Shown here: one piece after another, positions 1 to 64,000 of the stretch | How positions within the stretch are numbered: position 1 is the first letter of the stretch | How the letters are laid out: each line of letters starts with the position of its first letter | Origin: Akkermansiaceae bacterium | GTDB taxonomy: Bacteria > Verrucomicrobiota > Verrucomicrobiia > Verrucomicrobiales > Akkermansiaceae | Assembly: GCA_030725745.1 (NCBI GenBank) | Contig: JANRFH010000015.1 | Span: forward strand, 6,932-70,931 | Direction of reading: 5' to 3' | DNA length: 64,000 nucleotides | Position numbers and translations under genes: made by a program | Notes under the pieces: model-generated | The model's database searches: none | What the model was told of the DNA's origin: nothing | Seen by the model: the letters and a program-made list of their open reading frames with translations, nothing else

Positions 1-195
1 AACGAGCGGGCGATCTATCTCGCCCAGGCACACGGCATGGAGGCCTACGGCTTCAATGCCGAAGACGTCGAGATCCCGGCAGGCTACAAGACCCGCCTCC
101 GCGAAGTCGGCGCAAGGGTGAAGATGTGGCTGGATGTGAATTTCCTCGATACCAGGCCCATTCATCTCGGGGAAAAGGAAGAGATGCCGGAGTGA
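1..195 (+). CDS. SanA/YdcF-like (DUF218) membrane protein, 3' part only
   Basis: The reading frame is open from base 1 to the TGA at 193-195, giving the last 64 residues of a protein whose start lies outside the window. The sequence (ERAIYLAQAHGMEAYGF, then RLREVGARVKMWLDV and a tail with TRPIHLGE) resembles the C-terminus of the SanA/YdcF family (DUF218), envelope proteins linked in enterobacteria to vancomycin exclusion at high temperature. In that family the segment before the end carries a conserved Arg-Glu-x-x-Ala-Arg-x-K pattern similar to the one here. The next gene starts at a GTG that overlaps this stop codon, so the two are probably translated together. The active-site part is not in the window, so the assignment rests on the tail alone. 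Confidence 0.65.
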   Translation, partial: NERAIYLAQAHGMEAYGFNAEDVEIPAGYKTRLREVGARVKMWLDVNFLDTRPIHLGEKEEMPE

Positions 196-638
196 GGATT
201 AAAATCGGGAGCAAGGGTTGTCTAGTTGCCTATCTTGTCGCTGTAGCGTTTGCAGTATACCTGATCTTTGGAATGAAGCAGGCTCTTACCCCGCGCAATC
301 TTGCGATGGAGGATCCGAGACAGGTTTTCGAATCATTCATCTGTTCGCCTCCTCTTCAATCAGCAAAAAACATCAAAGCGACAGGGACTATTGCGTTTGC
401 GGGTGGTGATGCCTCGATTGAATTCCAGCTCGAACCGCGCGATTTCGACGAACTTATTCGGCGGGGCAAGTTCAGGTTGGGGGATGACAAAGCTTTTCAG
501 TGGATAAGAGAGTTTCAGCCTGAAGGAGTGAGTGGCACCGTTGAGCGTTACGTCCGGATCAATGAAGGAATGAAACAGACCGCGTTATTTGTGTCCGAAG
601 ATCATCGCAGGGCGTGGTTTTATGAGATTCATTTCTAA
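192..638 (+). CDS. hypothetical single-pass membrane protein
   Basis: I do not recognise the family. I chose the GTG at 192 because it overlaps the preceding stop as GTGA, a common coupling arrangement. An ATG at 126 is in frame but lies inside the upstream gene. The 148-residue product has a basic N-terminus (RIKIGSK), one membrane segment at about residues 9-29, and a soluble C-terminal part of about 115 residues with a single Cys (IDLs around CSPPLQSAKNIKATGTI) and no obvious catalytic motif. The orientation rule suggests the C-terminal part lies outside the membrane. It is probably co-expressed with the SanA-like gene. Function is unknown. Confidence 0.6.
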   Translation: MRIKIGSKGCLVAYLVAVAFAVYLIFGMKQALTPRNLAMEDPRQVFESFICSPPLQSAKNIKATGTIAFAGGDASIEFQLEPRDFDELIRRGKFRLGDDKAFQWIREFQPEGVSGTVERYVRINEGMKQTALFVSEDHRRAWFYEIHF

Positions 639-718
639 CCTAAGTCCAGCAAGGCAGTGGTTGCGACTGTGGGTAAGGTTCCTCGTTCGCTTCGACATGA
701 TCTAGGGAGTCCACTTCG

Positions 719-870
719 GAAGCGCCGCAGGCTCTGGACTGCTGGGATCATTCCCAGCTTTCCCAGTGATACGGCATCCACGTCTTGTGGGGTAATAACC
801 AGCTTTTTCGATGGAGCGAATGCAACTGGGAGAGCTGCGAAGTAGCGCAGCAGTCCAGAGCCTCCGGCGG
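719..870. repeat. inverted pair of REP-like palindromic repeats in a 345-base gap
   Basis: The gap 639-983 has no convincing gene. It contains AGGCTCTGGACTGCTG at about 729-744 and its reverse complement CAGCAGTCCAGAGCCT at about 848-863, separated by about 100 bases. A related unit (CAGTCCAAAGCCC) lies at 63817-63829 near the other end of the window, so this is a dispersed family and not a local hairpin alone. Overlapping ORFs on both strands across this stretch are a by-product of the symmetry. Confidence 0.6.
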
Positions 871-983
871 ACAAGGGGTGGCGAGCTTATTGGAGCCGGT
901 GGAGGAATCTGGATGTGCATGGTTATGCGATTCCCGTGTAATTTATTGATAGCTATGGATGTGTGGGCGGATAGTCTCGCGGG

Positions 984-1760
984 ATGAAAAACCTAATTTC
1001 ATTCTTGGCAGTGTCGTGTGTGGTGAGTTTTGGAGCGCTTTGCGCGGAGGAGGGCTTTACGCCGATCTTCGATGGCAAGACGCTGGAGGGATGGAAGTCT
1101 GCGAAGAGCAAAGGAGAGGGGGACTGGGGGCCGTTCAGGATCGATGAGAAGGAGGGTGCGATCCATGTATACCAGGGTGAGGAGGAGGGATCGAAGCAGG
1201 GAAATGACTGTCTAGTATCGGATAAGGAATACAGCCGGTATGTGCTGAGGCTGGAATACAAGTGGGTGGGCAAACGTTTCGCGCCGAGGACGGATTGGGA
1301 TAGAGATGCTGGCCTACTTTTCCATGTGCACGGGGATTTGAAAAAGGTCTGGCCGCTCTCGATGGAGATGCAGATCGGTGAGACTCCGGGTGATAGTGAC
1401 AACCCGATGAACAGAAGATTCCACACCGGGGATCTGTTTGTTCTCGGAAAAGACCTGCGCTGCAAGACGACGAAGACGGATGATTTCTATGATCCGGAGG
1501 GCGATCTGGTGGAGAGCAGGAGTTGCCCGACCAAGCTTGGTGTTGAGAAGCCGATGGGAGAATGGAATGAAATGGAGATTGAGGTGGATGGCGCGGAAAA
1601 GGCGACCTTCAAGCTCAACGGTGAAGTGGTGTTTGTGATTCAGGATCTGACGCAGAAGATCGATGGCAAGAAGGCGCCTTTGGACAAGGGCAGGATTGCG
1701 CTTCAGGCGGAGTGGGCAGAGCTGATGTACCGGAACATCCGGATTAAGGAGATGGAGTGA
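984..1760 (+). CDS. DUF1080 secreted protein (3-keto-disaccharide hydrolase family)
   Basis: This is a 258-residue protein with a signal peptide at about residues 1-20 (hydrophobic ISFLAVSCVVSFGALC, cleavage near CA-EE). The mature protein opens with the family hallmark FTPIFDGKTLEGWK and continues with the concanavalin-like beta-sandwich pattern of DUF1080 (LRLEYKW, GLLFHVHG, EMQIGE, WNEMEIEV, IALQAEWAELMYRNIRIKE). Members are exported carbohydrate-active proteins, many copies per genome in Verrucomicrobiota and Planctomycetota, and some cleave 3-keto-glycosides. The substrate cannot be read from the sequence. It stands alone: the upstream gap has repeats and the downstream side a strong palindrome. 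The ATG at 984 follows GTCTCGCGGG, a weak ribosome site. Confidence 0.85.
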   Translation: MKNLISFLAVSCVVSFGALCAEEGFTPIFDGKTLEGWKSAKSKGEGDWGPFRIDEKEGAIHVYQGEEEGSKQGNDCLVSDKEYSRYVLRLEYKWVGKRFAPRTDWDRDAGLLFHVHGDLKKVWPLSMEMQIGETPGDSDNPMNRRFHTGDLFVLGKDLRCKTTKTDDFYDPEGDLVESRSCPTKLGVEKPMGEWNEMEIEVDGAEKATFKLNGEVVFVIQDLTQKIDGKKAPLDKGRIALQAEWAELMYRNIRIKEME

Positions 1761-1773
1761 TTCTGGGAATGGA

Positions 1774-1856
1774 CCCGCGATTCCGAAATCGCGACCTGCA
1801 TGGCGATTTTTTCTCAGGTTCTGCTGCGGTTGCAGTCGCGATTTCGGAATCGCGGT
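1774..1856. repeat. long inverted repeat between convergent genes
   Basis: The arms at 1774-1800 and 1831-1856 are almost perfect inverted copies, built on GCGATTCCGAAATCGCGAC, with a loop of about 30 bases. Each arm is itself palindromic (CGCGATTCCGAAATCGCG). It sits between the 3' ends of the DUF1080 gene and arsS, so it could act as a bidirectional terminator, but there is no T-run. A mobile palindromic element is an equal alternative. Confidence 0.65.
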
Positions 1857-1870
1857 TCCTCTCCTCCTTC

Positions 1871-2830
1871 TTACGCGGGAGCGTGCTCGAGGGCTCCGGT
1901 GCAGGATGAACCGGCGCCGGCGGTGCAACCGAGGCAGTGGTTGGCGGTGAGGATTTCTTGCTCGGCCATGGAGTCCGGGGTCACGTCCCAGAGGAAGAGT
2001 TTTTTGCCTTCTTTCTTTTGCTGCATGAAGAGCATTTGGTTGAAGTCGCAATCGAAGACTTCGCCCTTCCATCCTATGTTGATGGTGTTGCGGCACATGA
2101 GGCCTTCGACCGTGTCGGGGTTGAAGTTGTCGATGAGTAGCTGGTTGTAGTAGTCCCATTGGCCTTGCTCACGCAGATCGACGGCGAAGCGCGCGATGGG
2201 GAGATTGGTGATGGCAAAAAGTCGTGTGAAAACGATGCCGAAGTGCTTCTTAAGCTCGCGTTTGTAATCTGCTTCGAGCTCGTCCTGATTCGGCGGGAGT
2301 TTCGCACCGAAGGGGTTGAAGACCAGAGTGAGGGGGAGTTCGGTGCCGTAGCCGACGGCGTTGAGTTTCTTGAGAGCGGAGATGCTTTTGTCGAAGACCC
2401 CGTCGCCGCGCTGGGCATTTACATTTTCCGCAGAGTAGCAGGGAAGCGAGGCGACGACTTCGACCTCGTGCTTCGCGAGGAACTCGGGTAGGTAGGCGTA
2501 TTTTTTCGTCTCGATGATGGTGAGGTTGTTGCGGTCGATGACGTGGGAGCCGACAGAGCGGGCGGTTTCAACGAAGTAGTTGAAGAACTCTGAAATCTCG
2601 GGCGCACCGCCGGTGATGTCGACGGTGGCGGGTTTGTGCTCAAGGATCCATGCACCGACTTTGTGAGCGCACTCTTCGTCCATCATCTCCGTACGGGTGG
2701 GGCCTGCGTCTACGTGGCAGTGTGTACAGGTTTGGTTACACTTGCGGCCGACATTGATCTGGAGTGTATCGAACTTTCCTCGGGTGAGGGGGACGTTGTT
2801 GGAGTGGAGGAGTGTTTGGAAGGTGTTCAT
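1871..2830 (-). CDS. arsS: ArsS: radical SAM protein for arsenosugar synthesis
   Basis: The 319-residue protein belongs to the ArsS/DUF3641 radical SAM family, which attaches the 5'-deoxyadenosyl group of SAM to methylated arsenic on the way to arsenosugars. The radical SAM cluster motif C31-x3-C35-x2-C38 (CNQTCTHC) is followed by HVDAGPTR and a glycine-rich VDITGGAPE. The C-terminal half carries extra cysteines (GLMCRN, FDCDFNQ, CLGCTAGAGSSC) that probably hold an auxiliary cluster. The frame is open further upstream, but the ATG at 2830 starts the family's normal N-terminus and lies 14 bases after the aquaporin stop. It is third in the operon arsM-aqp-arsS. The operon context supports an arsenic role. 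Confidence 0.9.
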   Translation of the reverse strand: MNTFQTLLHSNNVPLTRGKFDTLQINVGRKCNQTCTHCHVDAGPTRTEMMDEECAHKVGAWILEHKPATVDITGGAPEISEFFNYFVETARSVGSHVIDRNNLTIIETKKYAYLPEFLAKHEVEVVASLPCYSAENVNAQRGDGVFDKSISALKKLNAVGYGTELPLTLVFNPFGAKLPPNQDELEADYKRELKKHFGIVFTRLFAITNLPIARFAVDLREQGQWDYYNQLLIDNFNPDTVEGLMCRNTINIGWKGEVFDCDFNQMLFMQQKKEGKKLFLWDVTPDSMAEQEILTANHCLGCTAGAGSSCTGALEHAPA

Positions 2831-2844
2831 AAAGTGGAAATTGA

Positions 2845-3654
2845 TCAGTGACCAGTCGTCGGGTAGAGAGGTTTCAGGAAAAATCGGTAAATGAGTCCGC
2901 CTAGGAGGCCTCCCAAGATTGGAGCAATGATGTAAACTGTAAGCCAGCCGATACCGTTTGCGGTGAAAGGGATTTCCCCCCAGCCAGCGAGTGTAGAGAA
3001 GACTCGGGGGGCGAAATCGCGTGCAGGGTTGAAGCATGCCATGGTCAAGGGGCCGAGCAGACAAATGAGAATGGTGACGGTGAGGCCAATGCTGAGAGGT
3101 ATGAGGGATTTCGGGATGGCTGTGTTTACCGGATCGGTAACGGCGAAAATGACTAGAAGTAGGATGGCTGTGCCTATGACTTCCGCAGCGAATGCAGGCA
3201 GGTGCCCCATGAAAGTGTGACTCTGGCGAGTTAGTCCACCGTCACCGGGGCTGGGGAAAAACTCACCGAAGACTCGCGCGCTGGCCTCGCTGCCGGGCAT
3301 TCCACGAGTGATGCCGCTGTGCATTTCATAGTGGTCGATAGGCTGGGCGAAGATTAGGTAGAGCACGGCGGCTGCGAAAAATGCACCGAGCATCTGAACT
3401 ACGATATAGGGGAGGACGCGCTTTTTTGGGAAATTCCCGAAGACCGCCATTGTGATGGTGACGGCGGGATTGAGGTGTGCACCGCTGAGTGAACCCGTGA
3501 GATAGATGGCAGTGGCGATGCCTAGTCCCCAGACGATAGCTACCTGAAAAACACCTACTAAGGCTCCAGTAGTAACGGCGCTAGCGACCGATCCGCAGCC
3601 GAAGAAGACCAGGAGGAAAGTTCCGAGGAATTCACCAGTAATCCACTTACGCAT
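2845..3654 (-). CDS. aquaglyceroporin (MIP family), probable arsenical channel
   Basis: This 269-residue membrane protein has the six-helix MIP layout and both signature loops: HLNPAV at residues 60-65 and FNPARD at 208-213. The Asp after the second NPAR is typical of glycerol facilitators rather than strict water channels. Aquaglyceroporins pass As(OH)3, and their genes occur inside ars operons (AqpS type). This one lies between arsM and arsS with gaps of 71 and 14 bases, so I infer movement of arsenite or methylated arsenicals. A generic glycerol facilitator remains possible from sequence alone. A family-A AT-rich leader repeat ends directly at the start codon. Confidence 0.88.
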   Translation of the reverse strand: MRKWITGEFLGTFLLVFFGCGSVASAVTTGALVGVFQVAIVWGLGIATAIYLTGSLSGAHLNPAVTITMAVFGNFPKKRVLPYIVVQMLGAFFAAAVLYLIFAQPIDHYEMHSGITRGMPGSEASARVFGEFFPSPGDGGLTRQSHTFMGHLPAFAAEVIGTAILLLVIFAVTDPVNTAIPKSLIPLSIGLTVTILICLLGPLTMACFNPARDFAPRVFSTLAGWGEIPFTANGIGWLTVYIIAPILGGLLGGLIYRFFLKPLYPTTGH

Positions 3655-3681
3655 TAAAACTTTAAACTTTAAATTTTAAAC
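3655..3681 (-). repeat. family A leader repeat upstream of aquaglyceroporin
   Basis: Read on the gene strand it is a near-tandem of TTTAAAGTTTAAAG ending directly before the ATG at 3654. The same unit, in sense orientation, precedes dppD, ctaD, dapF, the DUF4062 pseudogene and trpA. Confidence 0.7.
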
Positions 3682-3696
3682 CCGAAGGAAGAGGGA

Positions 3697-3719
3697 GGGG
3701 GCGACTGGAGATCGCCCCC
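3697..3719 (-). promoter_or_regulatory. GC-rich hairpin in the arsM-aqp gap
   Basis: GGGGGCGA and TCGCCCCC are perfect 8-base arms around a 7-base loop, just after the arsM stop. On the minus strand no T-run follows, so a full terminator is doubtful. It may stabilise the upstream arsM message or attenuate the downstream genes. Confidence 0.5.
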
Positions 3720-3725
3720 ACTTTC

Positions 3726-4871
3726 TTAGCAGCAGGCGTCGCCGCCGTCGCGGCAGTTCGATGCGGCGGTAGTGGCATCGTAGTCTGCACCTTTGGTTTC
3801 CTTTGCGTGGCGGATGGCGGTGCGGCTGCAATCGAAGGGCTTGGCATCATCGAGGGGGATGTTGGTAAGCGGATCGATGAAGGAGAAGTGCGCTGAGTAG
3901 GGCGCTTTTTTGTAGAGGTTGTAGGTCTTGTCGCAGACAGCGTAACGCTTGCCGCGCTCCATGGCGTGGCCATCGTCATCGAGGACTTTGAGGAATGGGC
4001 CGTTGTAAACGACGGCTTGGTTGCGCTCGAAGCAAGGGCCTTGTTTTCCTTTCCATGCTTGGATGGTGACGGAGCGGAACTCGATGCCCTCGACGGTCTG
4101 CCACGGGTCGGTATCGCGCTTGAGGATTTCGATGCCGTAGAAACCGGCTTCCTCGAAGGCTTTGAGGAAACCCTCTTCGGTGTATGAACCACTGATGCAG
4201 CCGCTCCAGAGGTATTCGTCGTCTTGGAGGTGCTGGGGGATTTCCTCGTCGGAGACGATGTCGGAAATGACCGCACGGCCACCCTTTTTGAGGACGCGGA
4301 AGATTTCCTCAAAGAGCTGCCGCTTCATGCGGTTCTCCACCAGGTTCAGGACGCAGTTGGAAACGACGACATCAATGGTGTCGGAGGCGACGAGGGGTTG
4401 TTTGATGCGCAGATCGGCGGCGAGATCATCGGCGGCGAGGTAGGAGGCGGCGTCGGCAATCGGATTCTTTTTCAGCTCCTCGTTGAGGACTTCGAGATCG
4501 AGGGCGAGATCTTGGATGCGGCCTTTGCGGAACTCAACGTTTGCGTGGCCGATAGTTTCGGCAACGATGGGGGCGTTGCGGCGGGAGACTTCGAGCATGT
4601 CGTCGAGCATGTCCACACCGATGACTTTTCCTTCGGGGCCGACGACTTGTGAGGCGATGAAGCAGATTTTGCCGGTGCCAGAGCCGAGGTCGAGGACGGT
4701 CTCGCCGGGGAGAAGGTATTTTGAGGGATCGCCGCAGCCGTAGTCTTTTTCAATGACTTCGGTGGGGATGGCCTTGAGGTATTTTGGATCGTAGCTGACG
4801 GGGCAGCAGAGCGCGGCTTCGGGGGCGGAGGCGGCGGCGGCGTAGCGGTCGCGAGTGGCGGATTCTGACAT
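3726..4871 (-). CDS. arsM: ArsM: arsenite S-adenosylmethionine methyltransferase
   Basis: This 381-residue enzyme methylates As(III) in the cytoplasm using SAM. The SAM site is DLGSGTGK at residues 61-68. The arsenic-binding cysteines are present: the CC pair at 22-23 (LCCPVSYDP), C173 (SNCVLNL) and C225 (SGCISG), matching the C72/C174/C224 pattern of characterised ArsM. A C-terminal domain of about 110 residues follows, ending in a Cys-rich tail (CRDGGDACC) that may also hold arsenic. This longer form accompanies ArsS in arsenosugar clusters. It is the first gene of the arsM-aqp-arsS operon. No ArsR repressor gene is visible, and the 250-base upstream region shows no operator that I can identify. 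Confidence 0.92.
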   Translation of the reverse strand: MSESATRDRYAAAASAPEAALCCPVSYDPKYLKAIPTEVIEKDYGCGDPSKYLLPGETVLDLGSGTGKICFIASQVVGPEGKVIGVDMLDDMLEVSRRNAPIVAETIGHANVEFRKGRIQDLALDLEVLNEELKKNPIADAASYLAADDLAADLRIKQPLVASDTIDVVVSNCVLNLVENRMKRQLFEEIFRVLKKGGRAVISDIVSDEEIPQHLQDDEYLWSGCISGSYTEEGFLKAFEEAGFYGIEILKRDTDPWQTVEGIEFRSVTIQAWKGKQGPCFERNQAVVYNGPFLKVLDDDGHAMERGKRYAVCDKTYNLYKKAPYSAHFSFIDPLTNIPLDDAKPFDCSRTAIRHAKETKGADYDATTAASNCRDGGDACC

Positions 4872-5122
4872 GTTCTGTGTGGTTTGGGAAAGGGGGTGAA
4901 TCTTCTGGGTTCGGGAGGTGTGAGGCTTGTGACTGGCTTAGATTCGAATTTTCTCTAAGCAAATGGAATACCAGTAATGAGCGAGGTGCTGGCCGGAGTG
5001 AGTTTCTGCGCTCCTGATGTTGATCTGATAGTCACCGGAGCATGCATATTTTTCAGGGAATAAAGCTCCAGACATGCGCGGACGCTATAGCCAGGAGGGG
5101 ATCTCGTAAGCCGGAAAGAAGC
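4872..5122. other. intergenic region upstream of arsM and after trpC
   Basis: These 251 bases hold no gene. They must contain the arsM promoter (minus strand), but I see no clear -35/-10 pair or palindromic operator. Confidence 0.4.
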
Positions 5123-5908
5123 CTAGATGGTGAGTTCCATGAAGCCCTCGATGGCGCGTGATGGGTCTTCCGCGCGCATCAAAGTTTCACCAATAAGTAG
5201 GGCGTTTGCTCCGGCGTTGAGAGCACGGAGGGCGTCTTCGTGGGTCTTTATGCCGCTTTCGGAAACAAGAATGACTTCGTCTGGGACTTCCTCGGCGAGC
5301 CGCTCGGTGGTGGCCATGTCTACCTCGAAGGTTTTGAGGTTGCGGTTGTTGATGCCGATGAGGTCTGCGCCGAGTTCGAGGGCGCGTTCCATTTCCGGGA
5401 GGTCGTGGACTTCTACTAGGACATCAAGCTGGAAGGACTTCGCCTCGTCGTAAAGGCGGCGGAGGAGATCGTCGTCGAGAGCGGCGACGATGAGCAGGAT
5501 CGCATCGGCACCGGCGATTACCGCCTCGTGGATCTGTGTTTCGTGGATGGTGAAATCCTTGCGTAGGAGCGGGATGGGTGAGAATTCGGAGATTTTCGAG
5601 AGGTAACCGAGCGAACCCTGGAAGTATTTCTCATCGGTGAGGATGGAAAGGCAGGAGGCTCCGCCATCGATGTAGCGACCGGCTTGGCGGATGGGATCGA
5701 AGTCTGGATCGATGAGGCCGACGGAAGGGCTGGCTTTTTTGACCTCTGCGATGAGGGCGAGATTAGAAGCTCCACGGTCAAGGGCGGCGCGGAAACCTCT
5801 AAATTCGTTGCGCTGAAGGGCGGCGGCACGGAGGTGGGCGGCGCGCGGAAGCAGGGCTTCGACTTCGAGGTGCTTGGTGGCGATGATTTGGGCGAGTTTG
5901 TCGGACAT
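5123..5908 (-). CDS. trpC: TrpC: indole-3-glycerol-phosphate synthase
   Basis: This 261-residue TIM-barrel enzyme closes the indole ring in tryptophan synthesis (CdRP to indole-3-glycerol phosphate, with loss of CO2). The family landmarks are in order: IAEVKKASPSVG with the catalytic Lys, LLRKDFTI, LVEVHD, INNRNLKTF and VSESGI near the phosphate-binding end. The reading frame extends 48 codons upstream, but the ATG at 5908 starts the usual N-terminus (MSDKLAQIIATK). It is not in a trp operon: the window's other trp gene, trpA, is 43 kb away. Neighbours are arsM behind and the tRNA-Gly gene divergent in front. Confidence 0.95.
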   Translation of the reverse strand: MSDKLAQIIATKHLEVEALLPRAAHLRAAALQRNEFRGFRAALDRGASNLALIAEVKKASPSVGLIDPDFDPIRQAGRYIDGGASCLSILTDEKYFQGSLGYLSKISEFSPIPLLRKDFTIHETQIHEAVIAGADAILLIVAALDDDLLRRLYDEAKSFQLDVLVEVHDLPEMERALELGADLIGINNRNLKTFEVDMATTERLAEEVPDEVILVSESGIKTHEDALRALNAGANALLIGETLMRAEDPSRAIEGFMELTI

Positions 5909-6055
5909 AAAATGCGGCGAGGAATGGGTAGAAGCGGATAGATGAAGTGTGTAGGAAATTTTTTCGTTATTTCTACCAAAATTCTCTTGAACGCAAGCGA
6001 CGGGGAGGTAAGAACTCCGCACGCGCAACACGAAAGCCGGAAGGCTAAGCAAAAC

Positions 6056-6130
6056 GCGGGCGTAGCTCAGTGGTAGAGCGCCACCTTGCCAAGGTGGATG
6101 TCGTGAGTTCGAATCTCATCGCCCGCTCCA
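6056..6130 (+). tRNA. tRNA-Gly (GCC)
   Basis: A complete cloverleaf is readable. The acceptor stem is GCGGGCG at 6056-6062 pairing with CGCCCGC at 6120-6126. There is a D arm with AGTGGTA, an anticodon stem CCACC/GGTGG around TTGCCAA (anticodon GCC at 6088-6090), a T arm GTGAG-TTCGAAT-CTCAT, discriminator T, and an encoded CCA at 6128-6130. The anticodon reads GGC/GGU glycine codons. Confidence 0.97.
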
Positions 6131-6138
6131 TTTTTTTT

Positions 6139-6164
6139 AAACCACCGCAATGCGGTGGTTTTTT
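6139..6164 (+). terminator. Rho-independent terminator after tRNA-Gly
   Basis: AAACCACCGCA at 6139-6149 pairs with TGCGGTGGTTT at 6151-6161, followed by a T-run. A second T-run precedes the stem at 6131-6138. It ends the tRNA transcript about 10 bases after the CCA. Confidence 0.85.
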
Positions 6165-6242
6165 CGTTTGTGAGGGAATACTTATCAACAGAATGGAATT
6201 CGGTTGCGGAGGTGTGCCGAGTTCGTGGATGGTCTTGGGACT

Positions 6243-7100
6243 ATGTATCTTTGGTCAAAACTATCGGGAGCGCAGTGGATTGATGCTTGGGAAGAGCGAT
6301 TTTCTGGAAACGCGAACTTTGTGATGGAGTATATCAAGGGAGGGAAGTCTGTGCGCTTGCAGGTTTATTGCGCGACGAAAAAGGATGCGGATGCAATTTT
6401 TGGGCAGTTCGGGGGATCGGTAAGGAAGGTGAAAGATGCGGATTGGAAGAAACCGGTGGACGCGCCGAGGCCGCTTAAAGTTCGGGATGTGTTTCTTGTG
6501 ACGGCTGAAACCGAGGCGAAGAAACTCGCGGCTTTACAGAAAGAGCATCCGAAGCGGGAGTTAATCATCATTCCGCCAGAAATGGCCTTCGGAACTGGAG
6601 ATCATGCGACGACTTCGACCTGCATGCGTTTCCTCGTGGATGTCTCACGCGAGCGCAAGGGGAGGAAATGGACAGTAGCGGATCTCGGGACGGGAACCGG
6701 CCTTCTGGCGATCGCTGCGGCGAAACTCGGTGCCGATGAAGTCTGGGGCTGTGATTTTGATCCTTTAGCGGTCGGTGTGGCGAAGCGGAATGCGGAGCGT
6801 AATGGAACGCCGACGATCGTGATGAAAGATCAGGATGTGCTGAAATGGAAGCCGAGGAAAAAGGGCTACGATGTGGTGCTGGCGAATCTGTTCTCCACGG
6901 TGCTGATCGAGGCCTGGCCGGTGATCGCGAAGTCGCTGGGCAAGGGCGGAGATCTAGTGGTTTCCGGAATTCTCGCGAGTCAGGCCTGGGCGGTTTTTGA
7001 GGGGGCGGCGAAGGAGGGGATCGGTTTCTCGAAAGTGGTGAAGAAGGGCAAGTGGGTGACGGCCAGGGGAGGCTGGTTCGAGGATCTTGCTCAGGAGTGA
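6243..7100 (+). CDS. prmA: PrmA: ribosomal protein L11 methyltransferase
   Basis: This 285-residue SAM-dependent enzyme trimethylates ribosomal protein L11. Landmarks are the PrmA-specific IIPPEMAFGTGDHATTSTC before the SAM domain, motif I VADLGTGTGLLA, an acidic CDFDP for the ribose hydroxyls, and VLANLFSTVL in place of the NPPY loop. The N-terminal L11-binding domain (about 100 residues) is present but divergent. I start it at the ATG at 6243 (MYLWSKLSG), which matches the family better than the frame's first ATG at 6204. No operon partner is visible: it follows the tRNA terminator and precedes a toxin-antitoxin pair. Confidence 0.9.
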   Translation: MYLWSKLSGAQWIDAWEERFSGNANFVMEYIKGGKSVRLQVYCATKKDADAIFGQFGGSVRKVKDADWKKPVDAPRPLKVRDVFLVTAETEAKKLAALQKEHPKRELIIIPPEMAFGTGDHATTSTCMRFLVDVSRERKGRKWTVADLGTGTGLLAIAAAKLGADEVWGCDFDPLAVGVAKRNAERNGTPTIVMKDQDVLKWKPRKKGYDVVLANLFSTVLIEAWPVIAKSLGKGGDLVVSGILASQAWAVFEGAAKEGIGFSKVVKKGKWVTARGGWFEDLAQE

Positions 7101-7162
7101 ATGTCACTGGGCTTGAGATCGTGATTGTGGGCTCTGGAGATGCTTAAGACATCTTAAAGATA

Positions 7163-7192
7163 TTGACAAACTGTGACAAATGTTCAATTTGT
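7163..7192 (+). promoter_or_regulatory. probable promoter and operator of the toxin-antitoxin operon
   Basis: A consensus -35 box TTGACA lies at 7163-7168, followed about 16 bases later by AT-rich sequence (CAATTT) that could serve as -10. GACAAA occurs twice (7165-7170 and 7175-7180), and ACAAA/TTTGT (7176-7180, 7188-7192) form an inverted pair. Such symmetry overlapping the promoter is where antitoxins of this type bind to repress their own operon. Confidence 0.5.
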
Positions 7193-7197
7193 AACAC

Positions 7198-7485
7198 GTG
7201 AGCCGATTGAGCATAGAGATTGATAATCAACAACATAGGGAGATCAAGATGTTGGCCGCCTCTGAGGGGCTGAGTATCAAGGATCTGATTCTTGTGAGGA
7301 CGATAGGCTCGGCATCGCCCGCGCAGAACAAGCTATCACCTGCAAATGCACCCGAGGATGAGACGGAATTTCTATTCAGTTCGACGGTAAACTACAAGCG
7401 CCTGAGGGGTGCGGCGACATCACCGGATTGGCAGAATGTGAGATTCAAAACACTGGAGGAATTGGCAAATGAACTTGGAATTTAA
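7198..7485 (+). CDS. antitoxin of a YoeB-type toxin-antitoxin pair
   Basis: This 95-residue protein lies directly upstream of, and overlaps by 17 bases, a YoeB-like toxin gene. The N-terminal 35 residues (RLSIEIDNQQHREIKMLAASEGLSIKDLIL, read in parts: a beta strand then two helices) look like a ribbon-helix-helix DNA-binding fold. The C-terminal part (TEFLFSSTVNYKRLRG to ELANELGI) would wrap the toxin. YoeB normally pairs with the Phd/YefM fold, so a ribbon-helix-helix partner would be a hybrid arrangement. The GTG at 7198 is the only start that keeps the whole DNA-binding part. It has no clear ribosome site, so the transcript may be nearly leaderless. Confidence 0.75.
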   Translation: MSRLSIEIDNQQHREIKMLAASEGLSIKDLILVRTIGSASPAQNKLSPANAPEDETEFLFSSTVNYKRLRGAATSPDWQNVRFKTLEELANELGI

Positions 7486-7723
7486 GCCGCAGGGATACGA
7501 GGATATGAGGTACTGGGCAGAGACGAATCCGGGCAAGGCACGTCGTATCCTGGAGATGATTCGGGAGTTGATGGAGACTCCTGAGAAGGTTTCACCGAAG
7601 CCCGAGCCGCTGAAGAATGAGCTGGCCGGGTGGTTTTCGCGGCCAATCGACTCGAAGCATCGGCTGGTTTTCCGGAAGGATAGGGAGCGGATCGAAATCG
7701 CGCAGTTGCGATGTCACGTATGA
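7469..7723 (+). CDS. yoeB: YoeB-family mRNA interferase toxin
   Basis: This 84-residue toxin aligns over its full length with YoeB, which binds the ribosomal A site and cuts mRNA. Family landmarks are YEDMRYW at 10-16, KPEPLKNELAGWFSRPI at 44-60 and KHRLVF at 63-68. The catalytic residues fall at exactly the E. coli numbers: E46, R65 and H83. The final Tyr84 of E. coli YoeB is Val84 here. YoeB Y84 contributes to cleavage, so activity may be altered. It is translationally coupled to the antitoxin by the 17-base overlap. Confidence 0.88.
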   Translation: MNLEFKPQGYEDMRYWAETNPGKARRILEMIRELMETPEKVSPKPEPLKNELAGWFSRPIDSKHRLVFRKDRERIEIAQLRCHV

Positions 7724-7745
7724 AACGGGCGCAGAAGCTTCCTAA

Positions 7746-8717
7746 TCAAGCCAAGCAGCCGGGGCAATTCTGGGCGAAATGGCCTGGGGTGATTTCGGAG
7801 AGCTCTGGTGAGTGATCTGTGAGGCAGAGCTCGGGTTTTCCGAGTAAATTCCTAGGCTGGAAGGCGCATCCGGCCGGTGGATGGGCGAGATTTGGCGGAA
7901 GGCCGGGAATGGTGATGAGTGGCTCGCCCTTCGGTTGTGCGGCGGGGATGGATTTCAGCAACGAACGTGTGTAGGCGTGGAGGGGATTGCTGAAAAGCTC
8001 GCTTCTGGTGGCGCTTTCGACGATGCGGCCGGCATACATGACGTTGATGACGTCGCAGACTTCGGAAACGACGGCTAGATCGTGGGTGATGAAGATGATC
8101 GCCGTGCCCAGATCTTTCTGGCGCTGGCGAATGAGGTCGAGCACCTGCTTCTGGACGGTGACGTCGAGGGCGGTGCTGGGTTCGTCGCAGATGAGGAGTT
8201 CAGGCTTGGTAATGAGTGCCATGGCGATCATTACGCGCTGACGCATGCCGCCGGAGAACTCGTGGGGGTAGGATTTGATGCGTTTTTCCGGATCTGGGAT
8301 GCCGACCTCGGCAAGGGCGTCGATGGCGCGGGTGAGGGCTTGTTTTCCTTTGATTCCTTCATGGATTTCCAAGGGCTCGGTGATCTGGTCGCTGATCCTC
8401 ATGTAGGGGTTCAGCGAGGTCATCGGATCTTGGAAAATCATCGAGATGCGCTTTCCACGTATACTGCGGAGCTGCTTTTCGGAGGCTTTGAGCAGATCCG
8501 TGCCGTCGAAGATCGCGCTGCCCCGCTCGATGCGTCCCGGTGGGGTGGGGATGAGTCCTAGCAGGGAATAGCAGGTGACGGATTTCCCCGATCCAGACTC
8601 CCCGACGATGCCGAGGGTCTGGCCTTTTTCGACCGAAAACGAGACGTCCTCGACGGCGTGAACCACTCCGTTGCGGGTGTGGAAACGCGTGGTCAGGTTG
8701 CGGACGTCGAGGAGCAT
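7746..8717 (-). CDS. oligopeptide/dipeptide ABC transporter ATP-binding protein (OppD/DppD type)
   Basis: This 323-residue ATPase has Walker A GESGSGKS at about residues 39-46, a Q-loop in [12 protein letters not shown], the signature FSGGMRQR, Walker [13 protein letters not shown] and the switch His in FITHDLAVV. The C-terminal extension after residue 260 ([19 protein letters not shown], with cysteines at the end) is specific to peptide importers of the Opp/Dpp family. It would energise uptake of peptides through a permease pair and a binding protein. None of those partners is in the window, and the next genes upstream are unrelated. It may follow the cyclophilin gene in one transcript. Confidence 0.9.
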
Positions 8718-8746
8718 GAAACTTTAGGTTTTAAACTTTAAATTTG
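8718..8746 (-). repeat. family A leader repeat upstream of the peptide ABC ATPase
   Basis: On the gene strand AAATTTAAAGTTTAAAACC and AAAGTTTC run directly into the ATG at 8717, as in the other family A copies. Confidence 0.65.
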
Positions 8747-8842
8747 CCTTGCGGCTATGAGGTGTGGTCTTCGACGTTTGATGAAGTTCGCTTAAGCTCA
8801 CAGGTCATTCAATGAAGAGGTCGTTTTAAGCGGGTGCTTGAA

Positions 8843-9346
8843 TTACGCTTTATCTAGGATGGAGTTCCAGTGTTCGAGGTTGTCCTTTTGGGATTCGAAG
8901 AGCTCGGCGGTGTCGTCGTGGATGGTGATGGAGGTGATTGCGTCGCCCTGTTTGATGGCATCAACGACGTTCTGGCCTTTGGTGACTTCGCCGAAGACGG
9001 AGTGCTTGCCATCGAGGTGAGGGGTGGCGTTGTGGGTGATGAAGAACTGCGAGCCGTTGGTTCCGGGGCCGGCATTTGCCATTGAGAAGATGCCTGCTTT
9101 GCCGTGACGAAGTTCGCGCACGAATTCATCGCCGAATTTGTATCCTGGGCCGCCTCGGCCTGTTCCAGTTGGGTCGCCGCCTTGGATCATGAAGTTCGGG
9201 ATCACGCGGTGGAACTTGACGTCATTGTAGTAGCCGCGTTTGGCGAGATTGAGGAAATTGGCGCAAGTGGTAGGAGTTCTGCCTGCGAAGAATGTGGCTT
9301 CGATGTCTCCTTGGGTGGTGTGTACGGTAATATTGATGTCTGACAT
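8843..9346 (-). CDS. cyclophilin-type peptidyl-prolyl cis-trans isomerase
   Basis: This 167-residue single-domain cyclophilin catalyses prolyl isomerisation during folding. The active-site blocks are intact: [19 protein letters not shown] at about residues 45-63 with the catalytic Arg, [18 protein letters not shown], and [12 protein letters not shown]. There is no signal peptide, so it is cytoplasmic (PpiB-like). It lies 15 bases after the EboE-like gene on the same strand and may be its operon partner. The C-terminal 25 residues ([20 protein letters not shown]) extend beyond the usual domain end. Confidence 0.93.
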
Positions 9347-9361
9347 AAGATTGTGGTGGGA

Positions 9362-10528
9362 TTAGGTAATGGGTTTTCTGAGTTTTTCCAGCACCCAATG
9401 ATATTCGGCCGCGATTTGTTCTTCGACTGGGCGCTGGAGGTTTTCGGGGAGGACGCCCCAAGTGTAGGTCTCGATCTCGAAATGGGAGCAGGCGGTGGGG
9501 TTTTTCGCGCACCAAGCAAGGGTTTCGGCGACGTGGGAATGGGTTGAGCCGAGAGGGGCGGCGGGTTGAGAATCGAGTGGGATGTGGAAATGGACGCGGG
9601 CCTCGGCGAAGTCGGCAGGTTTCGTTTTTCCGCTGTCGATGGCTGAGAGGAAGAGCGGGAGATCGGGAAAGCGCTCTAGGGAGCCGTCCGGGCGTTGCGC
9701 GATGACTTGGTGGAAATAGGTCGGCTCGTCGAAGCGGCGGATCGCCTCGATGGCTGAAGGATCAGCGGGATCGAGTGCTAGGGCGTTGGAGAGATGGATT
9801 TTCGAAAGTCTGATGCCGGCGAGACTGGAAATCGCGTTCAGAGACGGGCTGGCGTCGTCGAATTCGATGGCGAAGTGGCAGGAATCGAAGTTCAGGCCGA
9901 TGCGCTTGCCGATGATGGTAGGGGATTTTGCCTGATGGTGGAGGCGCTCGAAGAAAGCCAATGTTTCGGCGGTATTTTCGAAATGGCCGAGGGGTTCGGG
10001 TTCGAGGCCGAGGTGGAGGTCGATCTGGTGCTCTTGTGAGAGATCTTCGATGAAATAGGCGATTTTGATGAGGTTTTCCCGGATGGGTACCTCGTCGGCG
10101 GAGAAGCTTTTGTGAGAGCCGGGGAGGGTGGAGGCGGAGCCGCCAGTGCTGTGGGGGGCGATTTGAGCGAGGATTTTGAAGAGGTTCTGGGTGTATTCGA
10201 CACGGTCGGGGCTTGTCCAATCTGGCTGGAAGACCTTTTCCTTCACCCGGGTGCCGTGGAATGAGCCGTAGGGAAAGCCGTTGATGGTGAAGACATAAGA
10301 ACGGTTTTCGGCGAGCCAGTCCTTGAATTTCGGGAGATTGTCGCCGGAGAGGAGTTCGTCGGCGGCGATGGCAGAGAGGCGGAGGCCGATGGGGAAATCT
10401 CGTCCCGCTGGTTGGTCGCCGTTCTCAACGAGTCTGTCGCGAACAGTTAAAACGTGCGTTTCAAGGGCGTGCAGGGTTTCAGCCCAGGTCTCGGCGGGGT
10501 GGATGTTCGTGCAGTATCCCAAAGTCAT
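9362..10528 (-). CDS. EboE-like TIM-barrel metabolite-traffic protein
   Basis: The 388-residue protein opens LGYCTNIHPAETWAETLHAL and continues IGLRLSAIAADEL, FKDWLAENRSYVFTINGFPYG, GTRVKEKVFQPDW and LGLEPEPLGHFENTAETLAFF, which fits the EboE family. That family is a xylose-isomerase-like TIM barrel from the ebo (eustigmatophyte/bacterial operon) cluster proposed to prepare or transport a secreted small molecule. Acidic and His residues at barrel strand ends (LEPEP, DSCHF, HLSN) could bind a metal. The usual ebo partners (EboA, B, C, D, F) are absent here. Instead it lies 6 bases after gatA and 15 before a cyclophilin. The chemistry of EboE is not established. Confidence 0.75.
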   Translation of the reverse strand: MTLGYCTNIHPAETWAETLHALETHVLTVRDRLVENGDQPAGRDFPIGLRLSAIAADELLSGDNLPKFKDWLAENRSYVFTINGFPYGSFHGTRVKEKVFQPDWTSPDRVEYTQNLFKILAQIAPHSTGGSASTLPGSHKSFSADEVPIRENLIKIAYFIEDLSQEHQIDLHLGLEPEPLGHFENTAETLAFFERLHHQAKSPTIIGKRIGLNFDSCHFAIEFDDASPSLNAISSLAGIRLSKIHLSNALALDPADPSAIEAIRRFDEPTYFHQVIAQRPDGSLERFPDLPLFLSAIDSGKTKPADFAEARVHFHIPLDSQPAAPLGSTHSHVAETLAWCAKNPTACSHFEIETYTWGVLPENLQRPVEEQIAAEYHWVLEKLRKPIT

Positions 10529-10534
10529 TGGCTA

Positions 10535-11932
10535 TCAGGCTTGTTCTGCTGCTTTGGCGACGCGGAGGAGCATGGCTTCACCGAGGTGGGGAGCGAGGAT
10601 CTGGATGCCGACTGGGAGGGCGGCGGCTCCATCGAAGGCGGTCGTGCCGCAGGGGACTGAGATGGCGGGCACGCCGGCGAGATTCGCGGGGATGGTGAAG
10701 ATGTCGGAAAGGTAGTCTTGGAGCGGATCTTCGGCGCAAGAGCCGATCTTCCGTGCAGGGGTGGGGGCTACTGGTGTGATGATTGCATCTACTTTCTCGA
10801 ACGCCTGTTTGAAATCGCGAGTGATAAGCTGGCGAACCTTTTGAGCGCGGGAATAGTAGGCATCGTAATAGCCGGAAGAGAGGACGTAGGTGCCGAGGAT
10901 GATGCGGCGTTTTACCTCGGGGCCGAAGCCTGCTTCGCGGGACTTGTGGTAAACATCGATGATGTCCTCGGCGTTGTCGGCACGGTTGCCGTAGCGAATG
11001 CCATCGAAGCGGGAGAGGTTTGAGGAGGCTTCGGCGGGGGCGATGACGTAGTAGGTGGCGACCGCGTGCTTGGTGTGCGGCATGGAGATCGGGACGATTT
11101 CAGCACCCAGGCTGCGGAGGTGTTCGATGCGTTTTTCGACGTTTTCGCGGACTCCGGGGTGGATGCCTTCGCCGAAATACTCGGCGGGAATGCCGAGTTT
11201 GAGGCCTTTCACGCCGTCGTTGATCGTGGCGGAGTAGTCGGGGACTGGCACGTCGAGGGAAGTGGTGTCGCGTGAGTCGTATCCGGCGATGGCCTGGAGG
11301 ATGAGGGCTGCGTCATCGACTGTCTGGGTGAGGGGGCCGATCTGGTCTAGGGAGGAGGCGAATGCCACGAGTCCGAAGCGGGAAACGCGTCCGTAGGTGG
11401 GCTTGAGTCCGACCACTCCGCAGTGCGAAGCGGGCTGGCGGATGGAGCCTCCGGTGTCTGATCCGAGAGTGGCGAAAGCGGTGCCAGCGGCGACGGCAGC
11501 GGCGGATCCACCGGACGATCCACCGGTGATTCGATCTGGATCGTGGGGGTTGCGGGTGAGTTGGATGGCGGAGTTTTCGGTGGCGGAGCCCATCGCGAAC
11601 TCGTCCATATTCAGGCGACCGAAGGGGATGGCTCCAGCTTCCTTCAATTTGGTGATAACCGTTGCATCATAGGGAGATGTGTAAGTTTTTTCGAGAAACT
11701 TGGAACCGCAGGTGCAGGGCTGGCCGAAGGTATTGATGTTGTCTTTGATGCCAATAGGGAGGCCGCCCAAGGGTTTTGATAAATCAATGTCGCCTGCTGC
11801 TTGGCTGCCGTATGAAACGTATGCTTGAGTTGTTCCGTCTTTGGCTTGGATCCTGACCGAGAGGTCTTCGATCAGCTTGGCTGGAGTGGTGTCGCCCTGG
11901 GTGAGTTGCTGGCGGAGGTCGGTGAGTGTCAT
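10535..11932 (-). CDS. gatA: GatA: Asp/Glu-tRNA amidotransferase subunit A
   Basis: This 465-residue amidase-signature subunit releases ammonia from glutamine to convert Glu-tRNA(Gln) or Asp-tRNA(Asn). The catalytic elements are present: Lys in GIKDNINTF at about 82-90, the glycine-serine stretch GGSSGGSAAAVA, and the nucleophile in GSDTGGSIRQPAS. Length and order fit GatA. gatC lies 49 bases upstream in the same operon, while gatB is not in the window. The leader between gatC and gatA holds a family B repeat ending TTTCAGCATTTACCCCA just before the ATG, shared almost exactly with ctaC. Confidence 0.96.
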   Translation of the reverse strand: MTLTDLRQQLTQGDTTPAKLIEDLSVRIQAKDGTTQAYVSYGSQAAGDIDLSKPLGGLPIGIKDNINTFGQPCTCGSKFLEKTYTSPYDATVITKLKEAGAIPFGRLNMDEFAMGSATENSAIQLTRNPHDPDRITGGSSGGSAAAVAAGTAFATLGSDTGGSIRQPASHCGVVGLKPTYGRVSRFGLVAFASSLDQIGPLTQTVDDAALILQAIAGYDSRDTTSLDVPVPDYSATINDGVKGLKLGIPAEYFGEGIHPGVRENVEKRIEHLRSLGAEIVPISMPHTKHAVATYYVIAPAEASSNLSRFDGIRYGNRADNAEDIIDVYHKSREAGFGPEVKRRIILGTYVLSSGYYDAYYSRAQKVRQLITRDFKQAFEKVDAIITPVAPTPARKIGSCAEDPLQDYLSDIFTIPANLAGVPAISVPCGTTAFDGAAALPVGIQILAPHLGEAMLLRVAKAAEQA

Positions 11933-11934
11933 TT

Positions 11935-11975
11935 GGGGTAAATGCTGAAAGGCTGAAAATTTGAGATGCTGAAAT
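11935..11975 (-). repeat. family B leader repeat upstream of gatA
   Basis: On the gene strand several TTTCAG units are spaced by 6-9 bases, ending TTTCAGCATTTACCCCA two bases before the ATG. The same 17 bases stand immediately before ctaC. Confidence 0.7.
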
Positions 11976-11981
11976 GGAGGG

Positions 11982-12272
11982 TCAGGCGTCGGCGACCACT
12001 TTTGGAACGCGGACTTGTTGTTGGGATTGTTCCGGGGCGTTTCCTAGGACGAGTTCGGGATCGAGGCTCTCGTGCGGGGTGTCGTTGCGCATGATTGCTA
12101 GGTGCGAGTTTTGGTCGTTTTCCAGATCGTCGGGCAGCTCGATAGCGGTCAGGGACTCGACGTGGCCTAAGATGGATTCGAGTTGGGACTGGAAGAGGGT
12201 GACTTCCTCTTCGGTGAGATCCAAGCGGGCGAGCTTGGCGACGTAGCGGACATCGATGGAATCGTGTGACAT
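11982..12272 (-). CDS. gatC: GatC: Asp/Glu-tRNA amidotransferase subunit C
   Basis: This 96-residue linker subunit wraps around GatA and stabilises the GatCAB complex. It has the typical opening VRYVAKLARLDLTEEE, a middle LESILGHVESL and the C-terminal RNDTPHESLDPELVLGNAPE pattern that lies along GatA. The ATG at 12272 (MSHDSIDV) gives the normal length; an ATG 12 codons upstream is in frame but not needed. It is the first gene of a gatC-gatA-eboE-like-cyclophilin run. Confidence 0.93.
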   Translation of the reverse strand: MSHDSIDVRYVAKLARLDLTEEEVTLFQSQLESILGHVESLTAIELPDDLENDQNSHLAIMRNDTPHESLDPELVLGNAPEQSQQQVRVPKVVADA

Positions 12273-12450
12273 TGCGGCGAGATTTGTGGAGAGGAGCGGA
12301 AGTTGCAAGAGGTAAGAGTAAGTCTGTTTGTTGGGCGATTAGCTATCGGGCAATTTCCCTATCAAAGCCGTCTTCTGGGTTAGACAGATGATCGATACTT
12401 CAAGTTTCCTGCTAACGTTCATCTCAAAAACGGCATATTTAACTGAACGG

Positions 12451-12993
12451 ATGTATTCGGACCCCAATAAAACTAAAGAATTTGTCAGTCTCCTGACCGA
12501 TCATCAGGAGGTTCTGAAGTCGTATGTCATCGGCCAGTTGCCCGGCTGTACCGAAGTCAGGGATATTGTGCAGGAGGTGAACATCCTGCTTTGGGAGAAG
12601 ATGGATGATTTCGAGATGGGCACGAATTTCGGCACGTGGGCATGCACCTGTGCCTACTACATGGTCTGTAACTACCGTAAGAAAGTGAAGCGCAACGGTT
12701 TCCTAGTATTCTGTGACGAGCTGTCCGAAAATTTAGCTGCTCGTTCGGAGAAGAGGGTTCCTGAGGCCCTGGAAGCCAAGAGTCTGGCTCTGGCGCACTG
12801 TCTTACGAAACTGAAAGAGAGCGACAGAGTGCTTTTGAGAGCTCGCTACGATTCTCCCTCTGGCGATATGGAGAGCTTGGCAGCTGAGACAGGTCGCTCA
12901 AGGGGGGCGCTTCGGGTGGCTTTAAATCGACTCCGCGCTGTCCTGAAAAACTGCATCACTAGCCGACTTGCCATGGAAGGAGGTGCGGCGTGA
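12451..12993 (+). CDS. ECF-type sigma factor, Rhodopirellula/Verrucomicrobium family
   Basis: The 180-residue protein has sigma region 2 (EFVSLLTDHQEVLKSYV, then VRDIVQEVNILLWEKMDDF, and GTWACTCAYYMVCNYRKK) and region 4 (LKESDRVLLRARYD, ESLAAETGRSRGALRVALNRLR). This matches the ECF-like family first described in Rhodopirellula and Verrucomicrobium. The start at 12451 (MYSDPNKTKEF) fits the family; the frame also opens at an ATG at 12388. The stop overlaps the start of the next gene as GTGA, so the FecR-domain protein is translationally coupled and is the likely anti-sigma or signal partner. The PEP-CTERM gene at 14423 is a likely target. Confidence 0.9.
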   Translation: MYSDPNKTKEFVSLLTDHQEVLKSYVIGQLPGCTEVRDIVQEVNILLWEKMDDFEMGTNFGTWACTCAYYMVCNYRKKVKRNGFLVFCDELSENLAARSEKRVPEALEAKSLALAHCLTKLKESDRVLLRARYDSPSGDMESLAAETGRSRGALRVALNRLRAVLKNCITSRLAMEGGAA

Positions 12994-14360
12994 GGCCTGA
13001 GGAATTTGAATTGATGCTTTCTAGGTTGATGGATCGTGACCTTAGCGAGAAGGAATTCGAGGAATTCGAGCGGCATCTGATGAGTTCTCCGGAGGCACAG
13101 GAGCGATATTTGGATCATGTGGATGTCGAAAATCTACTTAGCCAGAAATTTGCTCCGAAAGAACTCGTAAAGCCGGGTGTTTCCAAAGTTTTCGATGTGA
13201 GCGCAGTATTACAGAAGCAAGTTCGCAAGACCTTGCGTATCTCCGCTTTTGCAGCGGCAGCTGTGGTCATGGTTTCGATGGTGTCCTTGCATTTGTTTTT
13301 TGCAGCGGATCAAGCCCCTCTTCTCGCATTTGAAACTGCTCCGGGAACGGAATTCAAGCTGACCCACAGCAAGACCCACAGGGAAACCGAGGGCATGATT
13401 TTGGAAAAAGGATCCCGTCTGGAGCTTTCCCACGGTACTGTGGAGCTTACTTTCGGCTCCGGCGTGAAGTCCATCGTCACGGCACCGGCAGATTTCTCAC
13501 TGGTGGATGATGATCTTCTCTCCTTGAGGAAAGGAACCGCTTGGTTCCATGTCCCTCAGGAAGCGGTCGGCTTCAAGGTCATTACCCCAGAACTTAATAT
13601 CGTGGATCTAGGCACGGAATTCGGGGTTCTTGCCGATGGGAAGGAATTCGACGAAGTCCATGTTTTCAAGGGAAAGGTCAAAGTCACATCCATGCGTGCG
13701 AAACGTGAAAGTGCGGAGCTATCTAAGGGTGATGCGCGGAGGATCGATCTGATCGGGCGCCTGGGTGAAATTCCAATCCAATCTTCATTGTTCGTTACGG
13801 CTCTTCCAAGGGAGTCTCCTACAGTAGTATTCGAGGATCAGTTCAATGAAGCCCTGCCAGAGTGGATCAGTACCGGCATGACCCGTTATGGTTCAGGTAA
13901 TTATTTGAACGGAGACTCGATGATAAATACCGTCGCTGAAAGCGATCATTCGGGCATTCACTTTGACCGGATGGGACGCGAGGTTCCTGCCGTTGGGGAT
14001 GGTTTTTACGCCATTGGAAGCAGCATGTCTCCACCTAGAAACTCCGTTTCAGCTGCGATTCCAGTGATTCATGGGAAGCGATACACGGTTTATTTCCGAT
14101 ATGCGGGAAGTCATAACGAAAGCCAGAGGATCACCGCCACAGTTTCGCTGGATAACGATACGGTGAGCACCGGCTCCCTCCATGCTCCCGATCAAGAGTG
14201 GGAATCCCATTCGTTTGTTTTCACTCCCCGCACATCGGGAAATGCAATCCTGACATTTGATGACTCAGGCACCTTTGGCGATCGCGACTCCGATCTGCTG
14301 CTCGACAGCGTAGTGGTGACAAGTATCCCCATTTTCTCTCCCAGACGAACGGATAAGTAA
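12990..14360 (+). CDS. FecR-domain transmembrane regulator, putative anti-sigma factor
   Basis: The 456-residue protein has a cytoplasmic N-terminal region (about 1-80) rich in Glu and Leu that would bind the sigma factor, a membrane segment at about 83-105, and a periplasmic FecR domain (SRLELSHGTVELTFGSGVKSIV, then ADFSLVDDDLLSLRKGTAWFHVP and LGTEFGV). A C-terminal beta-sandwich of about 170 residues (from VVFEDQFNEALPEW to LLDSVVV) resembles a carbohydrate-binding module. The GTG at 12990 overlaps the sigma stop and follows a strong AAGGAGG. In this phylum such pairs lie beside exported or sugar-degrading proteins; the C-terminal module could sense an outside ligand, which is inference. 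Confidence 0.85.
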   Translation: MRPEEFELMLSRLMDRDLSEKEFEEFERHLMSSPEAQERYLDHVDVENLLSQKFAPKELVKPGVSKVFDVSAVLQKQVRKTLRISAFAAAAVVMVSMVSLHLFFAADQAPLLAFETAPGTEFKLTHSKTHRETEGMILEKGSRLELSHGTVELTFGSGVKSIVTAPADFSLVDDDLLSLRKGTAWFHVPQEAVGFKVITPELNIVDLGTEFGVLADGKEFDEVHVFKGKVKVTSMRAKRESAELSKGDARRIDLIGRLGEIPIQSSLFVTALPRESPTVVFEDQFNEALPEWISTGMTRYGSGNYLNGDSMINTVAESDHSGIHFDRMGREVPAVGDGFYAIGSSMSPPRNSVSAAIPVIHGKRYTVYFRYAGSHNESQRITATVSLDNDTVSTGSLHAPDQEWESHSFVFTPRTSGNAILTFDDSGTFGDRDSDLLLDSVVVTSIPIFSPRRTDK

Positions 14361-14422
14361 AAATCCAGAATTCACTTCTGAAATTCTTGAATTGAAAAAA
14401 ACAAAAAACAAAACCAAATAAT

Positions 14423-15211
14423 ATGAAATCAACACTCGCAATCCCACTCCTCCTCGCTGCGTTGGCATCGTCCGCCCCCGGTGCCATCACTGTCGGAACC
14501 TGGATCAATATCGACTATGGGACTAGAGGTGGAACCCCTGGCGCTGGCGTGTCCTATGCCGGAGCGGTCAACACCGGACAATGGAATTCCCACAACGGCG
14601 GGCACTCTGGACCTACTACCAGGGTTGATAGTACAGGCGGAGCAGTTACTTTCGGTATATTTGCTGGTCAAAACAGCAGCGGTGGTGTCGGGAACTTTAA
14701 TCTGGCCGGCGGCAGCCCTGCTGATCTAGTTGGACAAGATTATTTATTTCTGAACAACAACGTTGCTGGCGATGTTACCCTCAACGGGAGATCAGTTGGT
14801 AGCCTCTATCGCTTTACGATCTACAATGCCACTACTGAGACCAATGGCATTGCATTGGGCCAAACCTGGAATATCACATTTTCGGGTGGCGGGGACACTG
14901 TCGGTCAAGGCTTGAACCTTGATGTCAATAATGGCGGAACGATTGTTACAGCAACCCTTCCGGGGCCAACGACGACTTCACCGTGGTCGGGCTATGCAGA
15001 CGGTGTGACCTATACCACACTCAATGGTATCAAACCAACCGAGAACGGTGCTTTCACTGAGATTGAATTCTGGATGTGGACACCCGCTGGATCAGCCACT
15101 GATGCCACTTCGGCTATAAGTGGCATCCAAATGCAACTTGTCCCAGAGCCATCCTCCGCTGCCCTTCTGGGTCTTGCCGGAATAGCTCTCCTGGCGCGTC
15201 GTAGGAGGTAA
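14423..15211 (+). CDS. PEP-CTERM surface protein
   Basis: The 262-residue exported protein has a signal peptide at about 1-20 (STLAIPLLLAALASSAPGA), a Gly/Asn/Thr-rich beta-type body without recognised domain, and a C-terminal PEP-CTERM tag: VPEPSSAALLGLAGIALLA followed by RRRR. Such tags are cut by exosortase and direct proteins to the cell envelope or extracellular polymer matrix. It lies 62 bases after the FecR-like gene and ends at a strong terminator, so the three genes form a sigma/regulator/target unit. No exosortase gene is in the window. Confidence 0.9.
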   Translation: MKSTLAIPLLLAALASSAPGAITVGTWINIDYGTRGGTPGAGVSYAGAVNTGQWNSHNGGHSGPTTRVDSTGGAVTFGIFAGQNSSGGVGNFNLAGGSPADLVGQDYLFLNNNVAGDVTLNGRSVGSLYRFTIYNATTETNGIALGQTWNITFSGGGDTVGQGLNLDVNNGGTIVTATLPGPTTTSPWSGYADGVTYTTLNGIKPTENGAFTEIEFWMWTPAGSATDATSAISGIQMQLVPEPSSAALLGLAGIALLARRRR

Positions 15212-15233
15212 CTCCTGAGCGTTCATTTCAATC

Positions 15234-15268
15234 AAGCCGCCCCATGTCAGTGGGGCGGCTTTTTTTTG
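15234..15268 (+). terminator. Rho-independent terminator of the sigma/FecR/PEP-CTERM unit
   Basis: AAGCCGCCCCA at 15234-15244 pairs with TGGGGCGGCTT at 15251-15261 around a 6-base loop, followed by a run of Ts. Confidence 0.92.
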
Positions 15269-15383
15269 CCTTATCGCTGTTTGTTATATCGTGAGCGGAG
15301 TGAACAAGCGACCCGCTTGCCCGACTTCAGGTTGCGGCGAATTTCGCGTGGCGGAGGGTGGTTTGAAATTTAGTTCAAAAACT

Positions 15384-15547
15384 TTGAACGTATTGATGAC
15401 TTGAAGGTCTATTCCCCCTGAAGACCGGCACTGCCGGCTTTCATGTAAGGGTGTAACAGCAGTTGTCTCTCGAATCCCATGGGTGTGGGTGAAGAAGATA
15501 ACTTTTATAGGCCGCCGGGGAAGGGACTCCTCGGCGGCCTTTCCTTT
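15384..15547 (+). ncRNA. candidate small RNA with own promoter and terminator
   Basis: In the 686-base gap between the PEP-CTERM gene and actA there is a promoter-like pair, TTGAAC at 15384-15389 and TCTATT at 15408-15413 (spacing 18). About 100 bases later a perfect terminator hairpin (AGGCCGCCG at 15509-15517, CGGCGGCCT at 15532-15540) and a T-rich tail follow. Between them is a small stem (CCGGCACTGCCGG at about 15426-15438) and no plausible ORF. I therefore propose a transcript of about 125 bases starting near 15420. I could not match it to 6S, SRP, tmRNA or RNase P. The rest of the gap up to 15830 shows nothing further. Confidence 0.4.
15509..15547 (+). terminator. strong terminator in the gap before the respiratory cluster
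   Basis: The 9-10 bp GC stem AGGCCGCCG/CGGCGGCCT has a short loop, followed by TTCCTTTT. No coding gene ends nearby, so it must end either a small RNA or read-through from the upstream unit. Confidence 0.75.
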
Positions 15548-15836
15548 TGTCGCTGTTGGGCACGTTGCTTTGGCAAGTTAATGTGAATTTTATTCATGAT
15601 GTCGGCCTCCATTGCGAAAATTCCGTTTGCTAATTAAAGCATTTGTGCAGCGTTTTCGCTGCTTTCTGTGTTTTTGGAGAGAATTCTGCGCATTTTTGGG
15701 CAGATTTGTGTGGCCATAGCTGAGTGGAATTGACAGTTTTCATCCTCCCACAAGTGAATTCGATCCCGGAAACGAAGCAAATCAGGCGATTTATCAGAAT
15801 CGATCAACTTTCACGAAATTTGTTTCGGAAAACGCT

Positions 15837-15852
15837 TGTGAAAAATTTCACA
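15837..15852. promoter_or_regulatory. CRP/FNR-family operator-like palindrome upstream of actA
   Basis: TGTGA-AAAATT-TCACA matches the CRP consensus TGTGA-N6-TCACA at all ten specified bases. The symmetry extends to a 22-base near-perfect palindrome at 15834-15855 (GCT...AGC). It ends 46 bases before the actA start, a position suited to control of the respiratory cluster. CRP/FNR-type regulators commonly control respiration, but no regulator gene is in the window, and a hairpin role is also possible. Confidence 0.55.
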
Positions 15853-15898
15853 AGCTCCTAATTTTCGCCCGCTTTACGGCATCTCATCTAATTTTCCC

Positions 15899-16597
15899 AT
15901 GGCGAACATCTTTCCACGCTGGTCGAACCTGCTACCCCTCAAAATCGCATTTTGCCTTGGAACCGTAGGGGCTGGTGTTGTTTTGGCCTTTAGTTACTAC
16001 GCGACGCCCAAGGCTCAAGTGGTTGGCTATCAGCCGACGCAGCCGATTCCGTTTTCTCATAAGATTCACGTTGATCAGCTCGGTCTTGATTGCCGTTATT
16101 GCCATTCCTTCGTGGATGTCGCCGGGCACTCGAACGTGCCGACCGGCAATACCTGTTGGAACTGCCACCAACACGTGCAGAAGGATAGCCCGAAGTTGGC
16201 ACCATTGCACAAGTCGATGGATGTCAATTATCCCGGATACGACGGCAAGCCGATCGAGTGGGTGCGCATCCACAAGGCTCCAGACTACGTCTATTTCAAT
16301 CACTCCGCCCACGTAAACCGGGGGATTTCCTGCCAGAGCTGCCACGGCGACGTGAACAAGATGGAAGTCGTCTATCAGGCCGAGCCGCACTCCATGGGCT
16401 GGTGCCTTGATTGCCACCGCGCACCTGAGGAGCATCTCCGCCCGCTTGAGGAAGTCTACAATCTCAACTACAGCGACGAAGACGCCAAAAAATATGTCAC
16501 CGACGGCTCCGTCGAGACCACCAAAGACCTCGGCAAGCAGCTGAAAGAAACCTTCAACGTGCATCCGAAAACGAGCTGCGCGACCTGCCACCACTAA
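15899..16597 (+). CDS. actA: ActA: pentaheme cytochrome c of alternative complex III
   Basis: The 232-residue protein has one N-terminal membrane helix (about 14-34) and five CxxCH heme sites: CRYCH (65), CWNCH (86), CQSCH (145), CLDCH (169) and CATCH (227). This number and order match ActA of alternative complex III, the quinol:electron-acceptor oxidoreductase that replaces the bc1 complex in many bacteria. The heme domain lies on the periplasmic side. It opens the actABCDEF run. The ATG at 15899 is preceded by AT-rich sequence with no Shine-Dalgarno motif, and a CRP/FNR-like palindrome lies just upstream. Confidence 0.95.
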   Translation: MANIFPRWSNLLPLKIAFCLGTVGAGVVLAFSYYATPKAQVVGYQPTQPIPFSHKIHVDQLGLDCRYCHSFVDVAGHSNVPTGNTCWNCHQHVQKDSPKLAPLHKSMDVNYPGYDGKPIEWVRIHKAPDYVYFNHSAHVNRGISCQSCHGDVNKMEVVYQAEPHSMGWCLDCHRAPEEHLRPLEEVYNLNYSDEDAKKYVTDGSVETTKDLGKQLKETFNVHPKTSCATCHH

Positions 16598-16636
16598 GCA
16601 CCCGTTTTCCCACAAATTTTTCTCCGCAGCCCTGAT

Positions 16637-19600
16637 ATGAGCAAACGCATTTGGAATCACCCGGAAGTCCCACAGGACGAAACCACCGTCTCTTGGCGCA
16701 GCCCGGGACAGCTCCGTGACACCAAGGAATTCCGCACCTGGATGGATCGCGAATTTCCTCAGGGAGCTGCGGAAATGGAAAATCAGGAGGAGATGGAGAC
16801 GTCGCGTCGGACTTTCCTCAAGTTGATGGGTTCATCGACTGCGCTTGCTGGATTTGGCATGGTGGCTTGCCGTCGTCCAGAGGCTTATATCGTTCCTTAT
16901 ACTCATGCGCCTGAGTGGGTGATTCCTGGAAAAGCGACTTACTATGCCTCCTCGATGCCACGTGCTGGTGGTGCGGTGCCACTTGTTGTTACGACTTTCG
17001 AAGGTCGTCCAACAAAGCTCGGGGCGAATCGCCTCCACCCGGACTACGAAGGCACGGATGCCTTCGCGCAGGCTTCCATACTGGATCTTTATTCCACCTC
17101 GCGCTCACGCAAGGTACTCAAGAATGGTAAAGCAGCTAAGCTCGAGGATTTCCAGACAGTTCTTACTGCTCTAAAGAAGGACTCTGCAGCGAAAATCGGT
17201 TTTGTCTTCGGTGCAGATGAAAGCCCGACTCGTTTGCGCCTCATCGGGGAGCTTAAAAAGGCTTTCGGAAGCGCGAAATTTTACCAATACGAGGCTCTCA
17301 CGGCTAACAGTGCCGATGGAGTGAAGCTGCTGCCTGATTTCGCGAATGCGGATCGCATCGTCTCACTCGACTGCGATTTCACTGGTGTGGATCAGCACGG
17401 TTCAAATATCGCTTTCTTCAACCGCCGCAAGCCGGAAGGCAGAGGATACAAGGCCAAGGCAAATGCCGCTTCGATGAACCGCCTCTACTCGGTGGAGTCT
17501 GCGTTCACACTCACTGGTGGTATGGCGGATCACCGCTTGCGCGTGGCTCCAAGCCATATTGCTGCGGTTGCCGCTCAGATCGCCCGTGAACTCGGTGCTC
17601 CAGACGGTGGCATCGCCCCGATCACCGATGCGAAACAACTCGAGTGGATCAAGCAACTCGCCATCGACCTCAAAGCAAGCGGAGCGAAGACAGCGGTTCT
17701 TGCTGGCTCTCGCCAGTCCGCTGCGGTGAAACAACTGGCTCTTGGCATTAACAAGGCTCTCGGAAACATCGGCACAGGTGTTCAGGCTTTCCAGACTGAG
17801 AACAAAGGCTTTGGCGATATCGCCGCGCTCACTGCGGATCTTAATTCCTCAGCCATCGAGACGGTGGTCATGATGACTCCTTCGAATCCGGTTTACGACG
17901 CTCCGGCCGATCTGAAATTCGCCGAAGCATTCGCCAAGGCTAAAACCAGCATCCACCTCAGCGATCGCACGAACGCGACCGCTTACGCCAGCACTTGGCA
18001 CATCCCTGCAGCCCATTATCTTGAGTCATGGAGCGATGCGCGCAGCTCGCGTGGCACGGTGAGCATCGTCCAGCCGATGATTCTTCCGCTCTACCCGGAT
18101 TGTGTTTCAGAGCTTGAGCTGTTGCTCGCATTCCTTGCAGAAGAGGGGAAACTCGTCACTGGGGAAGGGGAGGACGGCGCTCCTGCACCAGCCCTTGAAG
18201 CTGTCAAAAAGACTTTCAGTGTTGATAAGACTGCTTGGAAAAACCTTCTCAAGAACGGTTTTGCCCAGGACAGCACCTATCCATCCGCGACTCCTTCCGG
18301 TGGAGGCAATGTGACTGCTGAGGCATCAAGCGCTCCTACCAAGGAAAGCCTCGATGTGATTTTCGCGACCGATGCTTCGGTCTATGACGGTCGCTGGATT
18401 GACAACGGCTGGCTCCAAGAGGCTCCCGATCCGGTTTCCAAGCTCACTTGGGACAACGCGGTGCTCATCGCTCCGAAGACGGCCAAAGAACTCGGCATCT
18501 ACGACGAGATTATTCAGCTAGAAACGACCTTCGCATCCGTTTCTCCAGATGGCGAAGGCGAGAAACGCAAGTCGCCGATGATCACCGTTACGGTGAACGG
18601 CAAGTCCGCAGATTTCCCTGTCCTCGTTTCCTTCGGCCAAGCCGAAAATACCCTCATCATCCCGCTCGGTTACGGCCAGGCATTCAACGCTGATAATGAT
18701 CTCGGCCTCGACGCGAAAAACGAGAAGTTCACAGGTCTCGTAGGTGTGAACCGTGGATTCGACGCATACCCGCTCCGCACACAGGCAACCGGCTATTTCG
18801 CCACCGGCGCGAAGATCAAGCTTACCGGCGAGAAATATCCCGTCGCACTTACCCAAGAGCACAACGCCATGTATGGCCGTGCGCTTGCCCGTGAAATTTC
18901 AACAGACACCGTTGCGCACAAAGGCGACTTCAACGCGCAGCTGAAAAACGTCCGCAAGCAGGGCATGGACTCCCATGCTCCGGTGAACATCTCGCTCTAC
19001 AAGCAGGAAGACCGCGATGGTAAGGCGCTCCTTAGCGATCCACTCCATCAGTGGGCGATGTCGATCGACCTTTCTTCCTGCATGGGTTGCAATGCCTGCC
19101 TCGTCGCCTGCCAGTCGGAAAACAACATCCCGATCGTCGGTAAAGAACAGGTCGCAAAAGGCCGCGAAATGCACTGGATCCGCATGGATCGCTACTTCGC
19201 AACTCACAAGGACAACGATTTCGATGCAGACAGCCCAGCCATGGTTCCACAACCGGTCGGCTGCATGCAGTGCGAATCCGCACCATGCGAAACGGTCTGC
19301 CCGGTCAACGCCACGGTGCACACCGAGGACGGCCTCAACGCGATGGCTTACAACCGCTGCATCGGCACCCGCTACTGCGCGAACAACTGCCCTTACAAAG
19401 CGCGCCGGTTCAACTTCTTCGACTACAACAAGCGCAACCCGCTCATCAAAAACAACCTCAACAGGGGGCCATTGGGCGAGCGTCACGACAAGGAGCCAAA
19501 TCACCTTCAGAAGAACCCGAACGTCACCGTCCGCATGCGGGGTGTCATGGAAAAATGCACCTACTGTGTGCAGCGCCTCAAGGACGCGGTCATCCGCCAG

Positions 19601-19924
19601 AAGCGCGGCCAGAAACAGGAAGTCCTCGCCTCCGGCAAGCAATCACCCGATGTCGCGGTCTCCAACGAAACCCTCCGCATCCCGGTTGATTCCGTGAAAA
19701 CTGCCTGCCAAGACGCATGCCCTGCGGAAGCAATCAGCTTCGGCAACCTCAAGGACGAGTCCAAATCCGAAATGGGACGTGCGAAGAAACTCGAGCGTAA
19801 CTACGACCTCCTCCAATACATCGGCACCGCACCGCGCACAAGCTACTTGGCTCGCGTGAAAAACCCGAATCCAGAAATGCCCGATGCGAAGTTCATCGGC
19901 CAGGCAACCATCAACATGGCCTGA
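16637..19924 (+). CDS. actB: ActB: molybdopterin-fold/iron-sulfur subunit of alternative complex III
   Basis: The 1095-residue protein fuses the two parts of ActB. Residues about 1-720 resemble the molybdopterin oxidoreductase fold but, as is usual for ActB, hold no cofactor. The C-terminal part is an NrfC/HybA-like ferredoxin with four cysteine sets: CMGCNACLVACQ, CMQCESAPCETVC, CIGTRYCANNC and CTYC...CQDACP, giving sites for one 3Fe-4S and three 4Fe-4S clusters. A twin-arginine motif SRRTFLK at about residue 56 suggests Tat export, although the leading 55 residues before it are long, as in other ActB. It starts 39 bases after actA and 36 bases before actC. Confidence 0.95.
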   Translation: MSKRIWNHPEVPQDETTVSWRSPGQLRDTKEFRTWMDREFPQGAAEMENQEEMETSRRTFLKLMGSSTALAGFGMVACRRPEAYIVPYTHAPEWVIPGKATYYASSMPRAGGAVPLVVTTFEGRPTKLGANRLHPDYEGTDAFAQASILDLYSTSRSRKVLKNGKAAKLEDFQTVLTALKKDSAAKIGFVFGADESPTRLRLIGELKKAFGSAKFYQYEALTANSADGVKLLPDFANADRIVSLDCDFTGVDQHGSNIAFFNRRKPEGRGYKAKANAASMNRLYSVESAFTLTGGMADHRLRVAPSHIAAVAAQIARELGAPDGGIAPITDAKQLEWIKQLAIDLKASGAKTAVLAGSRQSAAVKQLALGINKALGNIGTGVQAFQTENKGFGDIAALTADLNSSAIETVVMMTPSNPVYDAPADLKFAEAFAKAKTSIHLSDRTNATAYASTWHIPAAHYLESWSDARSSRGTVSIVQPMILPLYPDCVSELELLLAFLAEEGKLVTGEGEDGAPAPALEAVKKTFSVDKTAWKNLLKNGFAQDSTYPSATPSGGGNVTAEASSAPTKESLDVIFATDASVYDGRWIDNGWLQEAPDPVSKLTWDNAVLIAPKTAKELGIYDEIIQLETTFASVSPDGEGEKRKSPMITVTVNGKSADFPVLVSFGQAENTLIIPLGYGQAFNADNDLGLDAKNEKFTGLVGVNRGFDAYPLRTQATGYFATGAKIKLTGEKYPVALTQEHNAMYGRALAREISTDTVAHKGDFNAQLKNVRKQGMDSHAPVNISLYKQEDRDGKALLSDPLHQWAMSIDLSSCMGCNACLVACQSENNIPIVGKEQVAKGREMHWIRMDRYFATHKDNDFDADSPAMVPQPVGCMQCESAPCETVCPVNATVHTEDGLNAMAYNRCIGTRYCANNCPYKARRFNFFDYNKRNPLIKNNLNRGPLGERHDKEPNHLQKNPNVTVRMRGVMEKCTYCVQRLKDAVIRQKRGQKQEVLASGKQSPDVAVSNETLRIPVDSVKTACQDACPAEAISFGNLKDESKSEMGRAKKLERNYDLLQYIGTAPRTSYLARVKNPNPEMPDAKFIGQATINMA

Positions 19925-19960
19925 TCCCGCAATACCTGATTTCCCGATCTCACTTAACAC

Positions 19961-21433
19961 ATGGCCTCCTCCACAGAAACCGCCCCGGAAACCGGAGTTA
20001 AACTTCCGGTACTGAAGCGTGAAAAGCTGATCCTCAACGACCGTTCCTACCACTGGATCACGGATCGGATCTGCGGAATTATCGAGAACAAGCAGCCGCT
20101 CCTTTGGTGGCTTCTGTTCCTTCCATCGTCGCTGATCGCCCTGATCGGTGTCGGCGGTGGTCTATTCCACCTTGTCTCCACCGGTGTAGGTGTCTGGGGA
20201 AACACGAACCGCATCATGTGGGGCTGGCCCATCGTGAACTTCGTTTTCTGGATCGGTATCGGTCACGCCGGAACACTGATTTCCGCCATCCTTTTCCTCA
20301 CCCGGCAAAACTGGCGGACATCCATCAACCGCGCGGCGGAAGCGATGACGATCTTCGCCGTGATGTGCGCGGGTATTTTCCCTGCCTTCCACGTTGGCCG
20401 TGTCTGGTTTGCTTGGTTCCTCGCACCGGTGCCAAACGCCAACGGCATCTGGCAGAACTTCAAATCGCCGCTCCTGTGGGACGTTTTCGCGGTTTCCACC
20501 TATTTCACCGTCTCCCTTATTTTCTGGTTCCTTGGCATGGTTCCCGACCTCGCGACCATTCGTGACCGCTGCAAGCCCGGCCTGCGCAAGGTGCTCTACG
20601 GTATATTCGCCCTCGGCTGGAGAGGCGGCAACCGCCAGTGGAGCCACTACGAAATGGCTTACCTCCTTCTCGCCGCGCTTTCCACACCGCTCGTTCTTTC
20701 CGTCCACTCCGTCGTCTCCTTCGACTTCGCTACCTCGGTTGTCCCCGGCTGGCACACCACGATTTTCCCTCCATACTTCGTAGCGGGCGCGATCTTCGGT
20801 GGCTTTGCGATGGTGCTCACGATCATGATTCCCGCTCGTTTCATCTACGGTCTCCAGGATCTGATCACCATGAAGCACATCGACAACATGGCGAAAATCA
20901 TCCTGCTCACCGGCACGATCGTCGGCTACGCCTACCTGATGGAGCTCTTCGTCGCCTTCTACTCCGGAGCGATCTACGAAATGGCCGCCTTCAAATACCG
21001 CATCGCGGGGCCTTACTGGTGGGCATACGCCGCCATGATGAGCTGCAACGTTCTTTCACCACAGATCTTCTGGTTCAAGGCCTGCCGCGAGAACCTCTGG
21101 GTCGTCATGATTGTTGCGATGTGTGTTAACATCGGCATGTGGTTCGAGCGCTTCGTGATCATTGTGACCACCCTTGCCCGCATGTGGCTGCCGGGTGATT
21201 GGAAGACCTTCTCGCCATCGCCTCAGGATCAGATGCTCTTCGTCGGCACGATAGGCATGTTCCTCACGCTCTTCCTCCTCTTCCTGCGCTTCCTGCCCTG
21301 CATCAACATCGCCGAGGTGAAATGGACGAAGCTTGAGAGCGACCCACACTTCGACGACATCGAGTCGCATCCTGACAAGGGTGCGGACACCATCGCCGCC
21401 TATCAGAAAGAAATCGCTGACGCGAAGAACTGA
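19961..21433 (+). CDS. actC: ActC: NrfD-like quinol-binding subunit of alternative complex III
   Basis: The 490-residue integral membrane protein has the NrfD/PsrC pattern of about ten helices. It has the typical opening ([21 protein letters not shown]), then [27 protein letters not shown]-like APVPNANG, and a His/Glu-bearing stretch ([19 protein letters not shown]). ActC binds the quinol and feeds electrons to the iron-sulfur chain in ActB. It ends 37 bases before actD. Confidence 0.95.
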
Positions 21434-21470
21434 TAACTGATTTTCCAACCCCTAATTCAAGATTTCCACA

Positions 21471-22028
21471 GTGAGCACCACCCGCAAACGTGTCTACGGC
21501 TACCTCGCCGAGTTCAAAAGCGCATCCGCACTCTACAAGGCGGCCGAGAAGGTTCGTGACGCAGGTTTCCGCAAATGGGACTGCTACACGCCATATCCCG
21601 TCCACGGCCTTGATGCCGCGATGGGACTGAAGCGCTCGATCCTGCCATGGTTTGTCTTCTTCGGCGGTATGACTGGCACCGCCACTGCCTTCGCGCTCGC
21701 CTACACCACCCAGGTCGTCATTTACCCGACGATTGTTCAGGCGAAACCGACCAACATCTTCACGATCCCCGCGTTCTTCCCAGTGATGTTCGAGCTTACG
21801 ATCTTGTTCTCCGGTTTCACAGTGCTCTTCGGACTACTCGCCCTGATGCAGCTCCCGCGCCTCAATCATCCTCTTTTCGCCAGCAAGCAATTCCACCGTG
21901 CTACAGACGATGGCTTCTTCATCGCCATCGAAGCACGCGACGCAAAATTCAGTCCAGACGGCACTCGCGATCTCCTCAGTGAGATCGGCGGTGAAAACAT
22001 CGAACTCGTCGAAGAGGAAGAGAAATAA
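21471..22028 (+). CDS. actD: ActD: membrane subunit of alternative complex III
   Basis: The 185-residue protein with two membrane helices (about 56-78 and 98-122) matches ActD (DUF3341). It has an N-terminal soluble alpha/beta part KRVYGYLAEFKSASALYKAAEKVRDAGF, WDCYTPYPVHGLDAAMGL before helix 1, and HPLFASKQFHRATDDGFFIAIEA after helix 2. It starts with GTG at 21471. ActD packs beside ActC and has no cofactor. Confidence 0.92.
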   Translation: MSTTRKRVYGYLAEFKSASALYKAAEKVRDAGFRKWDCYTPYPVHGLDAAMGLKRSILPWFVFFGGMTGTATAFALAYTTQVVIYPTIVQAKPTNIFTIPAFFPVMFELTILFSGFTVLFGLLALMQLPRLNHPLFASKQFHRATDDGFFIAIEARDAKFSPDGTRDLLSEIGGENIELVEEEEK

Positions 22029-22061
22029 ACCGTTTCGCCTCCACTCCATTTTTCTAAAGCC

Positions 22062-22712
22062 ATGCGCTACTTCTTCATCACTTACGCGATTATCGCTGTC
22101 CTCGTCGTGGGCATCGGTGGCTTCCGCGGCCAACATTTCTCCAAGCCTCCTATCCAAGTTTTCCCGGATATGGACAATCAGGACAAACTCAAAGCTCAAG
22201 CTCCGAGCACGTTCTTTGCCGATCGACAAGGCGGACGCCTTCCTGTCGATGAAACGCAACCCCGCGGCTTCAACGAAGAGGGTGCTTCCGAAATCGGTGG
22301 TATCCCAGAGCCAGAGTTCGGCGGCCAAGAAGACTATTACCACACCGGCCACGTTGGTGACTACTACGGCACCGGTATGCCTGAGGAACTTGCTTTGAAC
22401 GACGAAAGCATTGTCGAATTCATTGCTAAGGGCAAAGAACGCTTCGGCATCTACTGCGCAGTTTGCCACGGTGCAGCTGGAGATGGCCTTGGAATTACTT
22501 CACGATACGGTGTCCCCGGCATCGCGAATTTACACCTCGATCCTTTCAAATCTGCTTCCTACCCGGACGGCCGTATGTTCGAGGTTATCACCAAAGGCAA
22601 AGGTCAGATGGGCGCATACGGCGCGAACATTTCAGTGCGCGATCGCTGGGCAATCATCGCCTACGTCCGCACGCTCCAAGCCGCGAAAGAAGCCGCAACC
22701 GCAGCCCAATAA
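22062..22712 (+). CDS. actE: ActE: monoheme cytochrome c of alternative complex III
   Basis: The 216-residue protein has one N-terminal membrane helix (residues 4-21) and a single CxxCH (CAVCH at about 136-140), with a GMP/GYGAN-type axial Met region downstream (KGQMGAYGANISVRDRWAIIAYVRTL). The early segment PPIQVFPDMDNQDKLKAQ is typical of ActE, which hands electrons from ActA to the terminal oxidase. It ends 10 bases before actF. Confidence 0.93.
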   Translation: MRYFFITYAIIAVLVVGIGGFRGQHFSKPPIQVFPDMDNQDKLKAQAPSTFFADRQGGRLPVDETQPRGFNEEGASEIGGIPEPEFGGQEDYYHTGHVGDYYGTGMPEELALNDESIVEFIAKGKERFGIYCAVCHGAAGDGLGITSRYGVPGIANLHLDPFKSASYPDGRMFEVITKGKGQMGAYGANISVRDRWAIIAYVRTLQAAKEAATAAQ

Positions 22713-22722
22713 ATTTTACCAG

Positions 22723-24093
22723 ATGTCCCACCACGTAACATCCGCTGACATAGCCATCAACGGCGACCACCTCGACAAGTCGAAGGTCGCCAAGCTTAAA
22801 ACCATCTGCCTCGGTATCACTGCCGTTGGCACCATTATCAGTCTCCTTGGGCTCTTCGGGGTCTTTGGTCAATGGTTCCAAGGCACCTACGCCTACTCAT
22901 GGGTTTTCGCTTACTACTTCTTCCTCACACTCTCCATCGGAGGGGTATTTTGGACGCTCCTGCATAACGTCTCGAACTCGGGGTGGGGGACTTCTGTTCG
23001 CCGGACTTTCGAAAACCTCGGCTCCACCTACCCATGGATTTTCCTATTCGGTGTTCCATTGCTTTTCCCGCAAGTGAACCAATATCTCTTCGAGTGGATG
23101 AACGTCCACCGTGCAGGTGCCGAGGCCGTTTCTGGTGGTCACGCCAAGGACATGAAGGATTACCTGCACCACACTGATCACCTTCTCTACAACAAGCTCT
23201 TTTACATGAACATTGGCAGTTGGATCGGCCGTTTCATCTTCTACGGAGTGGGTGTAACTGGAGTGATCTACTTTCTTAGGAAACTATCCACAGACCAGGA
23301 CACAGATCCGAAGCCGGGTCTTAAGCGTTTGTTCGCTGCTCGCAAGCACTCGACTTATACGCTCATCATCTTTGCGCTAACCATTACCTTCACTGGTTTC
23401 GATCTCCTCATGGGTCTCGACTATAAATGGTTCTCCACCATGTGGGGTGTATATATCTTTTCAGGCTCAGCTCTGAATTCAATGGCTGTCATCATTCTTG
23501 TCTGCACTTACCTGAAAAGCCAAGGGCACTTGAAGCACGTTACCACGCCGGAGCACTTCCACATCATGGGTAAACTGCTCTTCGCCTTCACCACCTTCTG
23601 GGCATACATTTCTTTCTCCCAGTATTTCCTTATCTGGTATGCGAACATCACCGAGGAAACCTCCTACTTCCTCATCCGCAACACGGGTAACTGGAACATC
23701 GCAATGATCTTCCTTGTCTTCGGTCACTTCGTCGTTCCCTTCGTCGTGCTTCTCCAGGCATGGCTGAAGAAGAATCCGAAATACCTCTCGATCGTGGCGG
23801 TTTACACACTTTGCATGCACGTGCTCGACCATTACCTCATTACGATTCCTGAGCGTGGTGTTTCCCTTGGAAACCTCATGATCAAGGATGGAGCAGGTAA
23901 AGTCGTGGTTGATGGACATAAGGTCTTTGGTGAAATCGCTGTCTCCATTCCCGGAGCTTTCTGGGGAGACATCCTCGCCTTCGTCACCATCGGTGCCGCT
24001 TTCGTCTTCTTCCTTCTCCGCGCCATCGGCCAGCATTCGCTCTACCCGAACCGCGATCCGCGAATCCTCGAATCCGCGAACCTCACCAACTGA
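22723..24093 (+). CDS. actF: ActF: second NrfD-like membrane subunit of alternative complex III
   Basis: The 456-residue polytopic protein is the ActC paralogue in the complex. Recognisable parts are SWVFAYYFFLTLSIGGVFWTLLHNVSNSGW, LLFPQVNQYLFEW, LLYNKLFYMNIGSWIGRF and FTGFDLLMGLDYKWFSTMWGVYIF. The frame is open for 104 codons upstream inside actE, but the ATG at 22723 follows the actE stop closely and gives the family length. ActF lacks the quinol-site residues of ActC and helps form a transmembrane path. Confidence 0.93.
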   Translation: MSHHVTSADIAINGDHLDKSKVAKLKTICLGITAVGTIISLLGLFGVFGQWFQGTYAYSWVFAYYFFLTLSIGGVFWTLLHNVSNSGWGTSVRRTFENLGSTYPWIFLFGVPLLFPQVNQYLFEWMNVHRAGAEAVSGGHAKDMKDYLHHTDHLLYNKLFYMNIGSWIGRFIFYGVGVTGVIYFLRKLSTDQDTDPKPGLKRLFAARKHSTYTLIIFALTITFTGFDLLMGLDYKWFSTMWGVYIFSGSALNSMAVIILVCTYLKSQGHLKHVTTPEHFHIMGKLLFAFTTFWAYISFSQYFLIWYANITEETSYFLIRNTGNWNIAMIFLVFGHFVVPFVVLLQAWLKKNPKYLSIVAVYTLCMHVLDHYLITIPERGVSLGNLMIKDGAGKVVVDGHKVFGEIAVSIPGAFWGDILAFVTIGAAFVFFLLRAIGQHSLYPNRDPRILESANLTN

Positions 24094-24122
24094 TCTTTTT
24101 TCACACTCTCTTTCCGAAACGC

Positions 24123-24902
24123 ATGGACCCCACCCGCGACAATCCCCTGATCCGCATCAAAGCCTTCATCGATGGCTTGGGCATCTTCACCTTCTTCGCA
24201 GTTGTGCTGCTGATCATCATCGGCCTCGCTGCTGCTTTTGGCCTATTCAGCAAGGGCGAAACGCCTGAGGACGCAGCCGGTGACATTCGTTATGAGACGA
24301 AGACTGAGGTAGATGCCGCTCAGGCCGCATTCCTTACTCCTGAGCAAATTTCCGCAGCTATTCCTGAGGTTTCCAAGGAGCTCATCGCTTCTAAGCCGGT
24401 CGCTGTCGAGAAAGCTGAGCAAATTGTGCCGGGTTCTGAAACTGCTCTAAACCTAGAGAATGCCCCTGCGGTCGATACCACTGAGATGGATGCTGCTGCC
24501 GAAGGTGATGCAGACGCCCCTATCGATCCTGCGGTTTTGGAAAAAGGCAAAGCCCAATACATAATGTGCATTGGGTGCCATGGTGAGAATGGCCAAGGGG
24601 TTGAGAGCGTAGCACCCCCACTTGCAGAATCAGAATGGGTCACGGGCCCGATCTCTAATCTCATTAAAATCCAGCTTCGTGGTCTTGCAGGGCCGATCGA
24701 GGTAAATGGTCGGGTCTATGAATTCGCCAACGGCATGCTTCCAATGGCCTACCAGACCAACGAGCAAATTGCCGATGTTCTTACCTACGTTCGAAACAGC
24801 TTCGGAAACAAAGCCTCCGCCGTGAAGCCTGAGCAAGTAGAAGCTCTCCGCAGTGAAGTCGGTAAGCCACAAGTCACCGTCGAAGAACTCACCAAGCCGT
24901 AA
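24123..24902 (+). CDS. membrane-anchored monoheme cytochrome c
   Basis: The 259-residue protein has a membrane helix at about 17-42, an Ala/Glu-rich linker of about 90 residues, and a C-terminal cytochrome c domain with one heme site CIGCH (about 147-151). A likely axial Met lies in GMLPMAYQTNEQIADVLTYVRNSFGN. It starts 29 bases after actF and ends 17 bases before the CcoN-like gene. It resembles the CcoP-like gene at 27220 in layout, so the two are probably paralogues. It probably carries electrons between alternative complex III and the downstream oxidase. Confidence 0.85.
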   Translation: MDPTRDNPLIRIKAFIDGLGIFTFFAVVLLIIIGLAAAFGLFSKGETPEDAAGDIRYETKTEVDAAQAAFLTPEQISAAIPEVSKELIASKPVAVEKAEQIVPGSETALNLENAPAVDTTEMDAAAEGDADAPIDPAVLEKGKAQYIMCIGCHGENGQGVESVAPPLAESEWVTGPISNLIKIQLRGLAGPIEVNGRVYEFANGMLPMAYQTNEQIADVLTYVRNSFGNKASAVKPEQVEALRSEVGKPQVTVEELTKP

Positions 24903-24919
24903 CCTCTTTTTTCAGCCAG

Positions 24920-26419
24920 ATGTCATCAGCTACACAAAAATCATCCTCTCAGGACGCCCTTCTGCGCTCCGGCATCGACCGGTCGTTGCGCCATCCCGTC
25001 ATGTTTTTCATGACCAGTGGTGCTGCATGGCTCGCAGTTTCGCTTATCCTCGGAGTCATTTCTTCCGCGAAAGCGCATTCCCCTGAGTTCCTTGATGGCT
25101 GCGGCTGGTTGACTTACGGTCGTGTTCAGGCGGCTCATACCAGTGCATTGATCTACGGCTGGGGCTTCCAAGCAGCTTTCGGCATGATCATCTGGATGAT
25201 GTCGCGCTTGTCTCGTCAAGAGTGCAGAGCTTCCGGAATCATCCTAACTGCAGGACACGTCTGGAACGTTATTATTTCTCTCGGAACTCTTGGCATCCTT
25301 GCGGGGTATGGCACTGGAATGCCTTGGATGGAGTTCCCCTCATTTACTTGGCCTGTCATCACAATCACCTACGCTGTCATCATGGTCTGGTCGCTCGTCC
25401 AGTTCAAGGTGCGCCCTGAAGGACACGTTTACATCTCCCAGTGGTATCTTTTGGCCGCGATGATTTGGTTCCCATGGGTTTTCATCACCACGAATCTTCT
25501 GCTTCACGTATTTCCAGGAAATCCCGTCATGGCCGCTGGTATCAATGCTTGGTATAAATCTAGTCTGATCTTCCTGTTCTTCGTGCCGATTGGCCTTGGA
25601 ATGGCATTCTACCTTATCCCTAAGGTGACGGGTCGCGCGGTTCACAGCTACTCGCTCGCCAAGCTTGGTTTCTGGTCGCTAGCGATAATTATGCCATGGG
25701 CGGGGATGCAGAAACTTACTGGAGCACCGATTCCATATTTCATCCCTTATCTAGGTGCCGCTGCCACAGTTCTATTCTTCATCCCAGCTTTCACAGCTGC
25801 CGTCAACCTGCTCCGCACAGCGATGGCTTCTGGAGATATCGTCAACAACAGCCCGGCGCTTCGTTTCACTACGGCAGGCATCGTAGGTCTGATTGTTATG
25901 GCAGTGGCCGCGGTTTTCCTGAATCTCCCTGGCTCCACCCTGAAGCTCAGTCAATTTTCCCTCTCGGGATATGGATTTGAGATGCTCTCGCTGTATGGCT
26001 TCTTTAGCTTTGTAGCCTTCGGTGCTATCTACTTCATCGTGCCACGCATCACTGGCCGTGAGTGGCTTTCTCGCCGCCTCATCAAGATGCATTTCTTCAT
26101 CTCGATCTACGGGATCATGCTCATCGCTGTCGTTGCGATCTTCGGAGGACTCCAGCAGGGAGTTGGTCAGGAAATGTTTGACCAGCCATGGGCAACTGCC
26201 TCCACCCGCGCCTATCCCTATGCGATCTGCATCACCTTCTCGTGGTGCACCATCCTCATTTCAAACATCTTCTTCTTCATGCATCTTATGGTGATGTGGC
26301 TACGCCTCGGCCGCCGCAGCAACCACCCGACGCTTCTCGTTTCCGCTCACGGACACAGCCCGCACGGCGAGGAAGGCGATATCGATAACGCTGGCCCCGG
26401 CACAGCAGCAGCCCACTAA
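24920..26419 (+). CDS. CcoN homologue lacking CuB and heme-b3 ligands (inactive oxidase-like subunit)
   Basis: The 499-residue protein with about 12 helices aligns over its length with CcoN, the catalytic subunit of cbb3 oxidase. The helix II His is kept (YGRVQAAHTSALIYGWG). The rest of the active site is gone. Where CcoN has WYGHNAVGFF this has WYKSSLIFLFF; where CcoN has YIWAGPHH this has MPWAGMQK, losing both CuB His and the cross-linking Tyr; and where CcoN has the HVH pair in helix X this has MLSLYGFFSF. So it cannot bind CuB or a high-spin heme in the usual way. The flanking CcoO and cytochrome genes look intact. I infer a structural anchor or electron-transfer scaffold between complex III and the aa3 oxidase. 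A conventional annotation would call it cbb3 subunit I. Confidence 0.88.
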   Translation: MSSATQKSSSQDALLRSGIDRSLRHPVMFFMTSGAAWLAVSLILGVISSAKAHSPEFLDGCGWLTYGRVQAAHTSALIYGWGFQAAFGMIIWMMSRLSRQECRASGIILTAGHVWNVIISLGTLGILAGYGTGMPWMEFPSFTWPVITITYAVIMVWSLVQFKVRPEGHVYISQWYLLAAMIWFPWVFITTNLLLHVFPGNPVMAAGINAWYKSSLIFLFFVPIGLGMAFYLIPKVTGRAVHSYSLAKLGFWSLAIIMPWAGMQKLTGAPIPYFIPYLGAAATVLFFIPAFTAAVNLLRTAMASGDIVNNSPALRFTTAGIVGLIVMAVAAVFLNLPGSTLKLSQFSLSGYGFEMLSLYGFFSFVAFGAIYFIVPRITGREWLSRRLIKMHFFISIYGIMLIAVVAIFGGLQQGVGQEMFDQPWATASTRAYPYAICITFSWCTILISNIFFFMHLMVMWLRLGRRSNHPTLLVSAHGHSPHGEEGDIDNAGPGTAAAH

Positions 26420-26441
26420 TTTCCATTTTTACGCACTACCC

Positions 26442-27188
26442 ATGAGCTTCCGCACTTTCTTCCTCAGTCTCTCCGCCAGTTTCGGAGTGGCATGGTTGGC
26501 CATTATCATCGTCCCTTACTTCAAGATGCGTTCCTTGGAACCCATCGTGATGGAGGAAGGCGAGGGCACAAATGCAGTCTATATCCCGAAACGTGCGGGA
26601 CGTATCGCCGATGGCGCCGAAGTCTATGGCGAAAATGGCTGCTATCTCTGTCACACCCAGCTTGTCCGCCCCACATACGCGGGCAACGACCTTTTCCGTC
26701 CGGACTGGGGTGGTCTTAAAGCCATTGACGATAGGCCAGACACCCGCCGCGAGACAAACGTCTACGATTTCGAAGGCGAACAATTCGCTCAAATCGGTGT
26801 TTCCCGCATGGGCCCGGATCTTTCAAACCTCGGAGTCAGAGTCGAAGAGCTCTACGCCAAGGACATCTCTCCTGAGGATTGGCTGTATCGCCATCTTTAC
26901 AATCCACGCTTCAAGCCGGAAGACCGTGACTCGAAATGCCCTTCGTTCCGCTTCATGTTCGATGAGTCGGAGATCAAAGGAAATCCATCTGATGATGCCC
27001 TGGAATTTGCCGGAAAGAACGGTGGAGAAATTACCCCGAAACCCGAGGCTAAAGCGCTAGTTTCTTATCTTCTCTCGTTGAAAAAAGACCAAGCTGTTCC
27101 ATCGTCTCTCAACTTCGCTCCTTCTTCCGGGGAGGAAGAAGCAGCTCCTCCTGCACCCGCAGATGAGCCATCACCTGCAGGTGCCTGA
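26442..27188 (+). CDS. ccoO: CcoO-type monoheme cytochrome c
   Basis: The 248-residue protein has an N-terminal membrane helix (about 6-28) and one heme site CYLCH at about 67-71 in the CcoO context (GAEVYGENGCYLCHTQLVRP). The typical RMGPDLSNLG, with the axial Met, and YNPRFKPEDRDSKCPSFRFMFDE follow. A Pro/Ala/Glu-rich tail of about 30 residues is extra. The key residues of CcoO are kept although the CcoN-like partner upstream is ligand-free. It starts 22 bases after that gene. Confidence 0.9.
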   Translation: MSFRTFFLSLSASFGVAWLAIIIVPYFKMRSLEPIVMEEGEGTNAVYIPKRAGRIADGAEVYGENGCYLCHTQLVRPTYAGNDLFRPDWGGLKAIDDRPDTRRETNVYDFEGEQFAQIGVSRMGPDLSNLGVRVEELYAKDISPEDWLYRHLYNPRFKPEDRDSKCPSFRFMFDESEIKGNPSDDALEFAGKNGGEITPKPEAKALVSYLLSLKKDQAVPSSLNFAPSSGEEEAAPPAPADEPSPAGA

Positions 27189-27219
27189 TCCATCAATTAT
27201 TTTCCCAGAAATTTCTATC

Positions 27220-27984
27220 ATGTCTTCGCCCGATCCGCAGCACAGCAGCAAGCCCGACCTCGACGAGTCGATCAACGTCACCAAGGCGCATGGACGCGTC
27301 GAACGGGAATCAGCAGCCACCGCCCGCGAGCAACGAATCGCCGACAACGGTCACGAGCCACTGGCTTTGTGGGTCATCGTGGCTTGTGGCATTGTTCTCC
27401 TCATTGCTGGGGGAGTGATTGGAGATGCTGGGACACTATTTTCCTACGGAAATACCTTTAAAGAAGGCTACGTGCGCGGGAAGGCACCGGGATCCTTGGA
27501 GGAGGGCCCGGCTCCCAAAGATGCGCTAGCGGCTTTCAGCGCAAAAGGTCAGAAGGTTTATTCTAAATGCAACGGTTGCCACGGCGCCGACGGTAAAGGT
27601 GGCGCGAGCTACCCATCGCTCGCAGGTTCCGCATGGGTTGTGGGCGATACCCAGAAGTTTGCGATGATCGTGTTGAATGGTCTCCAAGGGCCTGCAAGCA
27701 ATGGCAAAACCTACGGTGTGATGCCTGCCCAAGGTTCGGGCATGTCCGCACAGGATCTTGCAGCTCTGATGACCTTCGTCAGGAACGGTTTCGGAAACTC
27801 GGTAGGTGACGTGGTGACTGTGGAGATGGCAGAGAACGCCCTTGCGATTTCCGCCGCCCGCGAAAAGGTTGGCCAGGCAGTTACTGCAGAAGAGATTAAA
27901 GCGGATCACATGGTCATGCTTGAGGGTGAGCCTCTCGACCCAACGACAATGGTTGATCCCGCCAAGCTGACACCAGTCGAATAA
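27220..27984 (+). CDS. CcoP-like monoheme cytochrome c with membrane anchor
   Basis: The 254-residue protein has an acidic/basic N-terminus, a membrane helix at about 48-70 (LALWVIVACGIVLLIAGGVIG), and a cytochrome c domain with one site CNGCH (about 113-117), GMSAQDLAALMTFVRNGFGN and a Met-bearing YGVMPAQG. True CcoP carries two hemes, so this is a reduced CcoP or a dedicated electron carrier. The ATG at 27220 is preferred over an in-frame ATG at 27163 that lies inside ccoO. It closes the CcoN-like/CcoO/CcoP-like block. Confidence 0.82.
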   Translation: MSSPDPQHSSKPDLDESINVTKAHGRVERESAATAREQRIADNGHEPLALWVIVACGIVLLIAGGVIGDAGTLFSYGNTFKEGYVRGKAPGSLEEGPAPKDALAAFSAKGQKVYSKCNGCHGADGKGGASYPSLAGSAWVVGDTQKFAMIVLNGLQGPASNGKTYGVMPAQGSGMSAQDLAALMTFVRNGFGNSVGDVVTVEMAENALAISAAREKVGQAVTAEEIKADHMVMLEGEPLDPTTMVDPAKLTPVE

Positions 27985-27990
27985 GTTTCC

Positions 27991-28023
27991 TTAGAGTTTA
28001 AAGTTTAAAATTTCAAGTTTCCA
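27991..28023 (+). repeat. family A leader repeat upstream of ctaD
   Basis: AGAGTTTAAAGTTTAAAATT then CAAGTTTCC lie 4-35 bases before the ctaD ATG, in sense orientation. Confidence 0.7.
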
Positions 28024-28026
28024 CCT

Positions 28027-29940
28027 ATGAGCGCCAACGCAGCATCTCACGACTCCTCGCATGATCACCACGACGATCATGGAGATCACCACCACAATCC
28101 TGGATTCATCCAGAAATACATTTTTTCGACGGATCACAAGACCATCGGTATTCAGTATGGTATTACCGCGATGTTGTTCCTCGCATTCGGATTCTACCTG
28201 ATGATGGTTATGCGCTGGAGCATCGCCTATCCGCATCAGCCTCTTCCGGAGTGGATGAGTTTCCTTTTCACAGATACTTGGAAAGCCCGTTGGCTTCTGG
28301 ACGGCAAAGTCACGGGTGAGACCTACAACATGTTCGGTGCTATGCACGGCACGATTATGGTCTTCCTAGGAATTGTGCCACTAGGATTCGGTGCCTTCGG
28401 CAACTACGTCACGCCCCTTCAAATTGGTGCTGTGGACATGGCTTTCCCTAAGTTGAACATGCTCAGTTACTGGATTTATTTTGTGGGTGGAGTCATCATG
28501 TGTGCCTCCTTCTTCATGGAGTCCGGTGCAGCAAAATCCGGTTGGACGAACTACTCTCCGCTGGCTGGTTTCGCCGATGGTCAGATTGTAAACCAATGGC
28601 TCGCGGGTCAGACCCAGTGGTTGATCGGGCTCGTTTGCCTCATTACGTCATCACTACTCGGCTCGGTGAATTTCATCACCACCATCATCAATCTCCGCGC
28701 ACGGGGAATGACCTGGATGCGCCTGCCGTTCTTCGTCTGGGCCATGCTTGTAACCGGCTTCCTCCTTCTGCTCGCTTTCCCACCGCTTGAAGCTGCTGGC
28801 ATCATGCAGTTGATGGATCGCGTCGCACACTCTTCGTTCTTCATGCCATCCGGTCTCTACACCAGTGCCGAAGGCCTTGCTGATCTTTCCGGCGGCGGAT
28901 CGCCTCTCTTGTTCCAGCACCTTTTCTGGTTCCTTGGTCACCCAGAGGTTTACGTCCTCCTTCTCCCTGCGATTGCCTGCGTTGCGGAAATCATTCCCGT
29001 CAACACCCGCAAGCCGCTCTGGGGATACAAGTCGATGGTCTATTCCGTCCTCATCCTTGGCTTCCTTTCCTTCATCGTGTGGGCACACCACATGTATATG
29101 ACCGGCATGGGATCCGCCGTCTCCACCTTCTTCCAGACCACGACAGTTCTGATCTCTATCCCATCGGTGATTATCATCACCGCGATGCTGATCTCTCTCT
29201 GGGGTGGTTCTATCAGATTCACCATGCCGATGCTCTGGGCATGTGCGTTCATCCCGATGTTCGGCATCGGCGGTCTCACCGGTCTTCCACTCGCTTTCAA
29301 CCTCGTCGGACTCCACCTGCATGACACTTATTACGTCATCGGTCACTTCCACTATGTGGTAGCTCCCGGTATCCTCTTTGGTCTCTTTGCCGGCGTTTAC
29401 CACTGGTATCCGAAAATGACTGGTCGATACATGAGCAACTTCCTCGGCCACCTTCACTTCTGGCCGAGCCTCGTGTGCATGAACATCATCTTCTTCCCGA
29501 TGCTCATCCAAGGTATGGCTGGCTTCCACCGCCGCTGGTATAACGGTGGCGACGCCTACCTCGCTAAGGCTGCCGACAGCACGGACGTATTTGGTAACGT
29601 GGTTCGCGATTACATTGACCTCAATATCATTATGTCTATGGGCGCATGGGCACTCGCACTCGCCCAGATTCCATTCGTGATTAACCTCTTCATCGCCTGG
29701 AAAGCTGGCAAGAAGGTCGAAAGCGACAACCCATGGGACGCCACCACACTTGAGTGGTCCACTCCGACACCTCCGGGACACGGCAACTTCACCTACGATG
29801 TCGCCGTCTATCGTGGCCCTTACGAATATTCTCGCCCTGATTGCGACAAGGATTACTTCCCACAATGGGAGGCACCCAAGAAGCCCGTGGAAGAACCCGC
29901 GGATGCGCCATCCGTCGCAAACACCAACGATCATCACTGA
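28027..29940 (+). CDS. ctaD: CtaD: aa3-type cytochrome c oxidase subunit I
   Basis: The 637-residue catalytic subunit reduces O2 and pumps protons. All ligand motifs are intact: His in GAMHGTIMVF, the CuB His and Tyr in FWFLGHPEVYVLLLP, the CuB pair in AHHMYMTGM, and HDTYYVIGHFHYVV for hemes a and a3. The Glu of the D-channel (HPEVY) is present. The His/Asp-rich N-terminus (HDSSHDHHDDHGDHHH) is unusual and could bind metal. The C-terminus extends about 60 residues past the last helix. It follows a family A leader repeat and starts the aa3 part of the cluster. Confidence 0.97.
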   Translation: MSANAASHDSSHDHHDDHGDHHHNPGFIQKYIFSTDHKTIGIQYGITAMLFLAFGFYLMMVMRWSIAYPHQPLPEWMSFLFTDTWKARWLLDGKVTGETYNMFGAMHGTIMVFLGIVPLGFGAFGNYVTPLQIGAVDMAFPKLNMLSYWIYFVGGVIMCASFFMESGAAKSGWTNYSPLAGFADGQIVNQWLAGQTQWLIGLVCLITSSLLGSVNFITTIINLRARGMTWMRLPFFVWAMLVTGFLLLLAFPPLEAAGIMQLMDRVAHSSFFMPSGLYTSAEGLADLSGGGSPLLFQHLFWFLGHPEVYVLLLPAIACVAEIIPVNTRKPLWGYKSMVYSVLILGFLSFIVWAHHMYMTGMGSAVSTFFQTTTVLISIPSVIIITAMLISLWGGSIRFTMPMLWACAFIPMFGIGGLTGLPLAFNLVGLHLHDTYYVIGHFHYVVAPGILFGLFAGVYHWYPKMTGRYMSNFLGHLHFWPSLVCMNIIFFPMLIQGMAGFHRRWYNGGDAYLAKAADSTDVFGNVVRDYIDLNIIMSMGAWALALAQIPFVINLFIAWKAGKKVESDNPWDATTLEWSTPTPPGHGNFTYDVAVYRGPYEYSRPDCDKDYFPQWEAPKKPVEEPADAPSVANTNDHH

Positions 29941-29948
29941 GTTCGGTT

Positions 29949-29988
29949 TCCTGAAAACTGAAAACTGAACACTAGCAAACTTTTACAA
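29949..29988 (+). repeat. family C leader repeat upstream of ctaE
   Basis: CTGAAAACTGAAAACTGAAC and then ACTAGCAAACTTTTACAA run directly into the ATG at 29989. The core CTGAAAACTGAACACT with TAGCAAACTT recurs before the dienelactone hydrolase gene. Confidence 0.7.
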
Positions 29989-31647
29989 ATGGAAATCCCA
30001 TACATCGTCACTCCCCGTAAAGACACGGGTCTGATCAACTCCAAGATCGCCATCTGGCTCTTCCTCGCTTCTGAGGTCATGCTCTTCGGTGGTTTCTTCT
30101 CCGCTTACGTTTATCTGCGCATGGGTGCAGATTATCCATGGCCGGAGCGCACGCTTCCCGTCCTTCCTGGTCTCATCAACACCTTCGTGCTTATCGGCTC
30201 CTCGGTGACAGTTGTCTTCGCATGGGCTGCCCTCAAGATGCGTGAGTGGAGAAAATTCCAGATATACATGGGCATCACCGTCGCTTGCGCCGCTCTGTTC
30301 ATGGTGCTGAAAGGCGTGGAGTATAACGTCAAGTTTCATCACCAAGCTGTTCGTTTGGATGACTACTCGGTCGTTGAAGGGCACCTTGGTTACGAACTCA
30401 AAGAGGGTGCCGATGCGCATCATCCAAATGCCGATGACTACGTAAAAGACCACAACGGAGATAAGATCGAGGAAAACATGATCCGGGTGAAGGTGGAGAA
30501 GCTCACCTTCGCTACCAAGCGCTACTACGCAGAGTGGGTGGATGAAATGCTTTCCGAGGCAGACCACGCCAATGCGAAGATCACCCTAGAGGCTGATATC
30601 GAGGCCACCACCACCGAGGGTGGAAAAATGAAAGTCATCGCTAAGAAGGGCGAACCCCTCAGCCTTGATCTCCTCAAAAAGCTCAAGGATGTCCAGCTCG
30701 CCGCCCTAAAGCACAATGCTGCTCTTCGTACCCAAAATCTTCGTGAACAGTGGGTCGTCGCCAAAGATGCAAACCCTGGCAAACAAGGCTGGGAGATTAG
30801 TGATGATGTCAGCATTAACATGGATGACATTACACCGCTTATGCTTTCCGAAGTGCCAAGCGCTACATTTGTAGTGAATCCTCCGACTGAGTTCCTCTTC
30901 AAGCCAAGGGATATCCGAGAAGCTGAAGGCAGTTCAAGGCTCCGTGACGACACCGTCGTCGTCGGTGAACTCGAGGAAAGCCCAATGGTATTCCACAACG
31001 TCGATGCAGTGGACTTCCAATGGCTTGTCATGAAAGCCGAAGAGAAGGGTATCTCCCCGGAAGCCGCCATTGAGAATTCATGGCTTATGAAAAATAATGC
31101 CTTTGTCCGCGAGATATGGGCATGGCACTTGAAGCGCAACGAGGCTAAACAGAAGGATCTCAATGAGCAATATGGCTTCAAGGAAGATGAAAACGGTAAG
31201 CCAACTGAGACTCCTGATCGAGTCCTCACCCACAAAGAACTCTACCGCATCGGCTGGAAGGAATTCAGGGACTACGGTGAAGAAACCAAAGGTGTAGAAG
31301 TTTCCGCTGTTGCAGGTCTGAAAGAAGAATTCATGGGGCCGAATTACAAAGCCCGCGGTGCAGAAACCTTTCCAGAGCTTTCCCTTCCCCGCGAAGAGAT
31401 CCGCCATGCGGCGAAGTTTTCTCCGGCTTGGAACACCTACTACGCGATTTACTTCACCATCACAGGCCTGCACGGCCTTCACGTCATCGGTGGCGCGCTC
31501 GTCCTTGCCTACTACCTGTTTTTCGGACGCAAGATGTATCTGGAAAATCCGGAGTGGCTCGCAAACCGCGTCGAAGTCGGTGGACTCTTCTGGCACTTTG
31601 TCGACCTGATCTGGATCTTCGCGTTCCCGATCCTGTATTTGATGTAA
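29989..31647 (+). CDS. ctaE: CtaE: cytochrome c oxidase subunit III with a ~360-residue insertion
   Basis: The N-terminal 114 residues (KIAIWLFLASEVMLFGGFFSAYVYLR to FMVLKGVEY) and the last 77 residues (FSPAWNTYYAIYFTITGLHGLHV, then LFWHFVDLIWIFAFPILYL) form a normal subunit III. Between them lie about 360 hydrophilic residues, rich in Glu/Lys/Asp with no Cys pair, signal or membrane helix. The host family is usually about 190-260 residues; this is 552. The insert sits between the helix ending in the conserved Glu-Tyr and the next helix, at the membrane surface. Base composition and frame are continuous and no intron-like ends are seen, so I take it as a real protein insertion. Its function is unknown; docking of the neighbouring cytochromes is one possibility. 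Confidence 0.92.
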   Translation: MEIPYIVTPRKDTGLINSKIAIWLFLASEVMLFGGFFSAYVYLRMGADYPWPERTLPVLPGLINTFVLIGSSVTVVFAWAALKMREWRKFQIYMGITVACAALFMVLKGVEYNVKFHHQAVRLDDYSVVEGHLGYELKEGADAHHPNADDYVKDHNGDKIEENMIRVKVEKLTFATKRYYAEWVDEMLSEADHANAKITLEADIEATTTEGGKMKVIAKKGEPLSLDLLKKLKDVQLAALKHNAALRTQNLREQWVVAKDANPGKQGWEISDDVSINMDDITPLMLSEVPSATFVVNPPTEFLFKPRDIREAEGSSRLRDDTVVVGELEESPMVFHNVDAVDFQWLVMKAEEKGISPEAAIENSWLMKNNAFVREIWAWHLKRNEAKQKDLNEQYGFKEDENGKPTETPDRVLTHKELYRIGWKEFRDYGEETKGVEVSAVAGLKEEFMGPNYKARGAETFPELSLPREEIRHAAKFSPAWNTYYAIYFTITGLHGLHVIGGALVLAYYLFFGRKMYLENPEWLANRVEVGGLFWHFVDLIWIFAFPILYLM

Positions 31648-31681
31648 ACCAATCTAACTTATTTCCAACCTTTCGTAAAAA

Positions 31682-32038
31682 ATGGCCGATTCTATTGAAG
31701 CAATTCAAAAATCCAAAAAGACCTACATTCTGGTTTTTCTAGCACTCCTTGTGGGTACTGTGCTAACCGTTCTCGTTGCCGAGGCTCCCACTTGGGCTAC
31801 CTGGCTTCAATGGATGGATGTCGGCGAGCATGGCTTTGACAAGTATGATGCGATTTTGGGGCTTTTGATCGCCACCACCAAAGCGACACTCGTAGCCTAT
31901 TATTTCATGCACTTGAATCACGAGAAGAAGGCAGTATATTGGATTTTCGGCTCTGGTATCGTCTTCGTTCTCTGGATGGCTTTCCTGCTTGCTCTTGCCT
32001 ACAGGAGTCCGATCAACGATTACCTCTTCTACAAGTAA
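31682..32038 (+). CDS. ctaF: CtaF: cytochrome c oxidase subunit IV
   Basis: The 118-residue protein with three membrane helices matches the prokaryotic subunit IV family: KKTYILVFLALLVGTVLTVL, LLIATTKATLVAYYFMHLNHEKK (the family hallmark) and WIFGSGIVFVLWMAFLLALA. It has no cofactor and is thought to help assemble or stabilise the oxidase. It starts 34 bases after ctaE. Confidence 0.9.
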   Translation: MADSIEAIQKSKKTYILVFLALLVGTVLTVLVAEAPTWATWLQWMDVGEHGFDKYDAILGLLIATTKATLVAYYFMHLNHEKKAVYWIFGSGIVFVLWMAFLLALAYRSPINDYLFYK

Positions 32039-32045
32039 AACCATT

Positions 32046-32246
32046 ATGTCACTCCGTAGCTTTCACCTCGTCTTCGTCACAGTCTGCACTCTTTTGTGTG
32101 CCTTCTTAGTGGTGTGGTCATTCGTGCTTGCTCCAGAGCCTTCCGCTATGGCCACGGCTTTCGGGGTTGTCGGTGTCATTGGCCTCGTGCTGATGCCCGT
32201 CTATGGTTTCGCCTTCCTCAAGAAAGCCTCCAAACTTCACCTCTAA
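32046..32246 (+). CDS. small two-helix membrane protein of the oxidase cluster
   Basis: This 66-residue protein (MSLRSFHLVFVTVC...) has two hydrophobic segments at about 5-25 and 35-58 and a basic C-terminus (KKASKLHL). It starts 7 bases after the ctaF stop and ends 7 bases before the next small gene. The longer frame from 31989 overlaps ctaF and is unlikely. Similar tiny proteins accompany ctaF in other aa3 clusters. No function is known. Confidence 0.75.
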   Translation: MSLRSFHLVFVTVCTLLCAFLVVWSFVLAPEPSAMATAFGVVGVIGLVLMPVYGFAFLKKASKLHL

Positions 32247-32253
32247 TTCCGCC

Positions 32254-32457
32254 ATGAACTTCTTCAATATCCTGGCCTGCCCGACCTGCGCTTCCTCTTT
32301 TGAGGCATCGGGAGATTCCATCGGCTACTCGATCTTTTTCCTTCTTATCGTCATCCTCGCCGTTCTCGGTGGAGTAGCTTTCTTCATGACGCGCATCATC
32401 CGCCGCGAAGACAACAACCTCGATCCCGAACTCCGCGACGACTACGTCAGTCACTGA
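32254..32457 (+). CDS. small single-helix membrane protein of the oxidase cluster
   Basis: This 67-residue protein starts MNFFNILACPTCASSFEASG, with a CPTC pair that could bind metal or form a disulfide. It has one membrane helix at about 26-47 and a charged tail (RIIRREDNNLDPELRDDYVSH). It fits between the 66-residue gene and ctaC with short gaps. I do not recognise a family. Position suggests an oxidase accessory or assembly factor. Confidence 0.7.
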   Translation: MNFFNILACPTCASSFEASGDSIGYSIFFLLIVILAVLGGVAFFMTRIIRREDNNLDPELRDDYVSH

Positions 32458-32459
32458 TA

Positions 32460-32502
32460 AAATTTCAGCATTTCAGATTTTAACTTTTCAGCATTTACCC
32501 CA
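32460..32502 (+). repeat. family B leader repeat upstream of ctaC
   Basis: It contains repeated TTTCAGCATTTCAG-like units and ends TTTCAGCATTTACCCCA directly before the ATG at 32503, the same ending as the gatA leader. Confidence 0.7.
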
Positions 32503-33303
32503 ATGACCTTTTCAGAACTCCTCGGACTTCCAAGCAACCACTCCGCACACGGTGGCCACGTCGATCACTTGATCATGGTGGTGCATTGGTTCATGCTCGC
32601 GCTGTTCGTGGGTTGGACTGTCTTCTTTTTCGTCTGCCTCTTCAAATTCTGGCACAAGCGTAATCCGAAGGCCTCCTACGATGGGGTTCGCAGCCACCTT
32701 TCCAGTCACCTTGAGGTCGGCGTGATCATTATTGAGGCGGTGCTTCTCCTTGGTTTCGCCTTTCCGCTCTGGCAGACCCGTGTGGATAGCTGGGAGAGAG
32801 TTCAGGAAATGGATCCCGTCCGTGTCCGTGTCGTCGGTTGGCAGTTCGGCTGGACTTATCACTATCCCGGTCTAGATGGGAAATTCGGTCGCACCGATGC
32901 GGCGCTGATTTCTGGCACGAACGATCTAGGTATCGACTACACCGACCCAAACGCCCTCGATGATTACACCGACTCCACCCTCAGGCTTCCGGTCAATCGT
33001 CCGGCAGTGCTCAACATCGGCACTAAGGACGTGATCCACAACTACGCGATTGTGCCGATGCGTATCCAGCAGGATGCCATCCCGGGCAAAGAGATCGCCA
33101 TGTGGTTCACACCGGTGGACAAGATCGAGACTTCCGTTGTCTGTGCCCAGCTCTGCGGCGAAGGCCATGCGAACATGATCGGAAATATGGAAGTGATCGA
33201 CGAGAAGGACTACGACTCCCAAGCGACATCCAAGTCTGAGGCTGCACTTAAAGCGAATTCCCCGAGCACTGCTCCAGAGGAGACGGCTGCGGTGATACGC
33301 TAA
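32503..33303 (+). CDS. ctaC: CtaC: cytochrome c oxidase subunit II (CuA)
   Basis: The 266-residue protein has two membrane helices (about 22-47 and 71-91) and a CuA cupredoxin domain. The CuA ligands are complete: His in KDVIHNYAIVP and CAQLCGEGHANM with both Cys, the Glu, His and Met. The aromatic patch for electron entry reads VVGWQFGWTYHYPG. No heme c domain is fused, so this is aa3 and not caa3, consistent with separate cytochromes in the cluster. A Ser/Thr/Ala-rich tail follows the domain. It is the last gene of the cluster and is followed by a terminator. Its position after the other oxidase genes is unusual; subunit II often comes first. Confidence 0.95.
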   Translation: MTFSELLGLPSNHSAHGGHVDHLIMVVHWFMLALFVGWTVFFFVCLFKFWHKRNPKASYDGVRSHLSSHLEVGVIIIEAVLLLGFAFPLWQTRVDSWERVQEMDPVRVRVVGWQFGWTYHYPGLDGKFGRTDAALISGTNDLGIDYTDPNALDDYTDSTLRLPVNRPAVLNIGTKDVIHNYAIVPMRIQQDAIPGKEIAMWFTPVDKIETSVVCAQLCGEGHANMIGNMEVIDEKDYDSQATSKSEAALKANSPSTAPEETAAVIR

Positions 33304-33341
33304 GGTGGTTATTACTGAGCTAGTTATCCAAAACATGTAAG

Positions 33342-33366
33342 AAGGCGGTGTTTCACCGCCTTTTTT
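33342..33366 (+). terminator. terminator of the respiratory cluster
   Basis: AAGGCGGTG at 33342-33350 pairs with CACCGCCTT at 33354-33362 around TTT, followed by six Ts. It ends the plus-strand run that begins at actA. Confidence 0.92.
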
Positions 33367-33379
33367 CATGCCCCGTAGA

Positions 33380-33410
33380 CACAAAAATACCCCACATCGC
33401 TGTGGGGTAT
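33380..33410 (-). terminator. terminator of efp on the minus strand
   Basis: ATACCCCACA and TGTGGGGTAT (33387-33396, 33401-33410) form a perfect 10-bp stem. Read on the minus strand it is followed by TATTTTTGT. It lies 22 bases after the efp stop. Confidence 0.85.
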
Positions 33411-33432
33411 GAAAGTTCGATTTAATAATCAA

Positions 33433-34002
33433 TCAGTCGTTCGAGCGACCTTGATACGAGCCGTCTTCGGTCTTTACGAGGATTCGCTCGCCTTGGTTGA
33501 TGAAGAGGGGAACGTTGACGTTAAGGCCGGTTTCCATGGTAGCTGGCTTGTAAACGTTGTTGGCGGAGTCGCCTTTGACGCCTTCTGAGGATTCAGCGAC
33601 GGTCATGACCATGGTGAGCGGTAGCTCGATGCTGACGACAATGCCATCCGCGATAAGTAGGGTGTAGAGCTGACCTTCGATGAGGTAGTTCTTCACGTTA
33701 TCGATGAGGTCTTCGTAAACGACCATGTCGTCGTAGGTCTCCGGGTGGAGGAAATGGTAGCCTTCGTTGTCCTTATAGGAGTATTCGTGGCCGGTTTTTT
33801 CAAGATGCACACCTTCGAGCGAGTCGTTCGAGGTCATGCGAAGGTTTGAGACCTTCTTAGTGGCTACGCTGCGGATCGACATCTGCACATAGGAGGCCAT
33901 GCGGGGAGGGGTTTTCAGTTCGTGCTCGATGACGAGGCAAACCTCGTTGTTGTGACGGACTGCATGGCCTTTGCGGAGGCTGATTACGTTGACGCTGGAC
34001 AT
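33433..34002 (-). CDS. efp: elongation factor P with Arg at the tip of the peptidyl-transferase loop
   Basis: The 189-residue, three-domain factor rescues ribosomes stalled at polyproline. The loop that reaches the peptidyl-transferase centre reads LKTPPRMASYVQ, with Arg34 at the position of the modified Lys34 of E. coli EF-P. Domain III ends with the usual NVNVPLFINQGERILVKTEDGSYQGR. The ATG at 34002 gives the standard length. No earP, epmA or ymfI modification gene is in the window, so whether Arg34 is modified is open. The downstream terminator is shared back to back with the ctaC terminator. Confidence 0.93.
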   Translation of the reverse strand: MSSVNVISLRKGHAVRHNNEVCLVIEHELKTPPRMASYVQMSIRSVATKKVSNLRMTSNDSLEGVHLEKTGHEYSYKDNEGYHFLHPETYDDMVVYEDLIDNVKNYLIEGQLYTLLIADGIVVSIELPLTMVMTVAESSEGVKGDSANNVYKPATMETGLNVNVPLFINQGERILVKTEDGSYQGRSND

Positions 34003-34110
34003 AATGGTGTTGGGAAGTGGGTAAGGGGTGGCGGCGGGATTGGCAAGGGATTTCAAAGAGTGGCTGGTGCCGAGTGCCGAGTGAGAAGTGGAAGACGGGG
34101 GTAGATGAGA

Positions 34111-34527
34111 CTATGGCACTTTGCGGGTGACCTTTGGTGCGCCTTTTTTGAACCAAGATACGAGAGCTACGACCACCCAGATTGGGAGGTATCCAAGTAA
34201 GACTGCATCCCAGTTGACATGCCATTTGATCGGCCCATGCGGGATCTTTCCTGAAATGACGTCCTCAAAAATCTTATCCGAATAATTGGTGGTGCCGAAG
34301 GTAGAAGTCGTATGAAACGACGCCCTTCCGACGAGGATTGTTTCAGCATATCCGATTACAACTATCTGTCCTCCACGGAGAAACAAAACCTCTCCGCTGA
34401 TATCGGAACCCGTATCCGTGGAGGATGTCGAGTAGCGACCTAGTCTGGTGCCGCTATTTGTCAAAAAGCTAAGCGGAAGAAAAACTACGTAGAGCGCCAA
34501 GGAAATCAGAGAAATACGCTTCAACAT
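34111..34527 (-). CDS. hypothetical membrane protein
   Basis: The 138-residue protein has hydrophobic segments at about 5-22 and 107-127 and a central exported region of about 85 residues (GEVLFLRGGQIVVIGYAETILVGRASFH). The first segment could be a signal anchor, and the last part (SWFKKGAPKVTRKVP) would be cytoplasmic. I do not recognise the family. It lies alone between efp and ribBA on the same strand. An AT-rich stretch of 70 bases and a family A repeat separate it from ribBA. Confidence 0.6.
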   Translation of the reverse strand: MLKRISLISLALYVVFLPLSFLTNSGTRLGRYSTSSTDTGSDISGEVLFLRGGQIVVIGYAETILVGRASFHTTSTFGTTNYSDKIFEDVISGKIPHGPIKWHVNWDAVLLGYLPIWVVVALVSWFKKGAPKVTRKVP

Positions 34528-34571
34528 GACAACTATCGTGTGGGATTTCCGTGGCTACCCAAGCTCTTCCA

Positions 34572-34600
34572 TTGAGGTTTAGAGTTTAAAACTTAAAGCT
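34572..34600 (-). repeat. family A repeat after ribBA
   Basis: On the minus strand AAGCTTTAAGTTTTAAACTC and TAAACCTC directly follow the ribBA stop. This is the one family A copy that follows a gene instead of preceding a start codon. Confidence 0.6.
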
Positions 34601-35800
34601 TCAAAGCGTGTGCCCCATCCTCAACCGCTTCGTATCCAGATACTTCTGGTTATGAACGTTCGATGGTAGGGAAAGGGGGATTTGTTCGGTGATTTCCAAT
34701 CCATAGCCTTCGAGGCCGACGACCTTTTTGGGATTGTTGGTGAGGAGCTTGATGCGGCGCACGCCGAGATCGTAGAGGATTTGGGCGCCCATGCCGTAGT
34801 CGCGGAGGTCGGAGGCGAAGCCGAGTTTTTCGTTGGCTTCGATGGTGTCTAGGCCTTGCTCTTGGAGCTTGTAGGCGTGGAGTTTTGCTGGGAGGCCGAT
34901 GCCGCGGCCTTCTTGGCGGAGGTAGAGGAGGACTCCGCCTTCTTCGGAAATACGTTTCATGGCGGCATCGAGTTGCGGGCCGCAATCGCAGCGCTGGGAG
35001 TGGAAGACATCCCCGGTGAGGCATTCGGAGTGGACGCGGACGAGGGTGGGTTTCTCTGGATCGATCTCGCCGCGAGTCATGGCAATGTGGTGGGAGTCGT
35101 CCAGCGAGACGGTGAAGAGGTGGCAGTCGAAATCGCCGAAGTCTGTGGGCATGACGACGGTTTGGTCGCGCTTGACGAATTTCTCCGAGCGGCGGCGGTA
35201 TTCGATGAGCTGGGCGATGGTGCAGGCTTTAAGGCCGTGTTTTTCCTGGTAGGGGCCGAGATCGCCGACGCGTGCCATGGAGCCTTCGTCGTCCATGATT
35301 TCACAGATGACCCCGGCTGGCGGGAGTCCGGCGAGGGTGACGAGGTCGATGGCGGCCTCGGTGTGGCCAGCGCGACGGAGGACGCCTCCAGACATGGCTT
35401 GGAGGGGGAAAATGTGGCCGGGTTTCACGAAATCATCGGCATGTGTCTTCGGATCGGCGAGCAGGCGAATGGTCAGGGCGCGGTCGGCGGCGGAGATGCC
35501 GGTTGTGATGCCCTTGGCGGCATCGACCGAGATGGTGAAGGCGGTCTTCATGCCTTCGAGATTGCGGCGAGTCATCTGCGGGAGATCCAGCTCCTCGGCG
35601 CGGCTAACAGAAATGGGAGCGCAGATCAGACCCCGTCCGTGTATGGCCATGAAGTTGACCATTTCCTTGGTGCAGAGGGAGGCGGCGGCTACGAGATCGG
35701 CTTCGTTTTCACGGGATGGATCATCGGCAACGATAACCATTTTGCCTGCGGTGATGTCGGCGATGATTTCGTCGATGGGATGGAAGGTGAGCTGTGACAT
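34601..35800 (-). CDS. ribBA: RibBA: DHBP synthase / GTP cyclohydrolase II
   Basis: This 399-residue bifunctional riboflavin enzyme has an N-terminal DHBP synthase (about 1-200; ADDPSRENEADLV with acidic Mg ligands, GHIFPLQAMSGGVLRRAGHTEAAIDL, CEIMDDEGSMAR) and a C-terminal GTP cyclohydrolase II. The zinc cysteines are in SECLTGDVFHSQRCDCGPQ and the catalytic region in YLRQEGRGIGL. Both halves look active. It supplies the first two precursors of riboflavin. No FMN riboswitch is seen: only 27 bases separate it from the YqgE gene, and these are a family B leader repeat. Confidence 0.96.
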   Translation of the reverse strand: MSQLTFHPIDEIIADITAGKMVIVADDPSRENEADLVAAASLCTKEMVNFMAIHGRGLICAPISVSRAEELDLPQMTRRNLEGMKTAFTISVDAAKGITTGISAADRALTIRLLADPKTHADDFVKPGHIFPLQAMSGGVLRRAGHTEAAIDLVTLAGLPPAGVICEIMDDEGSMARVGDLGPYQEKHGLKACTIAQLIEYRRRSEKFVKRDQTVVMPTDFGDFDCHLFTVSLDDSHHIAMTRGEIDPEKPTLVRVHSECLTGDVFHSQRCDCGPQLDAAMKRISEEGGVLLYLRQEGRGIGLPAKLHAYKLQEQGLDTIEANEKLGFASDLRDYGMGAQILYDLGVRRIKLLTNNPKKVVGLEGYGLEITEQIPLSLPSNVHNQKYLDTKRLRMGHTL

Positions 35801-35828
35801 GCTGAAAACTGAAATGCTGAAATTTGCT
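35801..35828 (-). repeat. family B leader repeat upstream of ribBA
   Basis: On the gene strand AAATTTCAGCATTTCAGTTT and TCAGC run directly into the ribBA ATG. Confidence 0.7.
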
Positions 35829-36469
35829 TAGTTAAGGAAAGGATTTTTCGGAGCCTCGGCGAGGAGGTGGTGGTAGGGGGAGATGCCTTTGAGCAGATCC
35901 GTCCAGAGTGAGAGGTCGTGGGGGTGGTTGAAGAGGGCGGCGGATGGCCGGAGGGTGATCCATGTGTTGCGCTTCAGCTCGTCTTCAAGCTGACCGGGTG
36001 ACCAGCCGGAGTGGCCGACGGTAGCACGGACGATGTGTTTGCCGCTGGCGACGAGTTCGGAGGCATGTTTTGCGGAAATGCGTGGGGCGTAATCGAGGGA
36101 TTTAGTATTTGCCCATGAGAAAGCGGAGAAACTGAGCTCGCCTGTGGAGACTGGGCCACCGTGATGGACGGGGAGGTGGTGGAGGGCGGAAAAGGCGGGA
36201 TCCGGCAAGATGTCACCGACTGAGGTTGGAGTGCAGTGATTGATGATCGTACCAATGGCACCTTCGGTGGACGAATGCTCGGCGATGAGGATGACGGCGC
36301 GATCGAAAGTGCCGTCCGATAGCGCCGGGGAGGCAAGCAGAAGCTGGCCGCTCAGGGAGAAGGGGAGTTCGGATGCTGAGGATTCACCGGGCACGTGGGG
36401 AACATGGGACGGGGAAAGGTGGAATTCAAGGACGATGGAAGCCCTTGGAAAAAGCTGAAACGCTGACAA
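35828..36469 (-). CDS. YqgE/AlgH family protein (UPF0301)
   Basis: The core SLSGQLLLASPALSDGTFDRAVILIAEHSSTEGAIGTIIN (cited in parts) and VHHGGPVSTGELSFSA match the YqgE/AlgH family. It is a small alpha/beta protein of unclear function, named for a link to alginate regulation in Pseudomonas. The family usually starts close to the LxGQLLLA motif. Here the only ATG in frame is at 36469, about 40 residues earlier, and its first codons (MSAFQLF) are formed by a family B repeat. The real start may be a GTG downstream, or the repeat has supplied a new start. It lies between rnr and ribBA on one strand. Confidence 0.85.
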   Translation of the reverse strand: MSAFQLFPRASIVLEFHLSPSHVPHVPGESSASELPFSLSGQLLLASPALSDGTFDRAVILIAEHSSTEGAIGTIINHCTPTSVGDILPDPAFSALHHLPVHHGGPVSTGELSFSAFSWANTKSLDYAPRISAKHASELVASGKHIVRATVGHSGWSPGQLEDELKRNTWITLRPSAALFNHPHDLSLWTDLLKGISPYHHLLAEAPKNPFLN

Positions 36470-36490
36470 CTGAAATCCTGAAAGTTTTGG
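36453..36490 (-). repeat. family B repeat at the start of the YqgE/AlgH gene
   Basis: TTTCAGGATTTCAG and TCAGCGTTTCAGC on the gene strand flank and overlap the ATG at 36469, so the repeat encodes the first residues of the open frame. Confidence 0.6.
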
Positions 36491-36492
36491 AG

Positions 36493-38928
36493 CTACCTAC
36501 GCTTGCGCGAACTGCCGCGTCCTCTTGACGGGCCGGACTTGGCGGCGGGCTTCGGCGTGGGCTTTTTCGAGCCACGCGTGTTCGATTTGGCGGGCGGGCG
36601 GCCTCCCTTTTTTGCGGGGGACTTGCCGGAGATCTTCACTCCCTCTGTGGTCGGTGCGCCTGCTACGGCGAAATCAACGAAGCGCTTGATCTTGTCGATG
36701 GCGACGATGCGGAGCGGGAGCTTCATGCCTAGGGCGAGGCGTTTTCCATCGAAGGAAGTCCACGCCTTATTGTGATCTTCGAAGCGCCACTTGCTGCTGC
36801 TGGGGAGGTCTTCGCGTTTCACGACACCGCGGACGCCCATGTCGGGTATCTCAACCATGAGACCCATCGCGCGCACATCGGTGATGACGCCGTCGAAGGT
36901 CGTTTCCTCACCTTGGTTCTTGGATTGATCCGTGAGGGCGATGAGTTCGAGATATTCGAGTAGTTTGATCTGCTTGGTCTCGGATTCAGCTTCGGAAGAA
37001 GTGCGTTCGGTATCGGAAATGTGTCGGGCGATATCGCGAAGATCCGCCTGTGAGGGCGTGCGATCCGGGCTCTTCGGGGCGTTTTCGAGAAACGGCTGCA
37101 TAGAGCGGTGGACGATGAGATCCGCGTAGCGCCGGATGGGCGAGGTGAAATGAGTGTAGTCCGTTTTCGCGAGGCCGTAGTGGCCGACGGGGTCTGCGGC
37201 ATAGGCGGCACGCTTCAGCGATTTCAGGAGGCCTAGCTTGATTTGGTGCTCTTCAGCGGTGCCTTTGGCTGCGTCGAGCAAGGCCTGGATGTGGGCGCGG
37301 TTGTTGAGATCACCCGGGCTGTATCCATACTGTTTCGCTGTTTCCGTATAGTCATCGAGACGCGATGGATCGGGATCTTCGTGGATGCGGAAGATGGAAG
37401 GCTTGGAGCGCTCGCGCAACAGCTTCGCCACCGATTGGTTGGCGATGAGCATGCATTCCTCAACGAGCTGGTGGGACTCTGTGTGAACGACCTCATGCGC
37501 CTCACAAGCGCGGCCATTCTCATCGAGCTTGATCTTGATCTCGGTCATCTCCAGATCCAGGGCGCCGTTGGCGAAACGATTTTTGCGGAGGAGCGATGCC
37601 ATTTTCCATGCCTCTTTCACGGAGCCGACGAGGGTGGGGTCGGAGCCTTCCGGTGCGCCTTTTCCATCGAGGATCGCTTGTGCTTGCTCGTAGGAGAGCT
37701 TGGCGCGGGAGTGGATGACGGCATCGATGAACTTCGTGTTCAGGATATGGCCTTCTTTGGAAACTTCGATGACGGCGCACTTGGTGAGGCGGTCGACATC
37801 GGGTTTCAGCGAGCAAATTCCATTCGATAGCTCGACCGGGAGCATGGGCAGAACGCGATCGACGAGGTAGGTGGAGTTCCCGCGCTCGACGGCTTCCTTG
37901 TCCATCGGCGAGCCGGGCTTGATGTAGTGAGAAACGTCTGCGATGTGGACTTCTAACAGCCAACCGCCGGACTTGGTCTTGGCGATGTAGATGGCGTCGT
38001 CGTGATCCTTCGCATCGGCGGGGTCGATGGTGATGACGAGCTTGCTGCGATGATCCATGCGACGGGCGATTTCCTTTTCATCCGGAAACTCCGGGACGGC
38101 GCGGGCTTCGCGGAGGACGTCTTCTGGGAAAGAGGTGCGTAGGCCGTAGCGGGCGATAGTGGAGAGGATATCCACACCTGCATCGCCCGGCCAGCCGAGG
38201 ACTTCGATGATGTGGCCGATGGGGTCGGTCGAAGGGTTGTCCCAGCTCACGAGATCCGCGACAACGGTTTGCCCCGGCTCGGCGGTGGTGTCACCGGTGA
38301 TGTTGATGCGCCCACCTTCGAGGGCTTTGTCATCTGTTTCTACCCAGGCGAATTTGTTCTTCCTACGGAAAATGCCGACGATACGGCCGGAGCGGCGGGA
38401 GATGACTTCGAGGACTTTGCCGCGCATTTCCTGATCGTCTGGAGCCGCGCCGCGCTGGCGGGGCTTCGAGGATGGGGCGGATGGGAGGATGCGGACGCTG
38501 TCGCCATCGAGGGCGGTTTCCGTCTTGTCGCGTGGGACAAAGATGCGTGAGTGCACGGTGAAATCGATGCCTGAGGCTTCGTTCTCCGGATCGCCGATGA
38601 TCGGGTAGAAGAAGGCGTGGCCGTTTGGCAGGAACTTGATCGAGCCGGTGAGGGAGCCTTTCGGGGCGTCTCCGGATGGGGCTTTTGCGGGTGTCTTCGC
38701 AGCTGGCTTGTTTGCGGCTGCGGGTGCCTTCTTTTCCTTGGGAGGTTTCGGGAAGGAGTATAGATTCTTCGCGCCGATGTGGATCAGATTGTCTTCGGCG
38801 AGATCGCTGAGCACTCCACCGAGTTCACCCTTGCGGTTGCCGGGGATGTCGAGCTGCTTGGCGATCTGGGTTTTTGAAAAGGTTTGCTCCGGGTTCTGGC
38901 GGAGGAGGTCGAGAATGGTTTCGCGCAT
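36493..38928 (-). CDS. rnr: RNase R (3'-5' exoribonuclease)
   Basis: The 811-residue protein has a winged-helix start (ILDLLRQNPEQTFSKTQIAKQL), a Lys/Ala/Pro linker, cold-shock-like RNA-binding domains, and the RNB catalytic domain. The Mg-binding acidic set TIDPADAKDHDDAI and DVSHYIKPGSPMDKEAVERGNSTYL are present, with CSLKPDVDRL and SPIRRYADL further on. An S1 domain (FDGVITDVRAMGLMVEIPDMGVRGVV) and a basic Lys/Arg/Gly tail follow. It degrades structured RNA and helps in quality control with tmRNA. Gene order rnr-yqgE-ribBA on one strand suggests a shared transcript. Confidence 0.95.
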   Translation of the reverse strand: MRETILDLLRQNPEQTFSKTQIAKQLDIPGNRKGELGGVLSDLAEDNLIHIGAKNLYSFPKPPKEKKAPAAANKPAAKTPAKAPSGDAPKGSLTGSIKFLPNGHAFFYPIIGDPENEASGIDFTVHSRIFVPRDKTETALDGDSVRILPSAPSSKPRQRGAAPDDQEMRGKVLEVISRRSGRIVGIFRRKNKFAWVETDDKALEGGRINITGDTTAEPGQTVVADLVSWDNPSTDPIGHIIEVLGWPGDAGVDILSTIARYGLRTSFPEDVLREARAVPEFPDEKEIARRMDHRSKLVITIDPADAKDHDDAIYIAKTKSGGWLLEVHIADVSHYIKPGSPMDKEAVERGNSTYLVDRVLPMLPVELSNGICSLKPDVDRLTKCAVIEVSKEGHILNTKFIDAVIHSRAKLSYEQAQAILDGKGAPEGSDPTLVGSVKEAWKMASLLRKNRFANGALDLEMTEIKIKLDENGRACEAHEVVHTESHQLVEECMLIANQSVAKLLRERSKPSIFRIHEDPDPSRLDDYTETAKQYGYSPGDLNNRAHIQALLDAAKGTAEEHQIKLGLLKSLKRAAYAADPVGHYGLAKTDYTHFTSPIRRYADLIVHRSMQPFLENAPKSPDRTPSQADLRDIARHISDTERTSSEAESETKQIKLLEYLELIALTDQSKNQGEETTFDGVITDVRAMGLMVEIPDMGVRGVVKREDLPSSSKWRFEDHNKAWTSFDGKRLALGMKLPLRIVAIDKIKRFVDFAVAGAPTTEGVKISGKSPAKKGGRPPAKSNTRGSKKPTPKPAAKSGPSRGRGSSRKRR

Positions 38929-39521
38929 TTGGAATTTCTAAAAAAAGGGTGGTGACCGCGTCTGCCCGCCACTTTGCGGGTGTGCATGCAGGTCGCCTTG
39001 CTGCATAGACTAGGTGCGGATCAGGGATTTACAAGGGTAGCTTTGGAGGGCGTGGGGAGGCTTGGGTTTTGCTTTTTCTAAGATAATAGAAGTTGAAATG
39101 AGGAAGGCAGGAAGGCAGGAAACGGATTTAGGAATTGGAATTGGAATTACCCTAGCTGGATTGTGCTGGTAGGTGGGTTTGGGTGATTCTGAGGTAGGCG
39201 GGCATTTATCTACGGGGAGGGAAGAAGGAAGATGGGAGGAAGATGGGAGGAGAAGGAGGGTAATCTAAAACAAGATCTTTCATGTGCTTTAAATCCAATC
39301 TTCTCCCTTCTCTCCTCGGCCTCCTTCCCTCCCTGTTTTAAAAAGCCCGAAGCAACTAATAAAGCCTGTGACATATTCCTACGAGATAACCAAACTCTGA
39401 CCCAGTTCCTGCCTTCCTGCTTTCCTTATTCATCAACTAGAGCTTGGCCATGAATATTCCCTAGCTGAATCGAGTTCCATCCGGGCTTGATTGATGGGTG
39501 CGGGTGGGGAAGATCGCGCGG
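38929..39521. other. 590-base gap with repeated GGAAGGCAGGAA motifs
   Basis: No gene is convincing here. The gap is the divergent promoter region for rnr and hrpA. It contains purine-rich and pyrimidine-rich tracts (39220-39260 and 39300-39335) and an inverted pair, AGGAAGGCAGGAAGGCAGGA at 39101-39120 and its near-copy on the other strand at 39406-39426. A short ORF at 39232 has low-complexity composition and is not supported. Confidence 0.6.
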
Positions 39522-42500
39522 ATGAGTTTTTCGGGGGAATGGAACTATCCGGCGGAACTGCCGGTGGTGGGGATGCGTGGGGAAATCGTGGAGGCGATAC
39601 GTGGCAACCAGGTGGTGGTGGTCGTTTCCGATACGGGTTCGGGGAAGACGACGCAGCTGCCTAAGATGGTGGCGGAGGCTTTAAACTCTAAACCTGAAAC
39701 TTTAAACTCCAAGCAGAGGAAGAAGCTCGTTGGGTGCACGCAGCCACGACGGATTGCGGCGGTGAGTGTGGCGAAGCGGGTGGCGGAGGAGCTGAAAGTG
39801 GAGCTGGGTGCTTATGTCGGGTATCAGGTGAGGTTTGATGACAGGACTTCGCGGGAGACGCGGGTCAAATTCATGACGGATGGTATCCTGCTTGCGGAGA
39901 CGCAGGGGGATAGGGATTTGGGGAAATATGATGCGCTGATTTTGGACGAAGCGCATGAGAGGTCGCTGAATATCGATTTCTTGCTGGGGTATTTGAAACG
40001 ACTGCTGGAGAGGCGACCGGACTTCAAATTGGTGATTTCTTCGGCGACGCTGGATGCGGGGAGCTTTGTTGAGTTTTTCGAAAATGAGGGGAAGATGCCG
40101 GTGCTTGTCGAGGCGGAGGGACGGATGTTTCCGGTGTCGGAGTTTTTCCTGCCGGGGAAGGATGATGAGGATTTGGCGGTGCATGTGGGGCGGGGGATGG
40201 ACTATTTGAATGCGATTGATCCCATGGGTGATGTGCTGGTTTTCCTGCCGGGGGAGCGTGAAATCCGTGAGGCGGCGGATCTACTGGAGGGCAGGCATTT
40301 CCGAAATACGGAAGTTCTGCCGCTATTCGCGCGACTGGGGATGGGCGATCAGCAACGGGTGTTTCAACCGGGCAGCAAACGCCGTATCGTACTTGCGACG
40401 AACGTTGCGGAGACCTCGCTGACCATCCCGAGGATCGCGTGTGTGATCGATAGTGGGCTCGCTCGCATGAGTCGGTGGAATCCGGGAAAAGGTGTGCAAC
40501 GCCTTCAAATAGAGGCAATTAGCCAAGCAAGCGCGCGGCAGAGAAAGGGGCGCTGCGGTCGTGTTCAAGACGGTATTTGCATACGACTGTTTGAAGAGGA
40601 GGATTTGAACGACAGGCCGGAGTTCACAGAGCCGGAAATACGGCGGAGTTCGCTGGCGGGGGTGATTTTGCGCATGAAGTCGCTGGGGCTGCCGGAGATT
40701 TCCGAGTTCCCATTTCTCGATCCGCCGAATCCAAAAGCCGTTGCGGAGGGCTACCGGACGCTGCGCGAGGTGGGGGCGCTGGACAAGGATCGGGAGCTCA
40801 CAGAGATCGGTCGCGAGCTGGGCAGGTTACCGGTCGATCCGCGCATGGGGCGGATGCTGATTGAGGCGCGGCATGAGAAATGTGAGGAGGCGGTGGTGGT
40901 GATCGTCGCTGGGCTTGAAACGACCGATCCAAGGGAGCGTCCGGCGGAGAAAAAGCGCGAGGCGGATGCAGCGCACTTTCGCTGGAAGGATGGCGACAGT
41001 GATTTCATGGCGATGCTCAACATGTGGGAGGAGCTTTCCGAGTTTTACGATGGCCGCCGATGGAGGTGGAATCAGCTACGGAAATTCTGCGGCAAGCATT
41101 TCCTGAACGCCAAGCGGGTAACGGAGTGGGGGAACGTCGTTGAAGAGTTGTCCCAACTCCTCAACGACGAAACTTCAAACTTCAAATCTCAAACCTCAAA
41201 GAAGAGTGAAGTCGGGAATGCGGATTTTGGGGCGGTGCATCGCTCACTGTTGGCGGGGGCACCGCGGCAGTTTGGATTGTGGGATAAGGAGAATAAGGCC
41301 TACCAGAGTGCGGCGGGTGGGTTCTTTGCGGTGTTTCCGGGATCTTTCCTTTTCGGGCAGAAGAAGCGGGCGGAGTGGGTGATGGGCTTGGAGCTGGTGG
41401 AGACGACTCGGCTGTGGGCGAGGCGGACGGCAGTGATCGAGCCGGAGTGGGTGGAGGTGGTCGCGCCGCATCTGTGCCGGAGCCGATATGGCGAGGCGCA
41501 TTGGGATGAGAAGCAGGGCGCGGTGTATGGGAAGGAGACGGTGATTTGCGGAGGGCTGCATGTGGTGGAGGGCAGGCGCGTGCACTACGGGCGGGTGGAC
41601 AAAAAGGCGGCGAACGAGGTCTTTCTGCGCGAGGGGATTCTCGGCGGCGGGCTGCGAAGGAAAACGCCTTTCATGGAGCGCATGGAGGAGCTGCGTGATG
41701 AGATACGCGCGATCGAGGACAAGCTGCGCAGACCGGGTGTGCTCTGGAGCGAGGATGCGGTGGTGAGATTTTTCCAGCAGCGCATCCCCATGGAGATCAG
41801 CACGGCGGCAGCCTTCCACAAGTGGCGGGCGGAGCACGAGGATCTGCTGATGATGGGGATGGCGGATGTGGTGTGGGAAGATCTGAATGGCCTGGAGTTT
41901 TTCCCCGATATCCTGAAGCACGGCGGCGAGGAGTATGCGGTGTATTACCATTGTGCGCCGGGTGAAAGGGATGATGGCGTGACGCTGGGCGTGCATGTAG
42001 ATCAGCTCCCAGGTCTGCCGGAGTGGCTGCCAGCGTGGGGGATCGATGGGAATCTGGAGGAGCGCGCCGAACTGCTGATGCGCAGCTTGCCCAAGGATTT
42101 TCGAAGGGCGTGCCAGCCCATCGCGGAGGTGGCGCGGAGCTTTGCAGATCTGTGGAAAGGCGCGCCGAAAGATGTGCCGATCCTGGAGGCGCTCACCGAG
42201 CACGTGCGTGATCACACCGGGGCGATGGTGCCGGTGCGTGAGTTCGATGCCGACCGCCTACCCGAGGAGCTGGTGACGAAAATCTGGGTCTGCGATGACG
42301 AAGGCGAGGAGCTAGCGCTGGGCACGGATGTCGCGCAGCTGAAGCTGAAACTTGCGGACAGGATGCGGCTACGCTTCGAGGCAGCGGCCACGGCGGATGT
42401 CGAGCGACGCGGGATGAGCAAGTGGGATGGCGAGGAGCTACCCGAGCAAGTAATGACCGCCGGTGGCGCGGTTTTCCCAGCACTGGTGGATGAGGGCGGG

Positions 42501-43235
42501 ACGGTCGGCGTGCGAGCCTTTGCAGACATCCACGAGGCGAGGGAATCTCACCGGCAGGGTGGGGCGCGCTTGCTCGTCATCGCGGCAGAGCGGGAGGTGG
42601 ATTACCTGCGGAAGAAATTTCCCCTCGGTATGCTGGCAAAGGTGGAGATGGGTCGGCTGGGTTTGGGCGGCACGGAGCTGGAGGATCTAATCTTGCTCGC
42701 TGCGGAAGGCGCTGCTGATGGCGTTTTCCCGAGGAGTCCGGAGGCCTTTGCGAAGCTCAATGAGGCGACGAAAGGAAAATGGTATGAAGCGGCGACAAAG
42801 ATCGGCGCGGCGCTGGATGAGGTGGTGGAGGGTGAACGGGAAATCTCCGCATGGATTGCCGCAAACCGTGGCGACCGGAACTTCGGCGAGATCGCGGCGG
42901 ATCTGGAGGAGCAGTTGTCTTGGTTGCTGCGCGGTCGTTTTGCTTGGCGTGCGGGCTATGCGCGGCTCGTGGATTACCCGAGGTATTTCCGCGCGATGCG
43001 CTCGAGGCTGGGGAGGGTGCAGAGCCTGCCCTTGGTGAAGGATCTTGAGAAAATGGACACCATCCGCCGCTACTGGGAGGGTTGGTATGCCGACTGGCAA
43101 GGTGCTCCCGAGGATGCCTCCCGCTGGGAGGCGGGTTGGTTGTTAGAGGAATGGCGCGTTTCCCTCTTCGCACCGGATGTCGAGGTGAGGATGAAGGTCT
43201 CTGAGAAGCGCGTCGCGAAGGTGTTAGGGCTATGA
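39522..43235 (+). CDS. hrpA: HrpA: DEAH-box RNA helicase
   Basis: The 1237-residue helicase has Walker A SDTGSGKT at 36-43, Ia CTQPRRIAA, DEAH (LDEAHERS), SSATLDAG, VFLPGEREI, TNVAETSLTIP and the final QRKGRCGR. After the helicase core come the HA2/OB-fold and the long DUF3418 region typical of bacterial HrpA, ending RVAKVLGL. I start at the ATG at 39522; a GTG at 39498 is in frame. Two short stretches are repeat-derived: ALNSKPETLNSKQRKK after Walker A, and SNFKSQTSKKSE at about residue 550. Both are encoded by family A-like DNA and both fall where other HrpA proteins are shorter. HrpA resolves collided ribosomes and structured RNA. Confidence 0.93.
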   Translation: MSFSGEWNYPAELPVVGMRGEIVEAIRGNQVVVVVSDTGSGKTTQLPKMVAEALNSKPETLNSKQRKKLVGCTQPRRIAAVSVAKRVAEELKVELGAYVGYQVRFDDRTSRETRVKFMTDGILLAETQGDRDLGKYDALILDEAHERSLNIDFLLGYLKRLLERRPDFKLVISSATLDAGSFVEFFENEGKMPVLVEAEGRMFPVSEFFLPGKDDEDLAVHVGRGMDYLNAIDPMGDVLVFLPGEREIREAADLLEGRHFRNTEVLPLFARLGMGDQQRVFQPGSKRRIVLATNVAETSLTIPRIACVIDSGLARMSRWNPGKGVQRLQIEAISQASARQRKGRCGRVQDGICIRLFEEEDLNDRPEFTEPEIRRSSLAGVILRMKSLGLPEISEFPFLDPPNPKAVAEGYRTLREVGALDKDRELTEIGRELGRLPVDPRMGRMLIEARHEKCEEAVVVIVAGLETTDPRERPAEKKREADAAHFRWKDGDSDFMAMLNMWEELSEFYDGRRWRWNQLRKFCGKHFLNAKRVTEWGNVVEELSQLLNDETSNFKSQTSKKSEVGNADFGAVHRSLLAGAPRQFGLWDKENKAYQSAAGGFFAVFPGSFLFGQKKRAEWVMGLELVETTRLWARRTAVIEPEWVEVVAPHLCRSRYGEAHWDEKQGAVYGKETVICGGLHVVEGRRVHYGRVDKKAANEVFLREGILGGGLRRKTPFMERMEELRDEIRAIEDKLRRPGVLWSEDAVVRFFQQRIPMEISTAAAFHKWRAEHEDLLMMGMADVVWEDLNGLEFFPDILKHGGEEYAVYYHCAPGERDDGVTLGVHVDQLPGLPEWLPAWGIDGNLEERAELLMRSLPKDFRRACQPIAEVARSFADLWKGAPKDVPILEALTEHVRDHTGAMVPVREFDADRLPEELVTKIWVCDDEGEELALGTDVAQLKLKLADRMRLRFEAAATADVERRGMSKWDGEELPEQVMTAGGAVFPALVDEGGTVGVRAFADIHEARESHRQGGARLLVIAAEREVDYLRKKFPLGMLAKVEMGRLGLGGTELEDLILLAAEGAADGVFPRSPEAFAKLNEATKGKWYEAATKIGAALDEVVEGEREISAWIAANRGDRNFGEIAADLEEQLSWLLRGRFAWRAGYARLVDYPRYFRAMRSRLGRVQSLPLVKDLEKMDTIRRYWEGWYADWQGAPEDASRWEAGWLLEEWRVSLFAPDVEVRMKVSEKRVAKVLGL
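39680..39712 (+). repeat. family A-like repeat inside hrpA (copy 1)
   Basis: TTTAAACTCTAAACCTGAAA and CTTTAAACTCC are translated in frame as ALNSKPETLNSK. The unit matches the intergenic family A (TTTAAACTTTAAAC). Confidence 0.7.
41170..41200 (+). repeat. family A-like repeat inside hrpA (copy 2)
   Basis: AAACTTCAAACTTCAAATCT and CAAACCTCAAAG are translated as ETSNFKSQTSK in frame. It has the same 7-9 base periodicity as the leader copies. Confidence 0.65.
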
Positions 43236-44059
43236 AGAAACAAGAAGCGTCACCTCTATAGACTGCCAATCGAAGGGCAGCGAAGATAGAGGGACACAAT
43301 GGATCATATTCATCCCTCAAAGAAGAATCCGGAATCGAGCGGAGCCATATGGAGAGCCGTCCTTCCAGGCGGCAGCGAACCCAAGCACACTAGCCCGGCA
43401 CGATGAAGCCCGTTGCAGATCTAGCCGCCTGGAAGGACGGCTCTCCCTATTGGTGTAGGACGGATGCAAGAAGCGGTTCTGTTCAAAAACAGCTCTTTTG
43501 CACACACGGGGAAGAACGTGCAAATAAAACGATGTTCTTTAGATGTTTAACGCGACATGAAAGAAAACGACGAATTTTTCACATGAGCTCGCTTCCTCCA
43601 TTTCCGCCGAAGACTTGCAGGCGGTTTGGATGGGCGCAGTACATACCGAGGAGAACTGGGTATTTCGTCAGTTAAGTGACGCTCTTTGTTAGTTGGGGTG
43701 AGTCAGTGGGAGACTTTAGCACTGGGGCGGGCTGTATCGAATGGCACGGGATTTAGCCAAGAAGGCAGGGAATTTTATCACTAAAAGTCTATATCTGACG
43801 GGCACGACTCGTCCCACCGGCTTCTCTTCGTGCAATGCGCCGCGAGATATAGACGACAAGGATTGTCGTCCCTGCCTATTTCACAAAAGAGGGCTTCATC
43901 CCTTGGTATTCGGGACTGTATGCCTTCATAGATACCTCAAATGCCGCTCCTTGGGCTTTGGATCTTTGGGCGGTATTGGGTTGTATCGTGCTGGAAGTGC
44001 TGAGAGTTTTCCGTGGTGATGATTCGGAGTTGCTGAGAGAAGTTGATGGAAATGTTGAT
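43236..44059. other. 820-base region without a supported gene
   Basis: Between hrpA and the cold-shock protein gene I see no credible ORF. It holds a 23-base perfect inverted repeat (43351-43373 and 43424-43446), a small perfect hairpin GACGACAA-GGA-TTGTCGTC at 43852-43870, and TCTATATCT/AGATATAGA arms near 43787 and 43845. ORFs at 43403 and 43741 are encoded largely by these palindromes. Confidence 0.6.
43351..43446. repeat. perfect 23-base inverted repeat
   Basis: The arm at 43351-43373 (starting GGAGAGCCGTCCTTCCAGGC) is exactly the reverse complement of 43424-43446. The 50-base loop carries no ORF. It resembles other palindromic dispersed elements in the window in size. Confidence 0.8.
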
Positions 44060-44719
44060 ATGACGAAGAGGGAGGAAGTGGCTGAAACGGGAGGTGGCAA
44101 GAGGGAGGAGCTTCGTGTGACTGGGAAGATTACGGGCTGGGAGACGGAGCGGGGGTTTGGCTGGGTGGCGTATGAGGGTGGGAGTTTGTTCCTGCACATC
44201 CGGGAGTTTGAGAAGGGCTTTGTGCCGAGGTCTGGGGACGAGGTGAGCTTCGTGAAGGGCGCTGACTTCAGGGGAAGGCCGTGTGCAAAGGATGCGAAGT
44301 GCCCGAGGATGAGTCCCTTTCCCTCAGCGAAATCTTGGATGAAGCTGGGCTTGCTCTTGGTGCTACCGATGTGGGCGAACCTGAGGCTGCCGATTGCGTG
44401 GTGGCTGCTGCCGATGGCGATGCTCCCGGTATCGGTGGGGGCGTGGATTTTATTCCGGCACGATAAAAGGCTGGCTCTAGAAGGGCGCTGGCGAAACTCG
44501 GAGACGGAGCTGCACGGGCTGGAGTTCTTCGGTGGGTGGCCGGGGGCGTTCCTAGCGCAGCAGAAATTCCGCCACAAGACGCGGAAGGTGAGTTATCAGG
44601 CGATTTTCTGGGCGATTGTGTTCCTCTACCAGTTGCTTGCGATTGATGTCCTTACGGATCATCTGATGTGGAATGAGGTGAATGCTTTTTTGAAAGAGTG
44701 GATGACGCCGAAGATCTAG
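44060..44719 (+). CDS. cold-shock domain plus DUF1294 membrane protein
   Basis: The 219-residue protein starts at ATG 44060 (MTKREEVAETGGGKREELRV). Residues about 18-68 form a cold-shock-like domain (GKITGWETERGFGWVAYEGGSLFLHIREF), which binds single-stranded nucleic acid. Two to three membrane helices follow, and a DUF1294 C-terminus (LHGLEFFGGWPGAFLAQQKFRHKTRKVSYQAIFW in parts; the GGxxGAxxAQxxxRHKTxK signature). This fusion is a known architecture of unknown role. An upstream in-frame ATG at 43958 would add 34 residues of poor match. Confidence 0.85.
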   Translation: MTKREEVAETGGGKREELRVTGKITGWETERGFGWVAYEGGSLFLHIREFEKGFVPRSGDEVSFVKGADFRGRPCAKDAKCPRMSPFPSAKSWMKLGLLLVLPMWANLRLPIAWWLLPMAMLPVSVGAWILFRHDKRLALEGRWRNSETELHGLEFFGGWPGAFLAQQKFRHKTRKVSYQAIFWAIVFLYQLLAIDVLTDHLMWNEVNAFLKEWMTPKI

Positions 44720-44850
44720 CGCGTAGCGCTAGAAGTTTACTAGTGTTCAGCTTGAAGTGCCGAGTGATTTGACGGCAGTTACGAATGAGATTGGCCGTCT
44801 ATGTCGCTGCGCTCCATTGTGGAAGACTGGGGTTGTGCGGGAAGAGGGTG

Positions 44851-44982
44851 AACCGCCAAGACGCGAAGTTCGCCAAGGCCGGGGTTGTGTTTGGAAAGAT
44901 GGTGAAACGCGAAGGTTGGGGTTGGAGAGTTTTTTTTGACTATGTTTTCCGAAACTTGGCGATCTTGGCGTCTTGGCGGTTT
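44851..44982. repeat. MITE-like inverted repeat element
   Basis: The arms at 44851-44877 (AACCGCCAAGACGCGAAGTT...) and 44955-44982 match as inverted copies at about 25 of 27 positions, 75 bases apart. Copies of the same unit occur at 57023, 57205, 57271 (reverse) and 62610. No transposase is encoded, so it would depend on one elsewhere. Confidence 0.7.
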
Positions 44983-45004
44983 AAATTTCTGTTGTGCCTG
45001 CCTC

Positions 45005-45748
45005 TCATTTCAAGATGCGGGTGAAGTGGGCTAGGGTTAGAGCCCAGACTTGGGTGGCGATTTCTGGGTCGTGGCGGTGGCCGATGTCGCGCATGAAGGC
45101 GTGCTGGCCGTTAAATTCGTGCCATGAAAGTGTGAGGCCGGCATCGGTCATGGTGTCGTAGATCTTGCGGCGGCCTTCGCGGGGGATGTGGGGATCTTGG
45201 CGCCCCCAGATCATGAGCATCTCTGCTTTTATCTCGGAGGAGCGCTGGAGGGTATCGTCGGATTTTCCTTTTCCAAGGGTATTGGAATGGAGGTCGGTGC
45301 CGTAGAAGCAGGCACCGGCGGTGATGGCTGGCTCGGTGACGCAGGCGCGGAAGCTGAGGTGGCCGCCGAGGCAGATGCCGAGGGCACCGATCTTGCCCGA
45401 GCAGGCTTCGTGGTTTTGGAGGAATTCCACGAGGGCGGCGGCGTCGTCGTCGAAGGAGGAGATCTCCTTGGTGATCTTGAGTTCATTGCCACGGTCGGTG
45501 CCGGGCTTGTCGTATTCGAATACGGTGCCGAGTTTTTCAAACTCGTGATAGACCTCGGGGGCGACGACGATAAAGCCGTGACCAGCGAGGTATTCCGCAG
45601 CGCGGCGTATGGGTGCGGTGACCTGATAGATCTCTGAGTAGAGGATGATGGCCGGGTATTTCCCCTCCGCGACGGGGCGGAAGATGTGGGTGCGCATGGC
45701 ACCGCGCGGGGTGGGGAGGTCGGCGTCTTCGTCGTTTCGGTAGATCAT
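45005..45748 (-). CDS. dienelactone hydrolase family protein
   Basis: This 247-residue alpha/beta hydrolase has the dienelactone hydrolase nucleophile as Cys in GALGICLGGHLSF (G-x-C-x-G-G), the acidic residue in WGRQDPHIP and the His in FNGQHAFMRD. A Glu early in the chain (LYSEIYQV) matches the Glu36 that tunes the Cys in this family. There is no signal peptide. The substrate is unknown: the family includes carboxymethylenebutenolidase but also many general esterases, and no aromatic-degradation genes are nearby. A family C leader repeat runs up to the ATG. Confidence 0.88.
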   Translation of the reverse strand: MIYRNDEDADLPTPRGAMRTHIFRPVAEGKYPAIILYSEIYQVTAPIRRAAEYLAGHGFIVVAPEVYHEFEKLGTVFEYDKPGTDRGNELKITKEISSFDDDAAALVEFLQNHEACSGKIGALGICLGGHLSFRACVTEPAITAGACFYGTDLHSNTLGKGKSDDTLQRSSEIKAEMLMIWGRQDPHIPREGRRKIYDTMTDAGLTLSWHEFNGQHAFMRDIGHRHDPEIATQVWALTLAHFTRILK

Positions 45749-45787
45749 AGGAAGTTTGCTAGGCTCAAGTGTTCAGTTTTCAGGGAG
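45749..45787 (-). repeat. family C leader repeat upstream of the dienelactone hydrolase gene
   Basis: On the gene strand CTGAAAACTGAACACTTGAG is followed by CCTAGCAAACTTCCT and the ATG. The ctaE leader has the same two blocks. Confidence 0.7.
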
Positions 45788-45793
45788 AAGGCC

Positions 45794-45914
45794 GATGGCT
45801 CCGCTTTAGCTAGCGGAGCTTGCTCCACGGGGTTCCACTTTTGGTTTTGTTTCTAGGCTGTCGCTCCGTATTGCAGAAGTCGAGGCTTCCAGCCACCAGA
45901 GCGGAGGCGAGCCA
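45794..45914. repeat. palindromic repeat between the hydrolase and msrB genes
   Basis: There is an inner hairpin GCTCCGCT-TTAGCT-AGCGGAGC at 45798-45819, and an outer inverted match between GATGGCTCCGCT at 45794-45805 and AGCGGAGGCGAGCCATC at 45898-45914. It is non-coding. Confidence 0.55.
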
Positions 45915-45941
45915 TCCGCACTCCAAAACGGGGCTAGTGGC

Positions 45942-46451
45942 TTATTCCTCTTTGAAATCGGCGAGGAACTCTTCGAGGCCGTTTTCCTTGAGCTTGTCGA
46001 CCGGGATGAATTTCATGGCGGCGGAGTTCATGCAGTAGCGTTTCCCTGTTGGCTCGGGGCCATCATCGAAGACATGGCCGAGGTGGGTGTCTGCCTTAAC
46101 GCAACGGACTTCATCTCGGGTCATGCCGTGGGAGTTGTCGGTGCCGACTTTGATGACGCCTTCTTTGATGGGCTTCGTGAAGCTGGGCCATCCGGTGCCG
46201 GATTCGAATTTGTCCTTGGAGCTGAAGAGGGCTTCGCCGCTGACGATGGAGACGTAGATGCCTTCCTTGTGGTTGTCCCAGTATTCGTTTTTGAAGGGAG
46301 GCTCAGTGCCGTCCTCCATGGTCACCTTGTATTGCATCTCGGTGAGCTTTTCCTTGAGGGCTGCTTGTTCAGGGGTGGGCTCGCTGCAGGCAGTGAGGCT
46401 GAGCGCTAGGAGACCTAGGGAGATTTTTCCGAGGAGTGTGATGGGTTGCAT
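45942..46451 (-). CDS. msrB: lipoprotein peptide-methionine (R)-S-oxide reductase
   Basis: The 169-residue MsrB reduces methionine-R-sulfoxide in proteins. The catalytic Cys lies in [13 protein letters not shown], and the supporting SGTGWPSF and [12 protein letters not shown] motifs are intact. The two CxxC pairs that hold zinc in many MsrB are absent ([15 protein letters not shown] in place of the first). The N-terminus is a lipoprotein signal with lipobox LSLTAC, so it should be anchored in the membrane and act outside the cytoplasm. A family C leader repeat precedes the ATG. Confidence 0.92.
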
Positions 46452-46496
46452 GGTTCTTCAGTTTTCTAGTTAGAAGTGTTCAGTATTCAGGGAAGA
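46452..46496 (-). repeat. family C leader repeat upstream of msrB
   Basis: On the gene strand CCCTGAATACTGAACACTTC then AACTAGAAAACTGAAGAACC run into the ATG. Confidence 0.65.
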
Positions 46497-46571
46497 CGGA
46501 TCTTTATGAAGATAAGAGGGGAAATGTGGGGATGCATTCCGTTTTTTTGCGTGGGCGAGAAGCCCATGCTC

Positions 46572-47390
46572 TTAGATCTCAATTTCGCCTTCGAAGACGA
46601 AGTCGGCGGGGCCGGTGAGGGTGACGTTGGCGAAGGTGGTTTCTCCGGTTTTCTCGAAACCGATGATAAGTGTGTCTCCGCCTTCGACATCGACCTTGAT
46701 GGGGCTTTCTGCGCCAGTGAGGAGGTGGTGGATGAGGGCGCAAGCGACCATGCCGGTGCCGCAGGCGAGTGTCTCGTCCTCGACGCCGCGCTCGTAAGTG
46801 CGGATGGCGATATGATCCGGGGCGAGGACGGTGGCGAAGTTCGCGTTGGTGCCGCTCGGGGCGAAGTGGTCGTGGAGGCGGATGGCGCGACCGTGGGTGA
46901 CGACATCCGTGCTTTCTAGATCATCGACGAAGGCGACAGCGTGTGGGACTCCGGTGTTGAGTGAGTGGATATCGCTGTGGAAGCTATCGATGCGGGCTCC
47001 GGTCTTGAGTTCGAGATCTTTCGGCTCGGACATGGCGATACGGATGTCTTCATCGACAAGCTCGGCGGTGAGGGTGCCGGCGATGGTTTCGAAAGTGACA
47101 GAGGAGGGGACTTCCTCGCTCTCGCCAAGATGGGCGGTGAAGAATCCGAAGCAGCGCGCGCCGTTTCCGCACATTTCTGCCTCTCCGCCATCGGCGTTGT
47201 AGTAGCGGAACTTGTAGTCTGCACCGTGCTCGGCTGGCTCTACGGCGAGCAGGCCGTCGGCTCCGATGCCGCGGTGGCGATCGCAGAGGGCGGCGATGGT
47301 GTCTTCGTCGAGGGAGATGGTGAGATCGCGGTTATCAATGACGATGAAGTCATTGCCGGCGCCGTTCATTTTGTAGAAGTGGAGGAGCAT
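46572..47390 (-). CDS. dapF: DapF: diaminopimelate epimerase
   Basis: The 272-residue enzyme converts LL- to meso-diaminopimelate for lysine and peptidoglycan. Both catalytic cysteines are in their motifs: EMCGNGARCFG (about residue 73) and LACGTGMVACA (about 218). The start MNGAGNDFIVIDNRD is typical. The start ATG at 47390 lies directly after a family A leader repeat. Confidence 0.95.
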   Translation of the reverse strand: MLLHFYKMNGAGNDFIVIDNRDLTISLDEDTIAALCDRHRGIGADGLLAVEPAEHGADYKFRYYNADGGEAEMCGNGARCFGFFTAHLGESEEVPSSVTFETIAGTLTAELVDEDIRIAMSEPKDLELKTGARIDSFHSDIHSLNTGVPHAVAFVDDLESTDVVTHGRAIRLHDHFAPSGTNANFATVLAPDHIAIRTYERGVEDETLACGTGMVACALIHHLLTGAESPIKVDVEGGDTLIIGFEKTGETTFANVTLTGPADFVFEGEIEI

Positions 47391-47397
47391 GTTGCTG

Positions 47398-47428
47398 GAA
47401 ACTTTAAGTTTTAAACTTTAAACCTCAA
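47398..47428 (-). repeat. family A leader repeat upstream of dapF
   Basis: GGTTTAAAGTTTAAAACTTA and AAGTTTCC on the gene strand end 7 bases before the ATG. Confidence 0.7.
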
Positions 47429-47486
47429 GGAAGAGGCTTGGAGCCGGGGAAAAGATTGCAGCGGAAGGGCGGGAAGGCAAGGCAGG

Positions 47487-48634
47487 CTATTCTGAATCAG
47501 CGGGGGCTAGCTCGGGGTATTTCGCGAGGGTCAGCGCTTGGACTTTTTCCATGGCGATGCGGACTTCGTCTCCGAGGTAGATGTTTTGCAGGTTCTCTTT
47601 GTAGGCGGCTCCGGATTCCACAGCGATGATCTCGCGGTAGTGCTCGATGGAGGCATCCATGTTGTCGACGTAGTAGTCAGCAGTGATGCGGTAGATGAGC
47701 GCATCTACCTTCTGACTTTGAGTTGGATCATCATCTTCAAGAGTTTTTGCTGCCTTGTTGAAGTAGCCGAAGGCCTCTTCAGGATTGTCGTTGAAGAGTA
47801 GGATTAAGGCTCGGTCGATATCGGAAATACCGTCTTTTTCTAGGGCGCCGGGGAATTGCTTGCGTGCGGCAGTCTTCTTACCCGCTTTCCATAGGTTGAT
47901 GGCATATCGTGCATGGCCACGTCCGTTTTCGGGTTCAAGTTTATGATATTTGCCAAAGTATTCGGCGGCTTCTTCAAACTCGCGATCTGCCTCTAGCAGG
48001 AGGGCTAGGAGTTCGACGGATAGCACGTGATCCGGCTTGATGGTAATGGCGCGGCGTAGGAGTGAAATGGAGCGTTCTCGCTCACCTGCAACATTCGCTT
48101 GGCTGGCGAGCGCGTGAAAGACATCGGGGTTGTTGTAGGAATTCCGCTCGGCTAGCTCTACCAAGCGAGCCACGCGTGCTCTGATTTCGAGGATGACGTT
48201 TTCGATGTTTTCATACTCCTCTTTGTCTTTTTCGGGGTCGAGGGTGGCGAGGTAGCTGACCTTGTTGTCGATGTCATTCTGCCGCCACTTTGCAATGGAT
48301 GCGTGGATGAGGCCGACGCCCGGCATGGCGGATGATAGGGTCGCGAAGGGGACGTTAGCATAGTTCAGCCAATCGATGGTGGTGGCCTTTGATGCGGGGG
48401 AAATGGTGCGTTCGGTGGGGTATTTTACGAACCACGAGTCGCCATCGATCGCGGCGACTTTCTGCCAGCTTTCGAAAGGGTCGCAGGGTGTGGTGATGCC
48501 TCGTGCTCCCAGAAATAGGGTTCGATGGTGGTATCCCCTCCGATCTCGGACTGCAATCGATCAACGATGCGCTTCGCGGTCTCCCGCTCCATTTTGACGT
48601 CGCCGGGGGAGGAGAAAAAGATGCGGATGTTCAT
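47487..48634 (-). pseudogene. broken DUF4062-TPR gene (internal deletion plus frameshift)
   Basis: The 5' end (ATG at 48634) encodes MNIRIFFSSPGDVKMERETA and IGGDTTIEPYFWEHE, the start of a DUF4062 domain found at the head of STAND/NACHT and TPR proteins. At about 48500 the match stops and the frame runs into a stop near 48425. In the next frame an open stretch reads DPFESWQKVAAIDGDSWFVK, then continues without stop into a 279-residue TPR protein (from 48326: MPGVGLIHASIAKW... to 47487). The middle of the domain and any ATPase part are missing, and the join is out of frame. If the TPR part is still made, it would start at 48326. A family A leader repeat still precedes the original ATG. Confidence 0.75.
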
Positions 48635-48662
48635 GAAACTCTAAATGATAAACTTTAAATCC
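48635..48662 (-). repeat. family A leader repeat upstream of the DUF4062 pseudogene
   Basis: GGATTTAAAGTTTATCATTT then AGAGTTTC end directly at the ATG at 48634. Confidence 0.65.
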
Positions 48663-48771
48663 CAACGAAGAGGGGAAACAAAACGCTGTTATTCAACACG
48701 ATCCAACGCGGATGTGGAGTAAACTTTGGGTAAAAAATGCGTGGTGGCACACCGTCCGCCGCCACTTGCCC

Positions 48772-49560
48772 TCACCGAATCGCATCGATGAGCGGCTTGG
48801 CGAAGTCACGCACGGCTTGTGCGGGGTTCTCCGGGTTGTTCTCGATCTGTTTCACGATTGCAGAGCCGACGATGACACCATCCGCAGATTTGGCGACGAG
48901 TGCGGCTTGCTCTGGATTTGAAATGCCGAAGCCGACGCAGACAGGAGTGTCGGTATGAGCCTTGATCGCGGCGACTTGGGCGGGGATGGTTTCCGCTGGG
49001 GCGGAGTGGCCACCGGTGACACCACTTCGTGAAAGGGCGTAGATGAAGCCCTCTGCCTTTTCCGCAAGGAGCTTGATGCGATCCGGTGGGGTGGAAGGGG
49101 CGATCAGGCGGATGTGGGAGAGAGAGGGGTTTTCCGCGAGTTCTTCCGAAAGCTCTGCTTCGTCGGGCGGGAGGTCGAGGAGCAGGACACCGTCGGCTCC
49201 GGCCTCGGTGGCGTCTTTCTGGAATTTCGCGAAGCCGTAGGTGAAGATCGGGTTCAGGTAGGTGAAGAGGACGAGGGGGGTCTTCGTGTCCTTCTCGCGG
49301 AAGGCGCGTATGAGATCGAGCGAGCGGGCGGTGGTCATGCCTGCCTTGAGCGCGCGGTCGGCAGCCATTTGATTGACGATGCCATCGGCGAGGGGATCGG
49401 AAAAGGGGAGGCCTAGCTCGATGATATCCGCTCCGATATCCGCGAGGGTGTGCATGATTTCCAAAGAGAGATCGAAGGAGGGATCACCCGCAGCAACGTA
49501 GGCGATGAAGGCTTTTTTGTTTTCGAATTTAAGAGTGGCGAAGGTTTCAGCGAGGCGCAT
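48772..49560 (-). CDS. trpA: TrpA: tryptophan synthase alpha chain
   Basis: This 262-residue TIM barrel cleaves indole-3-glycerol phosphate to indole and G3P. The catalytic Glu and Asp are in IIELGLPFSDPLADG (about 47-61). The loop-6 region FIYALSRSGVTGG and the phosphate site VGFGISNPEQA are present. Its usual partner trpB is not adjacent: the flanks are the DUF4062 pseudogene and repeats, so the trp genes are scattered in this genome. A family A leader repeat lies upstream. Confidence 0.95.
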   Translation of the reverse strand: MRLAETFATLKFENKKAFIAYVAAGDPSFDLSLEIMHTLADIGADIIELGLPFSDPLADGIVNQMAADRALKAGMTTARSLDLIRAFREKDTKTPLVLFTYLNPIFTYGFAKFQKDATEAGADGVLLLDLPPDEAELSEELAENPSLSHIRLIAPSTPPDRIKLLAEKAEGFIYALSRSGVTGGHSAPAETIPAQVAAIKAHTDTPVCVGFGISNPEQAALVAKSADGVIVGSAIVKQIENNPENPAQAVRDFAKPLIDAIR

Positions 49561-49569
49561 GGGGGGAGT

Positions 49570-49603
49570 TAAGCCTTAAATTCTAAATTTTAAACTCTAA
49601 TTC
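49570..49603 (-). repeat. family A leader repeat upstream of trpA
   Basis: TTAGAGTTTAAAATTTAGAA and TTTAAGGCTT on the gene strand lie 9 bases before the ATG. Confidence 0.7.
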
Positions 49604-49615
49604 AAGATGTGGCGA

Positions 49616-49757
49616 ATATGGAGCGCGGTGTTTGTAACCCGCTGTCTGATACTCCGCTACAGGGAAAATGCCTGGAATCTCGTGGGCGCCGGATGGAAAC
49701 AATTGTAAGAAAGCGGCTTGAAATACCCAAGGGGCCCACTTTGCCGCGCTCAATATT
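49616..49757. repeat. 142-base inverted-repeat element
   Basis: AATATGGAGCGCGG at 49616-49629 and CCGCGCTCAATATT at 49744-49757 match as inverted ends with one extra base. The interior is non-coding. It has the size and form of a miniature palindromic element. Confidence 0.5.
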
Positions 49758-49840
49758 ACTTGGCCCCGTCAAACCGACCCACCTGACAAATCGTGACTCG
49801 CCACGGCGTGTCTCTGCGTGGAAGCTCAACGGAATATTCC

Positions 49841-51391
49841 ATGACGAAGATACCTAACTCTCTCCTGATCGCCCTGCTGGCCATGGTGTGGCAGAGCCCG
49901 CGCATCTTCGCGGAGGAGGAAATGCAGGTGGTGCGCTACGAGGATTTCGGAGCGCTCGGTGACGGGGAGACCGATGATATCGAGGCGATTGCCAAGGCGC
50001 ATGCGTTCGCGAGCGAAAAAGGCTTGCCGGTCAAAGCGGATGACAAGGCGACGTATTTCATCGGGGGACGGGACATGACGGTGGTCATCCAGACGGATAC
50101 CGACTTTGGCGATGCCAGGTTTATCATCGACGATACCAAGGTGGAGAATCGCAACGCTCATGTATTCGCCGTTCGCTCGATGCTGGAGCAGTTCAAACCA
50201 AAGGGAATCGATTCCCTGAAGCGGAACCAGCGCAGGATCGCGGCGGAGCTGCATCAGGATTGCGTGATGCGCGTCACGGACTTCAACGTCAAACGCTACA
50301 TCCGCAGAGGGCTGAACCAGAACAGCGGATCCCCGCAGACCGATGTGTTTGTCGTCGGGAAGGACGGGCAGGTTGATGAGAATACCCCCATCCTCTGGGA
50401 CTTTGATCAGATCACCGATATCGTGGCCTATCTCATCGACCCGACCCCGTTGACGATCACCGGCGGTCGCTTCACCACCATCGCCAATGCTGAAGAGTCG
50501 AAATACACCTATTTCGCCCGGGGGATCGCGATCCAACGCTCGAATGTGCTTGTCGATGGCCTGGAGCATCGCATCACCGGCGAAGGCGAGCACGGGGCTC
50601 CGTATGGTGGATTCATTAATATCAGCGACTGTGCGGAGGTAACGGTTCGCAACACCACGCTGAGCGGGCACAAGACCTATCAGACGGTCGGAAATGCGGG
50701 CAAGCCGGTGTCCATGGGGAGTTACGACATTTCCGTCTCACGCGCCCTGAACGTTTCGTTTGTAAACTGCCGCCAGTTCAACGATATCAAGGATCGCTCC
50801 CGCTGGGGCATCATGGGGTCGAATTTCTGCAAGAACCTCCTGTTTGATGGGTGTGAGCTGTCGCGATTCGATGCCCATCAGGGAGTGTTCGGCGCGACGA
50901 TACGCAACTCGACACTCGGCCACATGGGCATCAATGCCATCGGCAGCGGAACATTTCTCGTGGAGAACTCCACCGTCTACGGCAGGACTTTCATCAATTT
51001 GCGCAGCGACTACGGCAGCACCTGGCAGGGGGAATTCGTGATTCGTAACTGCACGTTTGTCCCAGCATGCGGCAAGCCCGTCAGCGCCAGCCTGATCGGT
51101 GGTTCGAATGACGGGCAACATGACTTTGGATACACCTGCTATATGCCCGAGCGGATCACCATCGACGGCCTGCGTATCGACGACTCCAATCACCCGGCCA
51201 ACTACCAGGGGCCGACCCTCTTCGCGGACTTCAACCCCAAATACACCCACGCCGGTTATGAGGAGAAGTTTCCTTATGTCAAAACCCGCGAAGTTCTTCT
51301 CAAAGGCGTCACCACCGCAAGCGGCAAGCCGCTCCGCACCAGCAAGAATCTGTTCATGTTTGAGGAAGTGGTGGTGAAAAGTGGAGAGTAG
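49841..51391 (+). CDS. secreted right-handed beta-helix (pectate-lyase-like) protein
   Basis: The 516-residue exported protein has a signal peptide at about 1-24 (SLLIALLAMVWQSPRIFAEE). It then has the opening YEDFGALGDGETDDIEAIAKAHAFA, which is the start of the pectate-lyase/rhamnogalacturonase superhelix. Repeated short beta turns follow (SNVLVDGLEHRI, DCAEVTVRNTTLSG, LNVSFVNCRQF, KNLLFDGCELS, ENSTVYG). The catalytic residues of lyases or glycosidases cannot be assigned. It could act on polysaccharide or belong to a phage-type folded helix. The ATG at 49841 starts the signal peptide. It stands alone, before the cassette region. Confidence 0.85.
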   Translation: MTKIPNSLLIALLAMVWQSPRIFAEEEMQVVRYEDFGALGDGETDDIEAIAKAHAFASEKGLPVKADDKATYFIGGRDMTVVIQTDTDFGDARFIIDDTKVENRNAHVFAVRSMLEQFKPKGIDSLKRNQRRIAAELHQDCVMRVTDFNVKRYIRRGLNQNSGSPQTDVFVVGKDGQVDENTPILWDFDQITDIVAYLIDPTPLTITGGRFTTIANAEESKYTYFARGIAIQRSNVLVDGLEHRITGEGEHGAPYGGFINISDCAEVTVRNTTLSGHKTYQTVGNAGKPVSMGSYDISVSRALNVSFVNCRQFNDIKDRSRWGIMGSNFCKNLLFDGCELSRFDAHQGVFGATIRNSTLGHMGINAIGSGTFLVENSTVYGRTFINLRSDYGSTWQGEFVIRNCTFVPACGKPVSASLIGGSNDGQHDFGYTCYMPERITIDGLRIDDSNHPANYQGPTLFADFNPKYTHAGYEEKFPYVKTREVLLKGVTTASGKPLRTSKNLFMFEEVVVKSGE

Positions 51392-51559
51392 GGGAACGAG
51401 GGCACGGGGGGAATACTTCACCCTTCTTGAAAGAGTGATATGCCGAACGTTTATATTACAAAATATCAGCTTCCTGAAGAAACCTTGGCGCTCTATTCGT
51501 CTCAATTTTCAAGAAAGACAAACAACATCCTCACAATCCTAGACGCTGTTTGACATTAT

Positions 51560-51581
51560 CTGCCGAATTCGGCAGCTTTTT
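51560..51581 (+). terminator. palindrome with T-run upstream of the cassette array
   Basis: CTGCCGAATTCGGCAG is a perfect 16-base palindrome followed by CTTTTT. It could terminate transcription entering from the beta-helix gene or serve as an operator. It is not part of a recognisable attC. Confidence 0.5.
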
Positions 51582-51642
51582 ACACGTGAAACACCCAAGG
51601 CATATTGTCATTCGGTGATACCAATAACACTGTTCGACTAAA

Positions 51643-52272
51643 ATGAATCACAACACTTTCTTTATGAAACTAAAACACACAAAAGTGGCCACCCTTGCTG
51701 CCACTCTAATTACATTCGGATCGCTCGCAGGGGGAGCGAATGCGGCGATCAGCTTCACCTCTATGGGGAATGATCTAGTGGTGAACATTACAAGCCCTAT
51801 TAGCTTCAGCGTTACAACGGCCTTGGCGACTGACACCCGGTGGGGCCTTCGACTAGAAAATGTCTTTACTGTTGCACAGTCGACAAACATAGTCCCCGGG
51901 AGCACGACTAGCACAATTGATCTTGCAGGGACAACGTCAACAACCACGCTCAATCAACATGGAGTGTTCACTTTTGGTTCCACAACTGGGCAAGATCTTT
52001 TTGTTTTTTGGAATCCCCCAAGTTACACACCTACGATAAATGACTCAATCAGTATATCATCAGGAACCTTTACACTAAATGGTTTTTTGGATTCAGGCAT
52101 TTCTCCTGATACTGTAGCGACGTCGACAACGGCTTCTATAATACAAGGAGCGAATGGTAAAGCGATTGCTTCAACTAGTGTTGCACTTTTAGCTATTCCT
52201 GAGCCATCGTCAGCTCTTCTTCTAGGGCTTGGGGCATTAAGTTTGCTGGCTCGGCGCAAAAGAACTGCCTAG
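51643..52272 (+). CDS. PEP-CTERM surface protein in integron cassette 1
   Basis: The 209-residue exported protein has a signal peptide (about 10-35, KVATLAATLITFGSLAGGANA), a Ser/Thr-rich beta-type body, and a PEP-CTERM tag: IPEPSSALLLGLGALSLLA then RRKR. It should be sorted by exosortase to the envelope or matrix. The ATG at 51643 lies 4 bases after the cassette core; a second ATG at 51664 would shorten the start by 7 residues and leave the signal intact. Codon use is more AT-rich than in flanking genes. The stop TAG at 52270-52272 directly abuts the attC, typical of a cassette. Confidence 0.85.
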   Translation: MNHNTFFMKLKHTKVATLAATLITFGSLAGGANAAISFTSMGNDLVVNITSPISFSVTTALATDTRWGLRLENVFTVAQSTNIVPGSTTSTIDLAGTTSTTTLNQHGVFTFGSTTGQDLFVFWNPPSYTPTINDSISISSGTFTLNGFLDSGISPDTVATSTTASIIQGANGKAIASTSVALLAIPEPSSALLLGLGALSLLARRKRTA

Positions 52273-52331
52273 GTCGAACAAGCAGGTAGACTCAACGCGC
52301 TACCGCGCGTGAGTCACCTTAAACGTTCGGT
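52273..52331 (+). repeat. attC site 1 (59 bases)
   Basis: It opens GTCGAAC and closes GTTCGGT. The central arms GGTAGACTCAACGCGC (52285-52300) and GCGCGTGAGTCACC (52305-52318) form a 14-bp stem with two unpaired A bases on one side, the hallmark extrahelical bases of attC, and a 4-base loop. Confidence 0.85.
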
Positions 52332-52343
52332 AAAGAAATAAGA

Positions 52344-52844
52344 ATGAAGACCTTCGTTGCCTTAGTTTCCGGCATTACTATTGGGTGTCTCGGGACATTT
52401 CTAATCATGCGCACGCCAATCAATGGTTCGCAACTCGATGGCCGTGCAGACGAGGTTGATGCATCGCCCAAACAGATGGTCGAGGATGCATCTACTGATC
52501 CATTCGCCGACGATCCAACTGATCTAACGGAACATCCTCATGGCTTCACTGAGATGGATATGGCAGATCCGATTCAGCGCGATATTGTTATTTCGCTTTG
52601 GTACACGGATATGTATAGCGTAGTGCAGAACATCGAGCTGCATACAGGCCATAAGTTCAACAAGGAGGTTTACAAGCTTCATGCCAGTCCCATGGAGATC
52701 CTTGAGGAGCAAGCGGAGTTTATGGAGACGTTCCTTAAGGAGACCCGTCGTATTGCCGCTGAACGCAACTCGAATACTGAAACCGAGGACAAAAAGATAC
52801 CGAACAAGGCGGAGATGGCGACTCCGAACCAGCCGTCTGATTAA
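52344..52844 (+). CDS. hypothetical membrane-anchored protein in integron cassette 2
   Basis: I do not recognise this 166-residue protein. An N-terminal membrane helix at about 3-22 (TFVALVSGITIGCLGTFLIM) is followed by a hydrophilic, acidic region and a helical part (DIVISLWYTDMYSVVQNIEL, EILEEQAEFMETFLKETRRIAAE). The last 15 residues (IPNKAEMATPNQPSD) are encoded inside attC 2, so the tail may have been acquired with the cassette. The ATG follows the core GTTCGGT by 12 bases. Its N-terminal anchor resembles that of the cassette 3 protein. Confidence 0.75.
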   Translation: MKTFVALVSGITIGCLGTFLIMRTPINGSQLDGRADEVDASPKQMVEDASTDPFADDPTDLTEHPHGFTEMDMADPIQRDIVISLWYTDMYSVVQNIELHTGHKFNKEVYKLHASPMEILEEQAEFMETFLKETRRIAAERNSNTETEDKKIPNKAEMATPNQPSD

Positions 52845-52886
52845 ATTCGAGCTTCACCCCGGAGCGCCATTCCTATAACGTTAGGC
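52799..52886 (+). repeat. attC site 2 (88 bases)
   Basis: It opens ACCGAAC and closes GTTAGGC. The arms ATGGCGACTCCG (52815-52826) and CGGAGCGCCAT (52860-52870) pair with one unpaired A at 52821. The first 46 bases overlap the end of the cassette 2 gene. Confidence 0.8.
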
Positions 52887-52893
52887 TAGGAAA

Positions 52894-53973
52894 ATGAAGA
52901 CAATTATTAGCCACTTACTCGCGGTTGTCATTGGAGTATTGACAGCGCTTCTGTTGCGCCCTGCCATCGACGACCAGAAGAGCCCATCTGGTGAGACTCA
53001 ACAATCCGAACGAGTAAAGCGCGATAGGGCAGACTCGGCCGCGCCACGCTCAACAGGAACTGTCCCTCGTATCGACGGACAGCAACTTGTAGCGGAACTT
53101 TCGCGTGAGATTACAGCATCTGATCTTGAGAAGTGGCTGGCTGAATGCAGCTACGATGTTCGTTCGCTGGCAGAGGCTCAGGCGATTGCTGGCTTGCTTA
53201 CCAATAATCCGGATTTAGTTCTCCAAGCAATAGAAGCAGATCCTGAAAACCCCCATCTCCTCTACATCGGCGCAACCCTGTCGTCCATTAACGCAAAAGA
53301 GCGTCTGGCACTGAGCGAGCGTTTCTTTCAGCAGGACACCGGGAATGCATTAGCGGGCTACATCTACGCGTCGCAACTGTTCGAGACTGGTGATATCAAG
53401 AAAGGAATCGAGATCATGAAGGGCTCGCAAGACCAGCCTAAGATCGATGCTTACGCCAAACAAACGCAACTGCTAATGGATGACGCATTTATCGCTGCAG
53501 GCGATTCGCCTAGCATGGCCAAAATACGGAGCGTATTGAACTCTACTACTATGCCGTATTTTTCTGATTTGCAGTCTTTGGCCGGTTCAATAAACGATCT
53601 TGGAGATTCCCTGACGCCCGAGGAGGCTGCTGATCTACGCTCCCTGAGCGCCTCGATGGGTTCACGTCTCTCCGATCAAGGAAAATCAAGTACCTATATT
53701 AATCATCTGGTGGGGCTGAGTTTGGAAAAAAAGGCCTTGGCGGGATTGCCAGACAGTTCGCCATCGCCCTACGAAGGACTCACTGTTGGGGAAGCTAGGC
53801 AGTCGATTGCAAACGAGCGCGAGGAACTCTTCCAAGTGATAAATCAAACCCCGATGGAAGCCATTATATCAGGCGACCCGGAGCTCGTAGATCGCTATTT
53901 TGATCGAGTCCGGCTAGTGGGTGAACAGGAGGCCTCAATGTGGTGGCTTGAGGTGACAAGCGGACAGAAATGA
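52894..53973 (+). CDS. hypothetical membrane-anchored helical protein in integron cassette 3
   Basis: This 359-residue protein has an N-terminal anchor at about 4-22 (IISHLLAVVIGVLTALLL), a charged linker, and an all-helical body of about 280 residues with TPR-like repeating helices (LAEAQAIAGLLTNNPDLVLQAIEADPENPHLLY, NALAGYIYASQLFETGDIKKGIEIM). No enzyme motif is seen. The ATG lies 7 bases after the core GTTAGGC, with TAGGAAA as a weak ribosome site. The stop is 17 bases before attC 3. I infer an envelope-facing helical repeat protein; function unknown. Confidence 0.78.
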   Translation: MKTIISHLLAVVIGVLTALLLRPAIDDQKSPSGETQQSERVKRDRADSAAPRSTGTVPRIDGQQLVAELSREITASDLEKWLAECSYDVRSLAEAQAIAGLLTNNPDLVLQAIEADPENPHLLYIGATLSSINAKERLALSERFFQQDTGNALAGYIYASQLFETGDIKKGIEIMKGSQDQPKIDAYAKQTQLLMDDAFIAAGDSPSMAKIRSVLNSTTMPYFSDLQSLAGSINDLGDSLTPEEAADLRSLSASMGSRLSDQGKSSTYINHLVGLSLEKKALAGLPDSSPSPYEGLTVGEARQSIANEREELFQVINQTPMEAIISGDPELVDRYFDRVRLVGEQEASMWWLEVTSGQK

Positions 53974-53990
53974 CTGAAAATACCCGATCA

Positions 53991-54120
53991 GCCTAACAAG
54001 CAGCGCCAGAACAACCCCTACCAGCCGCCCAGTTTCGATGACTTTACTTAGTTACAACATCAATCCCTCGTTCAACGCTCGCTCCCGCTGGTAGGGGTGC
54101 CTGCGCTCTGGACGTTGCTT
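53991..54120 (+). repeat. attC site 3 (about 130 bases)
   Basis: It opens GCCTAAC, the exact complement of its cassette's start. The inner arms ACCCCTACCAGC (54014-54025) and GCTGGTAGGGGT (54087-54098) are perfect. The closing core is GTTGCTT at 54114-54120, which keeps the GTT but is otherwise atypical, so the site may be degenerate or the next cassette was lost. Confidence 0.75.
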
Positions 54121-54188
54121 AATATCTTTAACATGGGGCGTGTTTCTGTCGGATAGTCTTGAGAAAGCGGCTAGATAAATCGCAATGC

Positions 54189-56960
54189 TTATTCCTTAGC
54201 GACCGTCTCCACTGCCTCCACGGGGATCCAGCAGGTTTCGCCGTTGAGGAGGCGGGCTTGGTGGTAGTGGTTGCGGGTTTGGAGGATTTTGAATTCGGTG
54301 CCGGGGTGGAGGGGGGATGAGAAGGCGTTGTCGTAGATGAGGCCGTCGCCTTGGCGGGCGATGACTTCGCGGGCGGTGACGACGGCGTCGACCGGGTTGC
54401 CCCAGCGGAAGATATCGGTGAGGAGGGAGGCGAATAGGATGAGGGTGAGGGCGGCGGTGGCGGCGATGGCTTTGATGAGGGTGATGGATTTCCTTTTTCC
54501 CTTTTTCCCGTTATTTCCTAACAGGATGCGGGCGAGGAGGAGCCAGAGAGCGGCATTGGCGAGGCCGAAGAGGATGGCGCGGAGGAGAAATGGGGAGCGG
54601 TGCCAGAAGGTGAGGGCGTGGACGACTTGTTGGCGGCGGGTGGGGGGTAGCTCGTCGATGGTGAGGGTGCGGAGGTAGCGGAGGTTGTGGGTGGCATCCG
54701 CGTTGAGGGGATCGAGGGCGAGGGCGCGTTGGTAGTGGAGGACGGCGCGGCCGTGGTCGCCGGCGAGGAAGTGGGCGTTGCCGAGATTGAGGTGGAGGGC
54801 TGGGGTTTCGACGCCTTGTTGGTCGATGAGGTATTGGTATTTGAGGATGGAGGCGGCGTAGAGATCGCGGGCGGCGGTGGGGTCGGAGAGGGCGGTGTTG
54901 TTGGCGGCGGTGAAGGTGGCGTTGGCCTCGTCGAATAGGGCTGTGGTAGTGTTGGCTGTGGTTGTGGGGCGAGCTGAAGACTCGCGGTCCGGGGCTGGGG
55001 TTGTGAGGGCTAGGGTTGAGGGGGGGCTCACACGAAGGGACGAAGGCACGAAGGATTTTGGGTTCGTGGCTGGGGTTGATAGGCTCGCAGCAGGGCTGGG
55101 GTTGTTGGGCGACAGGAGTGTCGCCTCTCCTTTGGACGAGGTGGGGAGGAGGGCTAGGGTTAGGGCTAAGATGGTGGAGAGGGATTTTACGGCGGTGATG
55201 GCTTGGGGGCGGAGGTTTGGGGTGGGTTGTTCGGGGGTGTGGTGGAAGCGGGTGGACTCGGTGGTGGTGTAGATTTCGCGAATGGTGGCTAGGGTTTCCT
55301 TTGATGCTCCTTTTGCTGTGAGGGCGAATTCGATTTCCGGGAGGGTGTGGGCGGTGGGGTGGAGGTGGAGTTTTGCGGAGAGGTAGTCGCGCAGGGCGGC
55401 TTCGGTTTCGGCGAGGGTGGAGGCGTGGGAGATGGCTTTAGTGAAGGTTTTTCCGGCGGCGAGGGAGCGGGCTTTGGCTGGGTCTTTGGCACGGAGTCGG
55501 GCGGGTGCCCCGAGGATGAGGTAGGCGAGGAAGGCGATGGGTGGAAGGGCGGCGAGGAGCCAGAGAAGGGGAAGATAGCCGGAGGTGGTGGAGCTGTAGA
55601 GGGCTGCGGGGTCGGTGATGTTTGCGGTGATGCCTTCTTGGTTTTTTGAAACCAGATTGCGGAGGGGGCCGGAGCCGGTGAGGGAGGCATCGAAGGCGGT
55701 GATGGTGTCGGCGGGCTTGACGGTGATGGGGATGGGCTGGGTGGAGGCGAGGGCGTAGGCTTTTGTTTCCGGATCGAAGTAGGGCAGGCGGATGGCGGGG
55801 ATGGCCGAGGCCTCTTGGCCGAGCGGGCGGATGGTGCGTATGTAGGTCTTGGTAGTGCCTTCGATGCGACCGGAGGATTGGCGTGGGGGGATGGAGAACT
55901 GGCGGGTGAAGGCTTCGATGCCGTCTAGCTCGGGGAGTTCGGTGATTTCCGGGAAATCATTTCCTGAGATGGTGATGGTGAGTGTGATCGGGTCTCCGGC
56001 ATGCAGGACGGTGGGGCTGGCGGTGGCGGTGATTGTGCGTTTTCCGACTTGGCCGGTGAAGTCATCGGGCTGGCCGGCGGTGGGCAGGGGGAGGACGACG
56101 AGGCGGTTGCCGCGTGAGGCGGTGTGGAATTTTTCGAAAGCTTCGCCGTCGGTTTCCTCGAAGAAGTTGTTGTTGAAATAGGAGGGATAGGTGGAGCGCC
56201 ATTGGGCGGCGTTGCGGCCTTTTGGCTCCGGTGGGGCGATGTAGGAGGTGAGCAGGGTGGCGGGCGAAAGGGTGTATTCGCCGGGTTTTTCCGGGACAAC
56301 GATCTTGTCGAAGGAGATGGCGGCGGCGGGGACTCCGGCCTCCGTGGCATCCGAGTAGCGGGCGATGAGGCGGGTATTGGAAACGGGGAGGCCGATGGAT
56401 GCGTCGTCGTCCTGAGAGATCGCATCGTGCGGGGCGGTGATGGAGAAGGCGGTGTCGTAGAAGAGGGGGACGTCGAAGTTCAGCGCGCGGAAGCCGGTGA
56501 GGGGGATTTCTGAACGGAATTTCCAAGAGGCGCGGAAGGGCTCGCCGACGTAGAGATCGCGATCCGGCATGGTCTGAGTGAGGGAGAGGGCGGGGTTTGA
56601 TTCTGCCTGGCGGGCGGTGATGTATTCCTCTTCGTTGGTGGAGAGGTAGGTGTCGTCGGCTTTGACGGAAATGATGGGGAGTATGATGAGGCCGTTATCG
56701 AGGGGCATCATGCGGTAGGTGAGGGCGAAGCCTTTTTCGCCGCCGCGTTCGACGGCGGTCTGGCCGGTGAACTGGATGGCGAGGGTGTCGTCGCCTTCGA
56801 TTTCGTCTGCGCTGACTTTTTCCGCTCCGGTGATGAGGATTTCGTATCGGAACTCCTCGCCGACGTAGAAGGTGGACTCCGAGATGTCGACGTGCAGGGA
56901 GGGCGCGGCGAGGGATGGAAGAGTTAGGATCAGGAACAGGATGTAGCGGAGGTGGGGCAT
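54189..56960 (-). CDS. BatD-BatE fusion protein
   Basis: This 923-residue exported protein has a signal peptide (about 1-18). Its BatD half (about 19-480) has oxygen-tolerance beta domains (LHVDISESTFYVGEEFRYEI, ASPTVLHAGDPITLTITISGNDF). A membrane helix follows at about 462-486, then a cytoplasmic region, a TPR region (LYAASILKYQYLIDQQG, LHLNLGNAHFLAGDHGRAVLHYQRAL), further helices, and a C-terminal SH3-like domain (VDAVVTAREVIARQGDG to GETCWIPVEAVETV). The last part matches BatE. The linker at about residues 630-667 (NPKSFVPSSLRVSPPSTL, then APDRESSARP) is encoded by two dispersed repeats also found outside genes. It is the last gene of the bat operon. Confidence 0.88.
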   Translation of the reverse strand: MPHLRYILFLILTLPSLAAPSLHVDISESTFYVGEEFRYEILITGAEKVSADEIEGDDTLAIQFTGQTAVERGGEKGFALTYRMMPLDNGLIILPIISVKADDTYLSTNEEEYITARQAESNPALSLTQTMPDRDLYVGEPFRASWKFRSEIPLTGFRALNFDVPLFYDTAFSITAPHDAISQDDDASIGLPVSNTRLIARYSDATEAGVPAAAISFDKIVVPEKPGEYTLSPATLLTSYIAPPEPKGRNAAQWRSTYPSYFNNNFFEETDGEAFEKFHTASRGNRLVVLPLPTAGQPDDFTGQVGKRTITATASPTVLHAGDPITLTITISGNDFPEITELPELDGIEAFTRQFSIPPRQSSGRIEGTTKTYIRTIRPLGQEASAIPAIRLPYFDPETKAYALASTQPIPITVKPADTITAFDASLTGSGPLRNLVSKNQEGITANITDPAALYSSTTSGYLPLLWLLAALPPIAFLAYLILGAPARLRAKDPAKARSLAAGKTFTKAISHASTLAETEAALRDYLSAKLHLHPTAHTLPEIEFALTAKGASKETLATIREIYTTTESTRFHHTPEQPTPNLRPQAITAVKSLSTILALTLALLPTSSKGEATLLSPNNPSPAASLSTPATNPKSFVPSSLRVSPPSTLALTTPAPDRESSARPTTTANTTTALFDEANATFTAANNTALSDPTAARDLYAASILKYQYLIDQQGVETPALHLNLGNAHFLAGDHGRAVLHYQRALALDPLNADATHNLRYLRTLTIDELPPTRRQQVVHALTFWHRSPFLLRAILFGLANAALWLLLARILLGNNGKKGKRKSITLIKAIAATAALTLILFASLLTDIFRWGNPVDAVVTAREVIARQGDGLIYDNAFSSPLHPGTEFKILQTRNHYHQARLLNGETCWIPVEAVETVAKE
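54966..55062. repeat. dispersed repeats R1 and R2 inside the batD-batE gene
   Basis: R1 (GGGCGAGCTGAAGACTCGCG, about 54966-54993) and R2 (CACGAAGGGACGAAGGCACG, about 55028-55062) also occur in non-coding sequence at 57151, 59549, 61635 (R1) and 61551, 61672 (R2). Here they are read in frame. Confidence 0.75.
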
Positions 56961-57316
56961 TTCGTTGAGTGGAAAGTGATCAGTGGACAGTGATCAGTGG
57001 GAGACTGGGGTTGGGTGGAAGAGGTTGAACCGCGAAGACGCTAAGGCGCGAAGGCTGGGGTTGTGTTTTTTTTTTGAATGAGGAAGGCAGGAAAGTAGGA
57101 AGGATACGGGGCTCTGGCTTTTGGCTTCTGGCTTCTGGGCTGGGGTTGATGGGGCGAGCTGAAGACTCGCGGTCCGTTTGCTGGGGTTGGGTGGGAAGAA
57201 GTTGAACCGCTAAGACGCTAAGGCGCGAAGACTGGGGTTGTTGGAATTGGTAATTTTATATTCTGAAAAACTTAGCGGCTTTGCGTCTTTGCGGTGAAAT
57301 CTTTGTGTGGTTGGGG
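56961..57316. repeat. repeat mosaic in a 356-base gap of the bat operon
   Basis: No gene is present. In order there are GTGATCAGTGGACAGTGATC (56972), an AACCGCGAAGACGCTAAGGC unit (57024), the GAATGAGGAAGGCAGGAAAG unit (57076), a TGGCTTCTGGCTTCTGG run, R1 (57151), a second AACCGCTAAGACGCTAAGGC unit (57205) and its inverse (57271-57295). Short TGGGGTTG connectors separate them. The mosaic interrupts an otherwise compact operon. Confidence 0.75.
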
Positions 57317-59479
57317 TTACCAGTCTTTTTCTACGGGTTCGGCTTTTTTGGCTGAGCCGCCTTGGCGGGCTTGCTGGAGGGCTTGGTTGCGGTTGATGAC
57401 GTCTTCGGGGGAGTCGCCGGGAGGGGGGATGTCGAAGGCATCGAGGTCGGTGCGGGAATCGCCTTCGGAGGGCTCGTCGCTCATTTCGCCGTCTTCGCCT
57501 TCGGTGGACTCGCCGTCTTCTCCTTCTTCGCCGGATTCGGAATCGGCGTCGGAGGGGTCGCCTTCTTCGCCTTCGTCTCCCTCTTCGCCTTCGGCGGCTT
57601 CTTCGGGGTCTTTTGGCAGTGCGTCGAGGGCGGCGCGGAGGGCGTTGAGGGCGAGTTGTTCTTTTTCGCGGCCTGGGGTGGGCTGGAGGGGGAGGAGGCC
57701 TGTGGCTGCGGTTTCTTCGGTGACGGCGGTCTCGAGTTGGGTGAGGGTTTCGGCGAGGGGGCTGACTTCGCCGGGGAGGTCGCCGAAGAATTTTTCCTGG
57801 GTCTCCATGGCGAACTTGCGGGTGGAGGTGGTGTCGGTGGTGATGGTTCGCTCGGTCTCGGTGAGGGTGGTGGTGGTTGGTGTGGGATCTACTGTGGGTT
57901 CCGTAGGTGTTGGGTCGGACTTGAGGTAGGTGTCGGTGTTGATGAGGTTGGTGGATTGGGCGACGATGAGTGCCTTGATCTGGGTGGTGATCTTGTCGAG
58001 GGCGAGTTGCAGTTCGGCGCGGCGTTTCTCGTCCTCGGCGATGAGTTTGCGGAGGGCGGCGCGCTCAATGCGGGCTAGCTCGGTATTGATGGCGGCGGGT
58101 TTGTCGGTGGGATCTGTTAGGAGGATTTTTCGGTAGAGGGAGAGGGCGCGGTCGGTGAGGGAGAGGGCGGCATACATGTCGTCCGAGGCGTCGGCCTGGC
58201 GGAGGAGGGTGTTGGCGAGATTGAAGGTGAGGTGGCGGATGAGGGGGGAGCCGGGTGAGAGGGAGAGGGCTTGGTCGTAGGTGGCGGCGGCTTCCTCGAA
58301 GCGGGTGAGGCGGAACTCGGTGTTGCCCTTGAGGAAGAGGAGTTCCGGGTAGGGGGTTTTCTCGGCGAGGGTGGTGAGGATTTTGTCGGCGGCTTCGTAT
58401 TTGGCGTTTTCGAAAAGGGACTCGGCTTCTTCGTAGGTTTCGGCTTTGAGGTTCTGGGCGAAAAACGGGAAGAGTAGTAGCAGGGCGAGGGCGGGTTTGA
58501 TGCGGGCACGGGGGACGACGGCCATGAGGGTGAGTGCGATGAGGGCGATGGCGATGAAGAGCTGGAATATGCCGTCGTAGGTGATGGCGCTGGTGCCGGC
58601 GAGTTCGCGTTTGCCTTCTTGGGCGCTGAGGCGTTCGTAGATGTCTCCGAGTTTCATGCGACGGCTGGCGACCGGGAGGAAGGCGGCTTTTTCCACGGAG
58701 TTCGTGAGGGCGGTGAGTTGGGCGGTGTCGAGTTTTGACCAGATTTCCTCGTTGTTGTAGGTGACGTAATCGGAGGCGCCGGATGGATCAGGGATGCGGG
58801 AGCCGGTGCGTTCGTCGCCGAGGCCGATGGCGATGAGTTTAACTTTCTTTTCGTTGAGGACGTTGATGGCTTTTTCGAGGCTTTCGGATTGGTCGCCGCC
58901 GTCGGTGATGAGGACGATGTCGCGGAAGCCTTGTTCCTCGCCGGAGAAGAGTTTGTCGCAGGTTTTGAGGAGGGCGTCGCCGATGCGGGTGCCGCCATGG
59001 GAGACGCTTTCGGGGCCGGTGAGGGCGAGGGCGTCGAGGAAGAAGCCGGTGTCGGAGGTGAGTGGGCAGACGATGGAGGAGGAGCCGCCGAAGACCACCA
59101 GGCCGACGCGGTGGTTTTCAAGGTCTGCAACGCATTCGGCGATGGAGGCTTTGGCGGAGCCGAGGCGGTTTGGCAGGAGGTCTTCGGCGAGCATGGAGCG
59201 TGAGACATCGAGGACGAAGACGATGTCGCGGCCTTCCTGGGCGAAGGTTTTCGGGTGGGGATTGATGGCGGGACGAGCGAGGGCGAAGATGATGGCGGCG
59301 GCGGTGAGGAGCATCATGGCGAGGCGACCGTGGCCGGAGGATGGGCGGGTGGCGGCGGCTCCGAAGGCGGCGGTGTCCGTGCGGCGTTTTGCGACGCGGA
59401 GGCGGTGGAGGAACGCGAAGAGACCTAGCAGCGGGAGCAGCCAGAGGAGTTCGGGTTTCTGTAGGACGAAGGGAGGCAT
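57317..59479 (-). CDS. BatB-BatC fusion: VWA membrane protein with TPR and acidic tail
   Basis: The 720-residue protein has two N-terminal helices, a VWA domain with intact MIDAS (FVLDVSRSM, then the GGTRIGDAL threonine and LITDGGDQSES), and a helix at about 308-330. A second hydrophobic stretch follows, then TPR repeats (YEEAESLFENAKYEAADKIL, FLKGNTEFRLTRFEEAAATY). The tail (about 630-700) is highly acidic (EGEEGDEGEEGDPSDADSES). The first half is BatB and the TPR part BatC. The VWA domain faces the periplasm and binds a partner through a metal. Confidence 0.88.
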   Translation of the reverse strand: MPPFVLQKPELLWLLPLLGLFAFLHRLRVAKRRTDTAAFGAAATRPSSGHGRLAMMLLTAAAIIFALARPAINPHPKTFAQEGRDIVFVLDVSRSMLAEDLLPNRLGSAKASIAECVADLENHRVGLVVFGGSSSIVCPLTSDTGFFLDALALTGPESVSHGGTRIGDALLKTCDKLFSGEEQGFRDIVLITDGGDQSESLEKAINVLNEKKVKLIAIGLGDERTGSRIPDPSGASDYVTYNNEEIWSKLDTAQLTALTNSVEKAAFLPVASRRMKLGDIYERLSAQEGKRELAGTSAITYDGIFQLFIAIALIALTLMAVVPRARIKPALALLLLFPFFAQNLKAETYEEAESLFENAKYEAADKILTTLAEKTPYPELLFLKGNTEFRLTRFEEAAATYDQALSLSPGSPLIRHLTFNLANTLLRQADASDDMYAALSLTDRALSLYRKILLTDPTDKPAAINTELARIERAALRKLIAEDEKRRAELQLALDKITTQIKALIVAQSTNLINTDTYLKSDPTPTEPTVDPTPTTTTLTETERTITTDTTSTRKFAMETQEKFFGDLPGEVSPLAETLTQLETAVTEETAATGLLPLQPTPGREKEQLALNALRAALDALPKDPEEAAEGEEGDEGEEGDPSDADSESGEEGEDGESTEGEDGEMSDEPSEGDSRTDLDAFDIPPPGDSPEDVINRNQALQQARQGGSAKKAEPVEKDW

Positions 59480-59607
59480 TTCTTTTAGTGGCTAGTGCCG
59501 AGTGATCAGTGATCAGTGGGAAGACTTGGGTTGGGTGGCTGGGGTTGTGGGGCGAGCTGAAGACTCGCGGTCCGTTTGCTGGGGTTGTGTTTTGAAAGTT
59601 GAGAGTT
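59480..59607. repeat. repeat cluster between batA and batB/C
   Basis: TAGTGCCGAGTGATCAGTGA at 59493 and R1 (GGCGAGCTGAAGACTCGCGG at 59551) are joined by TGGGGTTG connectors. It is non-coding. Confidence 0.65.
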
Positions 59608-60636
59608 CTATGGGGAGATGCGGAGGAGGGTGGCGGTTAGGAGGGAGCGGAGGGCTAGGAGGGCTAGGGAGGTTAGGGCGAAGGGGGTGAAGGCGTCGGT
59701 GCGTTCTTGGAAGCCGACTTCGCGGATTTTAGTTTTTTCGAGGGAGTTGATTTCGGCGTAGACGGATTGGAGGGAGTCGAGGTCGTGGGCGGTGCGGAAG
59801 ATGCCGCCGGTGGAGGTGGCCATTTTTTCTAACACCTGATCGGAGGCGGTGGATGGTTCGGGGCGGAGGAAGTTTCCTTCGGCTGTTTCGACGAGGTTGG
59901 GGGCTTGCTGTTCCTGGAGGCTGATGGTGTAAATGCGGATGCCCCATTCTTTGGCCATGGCGGCGGCTTGGAGGGGCATGGTTTCGCCGCAGTTGTTTTC
60001 GCCATCGGTGAGGAGGAGGATGACTTTGCTTTCCGGGGTGCCGGGGCGGTCTTCGCTGGCTTTGAGTTCGGCGGCGGCGAGGGCTGCTGCGTCTCCGTAG
60101 GCGGTGCCGTCTTCGTTGGGGCGGGTGTTGATGGTGATTTCCCGGATCATGTAGGTGAGCGCATCGTGGCCGAGGGTCATCGGGCAGATGCGATCCGAGT
60201 AGCGGGCGAAGGAGATGACGCCGATCATGTCGTCGGGGCGGCCGGTGAGTTCTTCGCCATCGCCAGAGACGAATTGCTCCAATACTTTCTTGGCGACTTC
60301 CATGCGTGTCATGGGGCCGTCTTCCATTTTGATATCCATGTCCATGCTGCTGGAGACATCGACGAGTAGCTGGATGGCGATGCCCTCGCGGTCTTCGCGG
60401 GTGCCGGTGGAATCGACCTGGGGTCGTGCGAGGCAGAGGATGAGCGCGGCGAGGGAGAAGTGGAGGAGGAGGCTTGGGAGGAAGAGGAGGTGCTGGCGCC
60501 AGGTCTTTGGAGCGCCTTCGAAGGAGGCGAAGGACGGGTAGGGGATGGCGGCGCTGCGGCGGATTTTGCGCTGCCAGAGGGCGATGAAGGGGAGCGCGGC
60601 TAGGAGGAAAAGGAAATGGGGGGCGGTGAAGGTCAT
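59608..60636 (-). CDS. batA: BatA: VWA-domain membrane protein
   Basis: The 342-residue protein has an N-terminal BatA motif (FTAPHFLFLLAALPFIALW), a second helix at about 55-75, and a VWA domain with MIDAS QLLVDVSSSMDMD, the DGTAYGDAA threonine and LLLTDGENNCG. A C-terminal anchor (FTPFALTSLALLALRSLL) follows. It probably pairs with BatB as a metal-dependent adhesion complex in envelope stress or oxygen tolerance. The start overlaps the stop of the upstream lipoprotein gene by 4 bases. Confidence 0.92.
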   Translation of the reverse strand: MTFTAPHFLFLLAALPFIALWQRKIRRSAAIPYPSFASFEGAPKTWRQHLLFLPSLLLHFSLAALILCLARPQVDSTGTREDREGIAIQLLVDVSSSMDMDIKMEDGPMTRMEVAKKVLEQFVSGDGEELTGRPDDMIGVISFARYSDRICPMTLGHDALTYMIREITINTRPNEDGTAYGDAAALAAAELKASEDRPGTPESKVILLLTDGENNCGETMPLQAAAMAKEWGIRIYTISLQEQQAPNLVETAEGNFLRPEPSTASDQVLEKMATSTGGIFRTAHDLDSLQSVYAEINSLEKTKIREVGFQERTDAFTPFALTSLALLALRSLLTATLLRISP

Positions 60637-61718
60637 GGCGCCTCCTCGTTTAAAATAAATGTTAGGAAATGATAGATTTTCCAGACGTCTCTATCGAGTG
60701 GAGATGATGGGGAATACTGGAATCGTTCAAATTGGTCGATCGTTCCGAGGAGGGTTTGAGATGGGTTATCCAATGCTGCGAGGAGACCTTGAAAGTCGTA
60801 AGTTTGAAGACTTAAGTGGTATTTTTGAGCGTAGCTGCGTGTGAAGGCGGATTCGACCTGACTTAGGACTTCTGCCGGTGTGGCCAACTTGAGCTGGCTG
60901 AATGCGTCGTCGCCGATAATTTCTGGGGGATCGGGTTTGGAACAGCGTTTTGCGATGAAATAGGCTCCTATGGGTATCAGCAGTAAGACTATTACGAGGA
61001 AAGGAGCCGGGACTCGGAAGCTGTATGACTGGACGTAGGGCTGATCGGGATCGGTGACGATGTCTGAGGATTTGGTTTCGCCATCGGTGAGCACGGAAGT
61101 GATTTCGATGGAGACTGGGTCGGTGAGGATCTCGGTGGGTGTGCCGCTATCTGGAAGGATGACGGTTTTTAGAGAAGGTAATGTGGAAGTGCCGGGGAGA
61201 TCTGGCTCCAGGGTGTAGGTGCGGGCGGTGGTGATTTTCCCGGCTGTGTTGAGGGCGGGTGGGGTGTCGCTGGATTCGAAGACGGTGAAATCGCCGAAGT
61301 TGGCGGTGGTGGAGGGGAATTCGATGTGGGCGGACTGGGGGTGCTCGGCGCTGAGGGTGGCGGTGAGTATGCCGCTGGTGGGGAGGGTGGTGGTGGAGAG
61401 GGTTAGGGTGAGGGAGGTTTCGGCGGTGGTGTGGGTTTGGGTGATGGATGGGGGTTTCTGTGAGGACTCTTTGCAGGAGATGAAGAGGAAGCAGATGAGT
61501 GTTAGGAGGGTGAGGTTGGCTGTGAGGGTGCTGGGGTAGCGGATGGGTGGCTCACACGAAGGCACGAAGGCACGAAGGTTATGTGGGTTGGGTGCTGGGG
61601 TTCCTCCTTCGCTGAGGCTTCGGCGGACGAGTTTGGGGCGAGCTGAAGACTCGCGGTCCGGGCTGTGGGACTCACACGAAGGCACGAAGGCACGAAGGTT
61701 TTTGGGGTTACTTTGCAT
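60633..61718 (-). CDS. Bat-operon lipoprotein with repeat-derived N-terminus
   Basis: The 361-residue frame has a lipoprotein-like signal LLTLICFLFISCKESS (Cys82), beta-rich domains (SLTLTLSTTTLPTSGILTATL), a membrane helix at about 230-250 and a cytoplasmic C-terminus. It takes the place of a BatD-like or DUF4381-type gene in the operon. Residues 1-60 before the signal are encoded by dispersed repeats (NLRAFVPSCE twice, PDRESSARP, VRRSLSEGG). The ATG at 61718 overlaps the DUF58 gene stop by 11 bases. No other ATG, GTG or TTG lies close to the signal, so either the repeats are translated as a leader or an unusual start is used. Confidence 0.75.
   Translation of the reverse strand: MQSNPKNLRAFVPSCESHSPDRESSARPKLVRRSLSEGGTPAPNPHNLRAFVPSCEPPIRYPSTLTANLTLLTLICFLFISCKESSQKPPSITQTHTTAETSLTLTLSTTTLPTSGILTATLSAEHPQSAHIEFPSTTANFGDFTVFESSDTPPALNTAGKITTARTYTLEPDLPGTSTLPSLKTVILPDSGTPTEILTDPVSIEITSVLTDGETKSSDIVTDPDQPYVQSYSFRVPAPFLVIVLLLIPIGAYFIAKRCSKPDPPEIIGDDAFSQLKLATPAEVLSQVESAFTRSYAQKYHLSLQTYDFQGLLAALDNPSQTLLGTIDQFERFQYSPSSPLDRDVWKIYHFLTFILNEEAP
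61530..61705. repeat. dispersed repeats forming the 5' end of the lipoprotein gene
   Basis: R2 copies lie at about 61551-61580 and 61672-61702 (CACGAAGGCACGAAGGCACG), R1 at 61635-61661, and a CTTCGCTGAGGCTTCGGCGG unit at 61606. All keep one reading frame open with the downstream gene. Confidence 0.7.
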
Positions 61719-62598
61719 CGGCGCTGCGGGTGTTGCGCTCGCGGAAGAACCGGATGAGCTCGTGGAGGTAGTCGTCGGTGGTGCCGAGTTCGAGGAGGTC
61801 GGAGCGGATTTCGTTGCAGAGGTTTTGGAGGTTGGCTTCGCGGGCGGATGAGGTTTGGGCGACTCGGTTGCGGAGGCGGGGGTCGCTGCAATCGACGCTA
61901 CGGATGTCTCCGGTTTCGGCGTCGCGCATTTCGACCATGCCGCCGGCGGGTAGGACGTGCTCGAGGGGGTCGCTGAGGGAGACGCAGATGAGGTCGTGGA
62001 GATTGGCGGTGCGGCGGAGGGCGTCTTCGTAGCCGGTGTCGAGGAAGTCGGAGAAGAGGAAGACGACGCAACGACGGCGGCGTATCTGGTTGAGGTGATC
62101 GAGTGCTTGGTCGAGATCCGTGCGGGGAGAGGAAGCGGTGTGGGTCATGATCAGGTCGATCATGCGCATGACGTGGCTCTTGCCTTTTCGAGCCTTGATG
62201 TGGGCTTCGATGACATCGGAGAAAAGGATGAGGCCGACGTTGTCGTGGTTGTGCGCGGCGGCGAAGGCGAGGAGGGCGAAGATGCGGGCGGCCATTTCGC
62301 GCTTGGTCATTTCCGCGCTGCCGAAATCGCCGGAGCCGGAGACATCGATCATGAAATAGAGCGAGAGTTCACGCTCTTCCATGAACGTTTTGACGTGAGG
62401 CCGGCCGGTGCGGGCGGTGACGTTCCAATCGATGGTGCGGACGTCATCGCCATGGCCGTATTCTCGGACGTCTTCGAATTCGATGCCCATGCCTTTGAAT
62501 CGGCTGCGGTATTCGCCTGCGAGTAATTCGAGTACGGCCTTGCGGCTGTGCAACTGGATGTGGCGCACTTTGGATTCGAGTTCCTTTTGGGGAATCAT
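61708..62598 (-). CDS. DUF58 (VWA-like) protein of the bat operon
   Basis: This 296-residue cytoplasmic protein has the DUF58 pattern: LLAGEYRSRFKGMGIEFEDVREY, DVRTIDWNVTARTGRPHVKTFMEERE and YFMIDVSGSGDFGS with a MIDAS-like Asp. The start at 62598 (MIPQKELESKVRHI) fits the family better than the ATG at 62646. Genes of this family sit between moxR and bat genes and are thought to work with the MoxR ATPase in inserting metal or folding VWA proteins. The stop is 11 bases inside the next gene. Confidence 0.92.
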   Translation of the reverse strand: MIPQKELESKVRHIQLHSRKAVLELLAGEYRSRFKGMGIEFEDVREYGHGDDVRTIDWNVTARTGRPHVKTFMEERELSLYFMIDVSGSGDFGSAEMTKREMAARIFALLAFAAAHNHDNVGLILFSDVIEAHIKARKGKSHVMRMIDLIMTHTASSPRTDLDQALDHLNQIRRRRCVVFLFSDFLDTGYEDALRRTANLHDLICVSLSDPLEHVLPAGGMVEMRDAETGDIRSVDCSDPRLRNRVAQTSSAREANLQNLCNEIRSDLLELGTTDDYLHELIRFFRERNTRSADAK

Positions 62599-62609
62599 GG
62601 CTCGGGTTG

Positions 62610-62679
62610 TGGGAGTTTGAACCGCCAAGGAAGAGAAGTTCGCCAAGTTTGGATTGTGTTTTTTAACTGCGAATGGATG
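62610..62679. repeat. AACCGCCAAG unit between moxR and the DUF58 gene
   Basis: GAACCGCCAAGGAAGAGAAG and TTCGCCAAG match the left arm of the 44851 element. No right arm is present, so it is a single-ended copy. Confidence 0.5.
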
Positions 62680-63666
62680 CTAATTTTCGCTAATGGATGG
62701 GATGTTGGAGAGGATTTTCTGGACGATGTCTTCGGAGGACATGTCTTGGGCTTCGGCTTTGTAGGTGATGGCGATGCGGTGGCGGAGGACGTCGGGGGCG
62801 ATCCATTTTACGTCGGATGGAGTGACGTAGTCGCGGCCTTCGAGGAGGGCGTGGGCGCGGGCGCCTTTCATGAGGAAAATGCTGGCGCGTGGGGAGACGC
62901 CGTGGGCGATGAGGGATTCTAGCTCGGGGAGGTCGTATTTCGCGGGGTGGCGGGTGGCATCTACGAGGCGGAGGACGTATTTTTCGATGGCTTCGTTGGC
63001 ATGGATGGAGTCGAGCGACTCGCGCATGCGCATGATGTCGGCGCCGGTCATGACGGATTTCACGGTGGTTTTGGGTTTGTTGACCGACATGCGTTTCATG
63101 ACCTCGTGCTCTTGCTCAAGCGTGGGGTATTGGATGAGGACTTTGAGCATGAAGCGGTCGAGTTGTGCTTCGGGGAGGGCGTAGGTGCCTTCTTGCTCGA
63201 TGGGGTTCTGGGTGGCGAGGACGAGGAAGGGTTCTTCGAGTTTGTAGCTTTCGTTGCCGATGGTGACCTGTTTCTCCTGCATCGCTTCGAGCAGGGCGGA
63301 CTGGACTTTCGCGGGGGAGCGGTTGATCTCGTCGGCTAGGACGATGTTGGCGAAGACGGGGCCTTTGTGTGGGGTGAAATCGCCGGTGCTCTGGTTGTAG
63401 ATGAGGGTGCCGATGAGGTCGCCGGGGAGGAGATCCGGGGTGAACTGGATGCGTGAGAAATCGACGCCGAGGGTCTGCGCCATGGTGCTGACGGTGAGTG
63501 TCTTGGCGAGGCCGGGCACGCCTTCGATGAGGACGTGGCCGTTACAGAGTAGGGAAATGAGCAGGCGATCTACGAGATCGGAGAGGCCGACGACGACGTG
63601 TGAAATTTCAGAGCGGACTTCGTTTAGCTGGCGATTTTCTTCGGAAAATGAGGTGGGAGCTGACAC
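62680..63666 (-). CDS. moxR: MoxR-family AAA+ ATPase
   Basis: The 328-residue ATPase has Walker A EGVPGLAKT, Walker B VLADEINRS, sensor 1 LATQNPIEQEGTYALPEAQLDRF (in parts) and the C-terminal lid with SPRASIFLMKGARAHALL. It is the first gene of moxR-DUF58-lipoprotein-batA-batBC-batDE. MoxR proteins act as chaperones for VWA-domain partners. No promoter can be pinned down in the region 63667-63837. Confidence 0.95.
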   Translation of the reverse strand: MSAPTSFSEENRQLNEVRSEISHVVVGLSDLVDRLLISLLCNGHVLIEGVPGLAKTLTVSTMAQTLGVDFSRIQFTPDLLPGDLIGTLIYNQSTGDFTPHKGPVFANIVLADEINRSPAKVQSALLEAMQEKQVTIGNESYKLEEPFLVLATQNPIEQEGTYALPEAQLDRFMLKVLIQYPTLEQEHEVMKRMSVNKPKTTVKSVMTGADIMRMRESLDSIHANEAIEKYVLRLVDATRHPAKYDLPELESLIAHGVSPRASIFLMKGARAHALLEGRDYVTPSDVKWIAPDVLRHRIAITYKAEAQDMSSEDIVQKILSNIPSISEN

Positions 63667-63790
63667 GTCTATTAAACTGAGCGGAATGCCCGATTCTGTC
63701 AGCTGGAATATGAGAAATGACCGGGGATCGGCAGTTTCATATGAATGCCTCCGAATATACCTGTCCTCCGCCGTGGCAGCAGGGCTGCTT

Positions 63791-63834
63791 CACGGAAAGC
63801 TACAGCAGGCTGTAGCAGTCCAAAGCCCGCTGGG
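63791..63834. repeat. REP-like palindrome between moxR and the M42 peptidase gene
   Basis: The perfect hairpin CTACAGC-AG-GCTGTAG at 63800-63815 is followed by CAGTCCAAAGCCCGCTGGGC, related to the CAGTCCAGAGCC units at 729-863. Confidence 0.6.
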
Positions 63835-63837
63835 CGA

Positions 63838-64000
63838 TTAATCCAGGGTCTGGTGGAAGTTTTCCGTGTCCTTGACGGAGAGGACGAAGGCTTCGAGGAG
63901 CTGGATGGTGGCTTCGATGTCGTCGAGGTGGGCGGTTTCCACGACGGAGTGCATGCAGCGGAGGGGGAGGGAGACAAGGGCGGAGGGGATACCTTCGCGG
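63838..64000 (-). CDS. M42 family metallopeptidase, C-terminal part
   Basis: The 53-residue C-terminus is read from the window edge to TAA at 63840-63838: EGIPSALVSLPLRCMHSVVE then HLDDIEATIQLLEAFV. It matches the end of M42 aminopeptidases (FrvX/YsdC type, also annotated as glucanases), where the His in RYMH binds one of the two metal ions. Here the motif is RCMHS. The rest of the gene is outside the window, so activity cannot be judged. Confidence 0.75.
   Translation of the reverse strand, partial: REGIPSALVSLPLRCMHSVVETAHLDDIEATIQLLEAFVLSVKDTENFHQTLD

What the first reader, a model, noticed from the sequence alone, without database searches (positions are those of the whole stretch)
15384..15547. 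Candidate small RNA in the gap before actA
A promoter-like TTGAAC/TCTATT pair and a strong GC terminator enclose about 125 bases without an ORF, separate from the PEP-CTERM terminator at 15234.
Basis: partly seen in the sequence, partly recalled or inferred. Interest (0 to 1): 0.5.

Follow-up and report, generated by a model that had tools for sequence, protein, structure and literature searches.

The report
New small RNA family in Akkermansiaceae
The gap holds one copy of a previously undescribed small regulatory RNA that many bacteria of the Akkermansiaceae family carry in several copies, and that seems to pair with the start sites of messages for cell-surface proteins.

Summary
The unit 15383-15548 recurs elsewhere in the same genome at 92% identity, with the homology ending at the promoter and at the terminator. 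A covariance model built only from distant copies finds the window copy at 15417-15543. The RNA occurs in 85 of 195 family genomes, up to 6 copies each; all strong matches are in this family, named records being Luteolibacter, Haloferula, Roseibacillus and other Akkermansiaceae. Four helices covary. Promoter: not sigma-70 but TTTGAAC-N17-GTC, the motif type of sigmaE/ECF factors; 110 of 120 copies have it at that spacing. Between helices 1 and 2 lies a nearly invariant unpaired linker. Its 11-nt complement sits at translation starts in 12 of 34 sites in genomes with the RNA, 0 of 13 in genomes without it, about 4-9% background; the genes are mostly for secreted or cell-wall proteins, and sites recur in orthologues only 33-45% identical. 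No Hfq or CsrA was found. Most likely a trans-acting, seed-pairing sRNA of an envelope-stress type. Expression and regulation are untested. No Rfam match.

The parts
15383..15389 (+). -35 box TTTGAAC of an ECF/sigmaE-type promoter
   Evidence: GAAC-N17-GTC in 110 of 120 distinct copies, 4 more at N18; in 41 genus genomes 33 of 53 strict matches lie on copies of this RNA
15407..15412 (+). -10 box GTC(TAT); GTC is the conserved part
   Evidence: sigmaE motifs GGAACTTTT / GTCAAA in PMC1804206
15417..15548 (+). the small RNA gene, about 125-130 nt; start inferred from box spacing (near 15418-15420), end at the U-tract
   Evidence: covariance model R1 match 15417-15543, 57.4 bits, E 4e-13; paralogue homology 15384-15548
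15419..15443 (+). helix 1, 5' hairpin (UGAAG...UUUCA)
   Evidence: 8 of 11 pairs with both-side changes on 113 rows; fold
15444..15460 (+). unpaired linker UGUAAGGGUGUAACAGC, proposed seed
   Evidence: 1.90 bits per column over 16 columns against 1.10 in stems and 0.58 in other unpaired columns; more open than the rest of the RNA in 119 of 120 copies; complement at translation starts
15461..15503 (+). helix 2 (15461-15471 with 15494-15503) with inner hairpin 15476-15489
   Evidence: fold of the transcript; covariation in A2, A3 and A5
15509..15548 (+). helix 4 with U-rich tail: intrinsic terminator
   Evidence: 13 pairs; 11 of 11 pairs with both-side changes

Best explanation
The window holds one copy of a multi-copy, trans-acting small RNA family of the Akkermansiaceae. 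An ECF (sigmaE-type) sigma factor probably starts the RNA near 15418-15420 and the GC-rich hairpin ends it near 15548. The folded RNA exposes a nearly invariant linker, UGUAAGGGUG(U)AACAGC, between helix 1 and helix 2. This linker works as a seed: it pairs over about 10-13 bases with the ribosome-entry region or first codons of mRNAs, mostly for secreted, surface and cell-wall proteins, and probably blocks their translation, without Hfq. Shown by computation: the unit, its copies, its structure, the promoter motif, the linker and the excess of complementary sites at start codons. Inferred: that the promoter is used by an ECF factor, that the RNA is made, that pairing happens, and that its effect is repression.
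For: Paralogue in the same genome aligned exactly from promoter to terminator, flanks unrelated. Model from 44 type-B copies finds the window's type-A copy at E 4e-13. Covariation: A3 23 of 38 pairs, A2 12 of 23, A5 31 of 36 with both-side changes, above all 500 shuffles on that measure and far above slid controls. Promoter boxes at fixed spacing in 110 of 120 copies. Stand-alone: nearest downstream gene on the same strand in 49, opposite in 52, none in 3 of 104 usable copies. Linker conservation and openness. Seed: 11-nt complement at a translation start in 12 of 34 sites in RNA-bearing genomes against 0 of 13 in RNA-less genomes, 1 of 34 on the antisense strand, 3.6% at random positions and 16 of 173 (9.2%) for shuffled patterns; without the five discovery sites still 8 of 29, p 0.004 against 9.2%. 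Sites keep their place before the start codon in orthologues only 33% (L276 against L260/L273/L275) and 45% (L242, L268) identical. Targets: Ig/cadherin/F5-8 proteins, FG-GAP, L,D-transpeptidase, LysM, CAP lipoprotein, autotransporter repeat, kinase, MraZ. Own genome: a site one base before the ATG of a 161-aa protein with a signal-like start.
Against: No expression data. Target numbers are small and the start-site idea came from the first six sites seen; after also merging orthologues 6 of 27 remain, p 0.034 against 9.2%. With/without comparison p 0.02, or 0.043 without the discovery sites. Most of the complementary sites are not at start codons by the strict rule (22 of 34). An 8-mer scan over 1.1 Mb of held DNA shows no excess at start codons for the seed (CACCCTTA 0 of 9; shuffles 43 of 1461), and duplex energies do not set the targets apart from random stretches. 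The own-genome target is matched best by the type-B copy (13 contiguous bases by reading), the window's type-A copy less. An invariant stretch of 16-17 bases is longer than a usual seed and would also fit a protein site. Six of 120 copies lack the promoter boxes.
Confidence: 0.68

Rival explanations
1. The RNA is real, but the invariant linker binds a protein (a chaperone or a titrated regulator), and the complementary sites at start codons are few or secondary.
For: 16 columns at 1.90 of 2 bits, more than base-pairing seeds usually need. Of 43 exact matches of the longer core in 41 genomes, 39 are the RNA itself (by coordinates), so no long perfect antisense partner is conserved.
Against: Complement at translation starts in 12 of 34 against 0 of 13 and low backgrounds, kept in diverged orthologues. 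CsrA, the known protein for such decoys, was not found in 16 genomes.
Confidence: 0.2
2. A leader or riboswitch of the downstream gene (actA in the window) that ends transcription conditionally.
For: Promoter, structured RNA and terminator lie before a same-strand gene in the window and in one relative.
Against: Across 104 copies the next gene is on the opposite strand in 52 and of many kinds; tandem copies each have their own promoter and terminator.
Confidence: 0.04
3. A short mRNA with a minimal ORF (AUG-UAA in the linker).
For: AUGUAA in 103 of 118 aligned copies.
Against: The A closes helix 1 and becomes G with a compensating U to C (2 copies, pair col 3-66); AUGUUA in 4 and AAGUAA in 4 copies; length changes in the linker not in threes.
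Confidence: 0.02
4. A mobile repeat without function as an RNA.
For: Several copies per genome, clusters, near-identical paralogues.
Against: Compensatory pair changes, conserved promoter and linker over strong divergence, no plasmid or phage match, old loci shared between species (beside gatC).
Confidence: 0.02

Closest known systems
FoxI and FoxJ, sigmaE-dependent sRNAs of Fusobacterium nucleatum (PMC11005410, abstract and passages seen)
   Same: sigmaE promoter, FoxJ about 156 nt, act on envelope protein mRNAs, host lacks Hfq and ProQ, conserved seed
   Different: No sequence relation was tested; FoxI/FoxJ seeds are C-rich, this linker is G-rich; this family has up to 6 copies per genome; regulation here is untested
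MicA and RybB, sigmaE-dependent sRNAs of enterobacteria (PMC1804206, passages seen)
   Same: Promoter boxes of the type GAAC / GTC, own terminator, act at 5' regions of envelope protein mRNAs
   Different: Those RNAs are about 70-80 nt and work with Hfq; no Hfq was found in 16 genomes here; different phylum and sequence
Rfam release 15 families
   Same: Weak hits only, all below the gathering score (best ftsZ-DE 22.0 against 72.2, on the opposite strand)
   Different: No family matches

Membership tests
sigmaE-type envelope sRNA (MicA/RybB/FoxI kind) | ECF/sigmaE-type promoter motif | tested here: met
   TTTGAAC-N17-GTC in the window; 110 of 120 copies at N17, 4 at N18, 6 without; motif compared with PMC1804206
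sigmaE-type envelope sRNA (MicA/RybB/FoxI kind) | transcription depends on the sigma factor and rises under envelope stress | not testable with these tools
   no expression data; the cognate sigma factor was not identified
sigmaE-type envelope sRNA (MicA/RybB/FoxI kind) | independent unit with intrinsic terminator | tested here: met
sigmaE-type envelope sRNA (MicA/RybB/FoxI kind) | seed complementary to start regions of envelope protein mRNAs | tested here: met
   12 of 34 against 0 of 13 and 4-9% background; target families; small numbers, computational only
Hfq-dependent sRNA | Hfq in the host | tested here: not met
   0 of 16 genomes, control rings in 5 of 14
CsrA-titrating RNA (CsrB/RsmZ kind) | CsrA in the host | tested here: not met
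   0 of 16 genomes, control rings in 3 of 14
riboswitch or leader RNA | fixed position upstream of the regulated gene on the same strand | tested here: not met
   same strand 49, opposite 52, none 3 of 104
any Rfam 15 family | score above the gathering cut-off | tested here: not met
   only tRNA 6056-6127 in the window; sub-threshold list

The most novel reading that the evidence does not exclude
An ECF sigma pathway in Verrucomicrobiota whose chief output is RNA: its promoter is almost confined to the copies of this RNA (33 of 53 strict matches in 41 genomes, the other 20 no more than the 28 of the reversed control), and the RNA, without Hfq or CsrA, silences surface and cell-wall protein mRNAs through one invariant seed, with species tuning the dose by multiplying the gene up to six-fold, in some next to giant surface-protein genes.
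Probability: 0.3. Interest if true: 0.8.

Novelty: new member of a known kind. Interest (0 to 1): 0.6.

Why it matters
Base-pairing regulation in the Planctomycetes-Verrucomicrobia-Chlamydiae group is nearly unexplored: a 2022 review counts 8 annotated sRNAs there against 345 in Proteobacteria (PMC9029176, table passage). A conserved, multi-copy RNA with a readable seed, a named set of candidate targets and a likely stress promoter, in culturable genera without a detectable Hfq, makes it directly testable how such RNAs work and evolve without the usual chaperone.

Tried and rejected
Sigma-70 promoter: scan finds none in 14500-16500, and the aligned copies keep GTC, not a TATAAT-like box. Rfam: nothing. 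Leader of actA, minimal ORF, mobile repeat: see rivals. Pairing of the linker with the 16S 3' end: not better than shuffles (fraction 0.29 and 0.18). CsrA decoy: CsrA not found. Plasmid or phage origin: no match. Wider promoter regulon: outside the RNA copies the motif is at chance level; two related genomes share it before a membrane-protein gene (L189, L193), not counted as evidence. Matches outside the family in the phylum search are weak (E 1.5e-4 to 0.005, four genomes; one more weak one, E 0.009, in family genus g19) and about what 387 tests at 0.01 give by chance. 8-mer seed scan and duplex energies gave no support. Scarcity of the seed complement is similar in genomes with and without the RNA (34 sites in 59, 13 in 21), so avoidance is not claimed. 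Literature searches gave no description of this RNA; only open-licence papers are held.

Rows dropped: L013 left out of A1 (40 of 41 copies); A2 holds 22 and A3 44 of the copies then known; A5 used 100 of the loci held, 118 matches, 113 distinct rows; 16 of 120 copies lacked flanks for the orientation count; L251 is the RNA itself and was left out of the 48 sites. Five further plausible start-site matches in RNA-bearing genomes (L236, L239, L248, L265, L276) failed the strict rule or lay outside its range and are not among the 12. A notebook entry miscounts as 23 and 8; the table gives 24 on the RNA and 7 others.

Full report
Observation. The stretch 15415-15550 folds at -59 kcal/mol, below all 200 shuffles (z -3.8). 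No Rfam family matches.

It is a family. A blastn search of 59 relatives found matches in 46 genomes at the loose limit of E 1; the strong ones are in the same genus, often two or more per genome, with a 28-base core about 97% identical in copies that otherwise differ. The closest paralogue in the own genome (C16) is 92% identical over exactly window 15384-15548; outside that the two are unrelated. So the duplicated unit is promoter plus RNA plus terminator. The own genome has three copies: two of type A (window; C16) and one of type B (C1). A pattern scan of named genomes gave 52 stretches; named species are Luteolibacter marinus and pohnpeiensis, Haloferula luteola and rosea, a Haloferula strain, Roseibacillus MAGs and other Akkermansiaceae or Verrucomicrobiales bins, some labels (Akkermansia muciniphila, Prosthecobacter debontii) being bin names that I did not check.

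Structure. Type A and type B copies were aligned (A2: 22; A3: 44). With the structure of helix 1, helix 2 and the terminator, A3 has 23 of 38 pairs with changes on both sides and none of 500 shuffles reaches any of the five measures; A2 has 12 of 23, with 2 of 500 shuffles reaching one measure, the number of further pair types. A model from A3, which does not contain the window copy, finds that copy at 15417-15543 with 57.4 bits, E 4e-13. Aligned to the model, 113 distinct rows keep 88.9% of cells paired with 31 of 36 pairs changed on both sides (this alignment leans towards its model). Terminator loops vary (AGGGAC, UGGGUG, GAAA, UUCG), so the loop is not the conserved part.

Distribution. 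Model matches: 85 of 195 genomes of the family, 9 of 16 genera, up to 6 copies; 86 of 386 genomes of the order, every listed match in this family; in the phylum, 18 of 387, of which the 13 strong ones (best E 1.5e-7 or lower) are in this family and 5 are weak, four of them outside the family. One genus with many genomes (g19) is almost without it. These large searches use stricter filters, so absences may include misses.

Promoter. In 120 distinct copies, 110 have GAAC-N17-GTC upstream, 4 have it at N18, 5 marine Roseibacillus copies and L082 do not. The sigmaE boxes in PMC1804206 are GGAACTTTT and GTCAAA, so this is an ECF/sigmaE-type promoter rather than sigma-70. In 41 genomes of the genus TTTGAACR-N16-GTCT occurs 53 times; 33 of these lie on the RNA (counted by coordinates), and the other 20 do not exceed the 28 of the reversed-pattern control. 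In the own genome 13 matches of the looser pattern include all three copies, against 14 in the control. Which sigma factor reads it is unknown; the ECF gene in the window (12388-12993, TIGR02989) is near but not a conserved neighbour.

Stand-alone. Of 104 copies with enough flank, the next gene is on the same strand in 49, opposite in 52, none in 3 (simple ORF calls, 38 copies overlap a mechanical ORF). Many type-A copies lie beside gatC-gatA (names by eye) or before a gene like the one at L031. In genus g23 copies stand in clusters, each with promoter and terminator, among very large genes; two of these encode Ig/laminin-G and PKD/peptidase proteins.

Linker. Between helix 1 and helix 2 lies UGUAAGGGUG(U)AACAGC: 1.90 bits per column against 1.10 in stems and 0.58 in other unpaired columns. 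It is more often unpaired than the rest in 119 of 120 copies (mean 0.65 against 0.29); in the window copy the AAGGG part can pair in part with the tail in the fold given there.

Targets. The 11-nt complement WCACCCTTACA was sought in 10 genomes: 31 sites, 24 the RNA itself, 7 others (control 20). Of six read, four lie at a start codon, including the only one in the own genome, one base before the ATG of a 161-aa protein with a signal-like start. The test was then widened to 80 genomes, 59 with the RNA and 21 without, with a form that leaves out nearly all copies of the RNA: 48 sites, one still the RNA. With one fixed rule (ATG within -9 to +24 of the site, at least 100 codons, upstream stop within 200 bases) 12 of 34 sites in RNA-bearing genomes pass, 0 of 13 in the others, 1 of 34 on the antisense strand, 2166 of 60000 random positions and 16 of 173 shuffled-pattern sites. 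Without the five sites that suggested the idea: 8 of 29, p 0.0039 against 9.2%; with orthologues merged as well: 6 of 27, p 0.034. The site stays 16 bases before the ATG in proteins of 33% identity (L276 against L260, L273, L275) and 18 bases before it in a pair of 45% identity (L242, L268). Pfam: Ig/cadherin/F5-8 (L242, L268), FG-GAP (L237), L,D-transpeptidase (L250), LysM (L263), CAP (L282), autotransporter repeat (L265, GTG start), protein kinase (L243), MraZ (L244), none for L236, L239, L252, L260, L276. Against this: the 22 other sites, no excess for 8-mers, no separation by duplex energy.

Mechanism. The best reading is a sigmaE-type, seed-pairing sRNA that lowers surface and cell-wall protein synthesis. 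Hfq and CsrA were not found in 16 genomes each, controls ringing, as in Fusobacterium, which lacks Hfq and ProQ and where FoxI and FoxJ do this (PMC11005410, abstract and passages). Repression rather than activation is inferred from the position of the sites alone.

Novelty. Eight paper searches were run, six of them on RNAs of this group; none of the listings shows this RNA (listings only; the held library lacks most subscription papers). It is a new family of a known kind of regulator.

Noticed in passing
window 12388-15211: An ECF sigma gene (TIGR02989), a FecR-like gene and a PEP-CTERM protein gene lie between gatC (11982-12308, minus strand, name by eye) and the RNA; in many relatives the RNA lies directly beside gatC, so this cassette or the RNA has moved.
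   Followed up: partly
L150-L154: Clusters of 2-4 copies of the RNA per locus, each with its own promoter, stand among genes of 1400-1500 codons for Ig, laminin-G and PKD domain proteins.
   Followed up: partly
L189 and L193, position about 1500: The same strict promoter motif stands before a membrane-protein gene in two closely related genomes; a possible second output of the sigma factor.
   Followed up: partly
L056, L061, L064, L075, L077: Marine Roseibacillus copies lack the GAAC/GTC boxes and share another upstream sequence (AAAATACTGTC...TAGGTGTTTA), as if the promoter had been exchanged.
   Followed up: no
L040 / G000:C1:14815-15004: The type-B copy of the own genome has about 27 extra bases, able to form a hairpin by eye, between promoter and helix 1.
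   Followed up: no
L014, L018, L020: A variant with AUGUUAGGG in the linker; in L014 and L018 the gene about 435 bases downstream on the same strand looks like a MoxR-type ATPase by eye.
   Followed up: no
L260, L273, L275, L276: A cysteine-bearing 131-136-aa protein family without a Pfam match keeps the seed complement 16 bases before its ATG.
   Followed up: partly

Follow-up and report, generated by a model that had tools for sequence, protein, structure and literature searches.

The palindrome TTGTGAAAAATTTCACAA, which lies upstream of actA, the first gene of an alternative complex III cluster, is very probably the operator of Rex and would be bound by it at low NADH/NAD+ and released at high NADH. 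This reading draws on the operator match, five genomic copies of the site and their neighbours, a rex gene with its contact residues, conservation of the site in relatives and the joint absence of site and Rex from others, all of them read from sequence.

The palindrome upstream of actA and its genomic copies

The predicted operator occupies positions 15836..15853 (no strand assigned) of the window, the whole stretch of 64,000 nucleotides that was analysed. It matches 14 of the 14 fixed bases of TTGTGAA-N4-TTCACAA and is separated by 45 bases from actA, the first base of which is 15899. Within it lies the 16-mer TGTGAAAAATTTCACA (15837-15852; 46 bases from actA), which resembles a CRP site, and around it a 22-base near-palindrome GCTTGTGAAAAATTTCACAAGC (15834..15855, no strand assigned), a 10+10 inverted repeat with a central AA. 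The 16-mer, the near-palindrome and their location 46 bases before the gene were all given in the original prediction and are borne out by the sequence positions. The 18-base site is that of the published Rex operator consensus TTGTGAANNNNTTCACAA (PMC5317091 and PMC5355995, available portions), and the palindrome also fits the S. aureus form of the Rex operator, TTGTGAAWWWWTTCACAA, as quoted in the available portion of PMC5355995.

The exact pattern TGTGA-N6-TCACA occurs once in the window; with one mismatch allowed it occurs twice, against a mean of 1.14 in shuffled windows (two or more in 28 of 100 shuffles, not significant). Genome-wide there are 13 occurrences, where an order-2 model trained on the window predicts ∼2.5, and the 16-base pattern by itself is a weak signal in the genome. 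The exact 18-base site was found five times in 3,424,545 bases, against ∼0.011 expected from the same kind of model, and the reversed pattern, used as a control, gave 0 exact matches in this genome. The assembly consists of 57 contigs with a completeness of 95.06 and may lack ∼5% of the genome.

All five perfect sites precede respiratory or NADH-oxidation genes. Besides the site before actA in the window, they stand before nuoG-nuoH-nuoI (L017), nuoF (L019), nuoB-nuoC (L020) and a gene for an NDH-2-like pyridine nucleotide oxidoreductase (L018); 'NDH-2-like' refers here to a general Pyr_redox_2 match, with no more specific model over its cut-off. An in-frame ATG 3′ of the site, chosen by eye, can be read for each site-bearing gene; for nuoF, nuoG and the NDH-2-like gene the longest frame starts earlier, in the last case inside the site. 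The next-best genomic matches comprise two at 13/14 and six at 12/14, five of the eight being inside open reading frames (L275, L278, L279, L023 and L024). Two others were rejected as operators since their neighbours are not respiratory: L021 adjoins an open reading frame without a family match, followed by a YkuD gene, and L277 adjoins a gene for a PAS/SpoIIE protein. None of the eight was counted as an operator (the neighbours of L276 were outside the gene search).

The gene actA (15899..16597, + strand) encodes the multihaem cytochrome c subunit of alternative complex III (QrcA-like, below the cut-off of that family). It is followed on the + strand by actB (16637..19924; TAT-variant molybdopterin-like plus iron–sulphur subunit), actC (19961..21433; NrfD-like membrane subunit), actD (21471..22028; PF11821, E 2e-61) and a gene for an actE-like cytochrome c subunit (22062..22712). 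The presumed actF (22712..24093, +) gave no family match and was assigned by its position in the cluster only, with a guessed start; its longest open reading frame, 22411-24093, overlaps actE. The Act subunits stand here in the order usual for alternative complex III clusters, ActD being recognized by a family of its own. Farther downstream, also on the + strand, are genes for a cytochrome c and for CcoN-like, CcoO-like and CcoP-like proteins (24123..27984, all below NCBIfam cut-offs) and aa3-type oxidase genes (28027..33303; subunit I at 28027-29940, the subunit III region at 29989-31647 and subunit II at 32503-33303), which are below NCBIfam cut-offs, with subunits I and III over those of Pfam. 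Positions 24123-33303 thus hold a divergent cbb3-like set and aa3-type subunits I, III and II, apparently as one cluster, and the whole run of genes from actA onwards may be co-transcribed.

The gap upstream of actA contains two strong terminator-like hairpins ∼250 bases apart (15234-15540), possibly belonging to a small RNA, for which Rfam gave nothing above the gathering score. The upstream neighbour of actA (14423-15211) ends in a PEP-CTERM sorting signal.

Candidate regulators in the genome

The genome encodes one clear Rex protein of 229 amino acids (L019:3714-4403, − strand). It matches NF003995 over its cut-off (E 3.4e-72), as it does PF06971 and PF02629 (a CoA/NAD-binding-type domain), and it matches Rex chains in the PDB down to E 7.5e-44; a second PF06971 match in the genome is below the cut-off. 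Its residues 72 R, 73 K, 84 R and 85 G align with Arg48, Lys49, Arg60 and Gly61 of T. maritima Rex, which are described as base-contacting in the available portion of PMC8836258. Four of six further named DNA-contact residues are also kept, and Lys43 and Ser52 are replaced by Thr and Gly, respectively.

The rex gene lies between E1/E2 genes of a 2-oxoacid (probably pyruvate) dehydrogenase, which precede it, and a gene for an ECF-like sigma factor of the sigma-70 family, which follows it (L019:3116-7601). Since rex is on the same strand as these dehydrogenase genes, it may be co-transcribed with a main NADH-producing enzyme.

The original prediction had proposed that a CRP/FNR-family regulator controls a whole respiratory chain from this site. 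The CRP consensus is TGTGA-N6-TCACA, which the 16-base core fits exactly, and HTH_Crp_2 matches over the cut-off were found in at least 74 of 189 genomes of the order, with at most 29 candidates scored per genome. In the window's genome, however, the search for CRP/FNR genes returned none: no HTH_Crp_2 match was over the cut-off when all 21 candidates were scored, the single match reaching 21.9 bits against 27, and the only two cyclic-nucleotide-domain matches, an MscS-type channel and a 164-amino-acid stand-alone domain, show no helix–turn–helix match. Nine site-bearing genomes (G106, G129, G132, G012, G027, G028, G036, G040 and G081), taken from those for which all candidates were scored, likewise have no HTH_Crp_2 match at all. 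The unit that is conserved also differs from a CRP site: it is the 18-base TTGTGAA-N4-TTCACAA, which has an A/T core and exceeds the CRP-like 16-mer by two bases. Of eight other TGTGA-N6-TCACA occurrences in the genome, four are inside open reading frames, and the two for which neighbours were searched adjoin YkuD-type and DFP-type genes (L004 and L011 were left out). A CRP/FNR-family activator or repressor binding to the core is therefore highly improbable, and such a protein as the regulator is largely refuted, given a genome of which ∼5% is possibly missing. The proposal of a palindrome-binding regulator of respiration is well supported, whereas its assignment to the CRP/FNR family is not.

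Given the exact match of the site to the Rex operator and the presence of a Rex protein in the genome, the regulator of the palindrome is most likely Rex and not a CRP/FNR protein. A wrong regulator is thereby replaced by one that can be tested.

Distribution of the site and of Rex among relatives

An order-wide set of 189 genomes was drawn evenly from the order to which the window's genome belongs. At least one perfect site was present in 160 of them, and the reversed-pattern control gave a match in one (G084). ActA was found in 174 genomes, and the upstream regions of the best 90 of these were read (the top 30 with up to 300 bases and the next 60 with up to 400 bases), which leaves out weaker ActA matches, including those of a small-genome genus. 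Conservation of the palindrome before actA, one of the points on which the original prediction turned, is strong: the site is complete (14/14) in 86 of the 90 regions, stands at 13/14 in G132 and is missing from G077, G149 and G183, three genomes that are also without a Rex match. In the Rex-less G183 a half-site remains before actA, the left half standing and the right half decayed. Among the 86 aligned perfect actA sites the flanking bases are also kept, with C directly 5′ of the operator in 86/86 and G directly 3′ in 88%. In G137 the distance from site to actA is 31 bases by coordinates. Two perfect Rex sites stand in tandem before actA in G091 (L111), and a second, imperfect copy follows just after the first actA site in G134 and G166 (L106/L107).

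The 29 genomes without a site consist of 26 from one small-genome genus of the same family, probably Akkermansia, G077 and G149 from the window's own genus, and G183. All 29 are also without a Rex match; 20 scored zero and nine were absent from the 152 Rex-matching genomes. These 152 are found among the 160 site-bearing genomes, with the match over the cut-off in 147. Eight site-bearing genomes have no Rex match (G005, G028, G055, G058, G121, G145, G170 and G182), and in five it is below the cut-off, at E 1e-4 to 1e-6 and in effect none in G130, G136 and G151 and at E about 1e-30 in G161 and G179.

These 13 genomes would be expected if some other, uncharacterized regulator used the same operator and Rex were a mere passenger. 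All 13, however, are fragmented drafts with between 110 and 810 contigs, and completeness is below 95% in 12 of them, although many Rex-positive genomes are drafts as well. The lack of Rex in 29 of 29 zero-site genomes and the exact fit to the motif footprinted for Rex in S. avermitilis (PMC5355995, available portion) also argue against a passenger role, which is very unlikely.

A second set comprised 80 ActA loci, the names of which (Luteolibacter and related verrucomicrobiotal metagenome bins) put the window in or near Akkermansiaceae. It overlaps in part with the first (six identical ActA proteins). Upstream sequence was available for 79 (L139 was dropped); 46 of these regions scored 14/14, one scored 13/14 and 32 scored 10/14 or less, with none at 11 or 12. 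For the first 50 loci, with Rex counted when over the cut-off, 36 have both site and Rex, 11 have neither, one has the site only (L124, without a Rex match) and two have Rex without an actA site (L153 and L159); in L128 and L140, which are among the 11, there is a Rex match far below the cut-off. An ActA tree of 74 rows requires at least 11 changes of the site and 12 of Rex. Only five well-supported independent pairs could be drawn on this tree; site and Rex agree in direction in 3.7 of them on average and are opposed in none (sign test, median p 0.125). The co-occurrence of site and Rex is not phylogenetically independent and is not significant on the independent pairs alone, because these are too few.

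The least probable alternative is that the inverted repeat forms an RNA or DNA structure (a terminator or leader hairpin) and is not a protein site: it can be read as a 9-pair terminator-like stem with the tail TCCTAATTTT, but its T-run is interrupted and comes late, its arms show no covariation and are invariant in 86 of 90 relatives, copies stand at several different operons and are missing where Rex is missing, and an RNA element was rejected since all Rfam matches in 14900-16300 are below gathering scores.

A further 20 sites were read in five relatives (G100, G094, G137, G129 and G103), the adjoining genes being identified in part by tblastn. They stand at nuoG (five), nuoD (four), nuoB (two), an NDH-2-like gene (three), atpB (five, one in each relative) and a prenyl synthase gene (one, L257), the last lying inside the longest frame of a gene with an uncertain start. 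Together with the actA sites, these are all of the sites counted in G100, G094, G137 and G129; in G103 four of the six counted sites are among those read. Unlike in the relatives read, no Rex site was found at nuoD or atpB of the window's genome (loci L284 and L283, on G000:C38 and G000:C45). The gene nuoF follows nuoD in G100 and G129; in the window's genome it is on a separate contig with a site of its own.

On balance, we lean towards the view that Rex acts as a single master switch for nearly the whole oxidative phosphorylation chain of Verrucomicrobiales, and that several lineages, among them the small-genome genus with all 26 of its sampled members, lost Rex and every operator then decayed. 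Such a switch would cover complex I, NDH-2, alternative complex III and the oxidases that go with it and, in the five relatives read, ATP synthase. If the operators decayed after the loss of Rex, respiration would have been left constitutive or under another control.

Proposed regulation and comparison with known Rex systems

At low NADH/NAD+ a Rex dimer would bind the operator before actA and keep RNA polymerase off the genes for alternative complex III and the downstream oxidases. As NADH builds up, NADH-bound Rex would be released, which would allow joint production of the act–oxidase cluster, of complex I genes from three places (those beginning with nuoB, nuoF and nuoG) and of the NDH-2-like gene.

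At actA the operator may overlap the −35 element and spacer of the act promoter. Its left arm, TTGTGA (15836..15841, + strand), could double as the −35 element, in which case bound Rex would exclude polymerase; TAATTT (15859..15864, + strand), 17 bases after this putative −35, is a candidate −10 element, and a TTGTGA-N17-TA-like geometry is seen in relatives. Bases 6–9 after the operator lean towards TAAA among the 86 aligned perfect actA sites (T 47%, A 74%, A 44% and A 50%). This step is weak, because a consensus promoter scan at actA found no promoter and the −10-like feature and promoter overlap were not seen at the other four site-bearing operons of the genome.

With this analysis, alternative complex III joins the likely targets of Rex. 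G077 and G149, which belong to the same genus as the window's genome, carry an act gene while lacking both Rex and operators and are natural knock-outs, so that the cost or benefit of NADH-gated respiration is open to comparison. The operator and its regulator are of an already known kind, and a Rex regulon of such a type is known in Streptomyces. Rex regulons were reportedly compiled by Ravcheev et al. in 2012.

A search of the open-licence literature with narrow terms, in the portions available, found no report that connects Rex with alternative complex III or describes a verrucomicrobial Rex. PMC5317091, PMC5615132, PMC4215793 and PMC8605084 contain both 'Rex' and alternative complex III, with no link between the two in the available portions; in PMC5615132 Rex is the name of an author.

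Ravcheev et al. (2012), as quoted in the available portion of PMC5317091, give the same consensus, with NADH-oxidation genes repressed at low NADH/NAD+. The T. maritima Rex–NAD+–operator structure (7WB3; PMC8836258, available portion) is that of a homologous protein from another phylum, the four base contacts of which are kept here. According to the available portion of PMC5355995, Rex of S. avermitilis binds operators in the promoter regions of the atp, cyd, nuo and ndh2 operons and represses them; its binding is weakened by NADH. The motif TTGTGAANNNNTTCACAA is shared with the present system, and the targets there are nuoA1-N1, ndh2, ATP synthase and a terminal oxidase; at nuoA1 and atpI the operators lie between −35 and −10 and over −35. 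The same portion shows three differences from the present genome: the target on the oxidase side is cytochrome bd in S. avermitilis but alternative complex III with cbb3-like and aa3 genes here, rex is accompanied there by haem genes and here by 2-oxoacid (probably pyruvate) dehydrogenase genes, and complex I, unlike that of S. avermitilis, has separate operators in several places.

Follow-up and report, generated by a model that had tools for sequence, protein, structure and literature searches.

Annotation usually treats subunit I of a heme-copper oxidase as a functional reductase of O2 or NO. The window analyzed here, a stretch of 64,000 nucleotides from an Akkermansiaceae bacterium, raises the question of what such a subunit might do once nearly all of the residues that would hold its hemes and copper have been replaced. 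The gene concerned (24920..26419, on the + strand, as are all features given below in window coordinates) encodes a 499-residue, all-helical membrane protein that its translation, Pfam matches, alignment and predicted structure identify as a ligand-poor homologue of CcoN. Its reading frame is intact, as the preliminary description had stated, with an ATG start, 499 codons and no internal stop in the translation. The protein scores 133 bits against PF00115 (COX1) and 111 bits against TIGR00780, the NCBI ccoN equivalog, well below the cut-off of 583; its ligand-complete relatives likewise fall under that cut-off, at 223-227 bits. A phmmer search against solved structures at E <= 1e-3 returned cbb3 CcoN chains only, the best with an E value of 6.6e-26.

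As the reference for ligand positions we used CcoN of Pseudomonas stutzeri (3mk7) in chain numbering, in which the helix-X histidines are residues 345 and 347. We take His345 to be the ligand of heme b3 and His347, together with His60, to ligate heme b. The CuB ligands are His207, His257 and His258 (PMC3578206). When aligned to 3mk7, the window CcoN retains one of the seven ligand positions and has lost the other six. The sole heme ligand position kept is His73 in helix II (codon 25136..25138), the equivalent of His60. Ser214 (25559..25561) replaces the CuB ligand His207, Met258 (25691..25693) replaces the cross-linking Tyr251 of helix VII, and Gln264 and Lys265 (25709..25714) replace the CuB ligands His257 and His258, while Phe353 and Met355 (25976..25984, the middle residue included) occupy the positions of helix-X His345 and His347. 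The bis-histidine pair of the low-spin heme b (60 and 347) is incomplete, with His73 present and Met355 opposite it. These replacements agree with those in the preliminary description, which had the helix-II histidine kept and the CuB histidines, the tyrosine and both helix-X histidines exchanged; a check of the alignment for histidine at the CuB positions gave Ser214, Gln264 and Lys265 instead. No gaps interrupt the alignment to 3mk7 in helices VI, VII and X between such anchors as FW, WxG and P(K/R)xxGRE, and histidine or tyrosine occupies exactly those columns in ligand-complete homologues, including the paralogue in the window's own genome. All of the relatives that we examined within the order, at identities of 36-79%, have the ligand-poor state, so faulty sequencing or assembly does not account for it.

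The gene lies between alternative complex III (ACIII) and an aa3 oxidase, a position that had been claimed for it and that the flanking genes confirm. Upstream are ActA (15899..16597), the multiheme cytochrome c subunit of ACIII, recognized by its repeated CxxCH motifs and found at the same position in ~110 loci, followed by subunits assigned by translation and synteny: ActB (16637..19924), which resembles the Fe-S/molybdopterin family, the NrfD-like membrane subunit ActC (19961..21433), ActD (21471..22028), the cytochrome c subunit ActE (22062..22712), with the motif CAVCH, and ActF (22723..24093). Next comes a membrane-anchored mono-heme cytochrome c (24123..24902; CIGCH; PF00034, 41 bits), an extra copy seen mostly at loci of the window's family. 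Downstream of CcoN are a CcoO-like mono-heme cytochrome c (26442..27188; CYLCH; PF02433, 36 bits) and a CcoP-like membrane-anchored mono-heme cytochrome c (27220..27984; CNGCH; PF00034/PF13442), whose frame as listed opens at 27163 and whose likely start is 27220. The aa3 genes then begin with CoxA (28027..29940), an A-type oxidase subunit I by profile match and translation, in which the CuB and heme motifs HPEVY, HH and HFH are present. Profile matches identify CoxC (29989..31647), CoxD (subunit IV; 31682..32038) and the CuA subunit CoxB (32503..33303). CoxB has the CuA-type residues and lacks CxxCH, so it carries no fused cytochrome c domain. The intergenic gaps from ActF to CoxD span 17-48 bases, with a larger one before CoxB. 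CoxC has 552 residues, with two separate COX3 stretches flanking an insertion several hundred residues long.

The partner cytochromes depart somewhat from the earlier account of them. The CcoO-like protein, described as well preserved, does keep its CxxCH motif, but Cys166 (26937..26939, by alignment) replaces the SxMP methionine of solved CcoO. This position is methionine in most loci and cysteine or histidine in a few other lineages; the window has cysteine, as do all loci of its family that are readable at the motif. In the window's family this substitution could lower the heme potential and hinder the relay of electrons. The downstream protein is a cytochrome c, in keeping with the term CcoP-like, but has one heme motif only.

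To place the window in context, we read the surroundings of 140 CcoN genes (~20 kb each) and recorded which of the seven ligand positions each gene retains. Of the 188 genomes in the class sample, 134 have a homologue (in a few, the match is only distant or is to an ordinary cbb3 gene), as do 116 of the 141 in the order sample. Named relatives at 63-79% identity come from Akkermansiaceae and other Verrucomicrobiales metagenome-assembled genomes, some labelled Prosthecobacter debontii. The order ActABCDEF-CcoN-CcoO-cytochrome c is conserved as a module across the class, and the window conforms to it. Across 116 Act-linked CcoN loci, this survey of ligand co-loss gave a bimodal result: 30 loci keep six or seven of the seven ligands (all seven in 29, six in 1), 86 keep three or fewer (none in 29, one in 48, two in 8 and three in 1), and four or five are kept in none. 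The CxxCH motif of CcoO is present in all 86 ligand-poor loci, as is a cytochrome c with CxxCH (86/86). Even the helix-II histidine is replaced, by Phe or Ala, in 7 of 33 members of the order. Three loci of one family (L099, L103 and L106 of f10) keep H60 and H347 only, having lost the CuB ligands, the tyrosine and H345, and possibly represent an intermediate stage that had a low-spin heme b but lacked an O2 site. Homologues with the same neighbors and full ligand sets, which the preliminary description held to speak against its reading, do occur in the wider family, at the 30 loci above, but they leave the case of the window protein unaffected.

A close family beyond the class was sought and rejected, the out-of-class matches in the phylum sample being merely 23-26% identical; the five that we read, all from one family (f66), are ligand-complete and have no Act neighbors. 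Within the window's family, one genus (g2) has the module in none of its 20 listed genomes. The window genome also encodes, on contig C2 (L091, 5681-11819), a ligand-complete CcoN with CcoO, a cytochrome c and a P-type ATPase, preceded by a Tll0287-like gene and without Act genes; relatives of this set are found at L092 and L093. On contig C3 of the same genome (~180550-181275; L004 1435-2160), a frame of 242 residues joins ~110 N-terminal residues of a canonical CcoN to an AraC-type HTH domain. This frame is either a remnant of a true cbb3 oxidase or a misassembly, and near relatives retain a cbb3 frame of 850-900 residues.

The existence of Act-linked ligand-complete loci implies that the module descends from a ligand-complete oxidase whose ligands were lost many times. 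An ancestral ligand-complete state, taken from outgroup CcoN, followed by many separate losses is supported by the sequences compared. A tree of ActB, ActC and ActF requires at least 16 changes of ligand state and contains 14 independent pairs on starred branches; when only losses are counted and weak nodes are collapsed, the number is 17. In the CcoO tree, families f13, f19 and f28 cluster by organism regardless of the state of their CcoN, and one ligand-poor sequence of f9 (L132) is nested inside ligand-complete members of that family, with good support in the careful tree.

The competing account of origin derives ligand-poor CcoN from a single ancient version that was distributed by transfer or by differential loss, and we allow this account a minority share of the probability that is too large to neglect. 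In the otherwise raw CcoN tree, with the ligand columns removed, most ligand-poor sequences do form one clade (SH-aLRT 99), with one nested exception. Against this stand the 16 changes that would be required on the ACIII tree and the grouping of the adjacent CcoO by organism in f13, f19 and f28. When 84 function-linked CcoN columns are dropped, moreover, a family-level grouping has a slightly better fit than the unconstrained tree, and holding f13, f19 and f28 together is not rejected (p-AU 0.55, 0.79 and 0.54). The single origin read from raw CcoN trees is thus disfavored by the ACIII tree, the CcoO tree and the column-removal test. Our own reading is that the ligands would have been lost repeatedly in place, and that convergent change near the former heme pockets would draw the ligand-poor sequences together. 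It is possible that ready-made ligand-poor genes also spread by transfer. Because the raw CcoN tree groups the ligand-poor sequences and the family grouping fits only after removal of the 84 columns, the number of losses is model-dependent. The single-version account concerns origin and not function, and it is therefore compatible with the scaffold explanation developed below.

The presence of another oxidase may bear on where the ligands can be lost. Among genomes with ligand-poor CcoN, 56 of 57 also encode an A-type subunit I, versus 26 of 33 with ligand-complete CcoN (p 0.003, uncorrected for relatedness), which agrees with the idea that ligand loss would be tolerated only given another oxidase. 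By raw counts, a neighboring aa3 operon is also more frequent at ligand-poor loci (45/86) than at ligand-complete ones (6/30, scored as an aa3 subunit-I gene within ~20 kb; Fisher p 0.003). On the tree, the association of aa3 adjacency with ligand loss has no direction, at 1.5 independent pairs against 1.4. Coupling of the loss to an adjoining aa3 operon is thereby rejected as a rule, and because the independent pairs are directionless, a sequence of events in which aa3 was recruited and the active site then lost is not demonstrated.

Despite the missing ligands, the fold appears to be kept. The preliminary description had proposed a reused oxidase fold, and superposition of the predicted structure on cbb3 CcoN agrees with this. 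The AlphaFold model of the window CcoN (pLDDT 91.6, pTM 0.92) matches 3mk7 CcoN with a Z score of 45.0 and an rmsd of 2.1 Å over 444 residues, and a far more diverged Methylacidiphilum-type CcoN (pLDDT 84.6) matches 8smr and 3mk7 with Z scores of 47.1 and 46.6; both models are built from homologues and are cofactor-free. Ligand-poor CcoN is under purifying selection. In nine close pairs of ligand-poor sequences, dN/dS is 0.05-0.20 by simple Nei-Gojobori counts, with dS high in some, similar to the values for ActB and ActF in the same pairs; for the window CcoN and its relative at L059 it is 0.11, dS being high for that pair. Open frames of ~480-520 residues are retained in nearly all ligand-poor loci. 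A search for replacement ligands found no new conserved His or Cys in the order clade. Some CcoN residues are conserved specifically in the order (e.g., W442, N449, Q345 and W144), and most of the polar residues conserved in the clade are also present in ligand-complete CcoN.

Together with the retained CxxCH motifs of the partners, the fold and the selection on it point to a structural role. We think it probable that in this class an oxidase core has repeatedly become a scaffold, poor in heme or free of it, that docks a c-heme relay on ACIII. The window CcoN itself would be a pseudo-oxidase, predicted to be incapable of reducing O2 or NO by the known mechanism and serving as a structural subunit. 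It probably carries neither heme b nor CuB, although His73 may hold a heme, either by itself or together with an unusual second ligand. CcoN would dock CcoO and the cytochrome c partners to ACIII and would itself pass no electrons. Electrons from menaquinol would flow through ActB, ActA and ActE to the heme c of CcoO, the small cytochromes c or both, and from these c hemes to CuA of the aa3 oxidase encoded directly downstream. Where relatives have no aa3 genes nearby, the acceptor for this relay would be a soluble carrier or oxidase whose gene lies elsewhere. The tie of the window CcoN to ACIII and to aa3 is one of gene linkage; in the proposed scaffold the proteins would also be physically associated.

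The preliminary description had left the choice between scaffold and electron conduit open, and of these the scaffold fits the evidence above. A conduit through CcoN is unlikely, since the helix-X ligand of the low-spin heme is lost and the helix-II histidine is itself missing in 7 of the 33 order members, so that any relay must use the c hemes. The form that a conduit would take is a single remaining low-spin heme b, held by His73 and a further ligand, Met355 in the window. His73 is present in the window and most of the order, a methionine at the H347 position could ligate, and the three f10 loci with both H60 and H347 look like a one-heme stage. Most relatives, however, among them the nearest named ones, have Ile, Leu, Val or Thr in place of Met355, and as the position is not conserved we rejected Met355 as a heme ligand common to the family. 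With His73 also variable and none of the seven ligands left in 29 Act-linked loci, we judge this reading improbable. We regard with similar doubt the idea that in this class the CcoN-CcoO-cytochrome c set belongs permanently to an enlarged ACIII and that its oxidase core has become, by many parallel conversions, a ligandless membrane subunit with a distinct new function, such as ion translocation or the gating of electrons to aa3.

A new activity of CcoN unrelated to O2, such as proton or ion translocation coupled to ACIII or the binding of quinol, would account for the purifying selection and for the order-specific residues, and proton translocation by ACIII is itself debated (PMC8498564). 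Because the conserved polar residues are mostly shared with ligand-complete CcoN, however, no clear new site is seen, and we give this reading slight credence. Slow decay, with the gene a relic that its operon carries with it, could be read from branches longer than those of ligand-complete copies and from the few relatives with a stop codon within the extended match; it is disfavored as very unlikely by the full-length open frames, the low dN/dS and the intact predicted fold of two very diverged members. An oxidase or NO reductase still active through other ligands, or hidden by a shifted alignment, would suit the closest folds (CcoN and cNOR) but is disfavored to the point of being hardly credible by the gap-free alignment of helices VI, VII and X to both 3mk7 and the ligand-complete paralogue, by replacements that include Phe, Lys, Ile and Ala, and by the lack of an alternative conserved His/Cys set.

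Compared with the cbb3 oxidase (3mk7), the window set shares the fold of CcoN, its helix-II histidine, the CxxCH of the CcoO partner and the gene order N-O-cytochrome c. It differs in the six replaced ligand positions and a score far under the ccoN cut-off, in its link to ACIII, and in having a single-heme cytochrome c in place of the canonical CcoP. The window CcoN may nonetheless work like the scaffold part of the cbb3 complex. The next closest fold is that of the cNOR subunit NorB (4xyd, 3o0r; Z 38.6-40.1), whose active-site histidines are absent from the window CcoN, with Ser, Gln, Lys and Phe there. The combination of ACIII with an A-type oxidase resembles the ACIII-aa3 of Flavobacterium johnsoniae and the ACIII-caa3 of Rhodothermus marinus, each isolated as one complex (PMC8552683, PMC8361435). 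Neither supercomplex has been reported to include CcoN or CcoO subunits (PMC8552683, PMC8361435), and contact between ACIII and the oxidase is made through oxidase subunit III (PMC8361435).

Another counterpart is the C-type oxidase that verrucomicrobial methanotrophs and Opitutaceae encode next to ACIII, a homologous gene in the same module directly after ActABCDEF (PMC8498564, PMC6688271). In contrast to our reading of the window, these reports call the methanotroph and Opitutaceae gene a cbb3-type oxidase. A C-type oxidase together with ACIII is described in review only for these two groups (PMC8498564), the cbb3 type is counted among the terminal oxidases of the methanotrophs (PMC8498564, PMC10205796), and the high O2 affinity of Methylacidiphilum kamchatkense Kam1 has been linked to the cbb3 oxidase adjoining its ACIII (PMC6688271). 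In our survey, the ACIII-linked CcoN of Methylacidiphilaceae (family f8, assigned by sequence; L170, L173, L179-L185 and L199) has no more than one ligand position left: nine f8 loci and the named record of Methylacidiphilum sp. Yel read SESSHFV or ADAAHQT/V in place of HHYHHHH. A ccoN profile search of six Methylacidiphilaceae genomes returned the ligand-poor gene and weak, mostly partial matches, with no other strong one. Some published high-affinity oxidases of methanotrophs are thus probably ligand-poor CcoN as well, and a corresponding correction for strains Kam1 and SolV is strongly suggested by the nine f8 loci and Methylacidiphilum sp. Yel.

In the open-access literature searched we found no description of ligand loss in an ACIII-linked CcoN, which is not proof that none exists. 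A conserved pseudo-oxidase subunit in a respiratory operon is a real and unusual feature, and it probably had many parallel origins. Lacking the ligands that define cbb3, the window CcoN should not be annotated as a cbb3 oxidase, and annotation by family name will label ligand-poor CcoN genes as high-affinity oxidases wherever they are present. The ligand-poor and ligand-complete sets form a natural series for testing the scaffold role in supercomplexes. That the class appears to retain this subunit after repeated, all-or-none stripping of its active site suggests that the oxidase fold has structural value in itself.

Follow-up and report, generated by a model that had tools for sequence, protein, structure and literature searches.

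Three integron gene cassettes behind an attI-like site in a chromosome of the Akkermansiaceae, one with a PEP-CTERM cargo

Clusters of attC sites that lack an integron integrase are known as CALINs, following the definition of Cury et al. (PMC8618304, PMC9024848). Off-target insertion, loss of intI and rearrangement are among the origins listed for them, and integrons are already on record for Verrucomicrobiota (PMC8618304). Beyond class 1 integrons, attI sites are poorly described (PMC9024848), and secreted proteins are a common cassette cargo (PMC9668308).

Here, we analysed a stretch of 64,000 nucleotides (G000:C15:6932-70931; the window), which lies on a contig of 107.9 kb from a draft genome of 3.42 Mb (57 contigs, 95% complete). 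The nearest relatives of its trpA gene are found in Akkermansiaceae and Verrucomicrobiales MAGs (84-88% identity). The family of the host also includes Akkermansia. A reading of the sequence alone had proposed an integron cassette array in a verrucomicrobial chromosome, and the Verrucomicrobiales host, the matches to an attC model and DNA homology all agree with this proposal. Positions 51633-54114 are three integron gene cassettes. We conclude that the locus is almost certainly a short chromosomal integron cassette array, made up of an attI and three cassettes with no adjoining integrase gene, that is, an attI-headed CALIN. The GC content of the array is 46-52%, compared with 55-65% in its flanks.

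The cassettes and their attC sites

All three cassettes lie on the forward strand and run from core to core. The array opens with the core GTTCGAC, in which cleavage is expected between the G and TT. Cassette 1 (51633-52325) contains ORF1 (209 aa; 51643-52272) and the 59-nt attC1 (52273-52331), with R'' GTCGAAC and R' GTTCGGT. It is followed by cassette 2 (52326-52880), with ORF2 (166 aa; 52344-52844) and the 88-nt attC2 (52799-52886; R'' ACCGAAC, R' GTTAGGC), and by cassette 3 (52881-54114), with ORF3 (359 aa; 52894-53973) and the 130-nt attC3 (53991-54120), where R'' GCCTAAC and a degenerate terminal R', GTTGCTT, enclose a hairpin. The core at the start of each cassette is the exact reverse complement of R'' in that cassette's own attC: GTTCGAC (51632-51638) matches GTCGAAC (52273-52279), GTTCGGT (52325-52331) matches ACCGAAC (52799-52805) and GTTAGGC (52880-52886) matches GCCTAAC (53991-53997). 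The three tandem ORFs and their core pairs were thus all found where the sequence-only reading had placed them, with three of three self-matches exact. That reading had also described unpaired A bases in the arms of attC1 and attC2; attC1 does have two extrahelical A bases, whereas those of attC2 are a G and an A.

GTTAGGC fits the core consensus GTTRRRY, and GTTCGAC, GTTCGGT and GTTGCTT each depart from it at one R position. With the core of this lineage written as GTTNNNY, the sites have the expected RYYYAAC...GTTRRRY pair around a foldable imperfect inverted repeat; C is the commonest base at position 4 in the attC sites of relatives too. A strict RYYYAAC/GTTRRRY filter combined with an energy filter returned no sites at intI loci, because the cores of this lineage carry C at position 4, and was then relaxed.

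A blind scan for R'', R' and a hairpin over both strands of the 108-kb contig returned attC1 and attC2 only, and a looser scan added attC3, among chance matches. We then fetched the integrase neighbourhoods of 13 TIGR02249-positive genomes and chose 30 hairpin sites from them for a covariance model, R1, which has explicit pairs, omits the variable loop and includes zero window sequence. Paired changes in the 30 sites give a covariation score of 0.557, against 0.154 when shuffled and at most 0.129 in slid registers; the score is inflated because the sites were picked for foldability, but no slid register approaches it. R1 has only two significant matches on the 108-kb contig, attC1 (43.4 bits, E 9e-9) and attC2 (42.2 bits, E 2e-8). 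It misses attC3, in which the stem is one base longer on each side and the last core is GTTGCTT.

All three sites have counterparts at DNA level. attC1 is 87.5% identical over 56 nt to an attC in an intI-bearing array of the family member G124, and attC2 is 88% identical over 83 nt to attC sites in a superintegron of the congener G193. For attC3 the counterparts are an intI-adjoining attC of the relative G141 (80% identity over 113 nt) and an attC of the host genome itself, on contig C12 (82%). Judged by this homology, attC3 is an attC despite the R1 miss. With two strong model matches and a third site assigned by homology, the array reading stands.

The self-match between cores is independent of the model, since R1 ignores the neighbouring core. 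We evaluated it in the complete genome of G193, where 112 attC matches, all on one strand, stretch over ~63 kb next to intI (2252573-2253529; superintegron span G193:C1:2188861-2251581; L087-L090). There, R'' exactly matches the core at the start of its own cassette in 96 of 110 cassettes, as opposed to 2 of 111 for the R' of the same site and 8.8% for a random core. The self-match is thus a cassette signature, as had been proposed. Because exact seven-base matches occur in 8.8% of pairs drawn from a real integron core pool, three of three by chance has a probability of about 7e-4, and far less against unrestricted sequence, in line with the earlier judgement that three perfect matches are very unlikely by chance.

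The search for attC sites was extended to the whole genome, and at least five further cassette loci were identified, four of them with attI-like heads. Three cassettes lie near 55.4 kb on contig C3, the first with the pair GTTAGCT/AGCTAAC and the other two with mutated start cores and a recognisable R''. The second locus on C3, near 144.9 kb, has the pairs GTTCGCT/AGCGAAC and GTTCGCC/GGCGAAC. The end of C12 carries GTTCGCC/GGCGAAC, GTTATCC/GGATAAC and one further cassette, and the start of C25 carries a toxin-antitoxin-like cassette (GTTGAGC/GCTCAAC) plus one more. The fifth locus is attI-headed at a contig end, where C55 stops within the attI core. The R1 matches on C12, C25 and C3 near 55 kb are a lower bound, because 150 of 1374 candidates were scored.

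Several further features of cassette arrays deserve mention. The C25 cassette (L069 about 70-715) encodes a RelE/HigB-like and XRE/HigA-like toxin-antitoxin pair, and a RelB/RelE-like pair lies at the end of the array near 54 kb on C3 (L070 about 8760-9270, reverse strand); both were assigned by eye. In several arrays the last attC is cut down to R'' plus AA(G) and then gives way to unrelated flank (GCCTAACAA, GGCGAACAAG, GCCGAACAAG and GGCGAACAA). These shortened sites are located at L070 8720-8740 (reverse strand), L187 about C3:143.8k (reverse strand), L069 1163-1175 and L048 about 4280, and the break point just after R'' recurs among them. The attI-like sites at C3:144878-144891 and at the end of C55 (L187, L188) are 89.5% identical over 286 bp on their upstream side and diverge beyond it, a pattern that would fit an intrachromosomal duplication of the attI together with this 286-bp leader.

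The head of the array and the integrase

The left boundary of the array reads GCATATTGTCATTCGGTGATACCAATAACACTG|TTCGAC. The attI-like site, GCATATTGTCATTCGGTGATACCAATAACACTG|TT, spans 51600-51634 on the forward strand, and its last part (51623-51634) ends AATAACACTG|TT, the motif that adjoins intI in relatives. Nine integrons in which this motif, AATA-N(0-4)-ACTGTT, was found were tested (three in G124 and one each in G135, G141, G155, G167, G175 and G193), and in all nine it lies beside a divergent intI, detected within 1.5 kb. An upstream ATAT.../GGTG element is also common to the window boundary and the intI-adjoining sites of relatives. The host genome contains seven copies of the motif followed by MK (as GTTCG or GTTAG), four of which head arrays, and a reversed-pattern control gives two. 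Going by these similarities, an attI site is present at the array head; the sequence-only reading had reported none in the window, and on this point it is corrected. Upstream of the site (51560-51575, forward strand) is a terminator-like palindrome, CTGCCGAATTCGGCAG followed by CTTTTT, found by a pattern scan whose matches are not above shuffled expectation. A promoter scan gave a result only slightly above the shuffled mean.

No integron integrase (TIGR02249 above cut-off) was found in the window, as had been noted before, or in the draft assembly (95% complete). The sole two recombinase matches in the assembly are Xer-like proteins of 307 and 301 aa, which score below the TIGR02249 cut-off and have no match to profile positions about 180-235, and tblastn with integrases found no integrase remnant near the arrays of this genome. 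Of 190 genomes sampled from the order, 69 have a TIGR02249 match that clears the curated cut-off, with the congeners G095 and G175 among them. In a set of 73 congeners the figure is 39, rising to 46 at E <= 1e-45. The attI head, together with the lack of an integron integrase in the assembly even though 46 of 73 congeners have one, leads us to describe the locus as an attI-headed CALIN. It has three attC sites and no intI on the 108-kb contig; of the parts of a complete integron it has an attI, recognised by similarity, and lacks a TIGR02249 match above cut-off. The integrase may have been lost, but the draft has gaps.

These gaps bear on the best-surviving alternative, in which the cell has a single integrase that is missing from the assembly and acts in trans on several attI platforms, this array among them. 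We give it somewhat less than an even chance. The draft is in 57 contigs and 95% complete, and C12 stops 57 bp upstream of an array-heading attI, so that an intI could lie there. C55 breaks off within an attI core, and the first bases of C25 are already part of an attC; the positions of these three contig ends indicate that integron DNA breaks the assembly. However, at least four attI-like heads (in the window, at C3:55k, at C3:145k and on C55) are preceded by at least 1.5 kb of sequence without intI, and the attI sites examined in relatives each have their own intI.

An off-target origin, in which a trans-acting integrase used a chromosomal GTT as a secondary site and neither attI nor intI was ever local, appears improbable. 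The genome does hold several dispersed arrays without a local intI, and off-target insertion is among the listed origins of CALINs (PMC8618304), but the boundary carries both the attI motif and the ATAT.../GGTG element of intI-adjoining sites, which are unexpected at a secondary site. The attI head thus favours loss of intI or service in trans over simple off-target insertion.

We also compared the flanks and ORFs with those of relatives. Relatives of ORF3 (24-29% identity) occur in 3 of 38 related genomes (G161, G206 and G016), with no attC beside them. Neither the trpA nor the BatD-like neighbourhoods of relatives keep the gene order of the window, so the three ORFs are not syntenic in the way that ordinary conserved genes would be, and the array reading holds here too. 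The protein in the left flank has relatives in five other congeners (44-65% identity), and in G193 and G242 no further window gene lies near it. No empty site (the attI, AATAACACTGTT, followed by the right flank) was found in a close strain; none could be demonstrated, since the BatD-like gene has one 30% match among relatives and no neighbour is kept around trpA. An aerotolerance-like BatD/VWA-TPR/BatA operon (54189-60636, reverse strand), with strong GC skew (up to 0.55), lies on the right side of the array. The notion that these are ordinary genes, with core matches by coincidence and with intrinsic terminators or chance palindromes between them, draws on the commonness of intergenic hairpins and the R1 miss of attC3, and we reject it as wholly implausible on covariance-model and homology evidence, given E-values of 1e-8, DNA homology to intI-linked attC sites and exact self-matches in the other arrays of the genome.

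For the attI-headed CALIN, established integron biology suggests how the array may have formed. With the bottom strand of every attC folded, an integron integrase would have cut out or taken up circular cassettes and joined them to the window attI at its G|TT. This integrase would either have been encoded at the locus and later deleted, or act or have acted in trans, unseen in the draft. The cassettes may now be fixed or slowly changing genes.

PEP-CTERM cargo in the window and in relatives

ORF1 combines a signal peptide, judged by eye, with a PEP-CTERM sorting tail (PF07589, 25.2 bits, cut-off 20.7; TIGR02595, 23.3 bits, cut-off 16), and the passenger between them has no known domain. The host genome encodes an exosortase (PF09721, 156.6 bits; C3:22592-23377). 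The tail, the signal peptide and the exosortase gene together mark ORF1 as a predicted exosortase substrate, in agreement with the cargo proposed from the sequence alone. The product of this cassette, the nearest to attI, would thus be exported through the signal peptide, and the exosortase of the host would process it. The other two ORFs had been described as N-anchored proteins of unknown type, and both appear so: ORF2 has an N-terminal hydrophobic segment and ORF3 an N-terminal hydrophobic helix, with no family above cut-off for either. The last ~15 aa of ORF2 are encoded by attC2 and match the attC-encoded tails of many G193 cassettes. The AlphaFold models have low confidence, with pLDDT 35.5 for ORF1 and 52.6 for ORF3, too poor a basis for fold searches; in its model, ORF3 probably continues after the N-terminal helix as an all-helical repeat-like domain.

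PEP-CTERM cassettes like that of ORF1 recur in four related species. G198 (C54, L199) has two consecutive ones, alike in signal-peptide type and unlike in passenger, the second with the exact self-match GTTCTGC/GCAGAAC. An intI-bearing array of G155 includes another (self-match GTTCGAC/GTCGAAC), G167 has one that is recognised by its tail, with PF07589 below cut-off, and in G193 a PEP-CTERM gene lies directly 5' of an attC. Cassette 1 of the window and the first G198 cassette are ~81% identical over the 5' 95 nt and ~75% identical over the 3' 134 nt, attC included, whereas their middles (~440 nt) are unrelated, aligning with a score of 18 against a shuffled mean of 18.6. Among the sequence sampled, the signal-peptide type ITFGSLAG occurs in cassettes only.

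We tentatively suggest, as a reading less likely than not, that a class of surface-protein cassettes in the integrons of this family keeps its ends constant (an export signal, a PEP-CTERM tail and, in two cases, the attC) around an exchangeable passenger. Swapped passengers displayed by the exosortase might then diversify the cell surface, fed to several dispersed attI-headed platforms of one chromosome. In the literature searched we found no joint mention of integrons with PEP-CTERM and gene cassettes, or of integrons with exosortases.

Comparison with known systems

From the locus and its relatives come a candidate consensus for the attI of one lineage, a superintegron in which attC sites number over 100, and a genome where several arrays have an attI head; together these make the question of CALIN origin testable. 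The recurring cargo with predicted exosortase sorting would tie gene capture to cell-surface variation. Most worthy of specialist attention are the PEP-CTERM cassettes with variable passengers and the multiple attI heads.

Like a CALIN, the window array has at least two tandem attC sites and no integrase nearby; unlike one, it has a recognisable attI-like head, and the genome holds several such arrays. It resembles the G193 superintegron, a sedentary chromosomal integron from the same genus, in its attC2 subfamily (88% identity), core style, self-match and an attI ending in ACTGTT, but G193 has an intI and more than 100 cassettes, whereas the window has three cassettes of mixed attC subtypes and no intI. 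ORF1 shares its signal peptide, its tail and an exosortase in the genome with known PEP-CTERM/exosortase proteins (PF07589, TIGR02595, PF09721). It differs from them in that its gene is an integron cassette, and the PEP-CTERM cargo of cassette 1 is unusual.
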